Shown: piece after piece, positions 1 through 64,000 of the stretch | Layout: every line of letters begins with the position of its first letter | Position numbering within the stretch: position 1 is the first letter of the stretch | Assembly (NCBI GenBank): GCA_014239365.1 | Contig: JAAZZB010000031.1 | Span: 44,587-108,586 of the forward strand | DNA from: Verrucomicrobiia bacterium | GTDB taxonomy: Bacteria; Verrucomicrobiota; Verrucomicrobiia; Limisphaerales; UBA1100 | Direction: 5' to 3' | DNA: 64,000 nt | Notes under the pieces: generated by a model | What the model was told of the DNA's origin: nothing | Databases searched by the model: none | The model's input: only the letters and a program-made list of their open reading frames with translations | Program-made: the position numbers and the translations under genes

Positions 1-13
1 AGAAACGCGCATC

Positions 14-349
14 GTGATGAAGTTTCACCCACGCATCGCGCCGTACAAAGTGGGCGTGTTCCCGCTGCTCAAAAACAAACCCGAGCTCGTCGCTAAAGCC
101 CGCGAAGTCTGTAACCTGCTCCGCCCGCACATGGCAGTGTTCTACGACGAAGGCGGCGCCATCGGCCGCCGCTACCGCCGCCAAGACGAAGCCGGAACCC
201 CCTACGGCGTCACCATTGATTTCGACACCCTCGGCGAACAAGGCGACGAGTTGAAAGACACCATCACTCTCCGCGACCGCGACACCATGGAGCAAACGCG
301 GATGCCGATTGGAGAACTGCTCGGGTTTTTGCTGGAGAAGATTCGGTAG
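14..349 (+). CDS. glyQS: Glycyl-tRNA synthetase, C-terminal anticodon-binding part (5' end outside window)
   Basis: [21 protein letters not shown]... and [37 protein letters not shown] are typical of the class II GlyRS C-terminus; gene is truncated by the window edge. Confidence 0.88.
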
Positions 350-356
350 TTTTTTA

Positions 357-386
357 TTTACCACAGAGGCATGCCTCTGTGGTAAA
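357..386. repeat. 30-bp perfect palindrome TTTACCACAGAGGCATGCCTCTGTGGTAAA; possible terminator or palindromic repeat
   Basis: The two 15-bp halves are exact reverse complements; lies between glyQS and larB. Confidence 0.8.
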
Positions 387-425
387 AAATTGTCTCCCGC
401 CCCCACCCGTGGCACACTCCCGCCC

Positions 426-1181
426 ATGACCCCCACCGAAGCCGCCAAGTTGCTCGACCAATTTCGCGCCGGCAAAATCAGCCGCGCGAAAGCCCTCGCC
501 GCATTGGGCGCGGAGCCCGTCACTGACCTCGGCTTCGCGCAGGTGGATCAACACCGCGCACTGCGCCAAGGCTTCCCCGAAGTCATTTACGGCAGCGGCA
601 AAACACCCGCGCAAACCGTCAAGATCGCCGCTGAGATTCTCAAGCAAAACGACCGCGTCCTCATCACCCGCATCACCGACGCCCACGCCAAAGCGATGGC
701 GAAAAAATTCCCAAAAGCCAAACACCACAAAACCGCCCGCTGCATCGTCATCGAAAAAAAGAAATTCAAAAAACTCAAAGGCACCATCGCCATCCTCTCC
801 GCCGGCACCAGCGATTTGCCCGTGGCCGAGGAAGCCGCCGTCACCGCCGAGGCGATGGGCAACCGCGTCTTGCGCATCCACGACGTGGGCGTGGCCGGAC
901 TGCACCGCCTCCTCGCCCGCGCCAAAGATTTCCGCGCGGCGAATGTATTGATCGTCGTCGCCGGAATGGAAGGCGCGCTACCCAGCGTCGTCGCCGGCCT
1001 CGTTGACAAACCCGTCATCGCCGTCCCCACCAGCATCGGCTACGGCGCCAGCTTCGAAGGCGTCGCCGCCCTGCTCGGAATGTTAAATTCATGCGGCAGC
1101 GGCGTCACCGTCGTCAACATCGACAACGGCTTCGGCGCCGCCTACGCCGCCAGCCAAATCAATGCACTCTGCGATAATTAA
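426..1181 (+). CDS. larB: Nickel pincer cofactor biosynthesis protein LarB (AIR carboxylase-like)
   Basis: DLGFAQVDQHRALRQGFPEVIYGSGKTPAQ..., LSAGTSDLPVAEEAAVTAE, VVAGMEGALPSVVAGLVDKPVIAVPTSIGYGASFEGVAALLGMLNSC. Start placed at internal ATG 426. Confidence 0.92.
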   Translation: MTPTEAAKLLDQFRAGKISRAKALAALGAEPVTDLGFAQVDQHRALRQGFPEVIYGSGKTPAQTVKIAAEILKQNDRVLITRITDAHAKAMAKKFPKAKHHKTARCIVIEKKKFKKLKGTIAILSAGTSDLPVAEEAAVTAEAMGNRVLRIHDVGVAGLHRLLARAKDFRAANVLIVVAGMEGALPSVVAGLVDKPVIAVPTSIGYGASFEGVAALLGMLNSCGSGVTVVNIDNGFGAAYAASQINALCDN

Positions 1182-2126
1182 ATGAAAATTTTCATATCAG
1201 CACTAATCCTCTTTGCGAGCTTTACAACGCTTCACGCCCAAGAAGCGCCGCACAAAAAATTGCAGGCGGCTTCGGTGGAGATTTTATTGAACGGGCGCTT
1301 GGTGGGCTCCGGTTGTGTGGCGAGTGCTTCGGGGCAGGTGCTGACGGCTAATCACGTGGCACCTAATGACAACCCCAAATTGGAAATTTTGTCGCCCTCT
1401 TTGGGGCGGCATCCGGTCACGGTGTTGGCGCGCGATCGCGGGCACGATTTGATGCTGCTCGCGCTGCCCAAACGCAAGGAAGCTTATCCGCACCTAGCCG
1501 TCGCAGCAGCCGCACCTCGCGTGGGTGCGCGTGTTTGGCTGCACGGCGCGCCGGTGTTTCGGCATCACATCACTTTGCCCGGAACGATTGCGCGCGCGGA
1601 TACCGCGTTTGAATTTTATGATGGCGCGTTTCGTGAAGTCCAGTATATCGCCGGCCTCGCGCCAAGTGGCACTTCCGGCGGCCCGTGGGTTAATACACGC
1701 GGCGAACTCATTGGCGTGCAAAGCGCTGTGATGTCTATCAAGGGCGCGCCGCAGGGAATCGCCTACGCCGCGCCGTGGGCGGCCGTGCGCGCGTTGATCA
1801 AAAATCCGCGCACCCTCGAAAGCACCACAATGCATTCCGCCGTGGAAGAAATCTGGGGCCAATCCCCCGCGACCATCGCCAAATTCCCCAAAGGCACCCG
1901 CGGCCTTGTGGCGCGCCACGTGAAACCCAAAGGTGCCGCCGCCACCGCCGGTCTTGCGGAATGGGACATCATCACCGCCATCGACGGCAAACCCGTGCAA
2001 CGCACTGACAACTTAATGCGCCGCATCCGCGCCAAAAAACCCGGCCAAGTCATCGAGCTAAACGTCACCGATCGCACCGGCAAAAACCCGCGCGCACTCA
2101 AAGTGAAACTCGCGCCCGTGCGTTGA
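1182..2126 (+). CDS. Exported trypsin-like serine protease with C-terminal PDZ domain
   Basis: Signal peptide, GTSGGPWVN catalytic Ser motif, PDZ-like GAAATAGLAEWDIITAIDGKPV. Confidence 0.82.
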   Translation: MKIFISALILFASFTTLHAQEAPHKKLQAASVEILLNGRLVGSGCVASASGQVLTANHVAPNDNPKLEILSPSLGRHPVTVLARDRGHDLMLLALPKRKEAYPHLAVAAAAPRVGARVWLHGAPVFRHHITLPGTIARADTAFEFYDGAFREVQYIAGLAPSGTSGGPWVNTRGELIGVQSAVMSIKGAPQGIAYAAPWAAVRALIKNPRTLESTTMHSAVEEIWGQSPATIAKFPKGTRGLVARHVKPKGAAATAGLAEWDIITAIDGKPVQRTDNLMRRIRAKKPGQVIELNVTDRTGKNPRALKVKLAPVR

Positions 2127-2143
2127 CGAAAATGGTTTGGCAA

Positions 2144-2252
2144 GGTAGGGCGGTTTCTCCGAAACCGCCTTGGTTGATGTAGCCCGGGCCGGTGGCCCGG
2201 GCCCGGACCACCGGTCCGGGCTACAAAGCGCGCTCGGAGAGCGCGCCCTACC
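2144..2252. repeat. REPIN-like element GGTAGGGC...GCCCTACC interrupted by a second REPIN-like element (2179-2224)
   Basis: Outer arms match the uninterrupted copy at 38956-39009; inner 46 bp begins GTAGCCC and ends GGGCTAC. Confidence 0.8.
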
Positions 2253-2339
2253 TTCCCCAGCGCTTGACCCCTCGACAGTTTTCCCCAACCCTCTCCCCAT
2301 CCTGCACATCGTGACTATCCCTGTTAAAAAACTGGTTCA

Positions 2340-3599
2340 ATGAAAACTCTCTACCTCGATATCTTCAGCGGCATCAGCGGCGATATGTTTCTCGGTGCGA
2401 TGATCGACCTCGGCGTGGATTTCGATGCGCTGGAAACAAAGCTAAAAAAACTCAACCTCGAAGGCTACACCCTCAGCGCCAATCGTCGCCAAAAGTGCGC
2501 CATCGATGGCGTAAAATTTGATGTGCATTTGGCGTGCGGCGATGGCGACCACAGCCACAGTCATTCACACGAACACAGCCACAGCAGCGATGACGACCAC
2601 GGGCACAGCCGCAACTTCGCGCAAATTTCGGAGATGATTCACGCCAGCGCGCTTAGCGATTGGGTGAAGCAAAAATCCGTGGCCGTCTTCCAGCGCGTTG
2701 CCAATGCCGAAGGAAAAATTCACGGGATGCCGCCTTTCGAAGTGCACTTTCACGAAGTCGGCGCGGTCGATTCCATCATCGACATCGTCGGCGGCTGTAT
2801 CGCCATCGAGCTGCTCGGCAAACCCCGCGTCCGCAGCGGCCCCGTCATCGAGGGCACCGGTTTCATTATGTGCGCCCACGGCCGTTTCCCCATCCCCGCG
2901 CCGGCCACGCTAAACATCCTTGCCGAGCGCGGCGTGGCCATCACCCAATGCGATGAACCGAACGAGTTGATCACCCCCACCGGCGCCGCGCTCATCGCTG
3001 AGTTCGCCGAAGACTTCGGCCCCATCCAAAAACTCACGCCCGAAAAAATCGGCTTCGGCCTCGGCACCCGCGATTGCGAGACGCGCCCCAACGTCCTCCG
3101 CGCCGTCCTCGGCCAATCCCTCAACCCTCAACCCTCAACCCTCAACCCAAAAAACGACTGGCAATCGGACACGATTGCCATTTTAGAAACCAACCTCGAC
3201 GACATTAGTTCCGAAGTGCTCGGCGATTTCGTCGAGCGCGCGCTCAAGGCCGGCGCATTGGACGTGGTGCATACACCCATCCAAATGAAAAAGAACCGCC
3301 CCGGCGTGCAGCTCAGTGTCCTGTGCGCCGAGGCCGATGCGGATACATTTTGCGAAATGATCCTGCGCGAAACCACCGCCTTCGGTGTCCGCCGCACATT
3401 AACCGAGCGCCGCAAACTCCAGCGCGAAACCATAACCGTCAAAACCCCCCACGGCGAAGTCACCGTCAAGCTCGGCAAACTCAACGGCGAAACCGTCCAA
3501 GCCGCCCCCGAATACGAAAGCTGCCGCGCCATTGCCGCGTTGGCCGATGTACCGCTCAAAGTGGTTTATGATGCGGCGTTGACCGCTACTCGGAGCTAG
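2340..3599 (+). CDS. larC: Nickel insertion protein LarC (LarC1-LarC2 in one frame)
   Basis: DIFSGISGDMFLGAMIDLG, His-rich HSHSHSHEHSHSSDDDHGHS, ETNLDDISSEVLG...TPIQMKKNRPGVQLSVLC. Confidence 0.93.
   Translation: MKTLYLDIFSGISGDMFLGAMIDLGVDFDALETKLKKLNLEGYTLSANRRQKCAIDGVKFDVHLACGDGDHSHSHSHEHSHSSDDDHGHSRNFAQISEMIHASALSDWVKQKSVAVFQRVANAEGKIHGMPPFEVHFHEVGAVDSIIDIVGGCIAIELLGKPRVRSGPVIEGTGFIMCAHGRFPIPAPATLNILAERGVAITQCDEPNELITPTGAALIAEFAEDFGPIQKLTPEKIGFGLGTRDCETRPNVLRAVLGQSLNPQPSTLNPKNDWQSDTIAILETNLDDISSEVLGDFVERALKAGALDVVHTPIQMKKNRPGVQLSVLCAEADADTFCEMILRETTAFGVRRTLTERRKLQRETITVKTPHGEVTVKLGKLNGETVQAAPEYESCRAIAALADVPLKVVYDAALTATRS
3118..3148 (+). repeat. (CCCTCAA)x4 + CCC heptamer tandem repeat inside larC
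   Basis: CCCTCAACCCTCAACCCTCAACCCTCAACCC read directly; encodes SLNPQPSTLNP at the LarC1/LarC2 hinge. Confidence 0.95.
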
Positions 3600-3635
3600 A
3601 GACTGCTTGCCATTCAAATTTGCTGCGCCAAACTG

Positions 3636-5927
3636 TTGGCCGTGAGACGAACAGGAATCACTTTTTTTATGTTACTGTCGTTAATTGCGACAGCGGCACC
3701 TGATTTCAGCCGGGAGGTGCTGCCGATTCTTTCGAACCACTGCTTCACCTGTCATGGGCCAGATGCCAAGGCGCGCAAGGTGAAGCTGCGGCTGGACCAA
3801 GAGAAGGGAGCGAAGGCGGAGGTGATTGTGCCGGGCAAAAGCGGGGAGAGCGAACTCATCGCGCGGATTTTTTCCAGCGACCCCGACGAGCAAATGCCGC
3901 CGCCGGATTCGAAGCTCAAGCTTACCGCCGCGCAAAAGGCCACGCTCAAGGAATGGGTGGATGCCGGCGCGAAGTGGGGCACGCATTGGGCGTACGAGCC
4001 GCCCCGTCGATCGGCCTTGCCGAAGGTTAACAATGCCAAGTGGTCGCGCAATGAAATTGACCATTTCATCCTCGCGCGATTGGAACGCGAAAGGCTGAAG
4101 CCTTCGGCCGAGGCGGATAGAATTACTTGGCTTCGGCGCGTCTCCCTCGACCTCACCGGCCTCCCGCCTACGCTGAAAGAGGTCGATGCTTTCCTAAAAT
4201 CGTCAATCGAAAATCCAAAATCGTCATTCAACAAAGTGGTCAACCGCCTGTTGGCTTCGCCGCGTTACGGCGAGCGCATGGCGTGGGATTGGCTCGAGGC
4301 CGCGCGCTACGCCGATAGCAACGGCTACCAAGGCGACAACGATCGCACGATGTGGCCGTGGCGCGATTGGGTGGTGCGTACGCTCAACGCCAATGTGCCG
4401 TACGATAAATTCACCATCGAGCAACTCGCGGGCGATTTGTTGCCCAAGGCCACACACGAGCAGCGGCTGGCGACGGCGTTCAATCGCAACCACATGATTA
4501 ACGGCGAGGGTGGCCGCATCGCGGAGGAGAATCGCGTGGAATATATTTTCGACCAAATGGAAACGATGAGCACCCTTTGGCTGGGCGCCACGATGACCTG
4601 CAGCCGCTGCCACGACCACAAATTCGACGCCATCACGCAGCGCGATTACTACAGCCTGTTTGCGTTTTTCAATAACACGCCCGTGAATGGCGGCGGCGGC
4701 AGCGGCCAAACCGCACCCGTGCTCGCCGTGGGATCGCCCGCGCAACAAAAGGAAATTTTGGAACTGGAGAAAAAAATTCAGTCTCTGAAAGAAAAATCAA
4801 AAATCGACGCTGCAAAAAAACAGATCGTCAACCTTCGTAAGAAATTTCCCAAAGTGATGGTGATGCAGGAGCAGGCCAAAGCGCGCACCACCAAAGTGCT
4901 GGTGCGTGGCGTGTATAATAATCCGAGCAATGTGGCCGTGACTTCCGCATGGCCGGCGGTGTTTGGCATGAAAGCGCAACAGCGCGACCCTACCCGACTT
5001 CATCTCGCGCAGTGGCTTGTGAACGATAAGCACCCGATCACCGCGCGCGTCACCGTGAATCGCATTTGGCAGCAGTTCTTCGGAACTGGCCTCGTGAAGA
5101 CGCCGGAAGATTTCGGCGTGCAAGGCGAGCGACCGAGCCATCCGCAGTTGCTCGATTGGCTGGCGTTGGAATTCATCGAGAGTGGTTGGGACGTGAAGGC
5201 ACTGCACAAACGCATCGTGCTCAGCGCGACTTATCGGCAAACCTCGCGCGTGACGCCGGCTTTGCGTGAACGCGACCCCGCCAACCGCCTCCTCGCGCGA
5301 ATGACGCGGCAACGCTTGCCCTCGTGGATGATCCGCGATCAAGCATTATTCGTCAGCGGTTTGCTCGTCGAGAAACGCGGCGGCCCGCCGGTGAAGACTT
5401 ACCAACCCGCCGGCGTGTGGGCCGAGGCCACGTTTGGCAAAAAGAAATACACGCGCGGCAAAGGCGAGGATTTATATCGTCGCAGCCTTTACACTTTTTG
5501 GCGGCGCATCATTGGCCCCACCATGTTCTTCGATGAATCCAAACGCCAAACCTGTCACGTGCGCCGATCCCGCACCAACACCCCGCTGCACGCGCTCATT
5601 GTTTTGAACGACACCAGTTACATCGAAGCCGCCCGTGCCATGGCCCAACGTGTATTAAAAGAAGGCGGCCCGGATGACAAAACCCGCACCGCCCACGCCT
5701 TCCGCCTCGCCACCGCCCGCGCCCCCAAACCCAACGAACGCGCCGTGCTCCTCCAAAGCCTCCAAAAACTTCGCGTTACCTACGCCCAAAACCCAGCCGC
5801 TACGAAGGCCCTTTTGACCATCGGCGAATCCAAACGCGACGAAAAACTGAACCCCACCGACCACGCGGCATTCACGGTGCTGTGCAACATGATTTTAAAT
5901 CTGGACGAGGTCATTACGCGGGAATAA
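3636..5927 (+). CDS. PSD1 and planctomycete cytochrome c domain-containing protein (PSCyt1/DUF1549/DUF1553)
   Basis: FSREVLPILSNHCFTCHGPDAKARKVKLRLD (CxxCH), DUF1549 RYGERMAWDWLEAARYADSNGYQGD, DUF1553 LAQWLVNDKHPITARVTVNRIWQQFFGTGLV. TTG start or ATG 3669. Confidence 0.92.
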   Translation: MAVRRTGITFFMLLSLIATAAPDFSREVLPILSNHCFTCHGPDAKARKVKLRLDQEKGAKAEVIVPGKSGESELIARIFSSDPDEQMPPPDSKLKLTAAQKATLKEWVDAGAKWGTHWAYEPPRRSALPKVNNAKWSRNEIDHFILARLERERLKPSAEADRITWLRRVSLDLTGLPPTLKEVDAFLKSSIENPKSSFNKVVNRLLASPRYGERMAWDWLEAARYADSNGYQGDNDRTMWPWRDWVVRTLNANVPYDKFTIEQLAGDLLPKATHEQRLATAFNRNHMINGEGGRIAEENRVEYIFDQMETMSTLWLGATMTCSRCHDHKFDAITQRDYYSLFAFFNNTPVNGGGGSGQTAPVLAVGSPAQQKEILELEKKIQSLKEKSKIDAAKKQIVNLRKKFPKVMVMQEQAKARTTKVLVRGVYNNPSNVAVTSAWPAVFGMKAQQRDPTRLHLAQWLVNDKHPITARVTVNRIWQQFFGTGLVKTPEDFGVQGERPSHPQLLDWLALEFIESGWDVKALHKRIVLSATYRQTSRVTPALRERDPANRLLARMTRQRLPSWMIRDQALFVSGLLVEKRGGPPVKTYQPAGVWAEATFGKKKYTRGKGEDLYRRSLYTFWRRIIGPTMFFDESKRQTCHVRRSRTNTPLHALIVLNDTSYIEAARAMAQRVLKEGGPDDKTRTAHAFRLATARAPKPNERAVLLQSLQKLRVTYAQNPAATKALLTIGESKRDEKLNPTDHAAFTVLCNMILNLDEVITRE

Positions 5928-7369
5928 TGAACCCAATTACTGAAAATCAACTGATGACCAACCGACGGCAGTTTTTTGGGCGATCGGCGGTGGGGATTGG
6001 GGCGGCGGCTTTGGGGGGATTGCTGGCGCGGGAGGGCGCGGCTGCGGATGGGTTGCCGGGGTTGCCGCATTTTGCGCCGAAGGCGAAGCGGGTGGTTTAT
6101 TTGTTCATGAACGGCGCTCCGACGCATACGGATTTGTTTGATTACAAGCCGTTGCAAAAACAGATGCACGGGCAACCGGTGCCGCAGTCGTTTGTGGAAG
6201 GCAAACGGTTTAGCACGATGACGGGCAACCCGAAGGGCAAGGTGATGCTCGCGCCGATTGAGCCGTTCAAGCAACACGGACGGAGCGGCGCGTGGGCGAG
6301 CAACTTTATGCCGCACATCGGCGCGGCGGCGGACGATATTTGCTTCATCAAGAGCATGCACACCACGCAGGTGAACCACGCACCGGCGGTGTCGTTTTTC
6401 CTTTCCGGCGGCGAGATGCCCGGCCGGCCGACGATGGGCGCGTGGCTCAGCTACGGCCTCGGCAGCGACACGGAAAATTTGCCGGCGTTTGTGGCGATGA
6501 CGAGTGTGAGCAAAGGCACAACGTGCGGGCAGATTTTTTATGACTACTATTGGGGCAGCGGATTTTTGCCGACTCGCTTTCAGGGCGTGAAATTTCGTGG
6601 CGGCGGCGCGCCGGTTTTGTATTTGAAAAATCCCGCCGGTCTCGCGAGTAGCACGCGGCGCGGGATGCTTGATGACCTCGCGCAGCTAAACCAAATGCGA
6701 CACGCGGAATTTGGCGACCCGGAAATCCTCACGCGCATCGCGCAGTACGAGATGGCGTATCGCATGCAAACAAGCGTGCCGGAGTTGACTGATGTTTCCA
6801 GTGAACCCAAAAGCGTGCTGGACCTCTACGGACCGCAAGTGAAAGAGCGCGGCACCTTCGCGTACAATTGCCTCATGGCGCGGCGGTTGCTCGAGCGCGG
6901 CACGCGGTTTGTGCAGGTGATGCACGCGGGCTGGGACCAACACCGTAGCGTGACCACTGAGCTCTACACTCAATGCAAAGACACCGATCAGCCTAGCGCC
7001 GGCTTGCTGCGTGATCTCAAGCAACGCGGCTTGCTCGAGGACACGCTTATAATCTGGGGCGGCGAATTCGGCCGCACCCCATTCCTGCAGGGCGATCTCA
7101 AAAACCGCAAGCAATGGGGCCGCGATCATCACCCCTATGCGTTCACCACATGGATGGCCGGCGGCGGCGTGAAGCCCGGCATTACCTACGGTGCCAGCGA
7201 CGCCCTCGGCATGAACGCCGTTGAGAACCCCGTCCATGTTCATGATTTTCAAGCCACGCTGCTGCACTTGCTCGGCATCGACCACGAACGCTTCACCTAC
7301 AAATTCCAAGGCCGCCGTTTTCGGTTAACCGATGTGCACGGGAAATTGGTGAAGGGAATTCTGGCTTAA
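5927..7369 (+). CDS. DUF1501 domain-containing protein (Tat signal)
   Basis: TNRRQFFGRSAVGIGAAALGG Tat leader; FAPKAKRVVYLFMNGAPTHTDLFDYKP; WGGEFGRTPF. ATG overlaps upstream stop (TAATG). Confidence 0.92.
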   Translation: MNPITENQLMTNRRQFFGRSAVGIGAAALGGLLAREGAAADGLPGLPHFAPKAKRVVYLFMNGAPTHTDLFDYKPLQKQMHGQPVPQSFVEGKRFSTMTGNPKGKVMLAPIEPFKQHGRSGAWASNFMPHIGAAADDICFIKSMHTTQVNHAPAVSFFLSGGEMPGRPTMGAWLSYGLGSDTENLPAFVAMTSVSKGTTCGQIFYDYYWGSGFLPTRFQGVKFRGGGAPVLYLKNPAGLASSTRRGMLDDLAQLNQMRHAEFGDPEILTRIAQYEMAYRMQTSVPELTDVSSEPKSVLDLYGPQVKERGTFAYNCLMARRLLERGTRFVQVMHAGWDQHRSVTTELYTQCKDTDQPSAGLLRDLKQRGLLEDTLIIWGGEFGRTPFLQGDLKNRKQWGRDHHPYAFTTWMAGGGVKPGITYGASDALGMNAVENPVHVHDFQATLLHLLGIDHERFTYKFQGRRFRLTDVHGKLVKGILA

Positions 7370-7476
7370 AACTCCGCTTCTTCGCGTGAGAATATTTCCC
7401 AACGGTGAATCATTCTTGTGCTGACCGTGTCCAATCTTTACAGCGACTGTTTTTGCGCACACACTGACCTTTTGCG

Positions 7477-10400
7477 GTGAAAAAGATTTCAATCATTTTG
7501 AGCACGTGTTTGCTCGTCACGGTTTCGTTAAGAGCCGCGCCGGCGAAGGTTTCGTTTAATCGCGATGTACGGGCGATTCTTTCGGAGAATTGTTATACGT
7601 GCCACGGACCGGATGCGAAGGCGCGGAAGGCGAAGCTGCGGCTGGATGTGCGCGCGGAGGCGTTGAAGGAACGCAAGGGCGGCGCGTTTGCGATTGTGCC
7701 GGGGGATGTGGCGGAGAGCGAATTGGTGTATCGGATTTTGGCTGACGACGCGGATGAAGTGATGCCGCCGCCGGAATCGAAAATGAAATTGTCGGCGGCG
7801 CAAAAGGCGACGCTCAAACAATGGGTGGCCGAAGGCGCAGATTACGAACCGCACTGGGCGTACGTGCGGCCCAAGCGCGCGGCGTTGCCGCCAGTGAAAA
7901 ATGCAAAGTGGAGCCGCAATGCGGTGGATCGGTTCATCCTCGCGGCGCTCGAGCAACGCGGCTGGAAGCCTTCGGTCGAGGCGGACAAATACACAATCAT
8001 CCGCCGAATTTCGCTGGATCTCACGGGGTTGCCGCCCACGCCGGCGGAGGTGAAGGTATTTATCGCTGACAAATCGCCCGACGCGTACGGCAAACTCGTC
8101 GACCGCCTTTTGGCCAAGCCAACTTACGGCGAGCATTGGGCGCGGCAGTGGCTTGACCTTGCGCGTTATGCCGACAGCGCGGGTTATGCCGATGATCCGC
8201 CGCGCACGATTTGGGCCTATCGCGATTGGGTCATCCGCGCCATCAATCGCAATCAACCGTTCGACCAATTCACGCGCGACCAACTCGCGGGCGATTTACT
8301 TCCCGCGCCCACGCCCGACCAACTCATCGCCACCGCGTTCCATCGCAACACGCAAACCAACAGCGAAGGCGGCACGGACGACGAGGAGTTTCGCAACGTC
8401 GCCGTGGTCGATCGCGTGAACACCACGATGGCCACGTGGATGGGCACCACCCTCGCCTGCGCCCAATGCCACGATCACAAGTACGATCCGCTGAGCCAAA
8501 AAGAATATTTCGAGATGTTCGCTATTTTCAATAACTCCCAGGACACCGACAAGCGCAACGAAGCGCCGTTCATTAGTGTCTTCAGTGACGAACAGAAAAA
8601 GAAGCGGGCCGAAACCGAGGCGCGCGTGGCTGTGCTGGAAAAGGAATTGAACCAGTTGAAGGGCACGGCGTTGGATGGTTTCGAGGCATGGGCCAAGGCG
8701 TTTGAGCAACATGTGCCGGTGAAGCGGTTGCGGATCAAGCGTGAGAAGAGTGTACTCTCCGTGCAGTTGCCGGGCCGGAAACAGAATGCCCTGCAGGTGG
8801 CCGGCGTGGATCCGGCGCGCGTAACGCTGAAGCTGCGGCCGCAAGGCAAGCAGGATTTGAAGGGCCGTTTCGTGCGAATCACCAACGTGGGCAAGGGTGT
8901 GTTTCTACATCTGGGCGAGGTGCAGGTGTTTAGCAACGGCGAAAACATCGCGCCCAAAGGCAAGGCGAAACAGAGCAGCACGGATTTCGGCGGGCCGGCC
9001 CACTACGGAAATGACGGCAACACCAGCGGCGAGTTTGCCAAGAAGACCGTCACCCACACCGGCCAGGAAAACAACCCGTGGTGGGAGGTGGATCTCGGCA
9101 AGGAACTGCCCATCGAGAAGCTCGCGCTCTGGAACCGGACGGGGGCCGGACTGGCCGAGCGGTTGAAGGTGCACCGCGTGGAGGTGTTGGACGCCAACCG
9201 CAAGGTGGTGTGGAAACAGGAATCCAATAAGGTCTTCAAAGTCAACGTGGACTACGCGCTCGACGGCGCACGGCTGTTGCCCTTCGTGCCGGTGCCCAAC
9301 ACCTTTGTGCCGGGCTTACTGCAGTTCCCGACGCCGTTTACAGCGAATGACGGCGATGTGGTGGAGGTGATTGTCAAGGACCTCAAGGCCACGGAAGACG
9401 TGATCATTTCCATCGTGGCCGGTGCCACGCCGAAGCTGGACGCGCCGTTGCCCAAGGACGTGCACGGCCTCCTCAGTACCCCGCCGGCCAAGCGCAATGA
9501 CGGGCAGGTGAAGCGGCTCAAGGATTATTACGCCGCCAACAACCCCAAGACACTCGCCAAGGCGAAAGAGCTGGACGCGGCCAAGAAACAACTCGCCAGC
9601 ATGAAAGGCACGACGAGTGTGCCGGTGATGCGCGAAATGGCGAAGGGGCGCGTGACGCATATTCAAGCGCGCGGAAATTATCAGGTGAAAGAAGGGCGCG
9701 TGACCGAGGGCGTGCCGGCGGTGTTTGCGGTGCCACCGGTTGACAAAAAAATCAACCGCCTCACGCTGTCGAAATGGCTGATGGACGAGCGGAATCCGCT
9801 GACCGCCCGTGTGATTGCCAATCGTTATTGGGAATCGATTTTCGGCTCCGGCATCGTGCGCACGAGCGAGGAATTCGGCTCGCAAGGCGAACTGCCCACG
9901 CATCCGGAATTGCTCGATTGGCTGGCCACGGAATTAGTGCGGCTCAGATGGGACACCAAAGCGTTTGTAAAACTACTTGTCACCAGCGCCGCGTATCGGC
10001 AATCCGCCCGCACCACGCCCGCGCATATTGAAAACGATCCCGCCAATCGTTTTTACGCGCGCGGCCCGCGGCTGCGGTTATCCGCCGAAATGATTCGCGA
10101 CCAAGCGCTTGCGGTGAGCGGATTGCTCAGTGCCAAAATGTACGGCGCGCCGGTGAAGCCGTACCAACCCAACCTCGGCGTCAAAGCCGCCTTCGGCAGC
10201 GGCATCGACTGGAAGACCAGCGCGGGCGAGGACAAATATCGGCGCGGTTTGTACACGAACTGGCGTCGCACCAATCCGTATCCCTCAATGGCCGCCTTCG
10301 ATGCGCCGAACCGCAACGTCTGCACCGTGCGCCGCGTGCCAACCAACACGCCGCTGCAAGCGCTCGTGACGATGAACGATCCCGTGTACGTCGAAGCCGC

Positions 10401-10695
10401 GCAGGCGCTTGCCCGTCGGATGGTGAAGGAGGGCGGCGCCACGCCGCACGAACGCGTTTCGTTTGGGCTGAAAATTTGCCTAAGCCGCGAGCCCAAGCGC
10501 GCGGAGGTTGCGCGGCTTGTCATGCTTTACACCGTGTTGCTCGCCGATTACCAAAAAGATCCCGCCGCCGCCAAGCTGATGGCCACCGATCCACTCGGGC
10601 CGTTGCCCGCCGGAATGAAGCCGGAAGAACTCGCCGCGTGGACGATCGTGGGCAATGTGATTTTGAATTTGGATGAGATGTTTATGAAACGTTAA
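7477..10695 (+). CDS. PSD1/DUF1549/DUF1553 planctomycete cytochrome c protein with an internal F5/8 type C (discoidin-like) domain
   Basis: SENCYTCHGPDAKARKAKLRLD; DUF1549/DUF1553 motifs; central HLGEVQVFSNGENIAPKGKAKQSS...GNDGNTSGEF...NPWWEVDLGKELPIEKLALWNRTG. Confidence 0.92.
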   Translation: MKKISIILSTCLLVTVSLRAAPAKVSFNRDVRAILSENCYTCHGPDAKARKAKLRLDVRAEALKERKGGAFAIVPGDVAESELVYRILADDADEVMPPPESKMKLSAAQKATLKQWVAEGADYEPHWAYVRPKRAALPPVKNAKWSRNAVDRFILAALEQRGWKPSVEADKYTIIRRISLDLTGLPPTPAEVKVFIADKSPDAYGKLVDRLLAKPTYGEHWARQWLDLARYADSAGYADDPPRTIWAYRDWVIRAINRNQPFDQFTRDQLAGDLLPAPTPDQLIATAFHRNTQTNSEGGTDDEEFRNVAVVDRVNTTMATWMGTTLACAQCHDHKYDPLSQKEYFEMFAIFNNSQDTDKRNEAPFISVFSDEQKKKRAETEARVAVLEKELNQLKGTALDGFEAWAKAFEQHVPVKRLRIKREKSVLSVQLPGRKQNALQVAGVDPARVTLKLRPQGKQDLKGRFVRITNVGKGVFLHLGEVQVFSNGENIAPKGKAKQSSTDFGGPAHYGNDGNTSGEFAKKTVTHTGQENNPWWEVDLGKELPIEKLALWNRTGAGLAERLKVHRVEVLDANRKVVWKQESNKVFKVNVDYALDGARLLPFVPVPNTFVPGLLQFPTPFTANDGDVVEVIVKDLKATEDVIISIVAGATPKLDAPLPKDVHGLLSTPPAKRNDGQVKRLKDYYAANNPKTLAKAKELDAAKKQLASMKGTTSVPVMREMAKGRVTHIQARGNYQVKEGRVTEGVPAVFAVPPVDKKINRLTLSKWLMDERNPLTARVIANRYWESIFGSGIVRTSEEFGSQGELPTHPELLDWLATELVRLRWDTKAFVKLLVTSAAYRQSARTTPAHIENDPANRFYARGPRLRLSAEMIRDQALAVSGLLSAKMYGAPVKPYQPNLGVKAAFGSGIDWKTSAGEDKYRRGLYTNWRRTNPYPSMAAFDAPNRNVCTVRRVPTNTPLQALVTMNDPVYVEAAQALARRMVKEGGATPHERVSFGLKICLSREPKRAEVARLVMLYTVLLADYQKDPAAAKLMATDPLGPLPAGMKPEELAAWTIVGNVILNLDEMFMKR

Positions 10696-10696
10696 T

Positions 10697-10759
10697 GTGC
10701 TGCCGGCATCTTGCCGGCAGGTCGAGCGCTTCCTTCTGCCGGCAAGATGCCGGCAGCAC
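10697..10759. repeat. Inverted doublet GTGCTGCCGGCATCTTGCCGGCAG-N15-CTGCCGGCAAGATGCCGGCAGCAC
   Basis: 24-bp arms are exact reverse complements and each arm is itself a 9-bp-stem/3-nt-loop hairpin; second copy at 35991-36129. Confidence 0.9.
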
Positions 10760-10799
10760 TTGGGGCCGACTGATGAATTTGAAAAACTAAAACCACCCG

Positions 10800-12257
10800 A
10801 TGAACTTACAACACGAACAACTGCAACACCGCACGCGGCGGCAATTTTTGGGCGAGGCTGGAATGGGCTTGGGCGCGGCGGCGTTTGCGGCGTTGATGAA
10901 TGGCGGCACCGCGCGGGCTGATGTGGCGTTCGATCCTTCGCAGCCGTTGCGGGCGCGCAAGCCGCATTTTGCGCCTAAGGCGAAGAGTGTGATTTATTTG
11001 CACATGACCGGTTCGCCGCCGGAGCTGGATTTGTTTGATTACAAACCGGAACTGGTGAAGCGCGATGGGCAGGATTGTCCCGATGAATTTTTGAAAGGGC
11101 GGCGCTTTGCCTTCACCTCGGGCGTGCCGAAGCTGATGGGCACGCCGCACAAATTCGCGCAGCACGGCCAAAGCGGCGCGTGGCTGAGCGACGCGCTGCC
11201 GGAGTTGGCCAAACAAGCGGACGACATCGCGTTCATCAAATCGATGACGACGGATCAATTTAATCACGCGCCGGCAGAGTTGCTGCTGTACACCGGCAGC
11301 CCGCGCGAAGGGCGGCCGAGCATGGGATCGTGGGTGACGTACGGACTGGGCAGCGAAAACCAAAATTTGCCCGGCTTTGTGGCGTTGATTTCCAGCGGCG
11401 TGCAGCCCAATGGCGGCAAGAATTCTTTCGGCAGCGGATTTTTGCCGAGCGTGTTTCAGGGCGTGCAATGCCGATCGAAGGGCGATCCGGTTTTGTACGT
11501 TTCCAATCCCAAAGGCATGAGCCGCGAGCTACGCCGCAAGAGCCTCGATGCGCTCAATGATTTGAATCGCATTCAAGCCGCGGAACTCGGCAACCCCGAA
11601 ACGCTCACGCGCATCGCGCAGTACGAGATGGCGTTTCGCATGCAGGCGAGCGTGCCGGAGGTGATGGATATTTCCAAGGAACCCAAGCACATCCTCGATG
11701 CCTACGACGCCAAGCCCGGCGCGGGCAGTTTGGCCAACAACATTTTGCTCGCGCGGCGGCTCGTAGAAAAAGGCGTGCGCTTTGTGCACCTCTTCGATTG
11801 GGGCTGGGATTTCCACGGCACCGGCGCGGCCACCGGCCTCGGCGGCGGCTTGCGCAATAAATGCAAGACGATGGATAAACCCGTGGCCGCGCTCATCCGC
11901 GATCTCAAACAGCGCGGGCTCCTCGACGAAACGCTCATCGTGTGGGGCGGGGAATTCGGTCGCACGCCATTCCGCGAAGGTCGCACGTCAAAAAGCAAAG
12001 TGCTCGGGCGCGATCATTATCCGGATGTGTACACGCAATGGATGGCCGGCGGCGGCGTGAAAGGCGGCATCACCCACGGCGCCAGCGACGAGCTCGGTTT
12101 CAAAATCGCAGAAGACAAAGTGCACGTCCACGACCTCCAAGCCACTATCCTCAACCAACTCGGTTTCGACCACGAACGATTATTCTACCGATTCCAAGGC
12201 CGCAAATATCGGTTGACCGATGTGCACGGGAAAGTGGTGAAGGGCGTGCTCGCTTGA
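10800..12257 (+). CDS. DUF1501 domain-containing protein (Tat signal)
   Basis: RTRRQFLGEAGMGLGAAAFAALM; KSVIYLHMTGSPPELDLFDYKPEL; IVWGGEFGRTPF; paralogue of 5927-7369. Confidence 0.92.
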   Translation: MNLQHEQLQHRTRRQFLGEAGMGLGAAAFAALMNGGTARADVAFDPSQPLRARKPHFAPKAKSVIYLHMTGSPPELDLFDYKPELVKRDGQDCPDEFLKGRRFAFTSGVPKLMGTPHKFAQHGQSGAWLSDALPELAKQADDIAFIKSMTTDQFNHAPAELLLYTGSPREGRPSMGSWVTYGLGSENQNLPGFVALISSGVQPNGGKNSFGSGFLPSVFQGVQCRSKGDPVLYVSNPKGMSRELRRKSLDALNDLNRIQAAELGNPETLTRIAQYEMAFRMQASVPEVMDISKEPKHILDAYDAKPGAGSLANNILLARRLVEKGVRFVHLFDWGWDFHGTGAATGLGGGLRNKCKTMDKPVAALIRDLKQRGLLDETLIVWGGEFGRTPFREGRTSKSKVLGRDHYPDVYTQWMAGGGVKGGITHGASDELGFKIAEDKVHVHDLQATILNQLGFDHERLFYRFQGRKYRLTDVHGKVVKGVLA

Positions 12258-12261
12258 TTAG

Positions 12262-12798
12262 ATGAACACGCGCCGACATTTTCTGCAAACAAGTGCAGGG
12301 ATGGGGGCAATTGTCCTGATTTTGATTCTTTCATCCTGCAGGGACACGTCATCACCCGAATACAAAGCCGGCGAGAAAACTCGGCAAACATTCATCGATC
12401 GTGCCAAGAGCCTTGCTCCCAAGAAACACACTGAAAAGATCGACGAGAATTATTTCACGGATTATGGGGCCTGGGATTACTATCGGTTCCCTTTGGTTTA
12501 CCCATACCAAATATCGATGGTCGATGGAACCAGAGATGGGGGGATTACAACATACAATCCGAAAGAAAACGTTTCATATCATATAGTAGCAGAAATTTCA
12601 CAGTGTGCTTTCGATGCACGATTCTTGGTTGGCAAAAACGATGACGGTTGGTTCGTGTTTGAATTCGAAAACAAAAAAACACAACCATTTGATTCTAAAG
12701 AAGAAGCAATTGCCGAAGCAGTGAAGCAAGGATTTGATTCGAAACTTGAAGTAATGAGTATTGATGAGCAGTACCGCAGTTTCTCAAATGACAGATGA
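12262..12798 (+). CDS. Hypothetical lipoprotein with Tat-like leader
   Basis: MNTRRHFLQTSAGMGAIVLILILSSC: twin-Arg motif plus lipobox; no family recognised; visibly more AT-rich than its neighbours. Confidence 0.6.
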   Translation: MNTRRHFLQTSAGMGAIVLILILSSCRDTSSPEYKAGEKTRQTFIDRAKSLAPKKHTEKIDENYFTDYGAWDYYRFPLVYPYQISMVDGTRDGGITTYNPKENVSYHIVAEISQCAFDARFLVGKNDDGWFVFEFENKKTQPFDSKEEAIAEAVKQGFDSKLEVMSIDEQYRSFSNDR

Positions 12799-12817
12799 AA
12801 TTCAATTGCATTTTCTA

Positions 12818-14170
12818 ATGAACACAAGGCGGCATTTTCTGAAAACCGGCTCCGCGCTGGCTGCGGGTTTTGGCGGGCTACATCTGCTCACGCAATCAGC
12901 TGCGGCCCGGACTGTGAAGGGCTACGGACCGTTGCAGGCGGATCCGAAAAAAATTCTCGATTTGCCGAAGGGGTTTTTGTACCGCGTGATTTCCAAGGCG
13001 GGCGCGCGGATGGCCGATGGTTTGCGAGTTCCCGGCGCGGCGGACGGGATGGCGGCGTTCCCGGGTGAGAATGGGTTGACGGTGTTGGTGCGAAATCACG
13101 AATTGAATCCGGCGATCACCGGCTCGGGCGGGGCGTTTGGCGAAAGTAACAAAAATCTTACGGATAAAATTCGCGCGAAAATGTACGACGCCGGCGGGCG
13201 TCACAAGGGCAAACAAGTGCCACCCAGCCTCGGCGGCACGACGACGGTGGTGTACGACACGAAGCGCGGGCGAACGGTGCGGGAGTTTCTCAGCCTTGCG
13301 GGCACGGTGCGCAATTGCGCGGGCGGGCCCACGCCGTGGAATAGCTGGATCACTTGCGAGGAAACGGCAGATCGCGCGGGCGGCACGTTGATGCGCGATC
13401 ACGGTTATAATTTTGAAGTGCCGGCCACCACGCAACCGCGCCTTGCGCAAGCGGTGGCGCTCAAGGCGATGGGACGTTTCCGGCACGAGGCGGTGGCGGT
13501 GGATCCCAAGACGGGCATCGTTTATCAAACGGAAGATTTGGGTGACAGCGCGATTTATCGCTTCATCCCCAAGTCGCCCGGCAAGCTCGCCGCAGGCGGA
13601 AAGTTGCAGGCGTTGGTGGTGCGCGATTCGTTCGCTTTGGACACTCGAAACTGGAAGGAGCAATTCGTGCGCATCGGCGCGAAGCATTTCACCAAGTGGG
13701 TGGATCTTGATGAAGTGGAGTCGCCCAAAAACAATTTGCGGCTGCAAGCGCAGTCCAAGGGCGCAGCAAAATTCGCGCGTGGCGAAGGGATGTGGTGGGC
13801 GGATGGCAGCGTGTATTTTGCCTGCACCAATGGCGGCAAAAAACAACACGGCCAAATTTGGAAACACACGCCGGCCACAAACACACTGGAACTTTTTGCG
13901 GAGCCGAATGATCCCGCGATCATCGACCGCGCGGACAATCTCACGGTCGCGCCGTGGGGCGATCTCGTGCTGTGCGAAGACGGCCCCGGCGAGCAGTTTC
14001 TTTCCGGCATCACACCGAAGGGTGGCTTTTACAAAATCGGACGCAACGCCGTGAGCAACAGTGAATTTGCCGGCGCCACTTTCTCGCCCGACGGCACGAC
14101 GCTCTTCGTGAACATCCAGCGCCAGGGATTGACCCTCGCCATCACCGGCCCGTGGCGGCGGACAGGATGA
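12818..14170 (+). CDS. PhoX-like / DUF839 family protein (Tat signal)
   Basis: MNTRRHFLKTGSALAAG; GRTVREFLSLAGTVRNCAGGPTPWNSWITCEE; YQTEDLGDSAIYRFIP; DNLTVAPWGDLVLCEDG. Start ATG 12818. Confidence 0.87.
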   Translation: MNTRRHFLKTGSALAAGFGGLHLLTQSAAARTVKGYGPLQADPKKILDLPKGFLYRVISKAGARMADGLRVPGAADGMAAFPGENGLTVLVRNHELNPAITGSGGAFGESNKNLTDKIRAKMYDAGGRHKGKQVPPSLGGTTTVVYDTKRGRTVREFLSLAGTVRNCAGGPTPWNSWITCEETADRAGGTLMRDHGYNFEVPATTQPRLAQAVALKAMGRFRHEAVAVDPKTGIVYQTEDLGDSAIYRFIPKSPGKLAAGGKLQALVVRDSFALDTRNWKEQFVRIGAKHFTKWVDLDEVESPKNNLRLQAQSKGAAKFARGEGMWWADGSVYFACTNGGKKQHGQIWKHTPATNTLELFAEPNDPAIIDRADNLTVAPWGDLVLCEDGPGEQFLSGITPKGGFYKIGRNAVSNSEFAGATFSPDGTTLFVNIQRQGLTLAITGPWRRTG

Positions 14171-14180
14171 GCAGGTTTAT

Positions 14181-14222
14181 TTGAACACAGATGTTTAATT
14201 TCTCATTTCCATCCGTGTTCAA
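14181..14222. terminator. Possible bidirectional terminator / inverted repeat TTGAACACAGATG...CATCCGTGTTCAA
   Basis: 13-bp arms with one mismatch between convergent genes; overlaps the stop of the minus-strand gene. Confidence 0.45.
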
Positions 14223-14965
14223 TAACGATCCCATAAATTTTCCGAATGTCGCAACGGCAAACCGTAGCCGAGTTGGGCGGGCGTAAGCGTCTCGGCGTGG
14301 CCATCTACAAAAGCACTGTTCGCGCGGCCGTGGTGGCGCGGCATTAGGCGGGCGGGGGCGAAGTGCCAAAGCGGATCAAGGGGCGTACGAAGGGTCCAAC
14401 AGCCGCGCGGGCGGGTGGCGTCCTCCTGCCATTCGTTGAGAGGGCGGTTCATCGTAGCGCGCGTCACGAATGCGGCGTCGGCAAACAGAACGGTTTGCGA
14501 GGGCCGCTGAATTTCCGCCCGATGCGTAGCGTAGGTTTCGGATTGCACGAGGAAGGCGCCCGTTACTTGCAGATTCATTCCATAGCCAATGCCGCGCCCG
14601 GAATCACAGTGCATACAGGGGCAAACAAAAATGCGATCATCACCCACGTAAGTTCGCAGGAGATCGGGCCAGAAAGTCATGTTCGCCGTAGGCACCAGCG
14701 CGCCATTGTGCGGCGGCCGCCACACGGCGTGCGGCACAAGTTGGTCGTCGTGATCGCCGGAATAAATCGTGTGCGCGATGCCGAGGTTGCGGGTGTTGTT
14801 GAGGCACTGCAGTTCCCGCGCCTTGTCGCGCACCTTCACAAAGGCCGGGCCCATCATCGAGAGCATCATGGCCATGAGCGCAAAGATCACCAGCAACTCA
14901 ATAAGCGTAAACGCCCGGGTGCCCCCTTGGCCCCTACGGACTTTGGCAAGCCGGTCCGTGTTCAT
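14219..14965 (-). CDS. Prepilin-type N-terminal cleavage/methylation (pseudopilin, H-X9-DG-like) protein
   Basis: GTRAFTLIELLVIFALMAMML prepilin signal; HHGRANSAFVDGHAETLT near C-terminus. Start placed at internal ATG. Confidence 0.88.
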   Translation of the reverse strand: MNTDRLAKVRRGQGGTRAFTLIELLVIFALMAMMLSMMGPAFVKVRDKARELQCLNNTRNLGIAHTIYSGDHDDQLVPHAVWRPPHNGALVPTANMTFWPDLLRTYVGDDRIFVCPCMHCDSGRGIGYGMNLQVTGAFLVQSETYATHRAEIQRPSQTVLFADAAFVTRATMNRPLNEWQEDATRPRGCWTLRTPLDPLWHFAPARLMPRHHGRANSAFVDGHAETLTPAQLGYGLPLRHSENLWDRY

Positions 14966-15042
14966 AGTTAAACAGACGTGCAACGGACAACGCTGGTTAC
15001 TGCAGGCTCGCCAATCGGGCGGCTGGATGTTATATTGATGGC

Positions 15043-15840
15043 ATGGAAACAAATGAAACGCCGCAGGAAAATTCCAGCAACTTCAGCGAATGGCGATGGC
15101 CGATTGTGATTCTGGCGTTGGCACTGATCGCATTGGGGGCGTATCTCAAGTCGCTCAACACCGCCAAGGAAACAACGGTGGCTGCTGTTGAGAAAACGGT
15201 GGACGCGGTGAAGGAAGGCCTTCGCGAAGTGTCGGATATCGCGGCGCGTTTTCAACAAACGCAAATCACGCACACGTTTGAGGAATCCATTCCCGAGGTG
15301 AAAGGCACCGGCGAAGGCAACCTCGAACTAGCCACAATGAAATTCACCGAAACCCTGCGGCGCACGAGCAAGCGCACGGTGCTTTGGAGGCAAATCAGCC
15401 TCGGCACCACCGTCACGGAAATCAAAGTGCCCGCCACCTTCCGCTATCATTTGCGGCTGAGCGATCCGTGGAAGCTCGAGGTGCACGGGCAACAATGCGT
15501 GGTGATTGCCCCGCGCATACGCGCCTCGTTGCCAGTAGCCATCCACACCGACCGAATGTCAAAACGCTCCGAACAAGGCTGGGCCCGCTGGAATGCTGAA
15601 GCACAAATGACCTCGCTCGAACGCAGCCTCACCCCGCGCCTCAACGGCTACGCGCAACAGGAAAACCACCTTCGCCAAGTACGCGAAACCGCTCGCGGCA
15701 CGGTGGCCACTTTTGTAAAAGAATGGCTGCTCAAAGAAGACCACTGGCGCACCAACCGCTTCCGATCCATCCGCGTCATCTTCGCCGATGAAGCGGCTGC
15801 CCATCGAGCGCTGCTGAATCCAACGCTGGAACTAAACTGA
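15043..15840 (+). CDS. Single-pass membrane protein, DUF4230-like
   Basis: N-terminal TM WPIVILALALIALGAYL; TEIKVPATFRYHLRL...VVIAPRIRASLPVAIHTDRM pattern. Confidence 0.6.
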   Translation: METNETPQENSSNFSEWRWPIVILALALIALGAYLKSLNTAKETTVAAVEKTVDAVKEGLREVSDIAARFQQTQITHTFEESIPEVKGTGEGNLELATMKFTETLRRTSKRTVLWRQISLGTTVTEIKVPATFRYHLRLSDPWKLEVHGQQCVVIAPRIRASLPVAIHTDRMSKRSEQGWARWNAEAQMTSLERSLTPRLNGYAQQENHLRQVRETARGTVATFVKEWLLKEDHWRTNRFRSIRVIFADEAAAHRALLNPTLELN

Positions 15841-17380
15841 CTTGTGATTCTTTTTGCACCGGCGCCAATTTCATCGGCAGCACCTCGGCCATTACCAACA
15901 CTTGCAGCAGTCCCGCCACGCTGATGGCGGTGAGCATCACCGTCCACGTTTTTAGCATCTCCTTTTCCGTGAACCCGCTCAGCCGTTGCACCACCCAAAA
16001 GCCGCTGTCATTCATCCAAGACAAAATGATCGAACCAAAGCCAATCGCGAGGTAAATATAAAGCGGATGATACGGCAGCGTCGACCCATCCCCGATGACC
16101 GCGCTCATCAAACCCACCCCGGTAATCATCGCCACCGTGGCCGAGCCTTGAGCAATCCGAACCACCGCCGTCGCTCCCCACGCCAGCAGGATGAGTGAAA
16201 TATTGTAAGTGTTCGCGAGCGCCTCAATCGTCTCGCCCACGCCGGCCATCCGGATCATCCCGCCAAATGCGCCGCCCGCGCCGGTGATCAAAATAATCAC
16301 GCCAGCCGTTTGCAACGGACTCTCCAGCACCTTGCTCAAGGCGCTCATCAGGCCCCCATCCATCGGCCGTTTCTCGCGGATGGTTTGAAGCGCCAACGTG
16401 TAAATCGCAACCAACGCCGCCAACAACATCGCGATATTGGCCGAACCAAAAAATTCAAGATACCGAAACCAAGCCGCGCCACTCACTGAATCTTTGGCCA
16501 CCAAATTCAAAATCGACACCAACGAAATCAAAATCACCGGCAAGGCGACGGGCAACGCGGACAGAAAAAGATTGGGCAATTCCGAATCTTTTTTGTCCAC
16601 GATCGTTTTGAGTTCACTTGTCGAAGCTCCGGGCACATCACGCATTGGAAGGTTGAATTTTTTGTCAAATCGTCTGGCCAAAAACAGCACCAACCACGCC
16701 GGCAACAAACTGGCAGCCAAGCCCGCCATAATTGCGATGCCCAAATCCAGCTTGAGACCCTCGGCAATCATCAACGGGCCCGGAGTCGGCGGCACCATCG
16801 AATGCGTGATCGCGCCCGCGCCCGCCATCGCCATCACGAACAGCGTATAACTTTTCCCCGTGCGCAAACTCAAGGCGCGCGCCAAGGGTATCAGCAGGAA
16901 AAAAACCGTATCGAAAAAAACAGGAATCGATAATAAAAACCCGCTGCATAAAAGCACAAGCCCCGCCCGTTTTTCACCGAAGACACTCAATAGCCAGCGC
17001 ACCACCCGATCCGCCGCGCCGCTGCCGAGCATACACACGCCAATGATCGCCGCCAGCGCGACTACGAAACCGATCCCGGCCGCCGTGTTGCCAAAGGCAA
17101 GCAACGACCAATTCACCGCCAGCAACATATCATTCGCTGTGTCTGCAGGTGTATCGTTCAACGCCACCCGGCTATTGAACAAGCCGACATTTTCCGTGGT
17201 CATTCCCGGCAAATCGCCTGCCAGTAATCCGGTTAAGATTGCCGCAAAAATCAGCGCCAGAAACGGATGTAATTTCAGCTTGATGATGGAGGCAAAAATG
17301 AAGGCGACACTGATCGCCAGAATACCAAGCGGCCAATAGGAAACGTCAGCCGCGGCTTGAGCCAAAAGTGGATGAGGCAT
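15776..17380 (-). CDS. GntP family permease (gluconate/H+ symporter-like)
   Basis: Polytopic; GVCMLGSGAADRVVRWLLSVFGEKRAGLVLLCSGFLLSIPVFFDTVFFLLIPLARAL; THSMVPPTPGPLM. Confidence 0.88.
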   Translation of the reverse strand: MPHPLLAQAAADVSYWPLGILAISVAFIFASIIKLKLHPFLALIFAAILTGLLAGDLPGMTTENVGLFNSRVALNDTPADTANDMLLAVNWSLLAFGNTAAGIGFVVALAAIIGVCMLGSGAADRVVRWLLSVFGEKRAGLVLLCSGFLLSIPVFFDTVFFLLIPLARALSLRTGKSYTLFVMAMAGAGAITHSMVPPTPGPLMIAEGLKLDLGIAIMAGLAASLLPAWLVLFLARRFDKKFNLPMRDVPGASTSELKTIVDKKDSELPNLFLSALPVALPVILISLVSILNLVAKDSVSGAAWFRYLEFFGSANIAMLLAALVAIYTLALQTIREKRPMDGGLMSALSKVLESPLQTAGVIILITGAGGAFGGMIRMAGVGETIEALANTYNISLILLAWGATAVVRIAQGSATVAMITGVGLMSAVIGDGSTLPYHPLYIYLAIGFGSIILSWMNDSGFWVVQRLSGFTEKEMLKTWTVMLTAISVAGLLQVLVMAEVLPMKLAPVQKESQVSLVPALDSAALDGQPLHRRR

Positions 17381-17462
17381 AATGGTTTAAAGATTAACGT
17401 ATGCGGGAAGTCCCGCAAAAAACTTCGTCGAGGTCAAGCTGTGGATGGAAAAAATTTCGCCG

Positions 17463-18893
17463 CTACAGGGAGCGCACGAGGTCGGGGAATTGGCAATCTT
17501 CGCAGGTGGCGGGGGCGTGGTCGCAGTAGTCGCGGGTGATTTGGATGAGGCCTTGCTGGGCGGCGGCGGTGGCAAGGCGGCGGGGGGTGCCAAAGAGGCG
17601 TTGGCGGGCGAGCTTGAGGATGGCGTTATCCTGCGCGGGTGACCAATCGGCGTAGCGGGCATTGATGCGGGATTGCATTCGATTATTTTTGCCAGCGCCG
17701 GCTCGCGCATGGAACCACGGGAGGATGACGTTGATGGCGAGATCGGTCACGCGCGTGGGGCCGAGCAGTGAGCATGGTTTGGGCTGGCGCGGGCTGCGGA
17801 ATGTCCAGTGGTGTTTCCAAAAATTTTCCGGCTGCACGGCGAGGGTTTCGTTGAGGGTGGGTACGAGTTTGGTTTTCGGGCAATCAATGTGCAGCCATTG
17901 CTCGAGGCGGGCGGGAAGGTCATCGCGCGCCAGCCAATGGGCGAGCAGGGCAAGGCGGCGGATGGGGTGATTGGCCGGACGCAATCCCGCGAAGCGCCAC
18001 ACGGTTTTTGGCAAAATGAATTCCTCGAGCGCATCGCGTTCGCGCCACCAAATATCCCACAGCGCGCGGAGGTGTTTGCGGGCGGCGGGCGTTTGCGCGG
18101 GCAAATCGTCAGCCAACAAACCGGCCACGCCGAGCAAGCGCGCCTGCCAAGCGGAGGCATCGGCCGCGCCAATTTCACGCATCGCGGGCAATCGTTCGGC
18201 AAGGTTTTGCATCGGCCACGTGTTGTGTTTGTAACCGAGCGCGCGGAAGAGCCCGTGCCACAGGGCGCTTTCCCAACCGTGCCGGCGCGCGTGCCGGGCG
18301 AGGGCGTCGGCCTTATTTTGCAAACGCACTGCGGCGGCTTCGCGGAGCAGGGCGTCTTGTTTTTCAGCGGACAACTCGGCCAATGGAGCGCGGCATTTTC
18401 CTGCAAACTGAATGGGCAACCACGGCTCGGCGGCCTGCCAATCGGCGAGCGCGGCGAGTGGCGCGTCGGTGTGCGGTTGCAGGCGCAGCGTGGGCAGAGC
18501 GGTCTTGGCGGGGCCATTCCAAATGACGTGGAGGATGACGCCTTCAAAGGCGGGGTTGGCGTGATGTCCGTGCGCGCGCCAATCGGCGGCGGTGGGATCC
18601 ACCTCCACATCCCCGCTGGCGGGAAAGTCATCGCCCACTTGAATGACGGCGCGCTGGAAATCCGGCCCGGCTTCGTGGTTCCAAAAACCCGGATGCAGCA
18701 CCTGCACGGTGCGGCCGTCGGTGGTTTGCAGTGCCTCGCGCCGGAGGCGTTGGTGCTGCCAAATAGACTGCATCAGCCGCTCGGGCGGCGTGTCTCCGGC
18801 GGTCTCGCGCACTTGCGCCGCCACCGATTGGGCGCGCCATTGTGAATAAAAGCTGCCTGTCATTCTATCGGCTTGCCGTTGCACGAGACTCAT
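17463..18893 (-). CDS. DUF2851 family protein
   Basis: SFYSQWRAQ...LMQSIWQHQRLRREALQTTDGRTVQVLHPGFWNHEAGPDFQRAVIQVGDDFPASGDVEVDPTAADWRAHGHHANPAFEGVILHVIW. Start trimmed to ATG 18893. Confidence 0.85.
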   Translation of the reverse strand: MSLVQRQADRMTGSFYSQWRAQSVAAQVRETAGDTPPERLMQSIWQHQRLRREALQTTDGRTVQVLHPGFWNHEAGPDFQRAVIQVGDDFPASGDVEVDPTAADWRAHGHHANPAFEGVILHVIWNGPAKTALPTLRLQPHTDAPLAALADWQAAEPWLPIQFAGKCRAPLAELSAEKQDALLREAAAVRLQNKADALARHARRHGWESALWHGLFRALGYKHNTWPMQNLAERLPAMREIGAADASAWQARLLGVAGLLADDLPAQTPAARKHLRALWDIWWRERDALEEFILPKTVWRFAGLRPANHPIRRLALLAHWLARDDLPARLEQWLHIDCPKTKLVPTLNETLAVQPENFWKHHWTFRSPRQPKPCSLLGPTRVTDLAINVILPWFHARAGAGKNNRMQSRINARYADWSPAQDNAILKLARQRLFGTPRRLATAAAQQGLIQITRDYCDHAPATCEDCQFPDLVRSL

Positions 18894-18953
18894 TTTTCTG
18901 CCAGATTGGCGTTGGACACTGCGCGCGCTGGGGTTGAATAAAAAACTAGTCTC

Positions 18954-20306
18954 TTGAAAAAAACCGTCAATATTATATTTGCACTGTTCGCGCTGACAAT
19001 GCACGCCACAGCGGCGGACGGCCCAAGGCGCGATGCGGTGGTGCGCGCGACGGAGAAGGTGATGCCCGCAGTGGTGAATATCCGCACCGAAACGGTGATG
19101 GAAATCCGCGATCCCTTTGCGGAATTGTTCCGTGATTATTGGAATCCGTTCCACTCACAACCGCGCCGCGACGTACGCCAAAGCCTCGGCTCGGGCGTGA
19201 TCATTGATCCCGAAGGCTATTTGCTGACCAACGATCACGTGGTACGCCGCGCCACGCGCATCCAAGTGCGGCTCAGCGACGGACGCGAGCTGGAGGCCGA
19301 ACGCGTGGCATACAATCAGCGCGCGGATTTGGCGTTGCTCAAACTCAAAGCCAAGCCCGGCACGCAATTCAAAGCTGTCACCTTCGCGCGCGATGACGAT
19401 TTGTTGCTGGGCGAAACCGTGCTCGCACTCGGCAATCCCTTCGGGCTCGGCGGCTCGGTCAGCCGCGGCATTCTCAGCAGCAAAGCCCGGCGCGCGCCCG
19501 AAGCCAACGCCGCGCTCGATGTGGCCAACTGGCTGCAAACCGATGCGGCCATCAACCCCGGTAACAGCGGCGGTCCACTGATCAATCTCGATGGCGAGCT
19601 CATCGGCATCAACGTGGCCATCCATCGGCAAGGACAGGGCCTCGGATTTTCTATTCCCATCAAGCGCGTGAACGCGGCGCTCGGCGACTTTTTCACGCCG
19701 GAATATTTGCGCGGCCTCTGGCTGGGCGCGCGCGTGCGGTTGGATGGCGATCGCTTGCGACTGGCGACCGTAGAGCCGGGGAGCCCCGCCGCTACCGCCG
19801 GGCTTTCGGTCGGCGATACGGTGCTGGAAGTCAACGGCAAGGCGGTGGCTGGTTTTGTGGACTGGGCCAAAGCCATCACCGCGGGCGGGGCGGCCCAAAA
19901 AACAAAAGCAGAGATTCGCATCTTTCGCGGCGGACGCGCACACCCGGTGACAGTCACGATGCAGCCGGAGGAAACGGTGTTTAACGCCAAGCTCATCAAG
20001 CAACGCCTCGGCCTCACAGTGCGGCCACTCACGCGCGCGGTGGCGGAGCAATCGGGGCTTTCGTTTTTTGGCGGATACGTCATCACCGCAGTGGAGGCCG
20101 ATGGCCCGGGGGCGATTGCGAAGCTGGAAAACGGCGGGGTCATCCGCGAGGTCAACGGGCTTACGCCGCCCAACGTGGTGGCCTTCGCGCGGATGGTGCG
20201 CGGATTGAAACGCGGCGAAGCCGTGCGACTGGGAGTCGTTTGGGAAATACGCCGCGGAGCATTCCTCCAACGGCGCAGCGGCGAAGCAACTTTGAAGGCA
20301 CGATAG
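18954..20306 (+). CDS. HtrA/Do-like periplasmic serine protease with PDZ domains
   Basis: SLGSGVIIDPEGYLLTNDHVVRRAT; DLALLKLKA; INPGNSGGPLINLDGELIGINVAI; PDZ SPAATAGLSVGDTVLEVNGKAV. TTG start. Confidence 0.92.
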   Translation: MKKTVNIIFALFALTMHATAADGPRRDAVVRATEKVMPAVVNIRTETVMEIRDPFAELFRDYWNPFHSQPRRDVRQSLGSGVIIDPEGYLLTNDHVVRRATRIQVRLSDGRELEAERVAYNQRADLALLKLKAKPGTQFKAVTFARDDDLLLGETVLALGNPFGLGGSVSRGILSSKARRAPEANAALDVANWLQTDAAINPGNSGGPLINLDGELIGINVAIHRQGQGLGFSIPIKRVNAALGDFFTPEYLRGLWLGARVRLDGDRLRLATVEPGSPAATAGLSVGDTVLEVNGKAVAGFVDWAKAITAGGAAQKTKAEIRIFRGGRAHPVTVTMQPEETVFNAKLIKQRLGLTVRPLTRAVAEQSGLSFFGGYVITAVEADGPGAIAKLENGGVIREVNGLTPPNVVAFARMVRGLKRGEAVRLGVVWEIRRGAFLQRRSGEATLKAR

Positions 20307-21284
20307 ATGGCGGACGACACTCACGACATCCCCGCGCCCAAGCCAATGATTGAGGTGGAAAACCTCACCAAACTTTATGGCAGCCGTCCGGCGATTCGCG
20401 ATATTTCTTTTACTGTAGGACGCGGTGAGATTGTCGGTTTCCTGGGCCCCAACGGCGCGGGCAAAAGCACGACCATGCGTATCCTCGCCGGATTTCTAGC
20501 CGCCACCGAAGGCACCGTGCGCATTGCCGGTCACGACGTGGCGGGTGCCTCGCGGGAAGTGCGCCGGCGCGTGGGGTTTATGCCGGAAAATAATCCGCTG
20601 CATTCGGATATGCGCGTGCGGGAATATCTGAAATTTCGCGCGCGGCTCAAAGGACTGGGGCGGCAAGCCAGCCGCGATCGCGTGGATACGGTGATCGAAC
20701 AATTTGACCTCACCGATGCCGCGCGGCAAATGATTGGCGAACTTTCCAAAGGCTACCGCCAACGCGTGGGTTTGGCCGATGCACTGGTGCACGAGCCGGC
20801 GGTGATTATTCTCGATGAACCCACCATCGGACTCGATCCGCATCAAGTGCGCACCGTGCGGCAATGTATTAAACAGCTCGCAGAAAATCATACGGTTTTG
20901 ATTTCATCGCACATTTTGCCGGAGGTGGAGGTGACGTGTTCGAAGCTAATGATTTTCCACGAAGGGCGCGTTGTAGCGGCGGACACGCCGGCTAATTTGG
21001 AGATGAAACTCGGCGGCCAACAACGCATCACCGTGGAACTGGAAGCGGAGCCGGACGTTTTGGAAACGGCGTGGGAGGAAATGGCCGAGGTCGAACATCA
21101 CCGCATCACACCGGCGGAGGGACGCTTTCAGCGCTGTCGCATCACGCCGCGCGATGGGATGGATTTGCGTCCGGAAATTTCCGCGCTTGCGCGCACGCGT
21201 GGCTGGCCGTTGCGTGAACTAACGCGTGACCGGCACACGTTGGAGGATATTTTTGTGCACATCACGCGAAAGGACGAAGACTAA
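20307..21284 (+). CDS. ABC transporter ATP-binding protein (GldA-like)
   Basis: GFLGPNGAGKSTTMRILAG Walker A, LSKGYRQRVGLADALVHEPAVIILDEPTIGLDPHQ signature/Walker B. Confidence 0.93.
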   Translation: MADDTHDIPAPKPMIEVENLTKLYGSRPAIRDISFTVGRGEIVGFLGPNGAGKSTTMRILAGFLAATEGTVRIAGHDVAGASREVRRRVGFMPENNPLHSDMRVREYLKFRARLKGLGRQASRDRVDTVIEQFDLTDAARQMIGELSKGYRQRVGLADALVHEPAVIILDEPTIGLDPHQVRTVRQCIKQLAENHTVLISSHILPEVEVTCSKLMIFHEGRVVAADTPANLEMKLGGQQRITVELEAEPDVLETAWEEMAEVEHHRITPAEGRFQRCRITPRDGMDLRPEISALARTRGWPLRELTRDRHTLEDIFVHITRKDED

Positions 21285-22036
21285 TGGGCACGTTCATCAC
21301 TTTAACACGGCGCGAGTTGGCCGGACATTTTTTGTCGTTCCGCGGCTATGTGATTTTGGCAGGCGTGCAGTTTCTGCTGGGGCTGAGTCTGCTGCTCATT
21401 GTAGACGCGCTCAACAACAAGCCCTTTGATTTGCCCATCACGGAAAAATTCCCAAGCACGGGTTTGTTTTGGTTGGTGCTGCTGTTGGTTACGCCGGTGA
21501 TTACAATGCGCACTTTCGCACGCGAAAAATCCACCGGCACATTTGAGACGCTGATGACGGCGCCGGTGAGCGATCTGCAGGTGGTGCTTGCGAAATTCAG
21601 CGGGGCGTTTGGGTTTTATTTGCTGACGTTTCTGCCGATGATGGCGTTTCCCTTTATTCTCAAGCACTACGCAGCGGTGTTTCCGGAGGTGGACACCGGG
21701 CCGGTGGCGAGCACCTTTCTCGGCATCGCGCTGATTGGTTCGTTTTTTATGGCGCTCGGCTGCTTTGCCTCAAGCCTCACGCGCAGCCAAATCGTCGCTG
21801 CGATGGCGAGCTTCACGCTGGGCACGGGGATTTTTATGGTGGGTTTGCTGGGGGAAATCAGTCCGCCCACGGACACGCCGCTGTACGCCGCGTTGCGATA
21901 TATTTCGGTGCTGGAACATATGAAGGATTTTTCGTCGGGCATCATTGATTCGCGGCACGTGATTTTTTATCTGAGCCTCACGGCGGTGTTTTTGTTTCTC
22001 ACCTGCCAAACCATCGGCAGCCGACGCTGGAAATAA
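21284..22036 (+). CDS. ABC-2 type permease (GldF-like)
   Basis: ITLTRRELAGHFLSFRGYVILAG; TMRTFAREKSTGTFETLMTAPVSDLQVVLAKF; six TM-like segments; overlaps ATPase stop codon. Confidence 0.88.
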   Translation: MGTFITLTRRELAGHFLSFRGYVILAGVQFLLGLSLLLIVDALNNKPFDLPITEKFPSTGLFWLVLLLVTPVITMRTFAREKSTGTFETLMTAPVSDLQVVLAKFSGAFGFYLLTFLPMMAFPFILKHYAAVFPEVDTGPVASTFLGIALIGSFFMALGCFASSLTRSQIVAAMASFTLGTGIFMVGLLGEISPPTDTPLYAALRYISVLEHMKDFSSGIIDSRHVIFYLSLTAVFLFLTCQTIGSRRWK

Positions 22037-23512
22037 ATGAGTACACCCGGAAATGAAAGTTACTCGACCGGTCGCCGTTGGGGCGGTTGGGTGAACTGCG
22101 CGCTGGCGGTGCTCTCGGTGTTGGCGCTGGCGGCGATGGCGAATTACCTGTCGTACCGACATTATACACGGGCGTCGGTCTCGGAAAATATCGACCTCGA
22201 GTTTTCCTCGCGCACGAAGCTGATGCTGCGGCAGTTGGACAACGAGGTGATGGTGACGGTGTTTTATGATGAGGAAGAATCCACGCGAGTGATGGTGCTG
22301 GAGTTGTTGAAAAAATATCAGCACGCCAATCCGCTGGTGCGCTTCACCGCAGTAAATCCCCTGCGCGAACCGGCCAAAGCGCGGGAAGTCATCCGCCGTT
22401 GTCGGCTGCCGGAGCAGGCGCGCAACCTCATTATTTTCGAGGCCAACCAGCGGATGCAAATTATCACGCACGGTCAGCTTACCAAAATGGACGCCGCCGG
22501 CCGCACGGCACAAGGCGAGCTGGTGTTCAAGCGCACGGCGTTTCTTGGTGAGCTGCATTTCACTTCCGCCATCAACGCGGTTTCCAATCCGGTGGCGCCG
22601 CAGGTTTATTTTCTCACCGGCCACGGCGAGCACAGCCCTACCAATACGGGCAGCGCCGGCTACACCAAATGCCTGCGGCTATTGACCGATCTCGGTGCGG
22701 TAGCCGCGCCGCTCCAACTCAACCGCGGCACAAGCATTCCCGCCGATTGCCGCTTGCTGGTGCTGGCCGGGCCGCGCACGGAAATCGACCCCACGGAACG
22801 CGCCAAGCTGGAGCAGTTTTTGCAAAATGGCGGGCGGATGTTGGTGCTGCTAAATCGGGATTCCCGCGCGGGTCTCGAGTTCCTGCTCGAGCGTTGGGCG
22901 GTGACGGCGCACAACGATGTGATTCTCGATCCCGAAAATACTTTGGGCGATGGCACGCTGCGGGTGCAGCAATTTATGCCGCATCCATCCGTGCGCGCGC
23001 TACAAAAAGGCGAGCTTTCGGTTCGGCTACTGATGCCGCGCGGCGTGGAGGCAAACACCGAAAGCGCGCTGGCCGCCGAAGGCACGCAGGCCACGACGTT
23101 GATGGTCACCGGCGCCACGGCCACCGCGCGGGAAACCAGCGTCCAAGGCCCGGCGGACGTGACGCGCACGGGCTCGCTGTCCGTCGCTGTGGCGGTGGAG
23201 AAAGGCGCCATCCCGGGAGTGCAGGCCGAGAACGCCGCACGGGTCACGCGGATGGTGGTGGTGGGCGACTCCGCGTTCCTGCGCAATGACCGAATTGATA
23301 CGGACGCCAACCGCGAGTTTGCGTGGCACTCCATCAACTGGCTGCTCAACCGCGCCGCGCTGCTCAAAGGCATCGGCCCCAAACCCATTCACGAATATCG
23401 ATTTGAATATACCCAACCGCAAAAGCACCGGATGTTTGCGCTGCTGCTCGTCATCCTGCCAGCCGGCACGCTGTTGCTCGGCGCGATGGTGTGGCTGCGA
23501 CGGCGTGCCTAA
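22037..23512 (+). CDS. GldG-like ABC-type auxiliary protein
   Basis: Follows GldA/F homologues; YFLTGHGEHSPTN, LLVLAGPRTEIDPTERAKLEQFLQNGGRMLVLLNRDS; C-terminal TM. Confidence 0.85.
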   Translation: MSTPGNESYSTGRRWGGWVNCALAVLSVLALAAMANYLSYRHYTRASVSENIDLEFSSRTKLMLRQLDNEVMVTVFYDEEESTRVMVLELLKKYQHANPLVRFTAVNPLREPAKAREVIRRCRLPEQARNLIIFEANQRMQIITHGQLTKMDAAGRTAQGELVFKRTAFLGELHFTSAINAVSNPVAPQVYFLTGHGEHSPTNTGSAGYTKCLRLLTDLGAVAAPLQLNRGTSIPADCRLLVLAGPRTEIDPTERAKLEQFLQNGGRMLVLLNRDSRAGLEFLLERWAVTAHNDVILDPENTLGDGTLRVQQFMPHPSVRALQKGELSVRLLMPRGVEANTESALAAEGTQATTLMVTGATATARETSVQGPADVTRTGSLSVAVAVEKGAIPGVQAENAARVTRMVVVGDSAFLRNDRIDTDANREFAWHSINWLLNRAALLKGIGPKPIHEYRFEYTQPQKHRMFALLLVILPAGTLLLGAMVWLRRRA

Positions 23513-23520
23513 ATAAACGG

Positions 23521-25323
23521 ATGATTACGAAACAAACAATTTGGCTGCTCGGCGCGGTAGCGGTGGTGTTCGGCTACATTTGGGCTTTCGAGCACGAACC
23601 CACGCCGGAGCCTTCCGAGGTGCCGACATTGTGGGCAGCGTTCAAGCCCGCCGATATTCGCGCGGTGCGCATCACTTACGGCACCAACACATTCCGCCTC
23701 CAACACGATGCCGGCCAATGGCGGTTCACCGAGCCGATGCCTTATCCTGCACAGGCCGAGCCGGTGATGGCGCTGCTGCATTCCTGCGTGAACCTGACCG
23801 CCACCGATTACTTGAAGCCGGGCGAAGTGAGCCACCTATCCGATTTCGAATTGGCCCCGCCCAAAGTCATCCTGCACCTGGAGCGCGATGACGGCAAACC
23901 TCTGGAGCTACGGCTCGGCAGCGAAGTGTTGCTGAGCCATTCCTTGTACGCACAAACTTCGGGCAACGAAGGGGTATTTGTTTTGCCCAAACAATTCCTG
24001 AGCAATTTCCCCGCGGGCAATCACGTGTGGCGCGATCGCCGCGTGTTTCACCTTGGCCAACGCGAGGCAACGGTGGACACCGTAATGATGCGCAATGGGC
24101 CGCTGCGGATGACGCTCAATCGTCCGGCCACCAATCAAGTTTGGAGCGTCACCCAGCCCGAACCGGTGAAGCGCGGCAACAGCCAATACATCCAGCAGTT
24201 GATCACGCGCTTGTGGCATTGGGAGGTACAACATTTTGTTCCGGATCAACACGCCGCCCAGCTCGAGGCATTCGGCCTGCGCCCGCCCGCAGCGGAACTG
24301 GAACTGCGGCAGGGCACCAACCGTCTGGCGTGGGTGCAGTTTGGCCACAGCCCCACCAATCAACCGGGGCTGGTTTATGCGCGGCTGATGAATCAATCCA
24401 ACGTGGTCATCGTCGCACGCGCCGAACTGGAGCCTTTGCGCGCCAAGGACTGGGCGTTTTGCGACCGCCACCTCGCCACCCGCTTTGTGCCCAGCGACCT
24501 CGCCCGCATTGAGGTCATGGCCAACGAACCCTTTGCCCTCGCGCAAAACACCAACGGCGTGTGGAGCCTCACCGCGCCCGCGCCACTGCCGGCGGATCAG
24601 GAACTGGTGTTTGAATTACTCAAAAATCTCAGCCAACTTCAGGCCATGGATCGCGCGGCGGAAGTGGTCGCCAACTTCGGCGAATACGGCCTTGCCCAGC
24701 CGAGCGCCCGTTTCACGCTGCACAATCGCGGCGGCACCAACACGGTGCGATCAAGCATTTCCTTTGGCGCGGCAGCGAAAAATTCGGATCAACTCTACGC
24801 ACGCCGCCACGATGAGGACACCGCCTACACCGTGGCCCGCGCCGATCGCCAGCGGTTGCCTTCGTGGCCGTATCAATTGCGCGACCGCCAACTGTGGCAA
24901 TTCACCGGCAAGGATGTGGCAAAGCTTACCGTGACCCTCGGCGACAAAGTCGCCACGCTGGAACGCAACAACGCCGGCCAATGGACGCAACCGGGGCGAC
25001 AACTTTCGGCAAAGGAAACCAGTGAAATCAATTTGGCACTGGATCAACTCGGGCAATTCCAAGCCCGCGACTGGACCGCGCGCGGCGATGACAAGCGCGG
25101 GGTGTACGGGATTCTCAAGGAGAAAAAATCGCTAACGCTGCAACTGCGGCGAGACGGAAAAACGATTGAACGCAAACTGGAATTCGGCCGACGCTCCACT
25201 CGCCGCAATCCTTTTGCGATGGCCACGGATCCATTGAAGCAGGAGCCGGTGGTGTTTGAATTTCCTCTGGAAATTTACGAGGACTCAGTGTTCGATCTAT
25301 TAAGGCTAACGCAAACGCGTTAG
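23521..25323 (+). CDS. DUF4340 domain-containing protein
   Basis: N-terminal TM, repeated ADIRAVRI...VWSLTAPAPLPADQELVFELLKNLSQLQAMDRAAE-type modules; downstream of GldG-like gene. Start ATG 23521. Confidence 0.82.
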   Translation: MITKQTIWLLGAVAVVFGYIWAFEHEPTPEPSEVPTLWAAFKPADIRAVRITYGTNTFRLQHDAGQWRFTEPMPYPAQAEPVMALLHSCVNLTATDYLKPGEVSHLSDFELAPPKVILHLERDDGKPLELRLGSEVLLSHSLYAQTSGNEGVFVLPKQFLSNFPAGNHVWRDRRVFHLGQREATVDTVMMRNGPLRMTLNRPATNQVWSVTQPEPVKRGNSQYIQQLITRLWHWEVQHFVPDQHAAQLEAFGLRPPAAELELRQGTNRLAWVQFGHSPTNQPGLVYARLMNQSNVVIVARAELEPLRAKDWAFCDRHLATRFVPSDLARIEVMANEPFALAQNTNGVWSLTAPAPLPADQELVFELLKNLSQLQAMDRAAEVVANFGEYGLAQPSARFTLHNRGGTNTVRSSISFGAAAKNSDQLYARRHDEDTAYTVARADRQRLPSWPYQLRDRQLWQFTGKDVAKLTVTLGDKVATLERNNAGQWTQPGRQLSAKETSEINLALDQLGQFQARDWTARGDDKRGVYGILKEKKSLTLQLRRDGKTIERKLEFGRRSTRRNPFAMATDPLKQEPVVFEFPLEIYEDSVFDLLRLTQTR

Positions 25324-25380
25324 CGGTCACCCAACGCGTTAGCGGTCACCCAACGCGTTAGCGGTCACCCAACGCGTTAG
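25314..25380. repeat. 19-bp tandem repeat AACGCGTTAGCGGTCACCC x3 + partial
   Basis: Units at 25314, 25333, 25352, partial at 25371; exact copies. Confidence 0.95.
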
Positions 25381-25385
25381 TCGCT

Positions 25386-25799
25386 TTATCGTCTGGAACG
25401 CTTCGCCTTGAGTTGGGCGGCGGAGTAAAGGATCGCTTGGTTGAGCGCTTTCGCTTCGTCTTCGGTCATATCGCCGCCTTCTTCGAGTCGCTTCTCGGCC
25501 TTGGCCAAGGCTTCCTCGGCGGCGGCTTCGTCGACGTTGGCACTGTCGATAGCGTTGTCGGTGAGGATGGCGACGTGGTCGCCGGTGATTTCGGCGAAGC
25601 CTTCGCCCACGGCCAGAATTTCTTCCGCGCCGCTGCGTTTGACGACGAGTTCGCCCGCTTGCACTTTGGTCATCAACGGAACGTGGTTCGGGTAAATGCC
25701 CGTGTCGCCCTCGCTGCCGGGGAGGGTGACCATATCCACGTCCTCGGAGTAAATGACTGACTCCGGGGTGACGATTTCAAGTTTGAGCGTGTCGGCCAT
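25386..25799 (-). CDS. atpC: F1Fo ATP synthase subunit epsilon
   Basis: LKLEIVTPESVIYSEDVDMVTLPGSEGDTGIYPNHVPLMTKVQAGEL; operon position. Confidence 0.95.
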   Translation of the reverse strand: MADTLKLEIVTPESVIYSEDVDMVTLPGSEGDTGIYPNHVPLMTKVQAGELVVKRSGAEEILAVGEGFAEITGDHVAILTDNAIDSANVDEAAAEEALAKAEKRLEEGGDMTEDEAKALNQAILYSAAQLKAKRSRR

Positions 25800-25818
25800 T
25801 TTGAAAACGGGTTGACAA

Positions 25819-27282
<1,464 letters not shown>

Positions 27283-27299
27283 TTAAAAATTTATTTTGA

Positions 27300-28184
27300 T
27301 TAATTCCCAAGAGCCATTTGAGCGGTGGTGATTTCCAACAGCTCATTGGTAATCGCCGCCTGACGCATCTTGTTGAACGTAAGCGTAAGATCCTTGATGA
27401 GATCATTCGCGTTGTCGGTCGCGTTTTTCATCGCCACCATCTTCGAGCTAAACTCACTCGCCTTGGCCTCGAGTAAAATTTGGTGCACCTGAAAATTCAA
27501 ATAATGCGGCAGCAACTCACCGAGCACGCAGCCCGCCGAAGGTTCAAAGAGAAATTCGGTGGTGCCACCGGGAAGTTCGGTGGACATTGCTTCGCCCTCC
27601 ACGCCGGCGCTCACGCCTTTGATTTCCGTAATCGGCAGCAGCGTTTGCACCTCGGGCTGTTGCACGACGGTGTTAATGAAATTCGAGAACGCAATGTCCA
27701 CGTGATCCACCTCGCCACTTTCGAAAAGATCCACCGCCATCTTGGTGATCACCCGCGCTTCGGCAAAGGTCGGGCGGTCGGCATAAGAACATTCCGCCGC
27801 CAAATCCCAACCCGCACGCGTGGCGTGCTGCGCGCCTTTACGCCCTGCAGAAATCACGCGTGTGTCGTCCTTAATAAATTCATCGCTCACCAACCGCAAT
27901 AAGTTGGTATTTACCGCGCCGCACATTCCCTTGTCTGTGGTCACGAGAATCAACGCCCGCCGTTCGCCGCCGCGGGATTCCATCAGCGGATGCTCAAAAT
28001 CGCCCGCGTGCGTCACCACCTCGCCGAGCATCCGATTCATCAACTCCGCATACGGCCGGCCGCCCATCGCCGCCTGCTGCGCACGCGCCATCTTGGCCTG
28101 CGCCACCTTCTCCATCGCATTGGTGATCTGCGCTGTTTTCTTGACGGACGTGATCCGCCGCCGAATGTCACGGGTGCTGGGCAT
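27300..28184 (-). CDS. atpG: F1Fo ATP synthase subunit gamma
   Basis: MPSTRDIRRRITSVKKTAQITNAMEKVAQAKMARAQ; C-terminal MKNATDNANDLIKDLTLTFNKMRQAAITNELLEI. Confidence 0.96.
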   Translation of the reverse strand: MPSTRDIRRRITSVKKTAQITNAMEKVAQAKMARAQQAAMGGRPYAELMNRMLGEVVTHAGDFEHPLMESRGGERRALILVTTDKGMCGAVNTNLLRLVSDEFIKDDTRVISAGRKGAQHATRAGWDLAAECSYADRPTFAEARVITKMAVDLFESGEVDHVDIAFSNFINTVVQQPEVQTLLPITEIKGVSAGVEGEAMSTELPGGTTEFLFEPSAGCVLGELLPHYLNFQVHQILLEAKASEFSSKMVAMKNATDNANDLIKDLTLTFNKMRQAAITNELLEITTAQMALGN

Positions 28185-28192
28185 TGAGTTCG

Positions 28193-29725
28193 TTACTTAT
28201 TAGCTGACTTAAAATCTTCGAAGGCGGATTTGAGGTCGGCCTCGGTGGCGTCGTCGAGTTTGCCTTCGGTGACGATTTTGTTCAGCAAATCGGCTTTGCG
28301 ATCCTGCAAATAGGCGGTGAGGGATTCCTGTGTGGACTCCATTGCATCCACGGCCACGTCGTCGAAGTGGCCGTTTTGCACGCCCCACAAAATACTCACC
28401 TGCACCGGCACGGGCACGGGTTTGAATTGCGCCTGCTTGAACACTTCCACGATGCGTTTGCCGCGTTCGAGCTTGGCTTTGGTGGCATCGTCGAGGTCGC
28501 TGCCGAACTGCGCGAAGGCCGCCAGCTCGCGGAATTGCGCGAGGTCCAGCTTGATGGTGCCGGAGACTTGCTTCATCGCCTTGGTCTGCGCGGCAGAACC
28601 CACGCGGCTCACGGAGAGGCCCACCGAAATGGCGGGACGCACGCCTTGATAAAAAAGGTCGGTCTCCAAAAAGAGCTGACCGTCGGTGATGGAAATCACG
28701 TTGGTCGGAATGTATGCCGACACGTCGCCCGCTTGCGTTTCGATGATGGGCAACGCGGTAAGCGACCCACCGCCGGCATCGTCGGACAATCGCGCCGCGC
28801 GCTCGAGCAAGCGGCTGTGCAAATAAAATACATCGCCGGGATACGCCTCGCGACCGGACGGCCGTTTGAGCACCAGCGAAACCTGCCGGTAAGCCACCGC
28901 GTGTTTGGACAAATCATCGTACACGATCAGCGCGTCCATGTTGTTGTCCATAAACCACTCACCCATCGACGCACCGGCAAAGGGCGCGAGGAATTGGTTC
29001 GTCGCGGAATCACTCGCCGTGGCGGCCACCACGATGGTGTGCTCCAGTGCGCCGTTTTCCTCGAGGTCTTGAATGACCTTCGCGACGTTGGCGCGCTTTT
29101 GGCCGATGGCCACGTAAATAGAATAGAGCGGCCGGAAATTCGGGTCGCCACTTTCGAGGCCCTCTTTATTGATGCGGGCGTTATTGATGATCGCGTCGAT
29201 GCAGACCGCAGTCTTGCCGGTTTGGCGATCGCCAATCACCAGCTCGCGTTGGCCGCGGCCAATTGGGATCATCGCGTCCACCGCCATCACGCCGGTTTGA
29301 ACGGGTTGGCTGACGGATTTGCGTTTGATAATGCCGGGCGCAATTTTTTCCACCGGATAATTTGCTTCGGCGGCGATGTCGCCTTTGCCGTCGATCGGCC
29401 GACCGAGCGCATCCACCACGCGACCGAGCAGCGCCTTGCCCACGGGCACAGACAGCAGCTTGCCGGTGGTCTTCACCTCATCGCCCTCGGCGATGCCGGT
29501 GTGGTCGCCGAGAATCACCGCGCCCACTTCCGTCTCCTCGAGGTTCAATGCGAGGCCCATCACTCCGCTGCCGAAGTCGAGCATCTCGTTCATCATCGCG
29601 CCGGTGAGGCCTTCGATTTTCGCCACGCCATCACCGATCTCGCGCACCGTGCCCACGTTCTCGCGTGCCACATCTGTTTTCGCGCCCGCGATTTGGGCTT
29701 CAATATCCTGCAGTAGGTTGCTCAT
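28193..29725 (-). CDS. atpA: F1Fo ATP synthase subunit alpha
   Basis: [76 protein letters not shown]. Confidence 0.98.
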
Positions 29726-29746
29726 AATTTTTCGTCGTTAAACTGA

Positions 29747-30139
29747 TTAAAAACTTTCACTCAAAGTGGCCAAGCGCGTCTTCACGCTGCCATCAAAAAC
29801 ATCGTCGCCAATCTTCACCCGCATTCCGCCGATAAGATCCGCGTTCTCCACAAACTCAACCGTCACCTCGCCGTCTTTCAATCGGCCAAGACTCTCGCGC
29901 ACATTGTGCTGCTGCGCATCGTTGAGCGCCACTGCGCTTTCCACACACGCGCTGCGGCTGGAAACATCCAGCTTCACCAAACGCTGCAGCTCCTGCAAAA
30001 TGCCGAAGTACCCGCGCGGCTTTTTCTCAACCACCAACGCCACCGCCTGCCGCACGCGCCCTTCATCCAGCGCGCCCTCAACGTGACAGCTCTTAAAAAG
30101 CTGCTTCGCTTCGCGACGTGATTGTTTGCTGCCTTTCAT
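29747..30139 (-). CDS. atpH: F1Fo ATP synthase subunit delta (short form)
   Basis: C-terminal delta-type NADLIGGMRVKIGDDVFDGSVKTRLATL; operon position; only 130 aa. Confidence 0.88.
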   Translation of the reverse strand: MKGSKQSRREAKQLFKSCHVEGALDEGRVRQAVALVVEKKPRGYFGILQELQRLVKLDVSSRSACVESAVALNDAQQHNVRESLGRLKDGEVTVEFVENADLIGGMRVKIGDDVFDGSVKTRLATLSESF

Positions 30140-30148
30140 TTTGTTTCC

Positions 30149-30197
30149 TGTAGCGGCGCTCTGTGAGCGCCGACGGCGGTCATAGACCGCCGCTACA
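30149..30197. repeat. REPIN-like double hairpin TGTAGCGGCGCTCTGTGAGCGCC-GA-CGGCGGTCATAGACCGCCGCTACA
   Basis: GTAG head at each end in inverted orientation; two internal hairpins; lies between atpF and atpH. Confidence 0.85.
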
Positions 30198-30205
30198 AAT
30201 TATCG

Positions 30206-30751
30206 TTAAGCGGCCAATTCCTTGTTCGTCTCGTCGATCAAGCGTTGTTGGTCTTCACTCGTGAGCACTTTGCCGCTGACCTTCGTGGTGGTCTCCACCA
30301 CCAAACGGCCAATCTCGGCTTTCAATTCCGCCATCATCGTTTCGCGATCCGCCTCGGTGGCTTCGCGGGCTTTGCGAATAATTTCTTCCGCCTGCTTCAC
30401 CGCCTCCTGCGCTTTGGCCTCGCCCACTTTCTCAGCAGCGGTCCGCGCTTCATCGATCATTTCCTGCGCCTTCGCGTTGGCATCGGACAATATCTGATCC
30501 TTCGCATCCTGCGTGCTCGCCAGCTCGGCCTTAATTTTATCGGCATTCTCGATGCCCTCGGCAATCTTCTGCTTGCGATCCTCCAGCACCTTCAGCACCG
30601 GCCCGTAAGCAAACTTCTTCAACGCCAACGCCACCACGAGAAACGCAATGCACTGCGAAATAAAGAGCTGCCAGTTGACGCCAAATTCTCTGAAGATTTC
30701 AGCTGCGGCTCCGCCGCTTTCTTCCGCGGCTAGTAAGATCAAGTTTTCCAT
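30206..30751 (-). CDS. atpF: F1Fo ATP synthase subunit b
   Basis: QLFISQCIAFLVVALALKKFAYGPVLKVLEDRKQKIAEGIENADKIKAEL. Confidence 0.95.
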   Translation of the reverse strand: MENLILLAAEESGGAAAEIFREFGVNWQLFISQCIAFLVVALALKKFAYGPVLKVLEDRKQKIAEGIENADKIKAELASTQDAKDQILSDANAKAQEMIDEARTAAEKVGEAKAQEAVKQAEEIIRKAREATEADRETMMAELKAEIGRLVVETTTKVSGKVLTSEDQQRLIDETNKELAA

Positions 30752-30767
30752 AACAAAAATTTAATTA

Positions 30768-30791
30768 GCCGGACGGGCGAACCCGTCCGGC
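30768..30791. repeat. Stem-loop GCCGGACGGG-CGAA-CCCGTCCGGC directly 3' of atpE
   Basis: 10-bp perfect stem with 4-nt loop, starting 9 nt after the atpE stop in transcript orientation. Confidence 0.85.
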
Positions 30792-30800
30792 ATTGATGCG

Positions 30801-31001
30801 TTACTTCGCGAGGAAGATCGCAATAAACACAACACCTTCAGCCAACGCGGCGAAGATGATCGCTTGCGTCCGGATTTCACCGGCGGCGCCGGGGTTGCGA
30901 CCGGTGGCCTCGGCGGCTTTCATGCCCACCAAGCCCACGCCGATGGCGGAGCCGAGGGCCGCGAGACCCACGTGAAGTGTTCCAGTAATTGCTGCAAACA
31001 T
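30801..31001 (-). CDS. atpE: F1Fo ATP synthase subunit c
   Basis: LAALGSAIGVGLVGMKAAEATGRNPGAAGEIRTQAIIFAALAEGVVFIAIFLAK. Confidence 0.96.
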   Translation of the reverse strand: MFAAITGTLHVGLAALGSAIGVGLVGMKAAEATGRNPGAAGEIRTQAIIFAALAEGVVFIAIFLAK

Positions 31002-31083
31002 AGTCTTTGTCCTTCTGTTGTTCGTTATTTCAGTTGTTCCCAGTGGCCTCCACAGACGTGCGTGGTCCGACCGCCGAAATTAT

Positions 31084-32061
31084 TTAGTGCGCGTGCTCCT
31101 CACCGTGGTCGTCGCCGTGATGCTCACACATCAGCGCGGTAAACACCGATGTGAGCAAAGCAAACACCAGTGCCTGCACTAGACCCACCAGAATTTCCAG
31201 CAGGTAAAACGGCAACACCGCCAGCCAGCCAAAATATGGGCCGCCTAGCTTGATGACTGTTTCCAAAATGTTTTCTCCGGCAAATACATTTCCATAGAGC
31301 CTGAAGGTGAGCGCCACCGGACGCACTCCGATGGACACCACTTCGATCAGGCCAACAAAAATGAAAATGCCCACGAGGAAAATGCCAAAGAATCCGGAGC
31401 CATGCCCTTTCAAATTAAAAATGTGACCAAAAAACCCACCCACACCAATAGCCTTGACGCTCCAATAAAGCCAAAGAACCATAAACAGTGCCGACATCGC
31501 GAGGGTCATATTTAAATCCGCATTCACGCCGCGTAACAAGGGCTGGGCAAAATGGCCGTGCTCGTCCATTCCCCAGCCCATCGTGCCCATTCCGGGAATG
31601 AGCCCAAACCAATTGGCGAACAAAATGAAAATGAAGATGGTCCCGAAAAACCAAAACGTTTGCTTTACCATTTGCGGGCCAACAATGCTCTCGAAAAAGC
31701 CGTAAAGCCCTTCCACGAGGTACTCCACAAAATTCTGTAGGCCGGATGGAATAAGCTGCACTTTACGTGTCGCGAGCTGCGCCACAATAATAATCCCCAA
31801 CGCCACAATGATGGTGACAAACATGGAATTGGTAATCTGCAATGGCCCCACCTCGTGAATCACCGGCGCGTGAGGTGAAAGCCCTTCGGCGTGCTCAGCG
31901 TGCTCGCCGTGGGTGGACGCAGAATGGCCTTCCTCGTGGCTCTTGGGCTGATTTTCGTCGGAAGACGGTTTTTCGGCCAGAGCCAGAGGGATCGCGAGAA
32001 ACAGGAACAGGGCGACTAAAATCCTCTGCATTTGCATCAAAATAGTGCTTTTTGCGCCCAA
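31084..32061 (-). CDS. atpB: F1Fo ATP synthase subunit a
   Basis: Polytopic; RPVALTFRLYGNVFAGENILETVI and LLEILVGLVQALVFALLTSVF; start of atp operon. Confidence 0.95.
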   Translation of the reverse strand: MGAKSTILMQMQRILVALFLFLAIPLALAEKPSSDENQPKSHEEGHSASTHGEHAEHAEGLSPHAPVIHEVGPLQITNSMFVTIIVALGIIIVAQLATRKVQLIPSGLQNFVEYLVEGLYGFFESIVGPQMVKQTFWFFGTIFIFILFANWFGLIPGMGTMGWGMDEHGHFAQPLLRGVNADLNMTLAMSALFMVLWLYWSVKAIGVGGFFGHIFNLKGHGSGFFGIFLVGIFIFVGLIEVVSIGVRPVALTFRLYGNVFAGENILETVIKLGGPYFGWLAVLPFYLLEILVGLVQALVFALLTSVFTALMCEHHGDDHGEEHAH

Positions 32062-32192
32062 AACGGGCGGGAAAACAATCTAAAGCGCGGCCAAAATAGG
32101 GTGTGTGAAACTTTTCACAAGCTTTTTCTGAAAAAAATGAAAATTAGTTTTTAAGAGCGGTTTTTTCGGGCTCATTCGGAAGGGCGTGAATT

Positions 32193-32239
32193 GTAGCCCG
32201 GACCGGTGGTCCGGGCCCCGGGCCAACGGCCCGGGCTAC
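32193..32239. repeat. REPIN-like double hairpin GTAGCCCGGACCGGTGGTCCGGGCCCCGGGCCAACGGCCCGGGCTAC
   Basis: Near-identical to the reverse complement of 2179-2224; GTAG head at both ends. Confidence 0.85.
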
Positions 32240-32287
32240 ATTTTTCTGGGCCAATCGCCCCGGGAATCAACCGCCCGACGAATTGGA

Positions 32288-32408
32288 GAGCACTGAAGGT
32301 GCGAAATATTGTGCACGGAACAATTTCGGGCTTTCAGCCCTTGGATTAGTTTTGGGCATTTACCCGGGGCGTTGCCCCGGGCTATCACATTGCGCACCTT
32401 CGGCGCTC
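32288..32408. repeat. MITE-like composite repeat with 16-bp terminal inverted repeats and two internal hairpins
   Basis: GAGCACTGAAGGTGCG / CGCACCTTCGGCGCTC (14/16 complementary); internal GGGCTTTCAGCCC and CCCGGGGCGTTGCCCCGGG. Confidence 0.6.
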
Positions 32409-32469
32409 ACCATTAGAGATTGAATCCGAGTGAAAACGCACTGCGTGAAATAGAGCCTCAAAAAACTAC

Positions 32470-33309
32470 TCAAGAAATCAACCGCACTAAATCCCTGGCT
32501 TTTGTTTCAGCACCGTCGAGGACTCGGTCCAATACCTCCTCGGTCACGTCGTGTTGGGTGAGGACTCGTTGCTTGAAATGATCGCGCCACGTTTCGTCTT
32601 CCGGTGTTTCCAAATCGTGCACGTAAAAAATCGGATCGGGCCGCAGCTCGCTGTCCGGATCGTTCTGCGCGCTGATGGCGGCGCCGATGTCCTCGGGCAT
32701 TTCCCATTCATTGCAAACTAACGCGCCCAGCTCGGCGTGGTCCCAGCCGAAGGTTTCTTTTTCCAATTCGTGCAATGGTTTTTCGCTCTCGGCGGAGGCT
32801 CTATAAATTTTGGCGTACTCGCGGCCTTTGCTGGCGGCGATAATCGGCACGCTGAAGTCTTCCAAAAAACCCGCCGAGAAACACAGCCCGGCCAAAGGCG
32901 GCGCGGTGATGTCGGCCAACTCACGGGCAATCACTGCGCGCCGTCCGGCGCGTTGCCAGAAAGCGGTCATATCCAAATATTTGGGCACGTTGCTGGGCAC
33001 AGCCATTTTTGCGCCGAGCATCATCACGATGCGTTCGAGATCGGATTTGCCGAGCATTGTCACCGCGTGATCGAGGCTCTTGATGGGGGTGCGCGGGGCG
33101 TAGGCGGTGGAGTTCACCGTGCGCATCACGCGCGAGGTGAGGTCGGGATCGAGCGCCATCACTTCGGCAATGTGCGCCGAGGAAGCGCCCGGCTCGCGCA
33201 AGCGCCGCAATGCCTCGAAGATGGTTTTGCGAAACTTAGGCAATTCATAGTCGCCCAAAATTTCGTGCAGCCGCGCGTGGGGATCTTTATTTTTTAAAAA
33301 TGAAAACAT
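32470..33309 (-). CDS. HDOD domain-containing protein
   Basis: LPKFRKTIFEALRRLREPGASSAHIAEVMALDPDLTSRVMRTVNSTAYAPRTPIKSLDHAVTMLGKSDLERIVMML. Confidence 0.88.
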   Translation of the reverse strand: MFSFLKNKDPHARLHEILGDYELPKFRKTIFEALRRLREPGASSAHIAEVMALDPDLTSRVMRTVNSTAYAPRTPIKSLDHAVTMLGKSDLERIVMMLGAKMAVPSNVPKYLDMTAFWQRAGRRAVIARELADITAPPLAGLCFSAGFLEDFSVPIIAASKGREYAKIYRASAESEKPLHELEKETFGWDHAELGALVCNEWEMPEDIGAAISAQNDPDSELRPDPIFYVHDLETPEDETWRDHFKQRVLTQHDVTEEVLDRVLDGAETKARDLVRLIS

Positions 33310-33312
33310 CGC

Positions 33313-34368
33313 TCAATGCCCGCGTGAAGCAAACTTGGTGGCCAAAATAGAAAGCAAAGCGCCCAGCCCCAAATAACCAAACGCAATATGCACAATCAGC
33401 ACTCCCTGCCCGATGGCCGAGGTGGGTGACACGTCGCCGTAGCCGAGCGTGGTGAAGGTGACCACGCTATAATAAAGGTACGGAATAAAGTCGCCGCCCA
33501 ATTCCTCGATGCCTTTGAGATGGCTGCCGCCGCCGGCCGGCTTGGCCCATTGATCGAGCGCCCAGTAAATGAAGCCGAAGAGCAGTACGTTCAGCGTGAG
33601 GAACAATCCCCAGCGCGTAAGGCTGCGGCCGCAGTTGCTGGTCCATTTCCAGGCATAGTAAACGCAACGCGTGATCCGGCTTTGATGTTTGTATTCGTAC
33701 AGGAAATTTTCATCGATGATGTGCTGACGCACGAGGTAAGCACCGGCGAAGTCGATGTCGCGAATGTCCGCGCCGATCCAATCAGCGCGCGTGTAGTTTT
33801 GCACTTCGCGGAGCTGCGAGCCGCGCAATGAGGTGTTGCGGAAATTCACGCCCTCGATATTTGTCGCGCGCAAATCCGCATCGGCAAGATCCGCTTGATC
33901 AAAGTCCGTGCTCTCGAGATCCGCTTCGTACATTCGGCAACGCGCCAATTTCGCCGCACGAAAATCCACATTCCGGATCTGCGCCTCAACAAAAGTGGCG
34001 TCCTCCATTTTCGCGTGGTAGCAGTTTGCGTCCGTAAAATCGGTCATCCCAAACCCCGCCTTGAAGGCTTTGCATTCGGTAAGGTTAGCGCCACGAAACG
34101 TAGTGCCGAGAAATTCCGCGCCATCCAAGGTGGCCTTATAAAGCTTGGCCCCGTCGAAATTGGCACTCGGGCAGCACGCGCCGGAAAGATTGCACCGGCT
34201 CATTTCGCAGCCGGAAAAGTTGCACCCCGTCAAATCCAGCTCCGACAAATCCGCATCGGTGAAGCGTACCCCTCGCAAATCCAGCAACTCCGGCGCCAAG
34301 GGCTCGCCCGTTTCCTTGGCACGCCGCAACGCGCTAATGATGTTTTCCGCTGATTGAGTGGCCTCCAT
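33313..34368 (-). CDS. Pentapeptide-repeat protein fused to a two-TM potassium channel pore
   Basis: N-terminal A(D/N)LxxxxF-type repeats (DADLSELDLTGCNFSGCEMSRCNLSGA...); C-terminal YYSVVTFTTLGYGDVSPTSAIGQ selectivity filter. Confidence 0.88.
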   Translation of the reverse strand: MEATQSAENIISALRRAKETGEPLAPELLDLRGVRFTDADLSELDLTGCNFSGCEMSRCNLSGACCPSANFDGAKLYKATLDGAEFLGTTFRGANLTECKAFKAGFGMTDFTDANCYHAKMEDATFVEAQIRNVDFRAAKLARCRMYEADLESTDFDQADLADADLRATNIEGVNFRNTSLRGSQLREVQNYTRADWIGADIRDIDFAGAYLVRQHIIDENFLYEYKHQSRITRCVYYAWKWTSNCGRSLTRWGLFLTLNVLLFGFIYWALDQWAKPAGGGSHLKGIEELGGDFIPYLYYSVVTFTTLGYGDVSPTSAIGQGVLIVHIAFGYLGLGALLSILATKFASRGH

Positions 34369-34442
34369 CGCTGCGGGACGAAACTGCCGCCCCTTTCAAT
34401 TAACCTAAACCCGACCCGCCAATTCCTCAAGCAAAATGCGCG

Positions 34443-34910
34443 TTGCCAGCCACGCCCGCGTCACCTACCCTCCCGCCCATCAAACTTGCCAAACCCAGCA
34501 AGCCCAGCCAAAGCGCCGAGGATTATCTCGAGCGCATTCACGAGCTCATCGAAGCCAAAGGCTCCGCCCACGTGGCCGACATCGCCCAGTCGCTCAACGT
34601 CGGCCAGCCGAGCGTCACCAGTATGGTGCAAAAACTAGCCGACGACGGCTACCTCCGCTACGAAAAATACCGTGCCATCACCCTCACTGACGAAGGCCGC
34701 GCTGTCGCGCTGCACATTCGCGACCGCCACATCGTGCTCGCCAGTTTCTTCACCCTCTTCGGCCTCGACGACGAAACCCAAGCGCGCGACATCGAAGGCA
34801 TCGAGCATCACCTCAGCCCCGACACCTTAAAAACTCTCGCCGACCTCACCACATTTTTTCAGCAAAATCCTGACGCCCTCGCCGAGTTCCAATCCTCGCG
34901 CAAAAAATAA
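34443..34910 (+). CDS. DtxR/MntR-family metal-dependent transcriptional regulator (start uncertain)
   Basis: SAEDYLERIHELIEAKGSAHVADIAQSLNVGQPSVTSMVQKLADDGYLRYEKYRAITLTDEGRAVA; C-terminal IEHHLSPDTLKTLADL. Confidence 0.87.
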   Translation: MPATPASPTLPPIKLAKPSKPSQSAEDYLERIHELIEAKGSAHVADIAQSLNVGQPSVTSMVQKLADDGYLRYEKYRAITLTDEGRAVALHIRDRHIVLASFFTLFGLDDETQARDIEGIEHHLSPDTLKTLADLTTFFQQNPDALAEFQSSRKK

Positions 34911-34919
34911 TCCGCAGCA

Positions 34920-35294
34920 ATGACCCCCACCTTCGACCGCCTGCTCGACCTCGCGCGGGCCGAAGTGCAAACCGCCATCGACGAATTGCCTGACGAACTC
35001 CGCTCCGCCGCCGAGGCCGTGGTCGTCACCCTCGAGCCCGCCCCCAATCCCGACTACGTCGCCGATGGCATCGCGCCGGACACCCTCGGCCTTTTCCTCG
35101 GCGAATCAATGGCCGACCCGCCCAGCTCTCATCCGCAGCCCACACAAATAATTCTCTTCCTAGAAAACCTCTGGGAATTCGCTGAGCACAACCAAGCCAT
35201 TTACCTCGACGAAGTCCGCACCACTTACCTCCACGAACTCGGCCACTACTTCGGCTTCGACGAAGACGATTTGGAAGAACGCGGGCTGGAGTAG
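34920..35294 (+). CDS. Zincin-like metallopeptidase family protein (PF06262-type)
   Basis: FDRLLDLARAEVQTAIDELPDEL...VRTTYLHELGHYFGFDEDDLEERGL. Confidence 0.87.
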   Translation: MTPTFDRLLDLARAEVQTAIDELPDELRSAAEAVVVTLEPAPNPDYVADGIAPDTLGLFLGESMADPPSSHPQPTQIILFLENLWEFAEHNQAIYLDEVRTTYLHELGHYFGFDEDDLEERGLE

Positions 35295-35354
35295 TTTGGT
35301 TGAGGGTTGAGGGGAAACCCATTTGCATTTAGGATTTCGTTCACGGAATTTTTT

Positions 35355-35984
35355 ATGAGCTGGATTGATATTAGCGTCCCACTAAAAAACGGAATGGTCC
35401 ATTGGCCTGGCGATCCCGCGTTCCAATCGCGCCTTGCCAAAACCCTTGGCGACGACTGCCCCTGCAATCTCACCCACCTCGATATGAGCGCCCACACCGG
35501 CACGCATATGGATGCCCCGCGCCATTTCATCGCCGATGGAAAAACAATGGAAGCGATGCCCATCGACGCCACCATCGGCCCCTGCCGCGTCATTGAAATC
35601 CACGACCCCACCGCCATCACCGCCGCCGAACTCGAGCCGCACAAACTCCAACGCGGCGAACGCATCCTCTTCAAAACCCGCAACTCCGCCCGCAGTTGGC
35701 AAACCGATGCCTTCGATGAAGACTTCATTTACATCGCCCAGGACGCCGCACGCCATCTCACCGCGAGCGGCGTGATGACCGTGGGCGTCGATTACCTCAG
35801 CGTCGGCGGCTTCAAAAAAGACGGTGTGGAAACCCACGTCGAATTGCTCGGCGCAGAAGTCTGGATCATCGAAGGCCTCAACCTCGCCGCCATCGCCCCC
35901 GGCGAATACGACCTCGCCTGCCTCCCCCTAAAAATAGTCAACAGCGACGGCGCCCCCGCCCGAGCCATCCTCCGCCCGCGGTAA
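35355..35984 (+). CDS. Cyclase family protein (kynurenine formamidase-like)
   Basis: DISVPLKNGMVHWPGDPAF...LTHLDMSAHTGTHMDAPRHF metal-binding motif. Start ATG 35355. Confidence 0.87.
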   Translation: MSWIDISVPLKNGMVHWPGDPAFQSRLAKTLGDDCPCNLTHLDMSAHTGTHMDAPRHFIADGKTMEAMPIDATIGPCRVIEIHDPTAITAAELEPHKLQRGERILFKTRNSARSWQTDAFDEDFIYIAQDAARHLTASGVMTVGVDYLSVGGFKKDGVETHVELLGAEVWIIEGLNLAAIAPGEYDLACLPLKIVNSDGAPARAILRPR

Positions 35985-35990
35985 AAAAAT

Positions 35991-36129
35991 GTGCTGCCGG
36001 CATCTTGCCGGCAGACCTTACGTGTCCCTACCAAAACTTGCACCCACCCCCTTCCGTGATATAAAAACCTCTGCGCCCTATGCGCTGAAATCGTGCGCCC
36101 CAAATCTGCCGGCAAGATGCCGGCAGCAC
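35991..36129. repeat. Second copy of the GTGCTGCCGGCATCTTGCCGGCAG inverted doublet, arms 35991-36014 and 36106-36129
   Basis: Arms identical to those at 10697-10759; longer spacer. Confidence 0.9.
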
Positions 36130-36135
36130 ATAAAA

Positions 36136-36945
36136 ATGCGAACCCTCATTATCGGTTGCGGCTACGTTGGCTTGCCGCTCGGGCAGGCACTTGCCGACGC
36201 GGGCCACGAAGTACACGGCGTGCGGCGCAACGCGTTCACCGCCAAAGGCATCACGCCGCACGCGCTCGACATCACCGAGACCGATGCGCTCGACGTATTG
36301 CCGCGTGATTTTGATTGGGTCATCAATACCGTCTCCTCCGCTCGCGGTGATGCTGAAACGCATCGAGCGGTGTTTGTGGATGGCACAAAAAACTTGCTCG
36401 ATTGGCTGGGCGATTCATCGGCGCGCGTGCTCTTCACCAGCAGCACGAGCGTGTATCCCCAAACCGATGGCGGTTGGGTGGACGAAGCCAGCCCCGCCAA
36501 CGGACCCGTGCTGCGCGAAGCGGAAAAATTTTTTCTCAATGCGCCACAAGCCACCACTGTACTTCGCGTAGCTGGGATTTACGGACCAGAACGTGGTTTT
36601 CTTTTTCGTCAATTTTTGAAAGGCGAAGCCGTGCTCACCGAGGGCGGCGCGCGTTGGATAAATATGATCCACCGCGATGACGTGGTGGGCGCCATCCTCG
36701 CCGCGATGAATTGCGAGCCGAGCATTTACAACGTGGCCGATGATGAGCCGGTAACGCAGCACGAATTTTTTGAATGGCTCGCGCAGCGTTTGAGCAAACC
36801 GATGCCGCCGGACGGGGAACGAGTTTCCCGCAAGCGGGTGGCGACGAGCAAGCGCGTGCGCAATGCGAAGTTAAAGGCGTTGGGATGGCGCTTGAAGTTT
36901 GCGACGTTCCGCGAGGGGTACGAACAGTTAATCCGTGAAGAGTAG
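36136..36945 (+). CDS. NAD-dependent epimerase/dehydratase (SDR) family protein
   Basis: TLIIGCGYVGLPLGQALADAGHEVHGVRRN; VLFTSSTSVYPQTDGGWVDEASP; start ATG 36136 after the repeat. Confidence 0.85.
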   Translation: MRTLIIGCGYVGLPLGQALADAGHEVHGVRRNAFTAKGITPHALDITETDALDVLPRDFDWVINTVSSARGDAETHRAVFVDGTKNLLDWLGDSSARVLFTSSTSVYPQTDGGWVDEASPANGPVLREAEKFFLNAPQATTVLRVAGIYGPERGFLFRQFLKGEAVLTEGGARWINMIHRDDVVGAILAAMNCEPSIYNVADDEPVTQHEFFEWLAQRLSKPMPPDGERVSRKRVATSKRVRNAKLKALGWRLKFATFREGYEQLIREE

Positions 36946-36966
36946 GGCGAATCCAAAGACCGCGCC

Positions 36967-37392
36967 CTACCCGACACGGAACGAAATGCGCGCGATAAAT
37001 TCTGCACCGAAAGCATTCTGCAGCCGTTCCAAAATTTCGTGCCGACGGTAGCGCACGATTTCGCTGAGCCACACGTTGCTGTCCACATTTACAAACAGCG
37101 TGCCTTTGTGAATGCCGGCGGGCTGTGCGTGCGCGGTCACGCTGGGGTCGATGAGGTTGCGCCACACTTTGGCGACCTCCGCCTCGCGCCGGCGTTGATC
37201 CAACCCCAACCGTTTCATCACGTTAGGCATCAGGTGGGCGGGAGACCGCGCGCGGTCAGCATGAGCGCGCTCTTGTTCGCTGAGGTCGATGCCCCGCCAC
37301 GCGGTGAGCACGCGCCGCGCCGCTCGCGTGGGCGGTGATGCGCTCATCGGTTGAGTTCGTTTGGCTTGCACAACGCGCGGAGTGTCGGCCAA
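36967..37392 (-). CDS. DUF721 (DciA-like) domain-containing protein
   Basis: VAKVWRNLIDPSVTAHAQPAGIHKGTLFVNVDSNVWLSEIVRYRRHEILERLQNAFG. Confidence 0.82.
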   Translation of the reverse strand: MADTPRVVQAKRTQPMSASPPTRAARRVLTAWRGIDLSEQERAHADRARSPAHLMPNVMKRLGLDQRRREAEVAKVWRNLIDPSVTAHAQPAGIHKGTLFVNVDSNVWLSEIVRYRRHEILERLQNAFGAEFIARISFRVG

Positions 37393-37558
37393 TTTTCGTT
37401 CTTCGCGAAGCTCACGTTATTCAAACTTGTGATTGCCAATTCGACGCGAACTTCACGGGAGCAAACTGCGAATAGGCGCGAACAAATCAGTACGCTGTTA
37501 ATAAGAGACAACGCTTGAATGCTTGACCGCACAAGTTGCTGTGTGGTACTTCTTTGCT

Positions 37559-37575
37559 GGCCACAATATGTGGCC
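37559..37575. promoter_or_regulatory. Palindrome GGCCACA-ATA-TGTGGCC upstream of nrdR (possible operator)
   Basis: Perfect 7-bp arms, just upstream of an AAGGAGG ribosome-binding site for nrdR. Confidence 0.4.
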
Positions 37576-37607
37576 TTTCTGCCAAGGAGGTTTGGAATAT
37601 TTGACTG

Positions 37608-38093
37608 ATGCGCTGTCCGAAGTGCGAATGTATTGAGGACAAGGTGATTGATTCGCGCTCGTCCAAGGAGGGGGCAATTATTCGCCGCCGCCGCGAGTGT
37701 GCCCAGTGCACGCATCGGTTCACCACCTACGAGCAGATTGAACACCAACGGTTGATGGTGGTGAAACGGGATGGGCGTCGTGAAGAATTTGCGCGGGACA
37801 AACTGCTCTCGGGTATTTCCAAGGCCTGCCAAAAACGCCCCATCAGTCAACAGGTCATTGAGGACCTCACGCAGGGTATTTATGATTCGATTTCAGAAGA
37901 ATACTCCGAGGAGGTGCCCGGAATGGCGATTGGCGAGGCGGTGATGAACGGCCTCCGCGAAATCGATCAAGTGGCCTATGTGCGATACGCGAGCGTGTAC
38001 CGCCGCTTTGAGGAGGCCGATGACTTCGTCCAAGCCGTGAAGAAACTCGAGACAAAGCATGATTCAGCTACATACCGACTGCCTGGTTTTTGA
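37608..38093 (+). CDS. nrdR: Transcriptional repressor NrdR
   Basis: MRCPKCECIEDKVIDSRSSKEGAIIRRRRECAQCTHRFTTYEQIE zinc ribbon and ATP-cone. Confidence 0.96.
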   Translation: MRCPKCECIEDKVIDSRSSKEGAIIRRRRECAQCTHRFTTYEQIEHQRLMVVKRDGRREEFARDKLLSGISKACQKRPISQQVIEDLTQGIYDSISEEYSEEVPGMAIGEAVMNGLREIDQVAYVRYASVYRRFEEADDFVQAVKKLETKHDSATYRLPGF

Positions 38094-38616
38094 AACCTCC
38101 GACGGCGAAGCCATCCCTTGCTCAGCGCAGGACGTCACCGTCGAATTACTCGGCGATGCCGCGCACGAGTTGGATCCCTTTATGGTCACCGAAGCGGCCG
38201 AGGCGGTTCTCTTTCATTTCAAAGTGGACCTAAATAAATCTTCCGTATCGGTTGGTGAATTCACGCTCGCACTCGAACGCATCCTGCGCGGGTTCGGCTT
38301 CAAAGTAATGGCCGCCGATGAGGATGATTGCGATGCCGACGCCGCCGAAACCAATCTGCACGACCTCGCCCATCAAGCCGGCGAAGGATTGGAGATGGTT
38401 TTCTTCTGCACACTGCGCGACCAAATCCACGCCGACCTCCACGGCAAACCCGAACTGCTCCGCGTAAAAGGACTGCGCGAGGCGGTCAAGAAACTCACCG
38501 GCGCAAAGCAATGGAGCCCGCGCTGTCAGAAGCTCAACGATCAAATCGTCGATTATCTGCGCCACATCGTTTCCAAACATCAACAGCAAGCCAAGCTCAC
38601 GCTGATGATTGTGTGA
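38059..38616 (+). CDS. Conserved-looking hypothetical protein overlapping nrdR 3' end
   Basis: Intact 185-aa frame, tightly packed between nrdR and the HIT gene (TGATG junction with the latter). Confidence 0.65.
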
Positions 38617-38954
38617 TGACCCTCTTCGAGAAAATCATCGCCCGCGAAATTCCCGCCGACATCCTATTTGAAGACGACCTCGTCCTCGCCTTCAACGACA
38701 TCAACCCGCAAGCGCCCACGCACGTGTTGGTGATTCCCAAAAAGCCAATCCCCCGCATCGCCGAAGCCGAGCCCGAAGATCATCAAGTTCTCGGTCATCT
38801 ACTATTGAAAGCCCGCGAAATCGCCGCCGACCTTGGCCTCCAAGAAAACGGCTTCCGCCTCGTCATCAACAACGGCAAAGACGGAGGCGAAACCGTCCCC
38901 CATTTGCACCTACACATTTTGGGCGGCAGAACGATGGCTTGGCCGCCGGGGTGA
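38616..38954 (+). CDS. HIT family (histidine triad) protein
   Basis: [43 protein letters not shown]...[16 protein letters not shown]. Confidence 0.94.
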
Positions 38955-38955
38955 G

Positions 38956-39009
38956 GGTAGGGCGGTTTCTCCGAAACCGCCGCGGCGCGCTCGGAGAGCA
39001 CGCCCTACC
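38956..39009. repeat. REPIN-like double hairpin GGTAGGGCGGTTTCTCCGAAACCGCC-GCGG-CGCGCTCGGAGAGCACGCCCTACC
   Basis: Uninterrupted counterpart of 2144-2252; overlaps the 3' end of the next minus-strand gene. Confidence 0.85.
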
Positions 39010-40111
39010 TTTTCCTCAACGAAGCCAAGTACTCAATCAAGTCCACCAACTCCGCTTCCTTCAACGTCAAATGCAATCCCGGCGGCATTAGCGAAATTGG
39101 CTGTTGTGCGCGGCTTTTGATGTTCGGCTTCGCGTGCTTCGTCACTGCGCCGGTGGGGCCTTTCACGGAAATCTCATCGTCCGTTTCGCTTTCGATGATG
39201 CCGAAAGCGGCGTTGCCGTCGTTCATCAACACCAGCCACGCTTCGTAACCGAAGGCAATCCCCGCGCTCGGATCGAGGATGGATGCGTACAATTCTGTCT
39301 TCGGCAGTTTATCGCCAATCTCCGTCAACGCCGGGCCCACTTCGATTCCCGCATCGCCCACTTTGTGACAACGCGCGCACTGCACCGCTTCGCGCAAAAA
39401 AATCTTCGCCCCATTGGCAATGTCGCCCTTGCGTTTGGCTAACACCGCCACCGGCGGCAAAGGCTTTGCATTCGCGCCCAAAAGCGGCGGCAACACCTTC
39501 GCCGCTTCCGCCTTAATCGCCGGCCAACGCGCAGTGCTCAACGCAAGGCTCGCAGTGAACTTCGCGTTCGGCGGCAACTTCCCCGCCTTCGCCAAAGCCA
39601 GCAATTGCTTCGCGCCCGCCTCGAAATTCGCCAAGCCCTTCACCGCTTCCTTGCGCACGTTGACGTGCAGCTTGGCATCGATCACCAAAGGCGCGAGCAG
39701 CGGAATGACTTTTTGGTTATTGCTGTTCCCCAACGCTTTCGCAATCGCGGCGGCTTGTTTTGCATCCTTACCGGTGAGCAACGCGGCCACGGCTTTTTTG
39801 CCGTCACCCGCCAACACCATTCCTAATGCCTCCACACCGGCGGGGTCATTGGGATGCTTCACCGCCACGGCCAACAAATCCGCTTCGCGTCCTTTCACCT
39901 GGAATTTTTTAATCAACGCCACCGAACGCGCCTCGCCCCGCACCGCATCGAGCACTTGATTCAGCCTCTCCTTGAGCGCGGCATTGGAATTCACCAAAGC
40001 CGGTTCCAGCCGGCCGAGTGCTTCAATCAACGTGTTCACCCGTTCCGGCGGCAACGGCTCCGCAGCCGATAAATTGCTAACCAACAACAAAATGGCGATG
40101 AACTGTTTCAC
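39005..40111 (-). CDS. Exported c-type cytochrome, C-terminal module of PVC-type heme-binding proteins (HEAT-like + CxxCH)
   Basis: Signal peptide VKQFIAILLLVSNLSAA (GTG start); AVQCARCHKVGDAGIEVGPALTEIGDKLPKTELYASILDPSAGIAFGYEAW; terminal ELVDLIEYLASL. Confidence 0.85.
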   Translation of the reverse strand: MKQFIAILLLVSNLSAAEPLPPERVNTLIEALGRLEPALVNSNAALKERLNQVLDAVRGEARSVALIKKFQVKGREADLLAVAVKHPNDPAGVEALGMVLAGDGKKAVAALLTGKDAKQAAAIAKALGNSNNQKVIPLLAPLVIDAKLHVNVRKEAVKGLANFEAGAKQLLALAKAGKLPPNAKFTASLALSTARWPAIKAEAAKVLPPLLGANAKPLPPVAVLAKRKGDIANGAKIFLREAVQCARCHKVGDAGIEVGPALTEIGDKLPKTELYASILDPSAGIAFGYEAWLVLMNDGNAAFGIIESETDDEISVKGPTGAVTKHAKPNIKSRAQQPISLMPPGLHLTLKEAELVDLIEYLASLRKR

Positions 40112-40216
40112 ACGGGCATTATAATGGCAGACAAAAAAACCAGCCAGCATTGATGTGTGATAAAGTTGAAGATCGTTGGCGTGGGAATTCAGAAAATGAG
40201 TGACTGGGCGTTTCCA

Positions 40217-40343
40217 CCCTCACCCCAACCCTCTCCCTGAGGGAGAGGGAGAATGCGCACACACGAGGAGGAAAAGTAAGGCATTCTGGAAAAAGCGCGG
40301 CCCTTCGGTTTCCCTCTCCCTCAGGGAGAGGGCAGGGTGAGGG
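40217..40343. repeat. Inverted doublet CCCTCACCCCAACCCTCTCCCTGAGGGAGAGGG ... CCCTCTCCCTCAGGGAGAGGGCAGGGTGAGGG
   Basis: Two 9-bp-stem/3-nt-loop hairpins bracketed by CCCTCACCC/GGGTGAGGG. Confidence 0.88.
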
Positions 40344-40401
40344 TGAACGGCAACTCAATCCAATCCGTGAAAATCTGTGAAATCCGTGTCAAAAAAATGC
40401 G

Positions 40402-43400
40402 CTACAACCCCAACGCAATTCGGGCGAGGGCTTTGTCGCGTTCTTTGCCTTTGGGGATGAAATCGAGGGCGCGGAGGTAGCGGGGTTTGTCGGCTTCGGC
40501 GGTGGCTTTATCGAGGATGATGTCGGCGAGATACTTCGCCGCGTGCGTGCCACGACAACGCCAAATAATGTCGCGCGCGGCGGGGGTGTTGAGCTTGGGC
40601 GATGTCTTCAACCACGCGTCAAAGAATTTATTTTCCTGTTTGTCCGCGGCCAAGCCCAAGGCCTCGAGGTACCATCGATCTTTGCCACCGTGCGCGTTGG
40701 CCAGATACGCCCACAGCGCGGGGGCTTCCGGACTCTTGTGATGCCGCAGAGCAATGAGGCATTCGCGGCGGACAACCGGGCTATTATCGTCGGCCTTATT
40801 TCGGATAGAAATAAATGTGTTGAGCTTCAGTTGACGCAAAACGCGAATGGACAATGCCCGGATGTTTTCATCTCTATCAACAGCGGCCTTGATTAGCAAA
40901 GGGGTGCGGATGCCTTTGTTCTGAGCGAGCAACCAAAGGGCACGCGCCCGATGAGGTGGAGAGCCGTCCTCCAACAGCTTCAGCAAAATTGGGGTGGCCT
41001 CTTTTCGATTTTTTAATTCTGTAAATGCAATTTGCCGAACGGAGTTGTTTGGATTCTCCAAGGCTTTGACAAGGCCCTTGGCTGTTATAAAATCCAACTT
41101 CGGTTGCTTGTATCCCTTGTGCCCTTTGGGCGTGATTCGGAATAATCGGCCGCGGTCGAGGTCGCCCATTCGGTGGCCGCCTACGCCGGGGTCGTACCAG
41201 TCGGCGACGATGAGCGAACCGTCGGGTGCTACCTTCACGTCGGAGGGGCGGAACCATTTATCGCGCTTGGCGCCGTCGAGGATGTTGACGGTGGTGGCGG
41301 TGTAACCCGCGCCGCTGGGCTTCACAGGATACGCGCGAACGATGCTGGGGCCGGCGTCGCAGTGGATGAGTTGGCCGTGAAAAATTTTCGGCAGCAAGTC
41401 GCCTTCGTAAACGCAAATGCCGGTGGGCGAGCCCGCGCCGGTTTGGAGGAGGTTGGGCATCACGCCCGGATCGTTGAGATGCCAGTGGCGCAGCGGGATG
41501 GTTTTCTCGAGGTTGGTGCGTTTGGTCTTCCAGCCCGCGCCGGTGAACTCGTCTTTGTAGCCGTAGTTGCCGTACTCCATCACGTAGTTGATGCGCACGC
41601 CGCGGTTGCCGTCGTCGTCGTTGTCGCTCTGCCAAATGGTGCCGAAGCTGTCGACGGTGACCATCCAGTTGTTGCGAAAATTCCAGCCGAGCGTTTCCAC
41701 TTCGCTGCCGTCGAGTTTGCAGCGAAACACCATTCCTTCCTGATACGGCTTGCGATTGGCGGTGACCACATTGCCGGCAAGATCGATGACTGGTTTGCCG
41801 TTCTTATCTTTCAACTGTTTGCCGGAGTTGCCGAAATTGAAATACAAACGGCCGTCCGGCCCGAACATAAATTGATGAATCCCGTGGTCGTGCTGCGCGC
41901 CGCTGATGCCGCTAAAGAGCGTCTCTTTTTTGTCGGCCTTATCGTCGCCGTCCACGTCGGTGAATACCTGCACTTTATCCAGCGCGCTGACTATGACGCG
42001 TGTGTTTTTGCCATCCACCGTGCCGAGCACGCACACGCCGTGTGCGGAATCGATGTCGCGGCCTTGATAGAACACTTTCTTTTTGTCCGCCTTGCCGTCG
42101 CCGTCGGTGTCTTCAAGAATGAGAATGCGGTCGCCTTCGGGTCGCTTGTTGCGGTGGCCGCGATAGTTGATGACCTCGCACACCCACACGCGGCCGCGAT
42201 GATCGATGTCGATGTTGGACGGGCTGAGCAACATCGGCTCGGCGGCGAATAGCTCGACTTGCAACGCGGGATGGACATCGAGATTTTTTGTGGCATCCGC
42301 CGGGGTGCGACCGGCGGCGTTTCCCGGGCCACCGACCCGGGATACAGCGGCAAATTTCGGTTTCTCCGTGAATACGTGAAACTGCACGCTGGCTTGGTTG
42401 CCGCAGTTGCCTTGGTCGGTGCCGCCGTTATCGAGGCCGACGGTGGAATTGAATTTCACAAACTTGTGGCCCTTGGGCAGCGTGTAACTGACGAGCGAGT
42501 TGGCGTGCGCACCGATGCCGAAGGACACTGATTTGCCCGCGATACGCATTGGTTTGCCGCCGGCATTTTTGTTCACGTTTACATTGCCGAAACCGCTCGC
42601 GGCGCTTTTCCATTTCAACGAGGTCAAGCGCGTGGGCATCCCGGCGGCATCGATGAGCGTGGGCTCGGCCCAGTCAGCCCAATCGCAGCTGAAGCCATCG
42701 CCGCCGTCGGTGATGACGAGGTGCAGTTCCTTCGCACCCGCGATATTGGCCTCGAGCTTGGCGGGGCCGGATTTTTTGGTGAGCACTTTGGAAACCGCCG
42801 TTGCCTTTGGGCCGGTCACTTTGCTGGTCGGCTTGGGGCCGGGATTGCTTTTGGGCTTGGGACGGCGGCCGCCTTTTTTGTCGAGGTTCTCGTACAAATC
42901 TTTTTCCACTAACTTGCTGGGCACGCCGCTCGCGGGCACTTCGGCTTTGGCGACCCACACGATGGCGTTGAGGACGGTCTTGCGAAAATCGTCGTTGGCC
43001 CAGTTGAGATGATTGTGGCCGCCGGTGAAGCCAAAACCGCGTCCGCCATTGGCGCGCTCGAACGCCCACGCAACGTGCTGGCTTTCGCCCGCCGCGACTG
43101 ATTTGCGAACGGTCGGGTTGCCGCTGTGCGCGCCGTTGCCGCGTTTCATTGTGGCGGCGGGGGCGACGTCAGAGAGGATGGGCGTGACGCCTTTCATGCC
43201 CGGCGCGAAGCGCATATGAAAATACCATTCGTCGTTGGCCTTGAAGGGCTTGACGCCTTGCGTGATGGGATGCTGGGGGAGCTTTTTGAAATTGGCGGTC
43301 CAGTGCGGATTGACTGACAAATGAGTTTCAAAACAACCGCCCTGCCACGCAACGAATTCCTTGTTGCCCTTGGCCGTGGTGGGCTCCACGGCGTAATGAA

Positions 43401-43734
43401 TGGTGAGAAAGCCAACGCCCTTGTCCATGAGCTTGCCGAGCAGTTCCAAATTTTTCCCCTGCAACGCGGGGTGGCGTCCGCCGCCGTCGCTGTAAATCAC
43501 CACCGCATCGGCGCCATTGAAAACTGAATTATCCTTCGGCCAGCCGTTGAGGACGACGGTGCTCGCAACAAGATCGCTCGCGCCTTGCTTGAGGCATTTG
43601 GCGAGCAATTGAATGCCGGCGTTGTGCTCGTGCGAGAGCGGGCCGTGGCTCGGCGGGCCGGCGATCATCACGACCTTTTTGGGGGCGGCGAAGGCGGAGA
43701 CGGAAAAGGCGAGGAGGAAGATTAGTTTTTTCAT
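40402..43734 (-). CDS. ThuA-like + NPCBM-like + PVC membrane-bound dehydrogenase-type beta-propeller + HEAT repeats
   Basis: KKVVMIAGPPSHGPLSHEHNAGI (ThuA); GKSVSFGIGAHANSLVSYTLPKGHKFVKFNSTVGLDNG (NPCBM-like); VWVCEVINYRGHRNKRPEGDRILILEDTDGDGKAD propeller; HEAT-like C-terminus. Start at internal ATG 43734. Confidence 0.88.
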   Translation of the reverse strand: MKKLIFLLAFSVSAFAAPKKVVMIAGPPSHGPLSHEHNAGIQLLAKCLKQGASDLVASTVVLNGWPKDNSVFNGADAVVIYSDGGGRHPALQGKNLELLGKLMDKGVGFLTIHYAVEPTTAKGNKEFVAWQGGCFETHLSVNPHWTANFKKLPQHPITQGVKPFKANDEWYFHMRFAPGMKGVTPILSDVAPAATMKRGNGAHSGNPTVRKSVAAGESQHVAWAFERANGGRGFGFTGGHNHLNWANDDFRKTVLNAIVWVAKAEVPASGVPSKLVEKDLYENLDKKGGRRPKPKSNPGPKPTSKVTGPKATAVSKVLTKKSGPAKLEANIAGAKELHLVITDGGDGFSCDWADWAEPTLIDAAGMPTRLTSLKWKSAASGFGNVNVNKNAGGKPMRIAGKSVSFGIGAHANSLVSYTLPKGHKFVKFNSTVGLDNGGTDQGNCGNQASVQFHVFTEKPKFAAVSRVGGPGNAAGRTPADATKNLDVHPALQVELFAAEPMLLSPSNIDIDHRGRVWVCEVINYRGHRNKRPEGDRILILEDTDGDGKADKKKVFYQGRDIDSAHGVCVLGTVDGKNTRVIVSALDKVQVFTDVDGDDKADKKETLFSGISGAQHDHGIHQFMFGPDGRLYFNFGNSGKQLKDKNGKPVIDLAGNVVTANRKPYQEGMVFRCKLDGSEVETLGWNFRNNWMVTVDSFGTIWQSDNDDDGNRGVRINYVMEYGNYGYKDEFTGAGWKTKRTNLEKTIPLRHWHLNDPGVMPNLLQTGAGSPTGICVYEGDLLPKIFHGQLIHCDAGPSIVRAYPVKPSGAGYTATTVNILDGAKRDKWFRPSDVKVAPDGSLIVADWYDPGVGGHRMGDLDRGRLFRITPKGHKGYKQPKLDFITAKGLVKALENPNNSVRQIAFTELKNRKEATPILLKLLEDGSPPHRARALWLLAQNKGIRTPLLIKAAVDRDENIRALSIRVLRQLKLNTFISIRNKADDNSPVVRRECLIALRHHKSPEAPALWAYLANAHGGKDRWYLEALGLAADKQENKFFDAWLKTSPKLNTPAARDIIWRCRGTHAAKYLADIILDKATAEADKPRYLRALDFIPKGKERDKALARIALGL

Positions 43735-43750
43735 AAAGCGGTTTTTAATT

Positions 43751-43886
43751 TCCAATGACCAAAACCCAATGACCAATGAGCAATGACCAAACCCCAAGGA
43801 AATCCCAATGTCCAATGCCCAAGGAGTTGGCTTTGGTCATTTGGGCTTGGTCATTCCTTGGTCATTGGGGTTTGGGTGTTGGACAT
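43751..43886. repeat. 7-nt-periodic CAATGAC/CAAACCC inverted repeat
   Basis: CAATGAC-CAAAACC-CAATGAC-CAATGAG-CAATGAC-CAAACCC-... followed by a roughly complementary TTGGTCATTGGGG arm. Confidence 0.8.
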
Positions 43887-43894
43887 TTTTCCTG

Positions 43895-44596
43895 TCACTT
43901 CAAATTCTTAATCCGAATGTTCCGAAACTGCACGGTCATCGCCGGGCCTTGATGCAGTTGCAGTGCGAGCAAGCCGTCGGGGCGGCGGGCTTTTTCGTCG
44001 TTGTCCACGAGCACCGTCGTTTTCACGCCGTTGATGTAATGCACAAAATGGAAGCGCTCGGCGACGATGCGGTATTTGTTCCACTCGCCTTTCTTGATGG
44101 CTTTGCCGATTTCCTTGGAGTCGCCAAATTTCTCGGCTTTTTTCTGGAGCTTACCTTTGTCGTTCAAGGAAAGCGTGGTGTGGAAGCCGCGGTCGGAGAG
44201 GATGCCGCGGAAGGCTTCGCCGTAACAAATGCCGGAGTAACGATCGCCCGCCTCGAAGTCGGCTTGATAGCCGCCGATGCGCCAGCCGTCGTTTTCGCCG
44301 CCTTTTTTAAAGCTGCGATATTGGATGCCGCTGTTGCCGCCGGTGATTTTGTATTCCAGTTCGAGGATGAAGTTTTTTGTGGTGCCGCCTTTCCAAATGA
44401 TGAAGGTGTTGCCCTTCGTCGGATTGTCTTTGGTGGTTTGGCCGGTGATGGCGCCGTCTTTTACGCTCCAGAATTTGGGGTTGCCGTCCCAGCCTTTTAG
44501 AGTTTTGCCGTCGAAGATTTTTTCAAATCCTTTTTCTTCGGCAATGGCTTGAAACGACAGCGCGGTGACAAACAGAATGGTAATGAGTTTTTTCAT
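43895..44596 (-). CDS. DUF1080 / 3-keto-disaccharide hydrolase-like protein
   Basis: GFEKIFDGKTLKGWDGNPKFWSVKDGAITGQT; FILELEYKITGGNSGIQYRS. Confidence 0.9.
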   Translation of the reverse strand: MKKLITILFVTALSFQAIAEEKGFEKIFDGKTLKGWDGNPKFWSVKDGAITGQTTKDNPTKGNTFIIWKGGTTKNFILELEYKITGGNSGIQYRSFKKGGENDGWRIGGYQADFEAGDRYSGICYGEAFRGILSDRGFHTTLSLNDKGKLQKKAEKFGDSKEIGKAIKKGEWNKYRIVAERFHFVHYINGVKTTVLVDNDEKARRPDGLLALQLHQGPAMTVQFRNIRIKNLK

Positions 44597-44615
44597 GGTC
44601 GTTGGATTGGATGCT

Positions 44616-45461
44616 TTACTTGAACGCTTTCTTCAAAAACTTAAGTCCTTTGACGGCGATTTCTTCGCGCGTGGGTTCCATGCGCCGCCAGATGGCTGCG
44701 GCGCGGGCGATAACTTTCACATCCGTGGTGAAGCTCTCGATGACGACGTCGCCTTTGTAGCGGATGGATTTGAGCGCTTTGACGATGGGCGTCCAATCGA
44801 TGTGATCGTTGCCGGGAGTGCCGCGGTCGCTGCCGCACGCGTGAAAGTGGCCGAGCAATTTGCCGGCCTTGCGAATGGCGGCGGCTTGGTTTTTTTCCTC
44901 GATGTTCATATGGAAGGTGTCGAGGTGCAACTTGAGCACGGGGCTGTTGACGGCTTTGATGAGGCGCAGGCCTTTTTCGCAGGTGTTGAGAAAATCCGTC
45001 TCAAAACGGTTGAGTGGCTCGACGCAAATCTGCACGCCTTTTTTCTCGGCATAAGCGGCGAGCACTTTGAGATTTTTGACCACGAGCGCGAACTCGCGTT
45101 TTTGTTCCTTCGGCTCCACCGCATCGGCCTTGCCGACGACGCTGTAAACGGGCCCAATGAGCGACGGGCAACCGAGGTTTACCATGTGGTCGATAAGCGC
45201 TTTGCAGTATTTCATCGCCTCGCGTTGATCCTTGGCGCTGCCGCGAAAGTCGCGCCCGGGGCCCATGCACGCGCAGACCGAGCCGCACGCGAGCCCGTGT
45301 TTGTCGAGGGCTTTGCGAACCTTCACCGAGTCAATATGCTCGGGAGCCTCGATGGGAATCTCAATGGTGTCGAAGCCCCACTTCACAAACTTGGGAAAGA
45401 GGCTGGTGGATTTCGTCGTAAACGGCGAAGTGAATAAAAAGGAGTTAATGCCAAATCTCAT
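44616..45461 (-). CDS. Sugar phosphate isomerase/epimerase (xylose-isomerase-like TIM barrel)
   Basis: WGFDTIEIPIEAPEH; VQICVEPLNRFETDFLNT; LKLHLDTFHMNIEE; GHFHACGSDRGTPGNDHIDW. Confidence 0.9.
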   Translation of the reverse strand: MRFGINSFLFTSPFTTKSTSLFPKFVKWGFDTIEIPIEAPEHIDSVKVRKALDKHGLACGSVCACMGPGRDFRGSAKDQREAMKYCKALIDHMVNLGCPSLIGPVYSVVGKADAVEPKEQKREFALVVKNLKVLAAYAEKKGVQICVEPLNRFETDFLNTCEKGLRLIKAVNSPVLKLHLDTFHMNIEEKNQAAAIRKAGKLLGHFHACGSDRGTPGNDHIDWTPIVKALKSIRYKGDVVIESFTTDVKVIARAAAIWRRMEPTREEIAVKGLKFLKKAFK

Positions 45462-45510
45462 AACGTGAAGCGCCGATGCTAGGCAAAGGAGCTGGGAGGG
45501 TCAACGGATT

Positions 45511-46788
45511 TTATGAATGCCGCAGGGCCTCGATGGGGTCCAGCTCGGCGGCGCGGCGGGCGGGGTAAACGCCGAAGACGACGCCAACTACGGCGGAGAT
45601 GCCGAAGGCGAGTAGCACGGCGGGGAGGGTGACGATGGTTTTCATTTCGGCGAAATGTTCCACCGCGAAGGGCAACGCCACGCCGAGCACCACGCCCACC
45701 ACACCGCCGGCGATTGAGAGCACGACGGTCTCCACCAAAAACTGCGTGATGATTTGGCTTTTCTGCGCGCCGAGTGCGCGGCGGATGCCGATCTCGCGCG
45801 TGCGCTCGGTGACGGTCGCGAGCATAATATTCATAATCCCAATGCCGCCCACGATAAGGCTAATGCCGGCGATGGAGCCGAGTACGATGTTGAAAATGCG
45901 TTTGGTTTTTTCCGCCTGCCGCAGTAGCTCGAGCGGCACAATGATTTCGTAATCCATTTTTTTGTGCGCGGTTTTTAGCGCGGTGCGGATGGCGGGCACG
46001 GTGGCTTCCACTTGATCCACATCGGCCAGCTCCACCACCAACTCGTGCAGCTCCACGCGCTCGCGCATTGAGCCGCCGGTGGTGCGTTCGGTAAATAAAA
46101 TGCCCAAGCGCGCGTGCGCGGCGGCGAGCGGAACATAAACATTAGCATCAAGCGCACGGCCGACATTATCCTGCCCCGGCGCACGCGCGCTGGCGGCGGC
46201 CGTTTCGCGCACCACGCCGACGACCCGAAAAATCTGCCGGTTGTTCAGCTTCACTTCGCCGCGCAACGGATCGGAAATAGGAAAAAGTTTTGCGGCCATT
46301 GAATCGGTGATCACACACACGTTAAAGTGCGCATCCGTTGCGAGCAGGAAGCGGCCCGCAAGCAATTCCATTTGGCTCATCCGCAAGTGATTGGGTTGCG
46401 TGCCCCACACCGTGCCGGAGACTTCTTTGCGTCCGGCGCGAACGCTCATCCGATAGCGGCGCTTGGCCAGCGTGGCGGTGATGCGTGGGCGCAATGTTTC
46501 TTCCAGCAACTGAATGTCCGTCAATTTGAGCCCGTAATTGGCGGTGTAGGTTTGCAGACTGGCGGCGGTATTTTGGCCTTTCGGCGGCGGCACACTGCGG
46601 ATGATGACGTTGCGGCTGCCCAGTGCCCGGATAGATTCCTGCGCTTCAAAACTGGCGCCCTCGCCAATGGCGAGCATCGCGATCACGGAGCACACCCCAA
46701 AGATAATGCCCAGCATCGTAAGCAGCGAACGCATTTTGTGAAGCATCAAACTCTTGATGCCGAGATGAATGACGCGGATGAGGTTCAT
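45511..46788 (-). CDS. MacB-like ABC transporter permease (permease C)
   Basis: KMRSLLTMLGIIFGVCSVIAMLAIGEGASFEAQESIRALGSRNVIIRS; GGIGIMNIMLATVTERTREIGIRRALGA; ends PIEALRHS. Confidence 0.93.
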   Translation of the reverse strand: MNLIRVIHLGIKSLMLHKMRSLLTMLGIIFGVCSVIAMLAIGEGASFEAQESIRALGSRNVIIRSVPPPKGQNTAASLQTYTANYGLKLTDIQLLEETLRPRITATLAKRRYRMSVRAGRKEVSGTVWGTQPNHLRMSQMELLAGRFLLATDAHFNVCVITDSMAAKLFPISDPLRGEVKLNNRQIFRVVGVVRETAAASARAPGQDNVGRALDANVYVPLAAAHARLGILFTERTTGGSMRERVELHELVVELADVDQVEATVPAIRTALKTAHKKMDYEIIVPLELLRQAEKTKRIFNIVLGSIAGISLIVGGIGIMNIMLATVTERTREIGIRRALGAQKSQIITQFLVETVVLSIAGGVVGVVLGVALPFAVEHFAEMKTIVTLPAVLLAFGISAVVGVVFGVYPARRAAELDPIEALRHS

Positions 46789-46799
46789 ACGCAGCGGAC

Positions 46800-48509
46800 T
46801 TATCGCCCGGCCGCGGTTGGCGTTTTGCCTTTGTTGGGTTTGGAGGGCTCTGCGATTTTCGGCGACAATGAAACTTGGTCGCCCGCCGAAAGGCCTTTCC
46901 GGATTTCAATGAAGCGATCATTGAATTGTCCGGTTTCCACTGGAACGGTTTTCACGGTTTCGCCCCGCTTCACCTGCACCACTTTTTTTCCGCCGTGCGA
47001 GGTGACGCATTGCACGGGAATCTTGAGCACATCGTTCAGCTCGGCGATGACGATTTCCGCGCGTGCAGAAACGCCCGGCTTGAGATCCGCCGGCAGTCGG
47101 CCTTGTTTGTCCACGATCCAAACGTCCGTGTCGTACACCGAAATATTTTCATAATAGCGCCGCCGTTGATCCGGCGTGGGAGCCACTTTGCGCACGATGC
47201 CTTCAAACTCCATTTCCGGCAGTGAATCAATCCGCACCACAGCTTTGAGTCCGTTGCGCAGATGGCGCACATACGATTCGTGCACCTGCACGACGGCCAT
47301 GAGCTCGCTGACGTCCGGCAAATCGATGACGTTGTAGCCCTTGCGAATATCAGCGCCGAGCTTGATGTAGCTTTCGTTGGAGCGCGAATTGCTTTGCGCA
47401 AAAATCACAAGGCCATCCTGCGGGGCGCGCATTTCGGTCTTGATCAGTTCTTCACGGTAAAGCTCCAGCTTATTACGCTGTGCCTCCAGGCCGGCCTTGC
47501 GGCGGGCGACGACTTCCGTTTGGTTTTCGACGATGGCCTTGGATTTCCGAATCATCCGCGTTTCGCTCACGCGCATTTGGGCGAGGCGCGACTGGTTGCG
47601 CTTGGTCATTTGCGGGATGTCAAATCGCTCCAGCAGATCCTTTTGTTTCTTGTATTTGGTGATGAGATTTTTTTGTTTTTGAATGGTCAACTCATCCGCC
47701 TGCACTTCGAGGTCGGTGGCGTAGCCTTTGCTGCGAAGTTTTTTAGTGCTGACGAGCCGATCCTCGGCACGTTTGATTTCTTCCTCCGCAATATCGATAT
47801 CACCCTTCAACGCCAGCCGGGCCAATGGCGCGGTGCCTTCGATATATTTTGCCAAATCCTGTTCGGCGAATTCCACATTCAGTTCCGCCTGTCGATCGGC
47901 TTCGGCGGTTTCAATCTTGCGCAGCTCTAAATCTTTTTCCGCATTGCTTAAGTCGCGTTTGGCGTCCTCCACAGATTTAGTTTGGCTAAATAATCGTTCG
48001 CGCAAAAGTCCATCTTCAAACTTCACCAACAAATCGCCGGGCAATGACAGTGTTTGGCCCGGAACCAACTCAGCCCAATCCGTATCCGGATTGACGCGTT
48101 GAAGGGTTTCTTCGAACGCCACAATTTGCAACGAGTTGGCGCGGGCCGTTGTGCCGAGAGGTTGGGCGAGGGTCAGAAATTTTTGGGCAATCGTTTGCAG
48201 CGTGTCGCCGACCTCCACCTGATATTGGCGCGGGCCTTTGACGTAGGTGCCTTCATTGACCAGCTCAACGATGGTGCCGCCACCGGCGAGGGTGCAGCGT
48301 AGGTTCAGCTTGCGGGTGGAATCCAGCGCACCGCCTTCGGACACCGTCACGCGCAGATCGCCGCGCTGGGCGGTGATAAATTGCGTGACCACCGCCGGGC
48401 CGTCGGCGGGTTCGAACCATTTGGCACCCATAAACACGCTGGCCAAAACCACGATGATTACCGTGGTCCACGCCGGATGCCGTTGAATGAATGCGCGCGC
48501 TTTAGCCAT
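46800..48509 (-). CDS. HlyD/MacA-like membrane fusion protein with inserted LysM-like domain (adaptor C)
   Basis: Lipoyl half EGTYVKG, LysM-like YQVEVGDTLQTIAQKF...VNPDTDWAELVPGQTLSLPGDL, long coiled coil, barrel GLKAVVRIDSLPEMEFEGIVRKVAP. Confidence 0.88.
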   Translation of the reverse strand: MAKARAFIQRHPAWTTVIIVVLASVFMGAKWFEPADGPAVVTQFITAQRGDLRVTVSEGGALDSTRKLNLRCTLAGGGTIVELVNEGTYVKGPRQYQVEVGDTLQTIAQKFLTLAQPLGTTARANSLQIVAFEETLQRVNPDTDWAELVPGQTLSLPGDLLVKFEDGLLRERLFSQTKSVEDAKRDLSNAEKDLELRKIETAEADRQAELNVEFAEQDLAKYIEGTAPLARLALKGDIDIAEEEIKRAEDRLVSTKKLRSKGYATDLEVQADELTIQKQKNLITKYKKQKDLLERFDIPQMTKRNQSRLAQMRVSETRMIRKSKAIVENQTEVVARRKAGLEAQRNKLELYREELIKTEMRAPQDGLVIFAQSNSRSNESYIKLGADIRKGYNVIDLPDVSELMAVVQVHESYVRHLRNGLKAVVRIDSLPEMEFEGIVRKVAPTPDQRRRYYENISVYDTDVWIVDKQGRLPADLKPGVSARAEIVIAELNDVLKIPVQCVTSHGGKKVVQVKRGETVKTVPVETGQFNDRFIEIRKGLSAGDQVSLSPKIAEPSKPNKGKTPTAAGR

Positions 48510-48524
48510 TTCTTATTTCAAAAA

Positions 48525-50222
48525 TTATTTCTGTTCGCCGAACACTTGTCCGGGCGTGATCAGGTTGGGCAACTGCGCCCCGCCGAGCGGATTTACCGGC
48601 GCCACGCCACCGGGAATGGGCTGGTTTTTCAGCCAAAACTGTCCGGTTTCGACGCGCATAATACCCAAATTCTTCAACAAATTCCAGCGCGCAATGTGGT
48701 AGTTGACCATCGCGCCGGTCACCGCATTTTGCGCGCTGACGAGGTCGGCCTGCGCCTCGAGTTGATCGCGGATGTCGGCTTGATTTGCATCGAGCAAAAG
48801 CGGCATCACATTCACGCGCTGCTGGGCGAGGGCGAGGGCGTTTTGCTGGATGAAATAATTTTCGCGTTGTTGGGCCAGTTGCCGGACACCCTGCCGAATG
48901 GCCTCGCGCAAGCCATCCAGTTGCGTGGCTAAGGTGCGCAGTTGTTTTTCAAAATTAATGAGGCTCGTGCGGTACGCGTTGCGCTCGGTTAATTTATCGA
49001 ACGGCAAGCCCAGTTGCAGACCGGCGTTGGCCGCAAAATCTTCCGGCGAAAAGGAACTGCAAAATTGTTTGGTCAGCGAAGCATCGGCCACAAGGTTGAG
49101 GCTCGGTTGGAGGGCATCGGCCGACACACGCACTTTGCGTTGGGAATCCTCATACTTATCAATTTGGTTCAGCATATCGAGCCGATTAGTGACGGCGATG
49201 AGGTAGCCATTGCGCGCATTGAGCTCCAGCGGCGTGAGGCCCGTTTGCACCAGCTCGCGCAAAGCGGTGTCGTCCAGCTTGAGGTCCTCGCCCAGCGGCA
49301 GGCCGAGCCGTTGCTTGAAGGCATCCAGCGCCGCGCGGTAGCCCTCCACGGCGGCCAGATATTTTACGCGGGAAGACAGTTCCTCCTGCCGCGCCTGATC
49401 CACCTGAAACTTCGGCAACCGCTGCGCTTCCACCATCGCCTCCGCCCGCGCGCGGGAAGCCTGCAGATTTTGGTAGTTGCTGTAACTGTTGCGAACCGAA
49501 TCTTTTTTCTGAAGAATGCGGAAATATTCCGACACCGTTTCGATGGCAAACGTTTTTTGGTAATGGCTGAAATTGCGCACCGCATACACCACATCGCGCT
49601 CCGCCTGCGTGAGCACCTCCTCGGCGATGGCCCGCCCCGCGCCGCGCAGCAGCGGTTGAGTGAGTTTGAGCGTGATGTCCGGCACTTTGGGTTTGCCGTT
49701 GAAATAGAGCACGAGATCGTTTGCCAATGTGGCAGTGAGCGTGCCGCCGGTTTTGAATAGTTTGCTGAACGTAAGGTCGAGATCGGAATCGCCTTTGAGG
49801 CCTTTGTCCGATTCACGCACGATGCCGAGATCCGCCGTGCTTTTGGTGGGCTGCCACACAAACTTGTGCCGCGTGCCGGTGAGCGATAGCGCGGATAAAT
49901 AAAGCGTCTCCTTCTGCAATTGATACGCGCGGTTGTTGGTGATGGCCATCCCCAACGCGGCATTGAGAGTGAGCACACGGGCGTTGTCGTTGAAGCGCGC
50001 GGTGATAATTTCCGCGGGCGGAATCGCATCCGGCGCGCGACCGCTCCATTCAGTGCCGATACCGTAATCCTGCTCCGCGCCGAGCACATCCGTGCCGCGT
50101 TGTTTGAGAATGCCGTACACCTCGGCATCAGCGGCATCGCGAAACTTAGCCGCCTCGCAGCCGGCAAACAACAATGCCGCCAAGCTGAACGTGCCAATTA
50201 ATTTTGCGGTTAATTTTTCCAT
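48525..50222 (-). CDS. TolC-family outer membrane efflux lipoprotein (OMF B)
   Basis: LAALLFAGC lipobox; KLTQPLLRGAGRAIAEEVLTQAERDVVYAVRNFSHYQKTFAIETVSEYFRIL; coiled-coil helices. Confidence 0.88.
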   Translation of the reverse strand: MEKLTAKLIGTFSLAALLFAGCEAAKFRDAADAEVYGILKQRGTDVLGAEQDYGIGTEWSGRAPDAIPPAEIITARFNDNARVLTLNAALGMAITNNRAYQLQKETLYLSALSLTGTRHKFVWQPTKSTADLGIVRESDKGLKGDSDLDLTFSKLFKTGGTLTATLANDLVLYFNGKPKVPDITLKLTQPLLRGAGRAIAEEVLTQAERDVVYAVRNFSHYQKTFAIETVSEYFRILQKKDSVRNSYSNYQNLQASRARAEAMVEAQRLPKFQVDQARQEELSSRVKYLAAVEGYRAALDAFKQRLGLPLGEDLKLDDTALRELVQTGLTPLELNARNGYLIAVTNRLDMLNQIDKYEDSQRKVRVSADALQPSLNLVADASLTKQFCSSFSPEDFAANAGLQLGLPFDKLTERNAYRTSLINFEKQLRTLATQLDGLREAIRQGVRQLAQQRENYFIQQNALALAQQRVNVMPLLLDANQADIRDQLEAQADLVSAQNAVTGAMVNYHIARWNLLKNLGIMRVETGQFWLKNQPIPGGVAPVNPLGGAQLPNLITPGQVFGEQK

Positions 50223-50268
50223 TTCAAACAGGGGAAAAGTTGGACGCGTGTACGCCGTAGTGATTCAT

Positions 50269-51573
50269 TTAAGAATGCCGTAACGCCTCGATGGGGTCAA
50301 GCAAAGCAGCACGGCGTGCGGGATACATTCCAAAAATAATACCGACCACCATCGAGAGGCCGAAGGCAAGCAGGACGGACCAGTCGGTAACGAGAGTGGT
50401 GGTTTCGAGAATGTGATGGCGGAAGGCGGCGAATCCACAGCCACCAAGCACGCCGATGCTACCGCCGATGAGGCAGAGCATCAGAGTCTCGGTGAGGAAT
50501 TGGAGGGTGATGTCGCCGCGCGTGGCGCCGAGCGCGCGGCGGATGCCAATCTCCTGTGTGCGCTCGGTGACGGTCGCGAGCATAATGTTCATAATGCCAA
50601 TGCCGCCAACAAGCAACGAGATGCAGGCGATGTACATGAGCATGCGAGTGTCGCGCGCCTTCTGCGCCTTGAGGGTGTTGAGCTCGTCAATGGGCACTTG
50701 GATTTCGTAATCGACGACGCCTTTGCGGGTGGTGTTGAGCGCATCGCGAAGGCGCGGCAAGCTGGGAATGACCTGCTCGACCGAGGCGAATTCCACGCGG
50801 ATTTCCGAAAGCTCCACGCGCTCGGCCTTAAGCAAGCCGGGACTGCGATCGATGTTCTTTGTCGTGTACAGCGCCTTGAACGTGGAGAGCGGGATGTACA
50901 CATTGGAAGAGGTGGTGCGGCCGACTGAGTCTTTAGTTTGCGCCCGCTTAATGCTGTCAGTGCGTTCCTGCAAAATACCGACCACTTGGAACACCTGCGA
51001 AGATTCAAACCCGCGCATTACAATTTTCTGCAGCAACGGGTTTTGGCCGACAAAAAGTTTCTCCGCCAACTCCAGCGTGATGACGCAGGAAGAGATGTGG
51101 TTGATTTCCTCAAACTCATTTAGAAACCGACCCACCACAATGCGGGCCTGAGTAAACGCGGGGTAAGCCGGGAACGTGCCGATCAACTGGCAGTCGTGAT
51201 TGCGCATTCCGTGCATTGCGTTTTTGCGCTGGGCAAGAATGGGCAGGACGCGCTGCACGCCGGGCACGGTGTTGCGAATGCGCGCGGCGTCAGAATTTTT
51301 GAGGCCGTAAGTGGCCACCCACTCGTGTTCCATTCCCTGAATCTGCAGCTTGTCGGACAAGGGCTTGACGCTGCGGATGATGACGTTTTGCGCGCCGAGC
51401 GCCTTGATGGCTTCCTGCGCATCGTGGCTCGCGCCTTCGCCAATGGCGACGAGGGTAATGACCGCCCAGACGCCGATGATCATTCCCAGCATCGTGAGGC
51501 CGCTGCGCAGTTTATGGAGCCGAAGGCTTTTTAAGCCAACGGCGATAATGCGAATGAGGGAGAACCCGTACAC
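50269..51573 (-). CDS. MacB-like ABC transporter permease (permease B)
   Basis: KLRSGLTMLGMIIGVWAVITLVAIGEGASHDAQEAIKALGAQNVIIRS; GGIGIMNIMLATVTERTQEIGIRRALGA; ends PIEALRHS. Confidence 0.93.
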   Translation of the reverse strand: MYGFSLIRIIAVGLKSLRLHKLRSGLTMLGMIIGVWAVITLVAIGEGASHDAQEAIKALGAQNVIIRSVKPLSDKLQIQGMEHEWVATYGLKNSDAARIRNTVPGVQRVLPILAQRKNAMHGMRNHDCQLIGTFPAYPAFTQARIVVGRFLNEFEEINHISSCVITLELAEKLFVGQNPLLQKIVMRGFESSQVFQVVGILQERTDSIKRAQTKDSVGRTTSSNVYIPLSTFKALYTTKNIDRSPGLLKAERVELSEIRVEFASVEQVIPSLPRLRDALNTTRKGVVDYEIQVPIDELNTLKAQKARDTRMLMYIACISLLVGGIGIMNIMLATVTERTQEIGIRRALGATRGDITLQFLTETLMLCLIGGSIGVLGGCGFAAFRHHILETTTLVTDWSVLLAFGLSMVVGIIFGMYPARRAALLDPIEALRHS

Positions 51574-51595
51574 AACAATGCTGCAGCCGGAAGGG

Positions 51596-53344
51596 CTAAG
51601 GGCTGCCTTGGGTTTTGGGGTCGGATTCCGGCTGGCCTTTGTTGGCCACGGCTTCCTCGAGGTTTAGGTTTTCCGCCTCGGACAAAGGCGAGAGATGAAC
51701 CTGATCGCCGGGCCGCAAGCCTCGTCCGGTGCCCGGCTCATCCTTGATGGCGATAAATTGTTCGTCGTGGTACTCGATGGTGACCGGCCGCCATTCGGGT
51801 GTTTGTGAATTTGGGTTCAGCACCCAACAGCCCTGTTCGGCAAGACCGCCGCGCACGCGGGTAACCACGCATTGGTTGGGCACTTTGATGCGTTGATTTT
51901 CGCCAATGAGATTGATGACTTCAATTTCCACGCGCGCGCTCATCCCTTCGGAGGCAGTGCTGGGAAGCTTGTCGCTGTCGATGGTGATTTCGCCTTTGAA
52001 CACGATGGTTTCGCTGTGGCGGCGCTGATTGGTGTCCACCGTAGCGCCCAGCTCCGAGAGTGTTCCCGGGAGGGTCACGCCTTCAATTTCCACCCAGGCT
52101 TTCATGCCGCGCTGCAGTTGGCGGCGCTTGGCCTGGGGCACATCGAGTTTTATTTTGAGTGATTTTGTTCTGGGCAACTTCAGCAAATTACGGCCGCGAT
52201 GCACGCGCGCGCCATTCATAATGGGGCCGAACTCTTTGTAGCTTTCAGAAAAATAAACGACCTGTCCGCTGGCGGGCGCGTAGATTTTGGTGTTGGCCAT
52301 TTGCTCTTTGAGCGCCTCAAGTTTCTTATGCTGGAAGGCGAGGGTTTTGCCCATTGTGAACACCGTGGAATTGGCGTCCCGCAAGTCGGCGATGTTTTTG
52401 ACTTTGGTGCGTTCGATGTTCACCTTCGCCTCGGCTACGGCCAGTTCGCGAATGCTCAATAGCGAAACTTGGTCGTACTTCTGATACGCATCCAGTTGTG
52501 CCTGTGCCATCTCGATGTTGTGGCGAAACTCGGCAACTTTCTGTTGCTCCTCGCGCAGAGACATTTTTGACAGAAATTGTTTGGCCTCCAATTCCTTGAG
52601 CCACTTGAGCTTCGCCTCGGAGATGGAAACTTTGTTGGTGAGATTTGTGATTTGGCCTTTCAAATCTTTTACACGATTTTTCACCGTGCTGTTCCGCGCC
52701 TTATCGAGGTCGAGCACTGCGTTGGTGTAAGTATTATCCGCCACCTTGCGAGATAAGGCGGTGCTGTATTCCAGAATCTCCATATTGCCTTTTGCGCGGT
52801 TCAGGTTGTTCTCCGAATTTTGCAGGGCAATTTCCTGATTGCTAATGCGTTCCTCCAATCCCAATGGATCCAACACCACCAACAGATCACCGGGAATTTC
52901 AATCTCCTCGCCCGCGGGTAGATTATCCCAATCCAACTCGCGCTCCTCATTCAGCAACCGAATTGAAAGGGCATCCTTGTCCTGATATTTGGCGATGGAT
53001 TCCAAAGTGTCACCGGCTTTGAGGGTGTAACGCGTGTTGCCCTTCACCTCTGTGCCTTCCTCGACAATCGATTGGATGGTCGTGGCGCCTTCGAGACCGC
53101 ATTTGATTTCGACCACATCGGTGGACACCAACTCGCCGGTGAGTTTTACCGTGACTGAAAAATCGGACTTCTCCGCCTTCCAATAATCCAGCGCGTGTGT
53201 CTCCTCTTTTTTCTGGCTCAACAATTGTCGGCCACCCCAAACGCCGCCGGCCACCAAACCAATCACCGCCAGCAAGCCGAGCAGTTTGCCCAGCGTAAAC
53301 CCGCCGCGATTGGCCTTCGATTGATTTCGTTTTTTCATTGTCAT
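51596..53344 (-). CDS. HlyD/MacA-like membrane fusion protein with inserted LysM-like domain (adaptor B)
   Basis: EEGTEVKG, LysM-like YTLKAGDTLESIAKYQDKDALSIRLLNEERELDWDNLPAGEEIEIPGDL, coiled coil, barrel GMKAWVEIEGVTLPGTLSELG. Confidence 0.87.
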   Translation of the reverse strand: MTMKKRNQSKANRGGFTLGKLLGLLAVIGLVAGGVWGGRQLLSQKKEETHALDYWKAEKSDFSVTVKLTGELVSTDVVEIKCGLEGATTIQSIVEEGTEVKGNTRYTLKAGDTLESIAKYQDKDALSIRLLNEERELDWDNLPAGEEIEIPGDLLVVLDPLGLEERISNQEIALQNSENNLNRAKGNMEILEYSTALSRKVADNTYTNAVLDLDKARNSTVKNRVKDLKGQITNLTNKVSISEAKLKWLKELEAKQFLSKMSLREEQQKVAEFRHNIEMAQAQLDAYQKYDQVSLLSIRELAVAEAKVNIERTKVKNIADLRDANSTVFTMGKTLAFQHKKLEALKEQMANTKIYAPASGQVVYFSESYKEFGPIMNGARVHRGRNLLKLPRTKSLKIKLDVPQAKRRQLQRGMKAWVEIEGVTLPGTLSELGATVDTNQRRHSETIVFKGEITIDSDKLPSTASEGMSARVEIEVINLIGENQRIKVPNQCVVTRVRGGLAEQGCWVLNPNSQTPEWRPVTIEYHDEQFIAIKDEPGTGRGLRPGDQVHLSPLSEAENLNLEEAVANKGQPESDPKTQGSP

Positions 53345-53401
53345 TGCCCAAATGGAAACTGTCTTTAGTTTACCTCAGTTCGCTGTTTTTTTCAAACGGC
53401 T

Positions 53402-55111
53402 TTATGAATGCCGCAGTGCCTCAATGGGATCGAGGTTGGCCGCGCGGAAGGCGGGGTAAATACCAAAGATGATTCCGATGAACACTGAAATTCCAAAGGC
53501 CAGCGCCACGGACCAGTTGGTGAATAGGATGGCCAGCTCGTACTGGTAATATTCCGCGAGAATCCACTGCGCCAAGAGCGGCGCGGACAAGCCGACTGCA
53601 ATGCCCAGCAACCCGCCGACCACGGAGAGCACGCTGGTTTCCACGAGGAACTGGCGGATGATGTGCAGTTTCTTCGCGCCCAACGCGCGGCGCACGCCGA
53701 TTTCGCTGGTGCGTTCGGTAACGGTCGCGAGCATAATATTCATAATGCCGATGCCGCCGACGAGGAGTGAAATGGACGCGATGGTGGCGAGCACGATGGT
53801 GAAGATGAGGTTGATCTTGCGCGCGGTGGCCAGCTCGTCAAGCGGCACGCGGATGATAAAATCTTCAACCTCTTTGTGCCCGTAACGCATGGTGCGCTCG
53901 AGCATTTTGGCGCCGGGGATGACGTGGCTCATATCATCGAACTGAACGCGCAGCCGATCAATCTGCACTTCCTTGGCAGAGATGCCGCCGGATTGGCGCT
54001 TGAATTCGCGGTCGCCATAATCCTGTCGCAAGGTGTGAAAGGGCACGTACACGTCGCCATAAAATTCATTGGCCTTGCCGAGGTTGCTTTCTTGATTGCC
54101 CATGTCCGCCTCCATCGCCATGCGCATCACGCGCCCGTGGGCGAGGTGGCCGGCGAGTTTGGCGTTGCCGCTTTCGTAGGCGTACACCCAGTTGTTGGGC
54201 GTCACGAAAAATTCCTGGCCGAATTGATCGGAAAACCATTTGGACTCCGGCGTGTCCTGATTATCCAAGCGTTCCTGAAACACAATGGGCGGCAGTTTGT
54301 TGAGCTCCAAAATTTTTGAATTGTTAATGGAATCTTCAAGCTCAATTACCTCGCCCACCATTTGTTCTTTTTTTGTGCCGCTCTTGAGTTTACTGCGGCG
54401 CGCTTCGATGATTTTTTGTTGCTTGGCCAAGCCCTCCTCCATCCGCGCCGCCGCCTCGCGCAACGCGGCCTCGTCGATTGCTCGTTGCTTTTGCTCTTTG
54501 ATATCCCGCAACAAATCCGCCGGCGTGCGTACGAGGCCCACCACCCGATAATAATATTTCCCGACTTTGATTTCATTGGTGAGCGGGTTTTGATACGCAA
54601 ATAATTCCGAGGCCAACGTGGTGGAGATGACGCACACGTTATTTTTGGTCATCTCATCCTCCTCGCTGAGGAAGCGCCCCATGACCACTTCGGCCTGACT
54701 GAATTCGAGGAAGTAAGGTGTGGTGCCATAAATGGCGCGGTCCTTTTTCACAAACCGATCGAAGGCCACATCTTCTCTCCGAATTTTCTCGGGCAACACG
54801 CGGATGACGCCGGCATCGCGGAGATCGGCAATGCGCGCGGCGTCGTCGTACTTTACACCGTACTTGGCCACGAAGCCGGTGCGTTGACCCTGTACTTCCT
54901 GCGCGATGGGTTTCTGGCTGGTGATAATAATGTTGATGGCGCCGAGTTTTTTTATTTCCTCCTCAGCCTTTTGTTTTTGGCCCTCACCAATGGCCAGCAT
55001 CGCGATCACCGAACACACGCCAAAGATGATGCCCAGCATCGTGAGCATTGAGCGCAGCGGATAAAGCATCAGGCTTTTGATGCCTTGGATGATGGAGCGA
55101 AATACAAACAT
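53402..55111 (-). CDS. MacB-like ABC transporter permease with large internal insertion (permease A)
   Basis: PLRSMLTMLGIIFGVCSVIAMLAIGEGQKQKAEEEIKKLGAINIIITS; GGIGIMNIMLATVTERTSEIGVRRALGA; extra ~135 aa in the periplasmic loop. Confidence 0.92.
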   Translation of the reverse strand: MFVFRSIIQGIKSLMLYPLRSMLTMLGIIFGVCSVIAMLAIGEGQKQKAEEEIKKLGAINIIITSQKPIAQEVQGQRTGFVAKYGVKYDDAARIADLRDAGVIRVLPEKIRREDVAFDRFVKKDRAIYGTTPYFLEFSQAEVVMGRFLSEEDEMTKNNVCVISTTLASELFAYQNPLTNEIKVGKYYYRVVGLVRTPADLLRDIKEQKQRAIDEAALREAAARMEEGLAKQQKIIEARRSKLKSGTKKEQMVGEVIELEDSINNSKILELNKLPPIVFQERLDNQDTPESKWFSDQFGQEFFVTPNNWVYAYESGNAKLAGHLAHGRVMRMAMEADMGNQESNLGKANEFYGDVYVPFHTLRQDYGDREFKRQSGGISAKEVQIDRLRVQFDDMSHVIPGAKMLERTMRYGHKEVEDFIIRVPLDELATARKINLIFTIVLATIASISLLVGGIGIMNIMLATVTERTSEIGVRRALGAKKLHIIRQFLVETSVLSVVGGLLGIAVGLSAPLLAQWILAEYYQYELAILFTNWSVALAFGISVFIGIIFGIYPAFRAANLDPIEALRHS

Positions 55112-55112
55112 G

Positions 55113-55841
55113 TCAGTTGTGCGCGTTGGTCACATCGCGATCCACAAGGCCGTCCTTGAGGTGGATGACGCGATCGGCACGATCGGCCACGTCCTGCCCG
55201 TGGGTGACGACCACGATGGTTTTGCCCTGCGCGTGCAGCGTGTCGAGCAATTCGAGGATTTCCTGGCCGGTTTTGGAATCGAGGTTGCCGGTGGGTTCAT
55301 CGGCCAGAATCATCAACGGATCATTCACCAAGCTCCGCGCCACGGCCACGCGCTGCTGTTGGCCGCCGGAAAGTTGCAGCGGCCGGTGGTCCAACCGATC
55401 GCCAAGGCCCACGAGCCGGGCCAGTTCCTCGCAATGCTCGCGATGGGCGGAGAGTTGTTTGCCCTGATAAAAAAGCGGCACGTGAATATTCTCCACCACG
55501 TCCAGCTGCGGGATGAGGTTGTACGATTGGAAAATAAATCCGATGCGTTGGCCGCGCACTTCGGAGAGGGCACTGTCGCTCATGAGCGACACATCCTGTT
55601 CGCCGAGAAAATATTGACCGTCTGTGGGTCGATCAAGACATCCGAGGATGTTGAGCATAGTGGATTTGCCTGAGCCGGAAGGCCCCATGATGGCGACGTA
55701 GCTGCCTTCCTTGATGTTGATATCCACCCCGGCCAATGCCGGCACCTTCACCTCGCCAAGGTCGTAAATCTTCGTCATCCCCTCGATGCGAATGATAGAG
55801 GTGCCGTTGCGATTACCGTTGCCGTTTGAGTTGGGTTCCAT
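55113..55841 (-). CDS. ABC transporter ATP-binding protein (MacB/LolD-type)
   Basis: AIMGPSGSGKSTMLNILGCLDRPTDG; LSGGQQQRVAVARSLVNDPLMILADEPTGNLDSKTGQE. Confidence 0.95.
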   Translation of the reverse strand: MEPNSNGNGNRNGTSIIRIEGMTKIYDLGEVKVPALAGVDINIKEGSYVAIMGPSGSGKSTMLNILGCLDRPTDGQYFLGEQDVSLMSDSALSEVRGQRIGFIFQSYNLIPQLDVVENIHVPLFYQGKQLSAHREHCEELARLVGLGDRLDHRPLQLSGGQQQRVAVARSLVNDPLMILADEPTGNLDSKTGQEILELLDTLHAQGKTIVVVTHGQDVADRADRVIHLKDGLVDRDVTNAHN

Positions 55842-55859
55842 GCTCGAATGTTTGAAAAA

Positions 55860-58148
55860 TTAATTACCACTGCCGCCGCCTTGAAAGCGCTGCATCATTC
55901 GCCGCCGCGCGGCGTCGGCTTCGTCCTTGTTGATGCCGCCATCGCCGTCGGTGTCCAACGCGCTGAACTCACCCACAAACTGCCGCATCCGCTCTGGCAT
56001 TTTCGCGTATTCTTCTTCAGAAACTTTGCCGTCGCTATCGGTGTCCAAATCCATCAATGACCCGCTCCGACCGCCACCGCCGCCGCTGGGCCGATTGCCG
56101 CCACCTTCGCGACCGCCGCCGCCGCTAGGACGTTGGGAACGCAGTTCGGTATATTTTGCAAGTTGCTCTTTGGTGAGAAATTTTTCGAGGTCCGCCTGAA
56201 AATCCGTGCGCAATGTGCGCGCCGCGCTCCAATCACCACTCGAACGCATAGCAGCCATTTTATCGGCCATCTTTTTTGCAGCAGCAGCCCATTGGGTTTT
56301 CTGCTCGGCAGTGAGGCTGAGTTCGGCGGGCGGTTCACTGGAACGCCCGGAACTCCCGCCGGGCCGGCCCTTGCCTTGGCCTCCTTGGGTGGGCGGCGCT
56401 TTTTGGGCCGTGGTTGGGTTCGGTTCCACCGGCTTAGCGGGCTGAATGGTTTCGGGAAGATCTTCGAAAAAATCTTCGGCGTTAATTTGTTTGTAGCCGA
56501 AGAGGCCGCCGCCGACATTGAGCTCTTTGGCGTGCAATAGCGGGGCCTTAAGGATGACTTCACCCAATGCCAGGCCGCTGGTGATTTGAATGTGCGTCTG
56601 ATCGTAATAGCCGGTTTCCACGCGCACAGGCACGGGCTGATTTTTTTTGTTCATCTTGAAACACACCCGGCGGCCTTCGGTAGTGGTGACGACACTTTGG
56701 ATGGGCACCCGCAGGGTTTTGACTTTCTTGCCATCCACCGTGCGAATCTTAGGCAGGTTCGCCACAAAGATGCGGCAGGTGGCCGAGGCGCCGGGGCGAA
56801 TGTAGGAAGGCAGTGTATCGGAGATGGACACTTCGCATTTGAAAACTTTTTTATCACTGCCCCAGCGCTCGGCGGCGGCGGCCACGGGGGCCACGTAAGT
56901 AATCTCACCGCGGAAGGTGCGTTCGGCAATGGTGTCGATGCGGATTTGCACTTGCAAGCCGGGCTTCACCTGGTTAATGCGGCTCTCGTGAATCTTGAGT
57001 GTCACTTTCATTTTGGATAAATCCGGCAGATGAATAATGTCCTGTCCTTTGCGCAGGGTGGTGCCTTTTTCGATGATGCCGGAGGAGCCGCCATAGCGTG
57101 AGGATTCGCCCACGTGATACACCACCAACCCGCTGGCGGGGGCGAAGATGCGGCTCTTGTTCATCTGATCCTTCACCTCGGCGAGTTTTTCTGTCTCGAG
57201 CGAAAGTTTCTGCTTTTGGGTATCCACCTCTTCGGTGGCGGTGATCATATTATTGGTGGCGGTTTGCTCCACGGTGGTGAGCCCCAGCTCGGCCTGTTTG
57301 ATTTTGGAGTTATAATCCTGCTCCGATTTCGGGTACACAAACTTTTCATAAGCATCACTCTCACCCGCCAGCATCTTAATTTTGTGGCGGTACTCAGCCA
57401 CCTTTTGCTCCTCCTCGCGCAGAGACATTTTGGAGAGAAATTTCCGCTCCTCCAATTCCTTGAGCCATTTGAGCTTAGCCTCCGAAATGGAAACCTGATT
57501 GGAGAGGTTAGCCAATTGCCCGGCATAATCATCCCGCTTGAGCTGCGCGTCGCTGTCCTTGAATTTCTTGAGATCCAGCCGGGCAAAGTTCAGCATGATC
57601 TTCGCGTCATCAATATTTTGCTCGTTCTTGAGCTTTTGAATTTCCAGATCATTCTGCGATTTGGTCACGGAATTTTTCGCGGTACGCACCGAGATTTCCT
57701 GGCTGAGAATCCGATCCTTCAACGTTCCCGGATCCAGCTCCACCAATAAATCACCCGGAATATTAATGGTCTCATTGTTGGTGATCGCCTGTTCTAGATT
57801 TGGATTTACAGTGCGCAGATCCGCCTCCGACACCTTGTGCCGCGCGGCCAGCTTGGCGAGCGTGTCACCGGCTTCCGCCTGAACTTGGCGCGGCCCCTTC
57901 ACGTCGGAACCTTCATCCACAATGCTGACGATGGTGGAAGACCCATCCATTTCACTTTCCACCTTCACTGTATTTACCGCCACCAATTCGCCCCCTTCGG
58001 AAAAGGACACGATGAATTGTTCGTTCTCCACTTTCTCCGTGCCGTAGGTGCTGGAGATTTTCTCATTGTCGGAAAAATAATTACAGCCGGCCAAAGCCAA
58101 TGCAACGAGCGCGACGGCACTGACGGAAAATAAATGTGTGTGTTTCAT
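55860..58148 (-). CDS. HlyD/MacA-like membrane fusion lipoprotein with LysM-like domain and C-terminal EF-hand pair (adaptor A)
   Basis: LALAGC lipobox; LysM-like AEAGDTLAKLAARHKVSEADLRTVNPNLEQAITNNETINIPGDL; coiled coil; C-terminal DTDSDGKVSEEE and DTDGDGGINKDE. Confidence 0.88.
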   Translation of the reverse strand: MKHTHLFSVSAVALVALALAGCNYFSDNEKISSTYGTEKVENEQFIVSFSEGGELVAVNTVKVESEMDGSSTIVSIVDEGSDVKGPRQVQAEAGDTLAKLAARHKVSEADLRTVNPNLEQAITNNETINIPGDLLVELDPGTLKDRILSQEISVRTAKNSVTKSQNDLEIQKLKNEQNIDDAKIMLNFARLDLKKFKDSDAQLKRDDYAGQLANLSNQVSISEAKLKWLKELEERKFLSKMSLREEEQKVAEYRHKIKMLAGESDAYEKFVYPKSEQDYNSKIKQAELGLTTVEQTATNNMITATEEVDTQKQKLSLETEKLAEVKDQMNKSRIFAPASGLVVYHVGESSRYGGSSGIIEKGTTLRKGQDIIHLPDLSKMKVTLKIHESRINQVKPGLQVQIRIDTIAERTFRGEITYVAPVAAAAERWGSDKKVFKCEVSISDTLPSYIRPGASATCRIFVANLPKIRTVDGKKVKTLRVPIQSVVTTTEGRRVCFKMNKKNQPVPVRVETGYYDQTHIQITSGLALGEVILKAPLLHAKELNVGGGLFGYKQINAEDFFEDLPETIQPAKPVEPNPTTAQKAPPTQGGQGKGRPGGSSGRSSEPPAELSLTAEQKTQWAAAAKKMADKMAAMRSSGDWSAARTLRTDFQADLEKFLTKEQLAKYTELRSQRPSGGGGREGGGNRPSGGGGGRSGSLMDLDTDSDGKVSEEEYAKMPERMRQFVGEFSALDTDGDGGINKDEADAARRRMMQRFQGGGSGN

Positions 58149-58167
58149 AATGAGTTGGGGTTGATTG

Positions 58168-59898
58168 TTAATTTCCTAAAATTTGAGCGGGCGGCAGTAC
58201 AGGCACATCCTGTCCTGAACCCGGCGGCAGAGGCACGGCCGGCGCCACGCCCGGGACCGGCTGGGGCTTCACCCAAAACTCATCCAAACCCGTGTTGAGA
58301 ATGCCCGCGTTATTGAGCAGCTTCAAGCGTTGAGTATGAAAATTAATGAGCGATTTGGTGACATCATTGCGCGCCTTGGCCACGGCGGTTTGGGCTTCGA
58401 GAATGTCGCGGGGCGACACGCGTTCGCCCGCGAGCATATCCAGCCGCGCTTTTTCCTCTTCGCGCATGGCGACGATCAGCGCTTTTTGGTTGATGGTGTA
58501 GGTTTGTTGATTCTGCGATAGCGTGCGGACGTTGGTGCGAATCTCATCGCGCAAATCATCGAGCGTTTTCATTAGGCTGCGCAGTTGTTGCTCAAAGGTA
58601 ATGCGGCTTTTCCGATAGGCGTTGCGCTCGGTGTGTTTGTCCAGCGGAAGATCCAGCGAGAGGCCGATTTTGCCGGAGTAATCGCCGAAGTCGAATGAGT
58701 TGCGATTGTAAAACTGATCCTTCAGCGAGTAATCCGCCACCACCGCGAGGCTCGGAAGGAGGTCGTTGGCGGCAACTTCCACCTTGCGTTTTTTGTCCTC
58801 GAACTGGTCGATGTTATTCAAAATATCCAGCCGATTGGTGAGCGCGAGTTGGAAGCCGTGCTTGTCGTTCAATGGCACCGGGCGCAGGCCAAACTGTTTG
58901 AGGTTGCCCAGCTCGGAATCATCGAGCACCACGGTTTCGCCCAGCGGCAGGTTGAGTTGTTTTTTGAAATCATCCAGCAACGCCTGATACGATTCGATGG
59001 CGTTAATGTAGCTGACCTTCGAGGAGTATTCCTGACGCAACGCCTGATCCAATTCGAATTGGCTGATCAGCTCACCCTGCAATCGTAGTTCCTGTTCCTG
59101 CCGAAACCGGATGCGATTCAGGTACAACTGGTATTGCACGCGCACCTCATCTTTTTTCTGGAGCAACTGCAGATACTCCGCAATCCGATCAACGAGAAAG
59201 GTTTTTTGATAACGCGAAAACGTGCGGATGGAATACACCAAATTGCGTTCGGATTGGGTGAGCAGTTCCTCGGCAAACTTCGCGCCGGCGTCCTTTAGCA
59301 ACGGCTGCGTGAGCGCGAGGGTGATGTCCGGAATCTTGGGGCCGCCGCCATTAAAAAAAAGCGTGAGGTCATTGGCCAACGTGGCCGTGAGGGTGCCACC
59401 GGTTTTCAGCGCTTTGCTAAGAGTCAGGGTGGCGTCGGATTCGGTGGTGTTAATGTTGCTGCTGGAACGGTTTCGACTGAGGTCGAGATTCGCTTTGGTG
59501 GGTTTGAGCGCGAATTTGTGCCGCTCGCCCGTGAGCGACAACGCGGAGAGATATAGCGTCTCGCGTTGCAGCTGATAATCACGGCTGCTGTTCACCGCCA
59601 TCTCCAGCGCCTTGGGCAGCGTCAGCAAATTAGTGCCATCGGAAAAGCGGTTGAGGATAATCTCCACCGAAGGAATTTCGCCGGGCGCGCGCTTGGAATA
59701 GGGTGTCTCCACCGCAAACTCCGTCTCCGCGCCGAACAGCTGCTGATGCCGTAGATTGAGGATATCATACACCTCCTCATCGGCTGCATCATGATGTTCC
59801 GCCGCATTTTTGCAGCCGGCAAAGCCCAAGGTGAATACGGCACACACGGCAAAATTCCGGAGAAAATTGCCCGAACAGCTCTTTCGTTGTTTTATCAT
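58168..59898 (-). CDS. TolC-family outer membrane efflux lipoprotein (OMF A)
   Basis: VFTLGFAGC lipobox; LALTQPLLKDAGAKFAEELLTQSERNLVYSIRTFSRYQKTFLVDRIAEYLQLL. Confidence 0.88.
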   Translation of the reverse strand: MIKQRKSCSGNFLRNFAVCAVFTLGFAGCKNAAEHHDAADEEVYDILNLRHQQLFGAETEFAVETPYSKRAPGEIPSVEIILNRFSDGTNLLTLPKALEMAVNSSRDYQLQRETLYLSALSLTGERHKFALKPTKANLDLSRNRSSSNINTTESDATLTLSKALKTGGTLTATLANDLTLFFNGGGPKIPDITLALTQPLLKDAGAKFAEELLTQSERNLVYSIRTFSRYQKTFLVDRIAEYLQLLQKKDEVRVQYQLYLNRIRFRQEQELRLQGELISQFELDQALRQEYSSKVSYINAIESYQALLDDFKKQLNLPLGETVVLDDSELGNLKQFGLRPVPLNDKHGFQLALTNRLDILNNIDQFEDKKRKVEVAANDLLPSLAVVADYSLKDQFYNRNSFDFGDYSGKIGLSLDLPLDKHTERNAYRKSRITFEQQLRSLMKTLDDLRDEIRTNVRTLSQNQQTYTINQKALIVAMREEEKARLDMLAGERVSPRDILEAQTAVAKARNDVTKSLINFHTQRLKLLNNAGILNTGLDEFWVKPQPVPGVAPAVPLPPGSGQDVPVLPPAQILGN

Positions 59899-60220
59899 CA
59901 GAAAAAATCGCAACACACACACTCACTCAGCGCAAGATAGACGCACAAATCTCGGAAGTGTTTCAAACATACCGAGGGCATAATGCCTTTGCGGATAGCG
60001 CGGCACAACAGTTATTCACTATTCGGCCAAGTTGTTCACAACTTTAGCAGAACCGAAGCGATCCGCTTGACACGTGCTGTATGCTTCGCGCCCGTTTACC
60101 GAGGGTTTTGGCGATTTTACTAATTTGTGGAAAAATAATTTCACTTTTTTGAAAGAAAACTTAGTTGAAACGCGAATATATAGTAGAGCGTCTATGTTTA
60201 CTCTTTAGCAAAAGCACAAT

Positions 60221-61111
60221 ATGGCACTGAAATTTGGGAAGTATCGACTACACGACTGCGTAAATCAGGGTGGAATCACGGAAATTTGGCTCGCAACCGA
60301 CGAATACGAAAACGTCGTCGCCGTGCGCAGGCTGCGGCGGCGCGTGCTCAAGCAATCCAACGCACCCAAAATGTTTAAGGCCGGCCTCGGCGTGATGCGC
60401 AAGCTCGCGCTCCATCCCAACGTCGTCCGCTACATCAACCACGGCAAAGCCGATGGCCTGCCGTTTATGGTGTTGGAATTCATCCAAGGCGCGAACCTCA
60501 AGGAATTGCTCCTGCGCGACCACGATCATCTCGTGGACAACGTGGCCGATGTGATCATCCAAGCCGCCGACGGCATCAACCACCTACACGACCACGGCTG
60601 GATGCATCTGGATATCAAACCCGAAAACCTGATGATCTCGCTCAATGGTCACGTGAGTTTGTTGGATTTCGACACCGCGCAAAAAATTCCGCGCAAGCCC
60701 AAGAAATTTGCCCGCGCCTCCGGCACGCCCTCGTGCATGCCGCCCGAGCAGTTGAAGAATGAGAAAATCGATCAGCGCGCGGATATTTACGCCTTTGGTG
60801 CCACCATGTACGAACTGCTCACCCACCGCAAACCTTTCGGCGGCCACACGCCCGATGACGCGATCCGCAATCAGCTCGATGAAAATTTCCCCGTGAAGTC
60901 GCCCAGCCACATCAACCCCGATGTGCCCGCCGCACTCAGCCAGCTCATCCTCCGCTGCCTCGCCCATTCACCTGACCAGCGCTACCCGAACATGACCATT
61001 CTCAACGCCCAACTGCACACCATCCTCGGCGTGCAACAAGTGCCCATCATCCCCAACGGGCCCAACGGAATTCCGGAGGCAATGAGTGTGCCCGCAGCAA
61101 TTCCCGCTTGA
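60221..61111 (+). CDS. Serine/threonine protein kinase-like protein (atypical motifs)
   Basis: HPNVVRYINHGKADGLPFMVLEFIQGANLKELL; MHLDIKPENLMI; PSCMPPEQLKNEKIDQRADIYAFGATMYELLTHRKPF; AVRRL in place of AxK, DFD in place of DFG. Confidence 0.9.
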   Translation: MALKFGKYRLHDCVNQGGITEIWLATDEYENVVAVRRLRRRVLKQSNAPKMFKAGLGVMRKLALHPNVVRYINHGKADGLPFMVLEFIQGANLKELLLRDHDHLVDNVADVIIQAADGINHLHDHGWMHLDIKPENLMISLNGHVSLLDFDTAQKIPRKPKKFARASGTPSCMPPEQLKNEKIDQRADIYAFGATMYELLTHRKPFGGHTPDDAIRNQLDENFPVKSPSHINPDVPAALSQLILRCLAHSPDQRYPNMTILNAQLHTILGVQQVPIIPNGPNGIPEAMSVPAAIPA

Positions 61112-61125
61112 AGGAATCCGAAGGC

Positions 61126-62979
61126 TTAAACCGCCGATGAAGTAATCCCCTGCTTCCGCGCCATCGTAGCGAACGCGCCGTCGCGTTCCATCAACTCCGC
61201 GAAATTGCCCGACTCCACCACGCGTCCCGCATCCAGCACGATGATGCGATCCATCCCGCGCAAAGTCGAAAGCCGATGCGCCACGCACACCACCGTGCGG
61301 CCTTCTTCCAAGCGATCGATCGCGCCCTGCACCTCCGACTCCGCCTTGGAATCCAGCGACGCGGTGGCTTCATCCAAAATCAAAATCGGCGCTTGCCGCG
61401 CAAACGCCCGCGCAATGGCAATCCGCTGGCGTTGCCCGCCCGAAAGCCGCGTGCCCTGTTCGCCGAGGCTCGTGTCGTAACCCTCCGGCAAGCCCTCAAT
61501 AAACTCATGCGCATTCGCCGCCTTCGCTGCGGCAATGATGTCCTCCCGCGTGGCATCGAGCTTACCGCACGCAATGTTGTCCGCCACCGACTGATTAAAA
61601 ATCACAATCTCCTGACTCACCAACGCCATTTGCCCGCGGAGGGTTTCAAAAGATACCGCGGCAATATCAACCCCATCAATCGTGATGCGCCCTTTCGTTG
61701 GATCATAAAACCGCAGCAACAAACTCACCAACGTACTCTTGCCCGCGCCACTCTCGCCCACCACACCCAGCTTCGTGCCCTTCGGCAAATCCACCTCCAA
61801 CCCCCGCAGCACCGGCTCATCGCCGTAACTGAAATCCACTGCTTCAAACTTCAGCCCTTCGCGCAAGCGCGGCAACGCCTTGGGCTCCGTCACCTCCTCC
61901 ACCGAGGGGTTAGTGTCGAACGCCGTCTGCAACATCCCCACGCCCACCGAGGCCTCCTGATAATATGCATTGATGCCGCCGAGTTTTTTGATGGGTTGAT
62001 AAAGCATAATCATCCCCGTGAGAAAGCCCACCAATTCCGGCGCGGATTTCCCAGTCTTGAACACAAACAAAATAATCACGCCCGCGCCAAACATACTCAG
62101 CAACTCAATAACCGGATTTTGCAAGTGCCGCGCCTGCAACGATTTCATCCCCACCCGCGCCAGCTTTTGGTAAATCTCCGCAAACCGGCTTTGCTGCAAC
62201 CGCTCCAATCCGTAAGCCTTGATGGTGCGCATATTTGTGTACACCTCCACCATCAAACTATCCTGCTCCGTGCCCTTCGTGTAAGCCACCTTCGCCACAC
62301 GGCGCAGCTTGCGACCCACCAAAATAATTGGGATCGCACTCAACGGCGCAAACAAAATGCCAAACAACGCCAGCTGCCAATCCAGCAAAAACATCGCTAC
62401 CACGAGGCCGAGAATCGTAAACGGCTCCTTAATTGCATCGGCCACGCCATAAGTCAGACACTTGTGCAACGACCCCGCACCGCGATTGATCAGCATCGTG
62501 TGATCGCCAAGCTGCCTCGCGTGAAAATAATCCATCGAAAGCCCCTGGAGTTTTTGATGAGCATCAAGCTTGATATCGCGCACCGAATACTCACTCACCC
62601 ATCCCAAACAATACACGCTGGCATAACCAATCCCGCTTCGCAAAAAAACCAAGATAGGCAGAAACATCAATCCGCCAATAATCTGCTTCGTCTCCAGCGG
62701 CACACCCACGCGCGGCAGCCAGCCATCCGCCACCCCCTGCGCGCGCTTGTTCAAGTCGCTGAGCTTTTTCTCCCAAGCCCCCGGCACAGCGGCCGTTTGG
62801 GAAACGTCTATCGTAGACTCCACCGGCTCCAGCCGCTCAAAAAGTGTCTTAGTGCCCCAAACGAAAGTGGCGTTAAAAAGACCAAACGCCACGCCCAACA
62901 AAATGCCCAGCGCGAGTCGCCCCCAGTACCGCCGCACATACGGCCAGCCGAACTCAAAAATTTTCCGGATATTTTCCAC
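61126..62979 (-). CDS. ABC exporter, fused permease-ATPase (MsbA-like); GTG start assumed
   Basis: GVVGESGAGKSTLVSLLLRFYDPTKGRITIDGVD; TRLSGGQRQRIAIARAFARQAPILILDEATASLDSKAE; six-TM N-terminal half. Confidence 0.92.
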   Translation of the reverse strand: MENIRKIFEFGWPYVRRYWGRLALGILLGVAFGLFNATFVWGTKTLFERLEPVESTIDVSQTAAVPGAWEKKLSDLNKRAQGVADGWLPRVGVPLETKQIIGGLMFLPILVFLRSGIGYASVYCLGWVSEYSVRDIKLDAHQKLQGLSMDYFHARQLGDHTMLINRGAGSLHKCLTYGVADAIKEPFTILGLVVAMFLLDWQLALFGILFAPLSAIPIILVGRKLRRVAKVAYTKGTEQDSLMVEVYTNMRTIKAYGLERLQQSRFAEIYQKLARVGMKSLQARHLQNPVIELLSMFGAGVIILFVFKTGKSAPELVGFLTGMIMLYQPIKKLGGINAYYQEASVGVGMLQTAFDTNPSVEEVTEPKALPRLREGLKFEAVDFSYGDEPVLRGLEVDLPKGTKLGVVGESGAGKSTLVSLLLRFYDPTKGRITIDGVDIAAVSFETLRGQMALVSQEIVIFNQSVADNIACGKLDATREDIIAAAKAANAHEFIEGLPEGYDTSLGEQGTRLSGGQRQRIAIARAFARQAPILILDEATASLDSKAESEVQGAIDRLEEGRTVVCVAHRLSTLRGMDRIIVLDAGRVVESGNFAELMERDGAFATMARKQGITSSAV

Positions 62980-62999
62980 GCGCCCGCCTTGTAAGCCAC

Positions 63000-63761
63000 T
63001 CAATCCCGCGCGGCAATATTCATCTGCCGCAGCAACCGATATTTTAAGTTCACCTCCCGCGCATTGAGGCGGGCGATTTGCCAACCCTGCGCGCCATCTA
63101 AAAACCCGCCGCGAAATAAATAACCCCGCAGCCAGCGCACCGCCGCGTGAATGGGTCCATCGAGCCGATGAGCGGTGTGCCCTTCATCGTGCTTCATCTC
63201 CGCCCAAAGCCGCGCGTACGTTTCACAGCGCGCCCAGTGATCAGCAGCGTCGCTAAAGGAATGATGCTCCAGCTCGCCCTCGAGTTTCTGCGCCGTCCCA
63301 TCCAATTCCAACCGCTCGTGCACCTTGCCGCCGGCAAACTGGGCCTCGCCATTTTTGAACAACCGCACCAATCGATCCGGATACCAATCCCCCCGCCGAA
63401 TCCATTTGCCCTCATAAAAAACACAACGCGGAAAACTAAAACCCGTGATGCCATCCGGAAACCGCACCTCCTTCACCGAAAGCAACTCCGAAAACAAATC
63501 CGCCGACAACGCCTCATCCGCATCGAGGCTGAGAACCCAATCGTGACTCGCCAAACTCAACGCGTGATTTTTCTGTTTCACAAACCCCAACCAATCCTGA
63601 TGCACCCACCGCGCCCCAAACTCCCGCGCCACCCCCTCCGTGCCATCCGCACTCCCCGAATCCACCACAATAATTTCATCCACCACCAACGCCGCACTCG
63701 TAAGACACCGCCGCAAATTCGCCTCCTCATTCTTAGTAATAATACAAAGTGAAATTTTCAT
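63000..63761 (-). CDS. Family 2 glycosyltransferase (WaaE/KdtX-like)
   Basis: MKISLCIITKNEEANLRRCLTSAALVVDEIIVVDSGSADGTEGVAREFGARWVHQDWLGFVKQKNHAL...LSLDADEALS. Confidence 0.92.
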   Translation of the reverse strand: MKISLCIITKNEEANLRRCLTSAALVVDEIIVVDSGSADGTEGVAREFGARWVHQDWLGFVKQKNHALSLASHDWVLSLDADEALSADLFSELLSVKEVRFPDGITGFSFPRCVFYEGKWIRRGDWYPDRLVRLFKNGEAQFAGGKVHERLELDGTAQKLEGELEHHSFSDAADHWARCETYARLWAEMKHDEGHTAHRLDGPIHAAVRWLRGYLFRGGFLDGAQGWQIARLNAREVNLKYRLLRQMNIAARD

Positions 63762-64000
63762 CGAATTTCCGAGGCCCTTTCCGCCGCCGCCAATTCCAAT
63801 ACCGCCAAAGTTTCGCGCACATTGCGCTCCAAGCTCAAGTCCGCCTTTACTGGAACTGGCCGCGCATTGGGCCGAGCGCGCCAAAATCGAATCGCATCAA
63901 GGATGGCCCCGATGTCCGAAGGATCCTCTAACACCGTTCCGTTTATCCCCTCCTCAATCACCTCCGCCGCACCGTTGCAACCACTCGTCACCACCGGCAA
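63758..64000 (-). CDS. Glycosyltransferase (GT-B, GT1/GT4-like) C-terminal fragment; 5' end outside window
   Basis: PVVTSGCNGAAEVIEEGINGTVLEDPSDIGAILDAI typical of GT-B C-terminal domains; runs off the window edge. Confidence 0.78.
   Translation of the reverse strand: MPVVTSGCNGAAEVIEEGINGTVLEDPSDIGAILDAIRFWRARPNARPVPVKADLSLERNVRETLAVLELAAAERASEIR

Follow-up and report, generated by a model that had tools for sequence, protein, structure and literature searches.

In this study, a window of 64,000 nucleotides from a Verrucomicrobiia bacterium was found to encode a MacA/HlyD-type periplasmic adaptor of 762 amino acids (adaptor A, 55860-58148, minus strand) that carries an LTxxQ-like helical hairpin and two canonical EF-hand loops at its C-terminus. 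It is tempting to speculate that adaptor A is a ring subunit with a Ca2+-loaded interaction or capture arm in a MacB-type (type VII) ABC tripartite system, a reading that we favor tentatively and to which we give somewhat less than an even chance. Taken singly, EF-hands, LTxxQ hairpins and adaptors of the MacA type are familiar elements, and neither EF-hand adaptors nor the combination of all three elements was found in the literature searched, which left most subscription journals and preprints outside.

The core of adaptor A matches HlyD_D23 (E 2e-10, 40.8 bits against a cut-off of 30) and HlyD_3 (E 1.1e-8, 36.3 bits against 22.2) when the whole protein is scanned with Pfam, and a lipoyl, beta-barrel and alpha-hairpin core lies within these HlyD models. 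MacA proteins are its best structural matches (E. coli, 5nik and 9qgy; A. actinomycetemcomitans, 4dk0), with MacA in MacAB-TolC as the top Foldseek match (9qgy_G, E 2.3e-19), at about 14-16% identity. The NCBIfam MacA equivalog PRK11578 gives 17 bits against a cut-off of 342; judged by its sequence, adaptor A is thus MacA-like and not MacA proper. Compared with MacA, it has a much longer alpha-hairpin, a LysM insert, a lipobox-type N-terminus and a C-terminal LTxxQ and EF-hand arm of about 200 residues. The alpha-hairpin (57156-57722, minus strand) consists of two helices of about 92 residues each (143-234 and 240-331), with pLDDT mostly above 90 in the AlphaFold2 model. The signal peptide (58083-58148, minus strand) ends in a lipobox-like LALAGC, read by eye, with the Cys at residue 22, and adaptor A is a putative lipoprotein. 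LAGC is kept in the orthologues whose N-terminus is present, with SGC in one of them (G014).

The gene belongs to an operon on the minus strand with the order exit protein, adaptor A, ATPase, MacB permease, adaptor B, permease, exit protein, adaptor C, permease. A TolC-type outer-membrane exit protein (58168-59922, OEP E 1.2e-12) precedes adaptor A, and the ABC ATPase (55113-55841, ABC_tran E 1.6e-29) starts 18 bases past its stop codon. Downstream follow MacB-type permease 1, which has no fused ATPase (53402-55111, MacB_PCD E 1.7e-26, FtsX E 2e-18), adaptor B (51596-53344), permease 2 (50269-51573, MacB_PCD E 6.1e-28, FtsX E 1.1e-21), a second exit protein assigned by reading of its open reading frame, which resembles the first (48525-50222), adaptor C (46800-48509) and permease 3 (45511-46788, MacB_PCD E 2.2e-31, FtsX E 9.8e-20). 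An adaptor thus stands beside a MacB permease, an ABC ATPase and a TolC-type protein. This resembles MacAB-TolC, in which one operon likewise provides an adaptor between a MacB-type permease and a TolC-type exit duct; in contrast to MacAB, ATPase and permease are separate genes in the window. The initial annotation had called adaptor A an efflux adaptor. Its identity as an adaptor is well founded in the HlyD families, the top structural match and the MacB operon order, and the word efflux derives from the family.

All three adaptors carry a LysM domain (peptidoglycan-binding type) in the lipoyl half-barrel, at 57753-57890, 52865-53047 and 48015-48242. As isolated segments the inserts of A, B and C pass the Pfam cut-off of 20.9 with 24.5, 25.2 and 26.6 bits, and in whole-protein scans they score 19.8, 20.2 and 19.8 bits. 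In adaptor A the insert (residues about 87-132) is modeled as beta-alpha-alpha-beta with pLDDT of about 85. The LysM insert is absent from the adaptors of the wider order.

Adaptors B and C have neither an EF-hand nor an LTxxQ module and end 15-22 residues past the shared core, so that the tail is indeed particular to adaptor A in this genome. Among relatives, adaptor B of sister species has an LTxxQ-type tail (G004-G007 and G014), and the B-type adaptors of G015 and G016 (L022, L107, L108) have LTxxQ helices at two places, within the C-terminal domain and at the very end of the protein.

The tail of adaptor A begins with a Pro/Gly/Ser-rich linker (residues 556-609, 56322-56483, minus strand; pLDDT about 30-36 through residue 600), followed by the Spy/CpxP-like hairpin (residues 610-672, 56133-56321), a Gly-rich linker and the EF-hand pair (residues 697-757, 55878-56060). 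Three helices (614-637, 640-657 and 660-672) form the hairpin at pLDDT of about 90 in the AlphaFold2 model, and LTxEQ stands at both of its ends, as in the Spy/LTXXQ family (PF07813). The helical, LTxxQ-like character described in the initial annotation is borne out by the model and by likeness to PF07813; membership in that family is sub-threshold (19.3 bits for the hairpin alone against a cut-off of 24.3), and we call the hairpin LTxxQ-like only. Unlike Spy, it is fused to an adaptor and is known here from sequence and model. In this genome, secreted LTxxQ proteins that it resembles do reach the cut-off. Their locus (L004, G000:C4) encodes, side by side, three secreted proteins of LTxxQ type with 246, 247 and 142 amino acids, of which the first two were scanned.

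EF loop 1, DTDSDGKVSEEE (residues 702-713), and loop 2, DTDGDGGINKDE (residues 732-743), lie exactly where they had been placed, at 56010-56045 and 55920-55955 on the minus strand. Both have 12 residues with acidic residues at positions 1, 3 and 5, Gly at 6, a hydrophobic residue at 8 and Glu at 12, in all six species compared. Pfam recognizes EF-hand_5 (29.0 bits, cut-off 25.9) and EF-hand_1 (26.5 bits, cut-off 25.4) in the whole protein, two stretches each, and the last 71 residues alone match EF-hand_5 (E 2.2e-9), EF-hand_1 (E 3.4e-8) and EF-hand_7 (E 5.1e-7). A phmmer search of PDB chains matched the segment to calmodulin (E 4.5e-6), to calcineurin B and to a bacterial calcium-binding protein. 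When the tail was shuffled, one loop-like match arose with p = 0.0026 and two loops in 0 of 20,000 trials; together with the Pfam scores and the conservation described below, this excludes a chance motif. A frame or annotation artefact is likewise excluded by the single open frame, the low dN/dS and the closely following ATPase gene. Three other readings of the loops fell below their cut-offs. The NCBIfam lanmodulin model gives 12.8 bits against 135 (E 0.093), the XopAW model scores 30 bits where 120 are required, and an orthologue matches Dockerin_1 at E 0.019. Lanmodulin has Pro at loop position 2, which the loops of adaptor A lack.

The helix entering loop 1, SLMDL, has only about five residues and stands straight after the Gly linker. 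Because it is so short, the first hand is more of an F-hand, which is then followed by a full EF-hand. Helices 711-730 and 741-756 are predicted with low confidence, the pair as a whole has pLDDT of about 40-67 in the AlphaFold2 models, and Foldseek with the tail alone returned no match. Structural confirmation of the EF-hand fold was thus not obtained, and both the fold and the placement of the arm stay predicted. The tail should be periplasmic, in agreement with the initial annotation.

Conservation of the loop aspartates had been named as a point on which the EF-hand assignment might fail, and they are conserved. Five orthologues carry an intact pair; four belong to the same genus and the fifth to a different genus in the family. 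Residues 1, 3 (D/N), 5, 6 and 12 of both loops are kept in these and in the window protein, the ligands being unchanged apart from D to N at position 3. A sixth orthologue (G019), a fragment at a contig end, keeps loop 2. In the window species and its four same-genus orthologues, dN/dS is 0.104 for the EF pair and 0.066 and 0.062 for the loops, close to the 0.089 of the core; the values for the LTxxQ hairpin (0.223) and the Gly linker (0.274) are higher. A Fisher test of amino-acid identity, on pairs that are not independent, also separates EF pair from hairpin (p 4e-11). By these sequence measures the EF pair is under purifying selection and constrained like the core. It is not indispensable, however, because one same-genus relative, G004 (L009), lacks it: its reading frame breaks off within the Gly-rich linker, after which just GRGGN and the stop codon follow, apparently a clean deletion at that linker. 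The pair thus appears selected for, yet dispensable in L009, and G004, if it can be cultured, would offer a natural comparison.

The adaptor alignment was run against 84,980 named genomes, which yielded 80 loci, nearly all from Verrucomicrobiota; the rest came from some Planctomycetota and further PVC records and from a single record with Terriglobia in its title. The order exit protein, adaptor, ATPase, MacB is nearly constant across the loci. Of the adaptor tails, 65 have 60 or more residues, and 48 of these contain a canonical EF loop, where shuffling predicts 0.1. The query alignment was rich in EF-tailed members, which biases this frequency somewhat towards them, although the searched DNA patterns come from the core. 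Elsewhere in the same loci EF loops are rare (ATPase 0/77, MacB 0/72, exit protein 1/80, other open reading frames 3/223). The EF tail is real, but regarding it as a feature of adaptor A was too narrow, as it is widespread in the MacB-operon adaptors of related bacteria. Adaptors from Akkermansiaceae-titled or Planctomycetota records, mostly short-tailed, have no EF loop. Potentially, Ca2+ might only fold the protein end, protect it from proteases or keep a Gly-rich arm soluble, with no role in transport. The Gly-rich flanks and the many relatives with single EF-hands in their tails agree with such a purely structural role, and many unrelated proteins that are secreted share this module. However, it leaves unexplained why EF-hands occur in 48 of 88 adaptor open reading frames of MacB operons, whereas EF and LTxxQ modules occur in 0 of 34 adaptors of RND pumps in the same order, and we consider it doubtful.

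In a tree of adaptor cores, most EF tails fall into one large clade with few losses; the group of the window protein, with LTxxQ hairpin and EF pair, stands elsewhere, among LTxxQ-only relatives. A single ancestral EF tail was rejected, as grouping all EF bearers gives an AU p of 6.6e-6, on a quick tree with the simple LG+G4 model and with the EF group named after the sequences had been seen. The tails also differ in kind, with a 'PERM'-linked pair in the window's group and single 'FNREEMLKQFDKNGDGELDEEERAAMRE' hands in the large clade. These comparisons suggest at least two origins for the EF tails of adaptors. The small secreted Gly-rich proteins L340-L342 share the PERM-type linking helix of the EF pair at 38-49% identity. 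These proteins and L117 of this genome differ from adaptor A in being small and stand-alone. The donor of the EF pair was probably such a secreted Gly-rich EF-hand protein, and the pair would have been acquired by shuffling between Gly-rich linkers.

The modules recur in further settings. In a class-wide search for the single-hand module, four MacA-type adaptors (L210, L211, L212 and L213) were found with an EF-hand inside the membrane-proximal domain. The same insertion region holds an LTxxQ-like hairpin with Gly-rich flanks in 20 of 45 adaptors of MacA proper (0.2 expected), which were chosen order-wide regardless of EF loops and have an EF loop in 0 of 45. The MacA-type adaptors surveyed for the hairpin were L218-L247 and L318-L337. 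By eye, 'NREEMRKRFESMTPEERESMRARFGGG' of L231 resembles 'NREEMLKRFDKNGDGELDEEERAAMR', with a short turn as if replacing the calcium loop; the flanking helices are common to L231 and the EF-bearing tails (NREEMRKRF...ERESMRARF), and it looks as though a TPEE turn had taken the place of the loop. Interconversion of EF cassette and LTxxQ-like hairpin is possible on this sequence likeness. A Gly-flanked EF cassette is also inserted in PQQ-propeller-like secreted proteins (L205 and L206; host domain named by eye), and the module stands at the ends of others (L216, L217 and L343). Since it is found in unrelated secreted proteins, the EF module is not pump-specific.

Two further observations concern the genome of the window (G000). 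An OppB/DppB-like ABC permease (L119, G000:C7, about 45204-46205, minus strand) has an EF pair, DWDGDGYVQRAE and DTNRDGQIDGLE, in a predicted periplasmic loop, and no relatives of it were found at E 1e-30 among 57 other genomes of the order. The genome is also rich in DxDxDG motifs: 100 copies of the coding pattern GAYNNNGAYNNNGAYGG were counted and 4 of a reversed-pattern control, and one such motif, DTDGDGKAD, lies in the window protein at 40402-43815.

This mobility raises the question whether the tail is a shuffled cassette of little function, merely tolerated at the ends and in the loops of secreted proteins as Gly-rich linkers recombine. Its promiscuous occurrence, its low-complexity flanks and the apparently clean loss in L009 would fit such a view. 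However, the core-like constraint on the EF pair had already weakened it, the 17 long tails without the motif show only its absence and no decayed EF loop, and EF tails have been retained across the large clade. We therefore regard this explanation as quite improbable.

How might the arm work? If adaptor A is a MacA-like ring subunit of a MacB-type (type VII) tripartite system, a flexible arm of LTxxQ-like hairpin and EF pair would leave the membrane-proximal end of each adaptor subunit. In MacB-type pumps, periplasmic substrates enter through a cavity between MacA and MacB (PMC5985334), and the arm would lie close to the MacB periplasmic domains at this entrance. Spy, with two LTxxQ motifs, binds clients in a cradle-shaped dimer (PMC4791398), which by analogy suggests Spy-like client binding by the hairpin. 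Ca2+ would be bound in both loops and kept bound, and the loaded pair would form a small folded, charged, partly hydrophobic head. Head and hairpin together could form an arm that captures or otherwise interacts with periplasmic clients or MacB itself. Anatomy, selection on the EF pair, recurrence at the same adaptor end, the EF and LTxxQ-like insertions in MacA proper, the near-invariant operon, the absence from RND adaptors and the donor-like secreted proteins count for this proposal. Against it count the low pLDDT of the EF pair, the tail without a Foldseek match, the loss in L009, the EF module outside pumps and the sub-threshold LTxxQ score.

The initial annotation had instead proposed a Ca2+-responsive regulatory tail, in which changes in periplasmic Ca2+ would switch the tail between states and thereby start or stop the pump. 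In line with this, both loops are canonical, all their ligands are conserved, and EF-hands have been gained repeatedly at the same end of adaptors. However, the operon showed no regulatory partner, and one relative has lost the EF pair. Seawater contains about 10 mM Ca2+, and several relatives appear marine from their isolate names. The closest comparison is EfhP of Pseudomonas aeruginosa, which, like other periplasmic EF-hand proteins and adaptor A, has two canonical EF loops and a predicted periplasmic location (PMC9132961); EfhP is a free-standing Ca2+ sensor, whereas the pair of adaptor A is fused to a pump adaptor. Ca2+ raises the surface hydrophobicity of EfhP, which would suit a switch, but it binds Ca2+ with a Kd of 13.7 uM (PMC9132961), and a tail of similar affinity would be saturated at millimolar Ca2+ with little sensing range. 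With periplasmic Ca2+ far above a micromolar Kd, the EF pair would always be loaded. Because the comparable EfhP binds in the micromolar range, Ca2+-responsive regulation is no more likely than a permanently loaded arm with a structural or capture role. Regulation is thus disfavored unless the affinity is much lower here, and we consider it unlikely.

Adaptors are usually viewed as connectors. A conserved calcium-binding or chaperone-like arm, acquired anew independently, would give one pump class a client-binding or ion-dependent element, and the EF arm may offer a handle on periplasmic substrate choice by MacB-type systems. The tails also show bacterial EF-hands used as plug-in cassettes on transport machinery, beyond their role as stand-alone sensors. 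In a broader and rather speculative proposal, for which we see only a modest chance, MacB-type pumps of Verrucomicrobiota, and not RND pumps, would have gained Ca2+-loaded EF-hand and Spy-like arms several times independently at the membrane-proximal end of their adaptors, and these arms would collect or retain clients from the periplasm at the entrance of the pump. If true, such adaptor-borne, metal-dependent substrate-capture modules would represent a class not described before.
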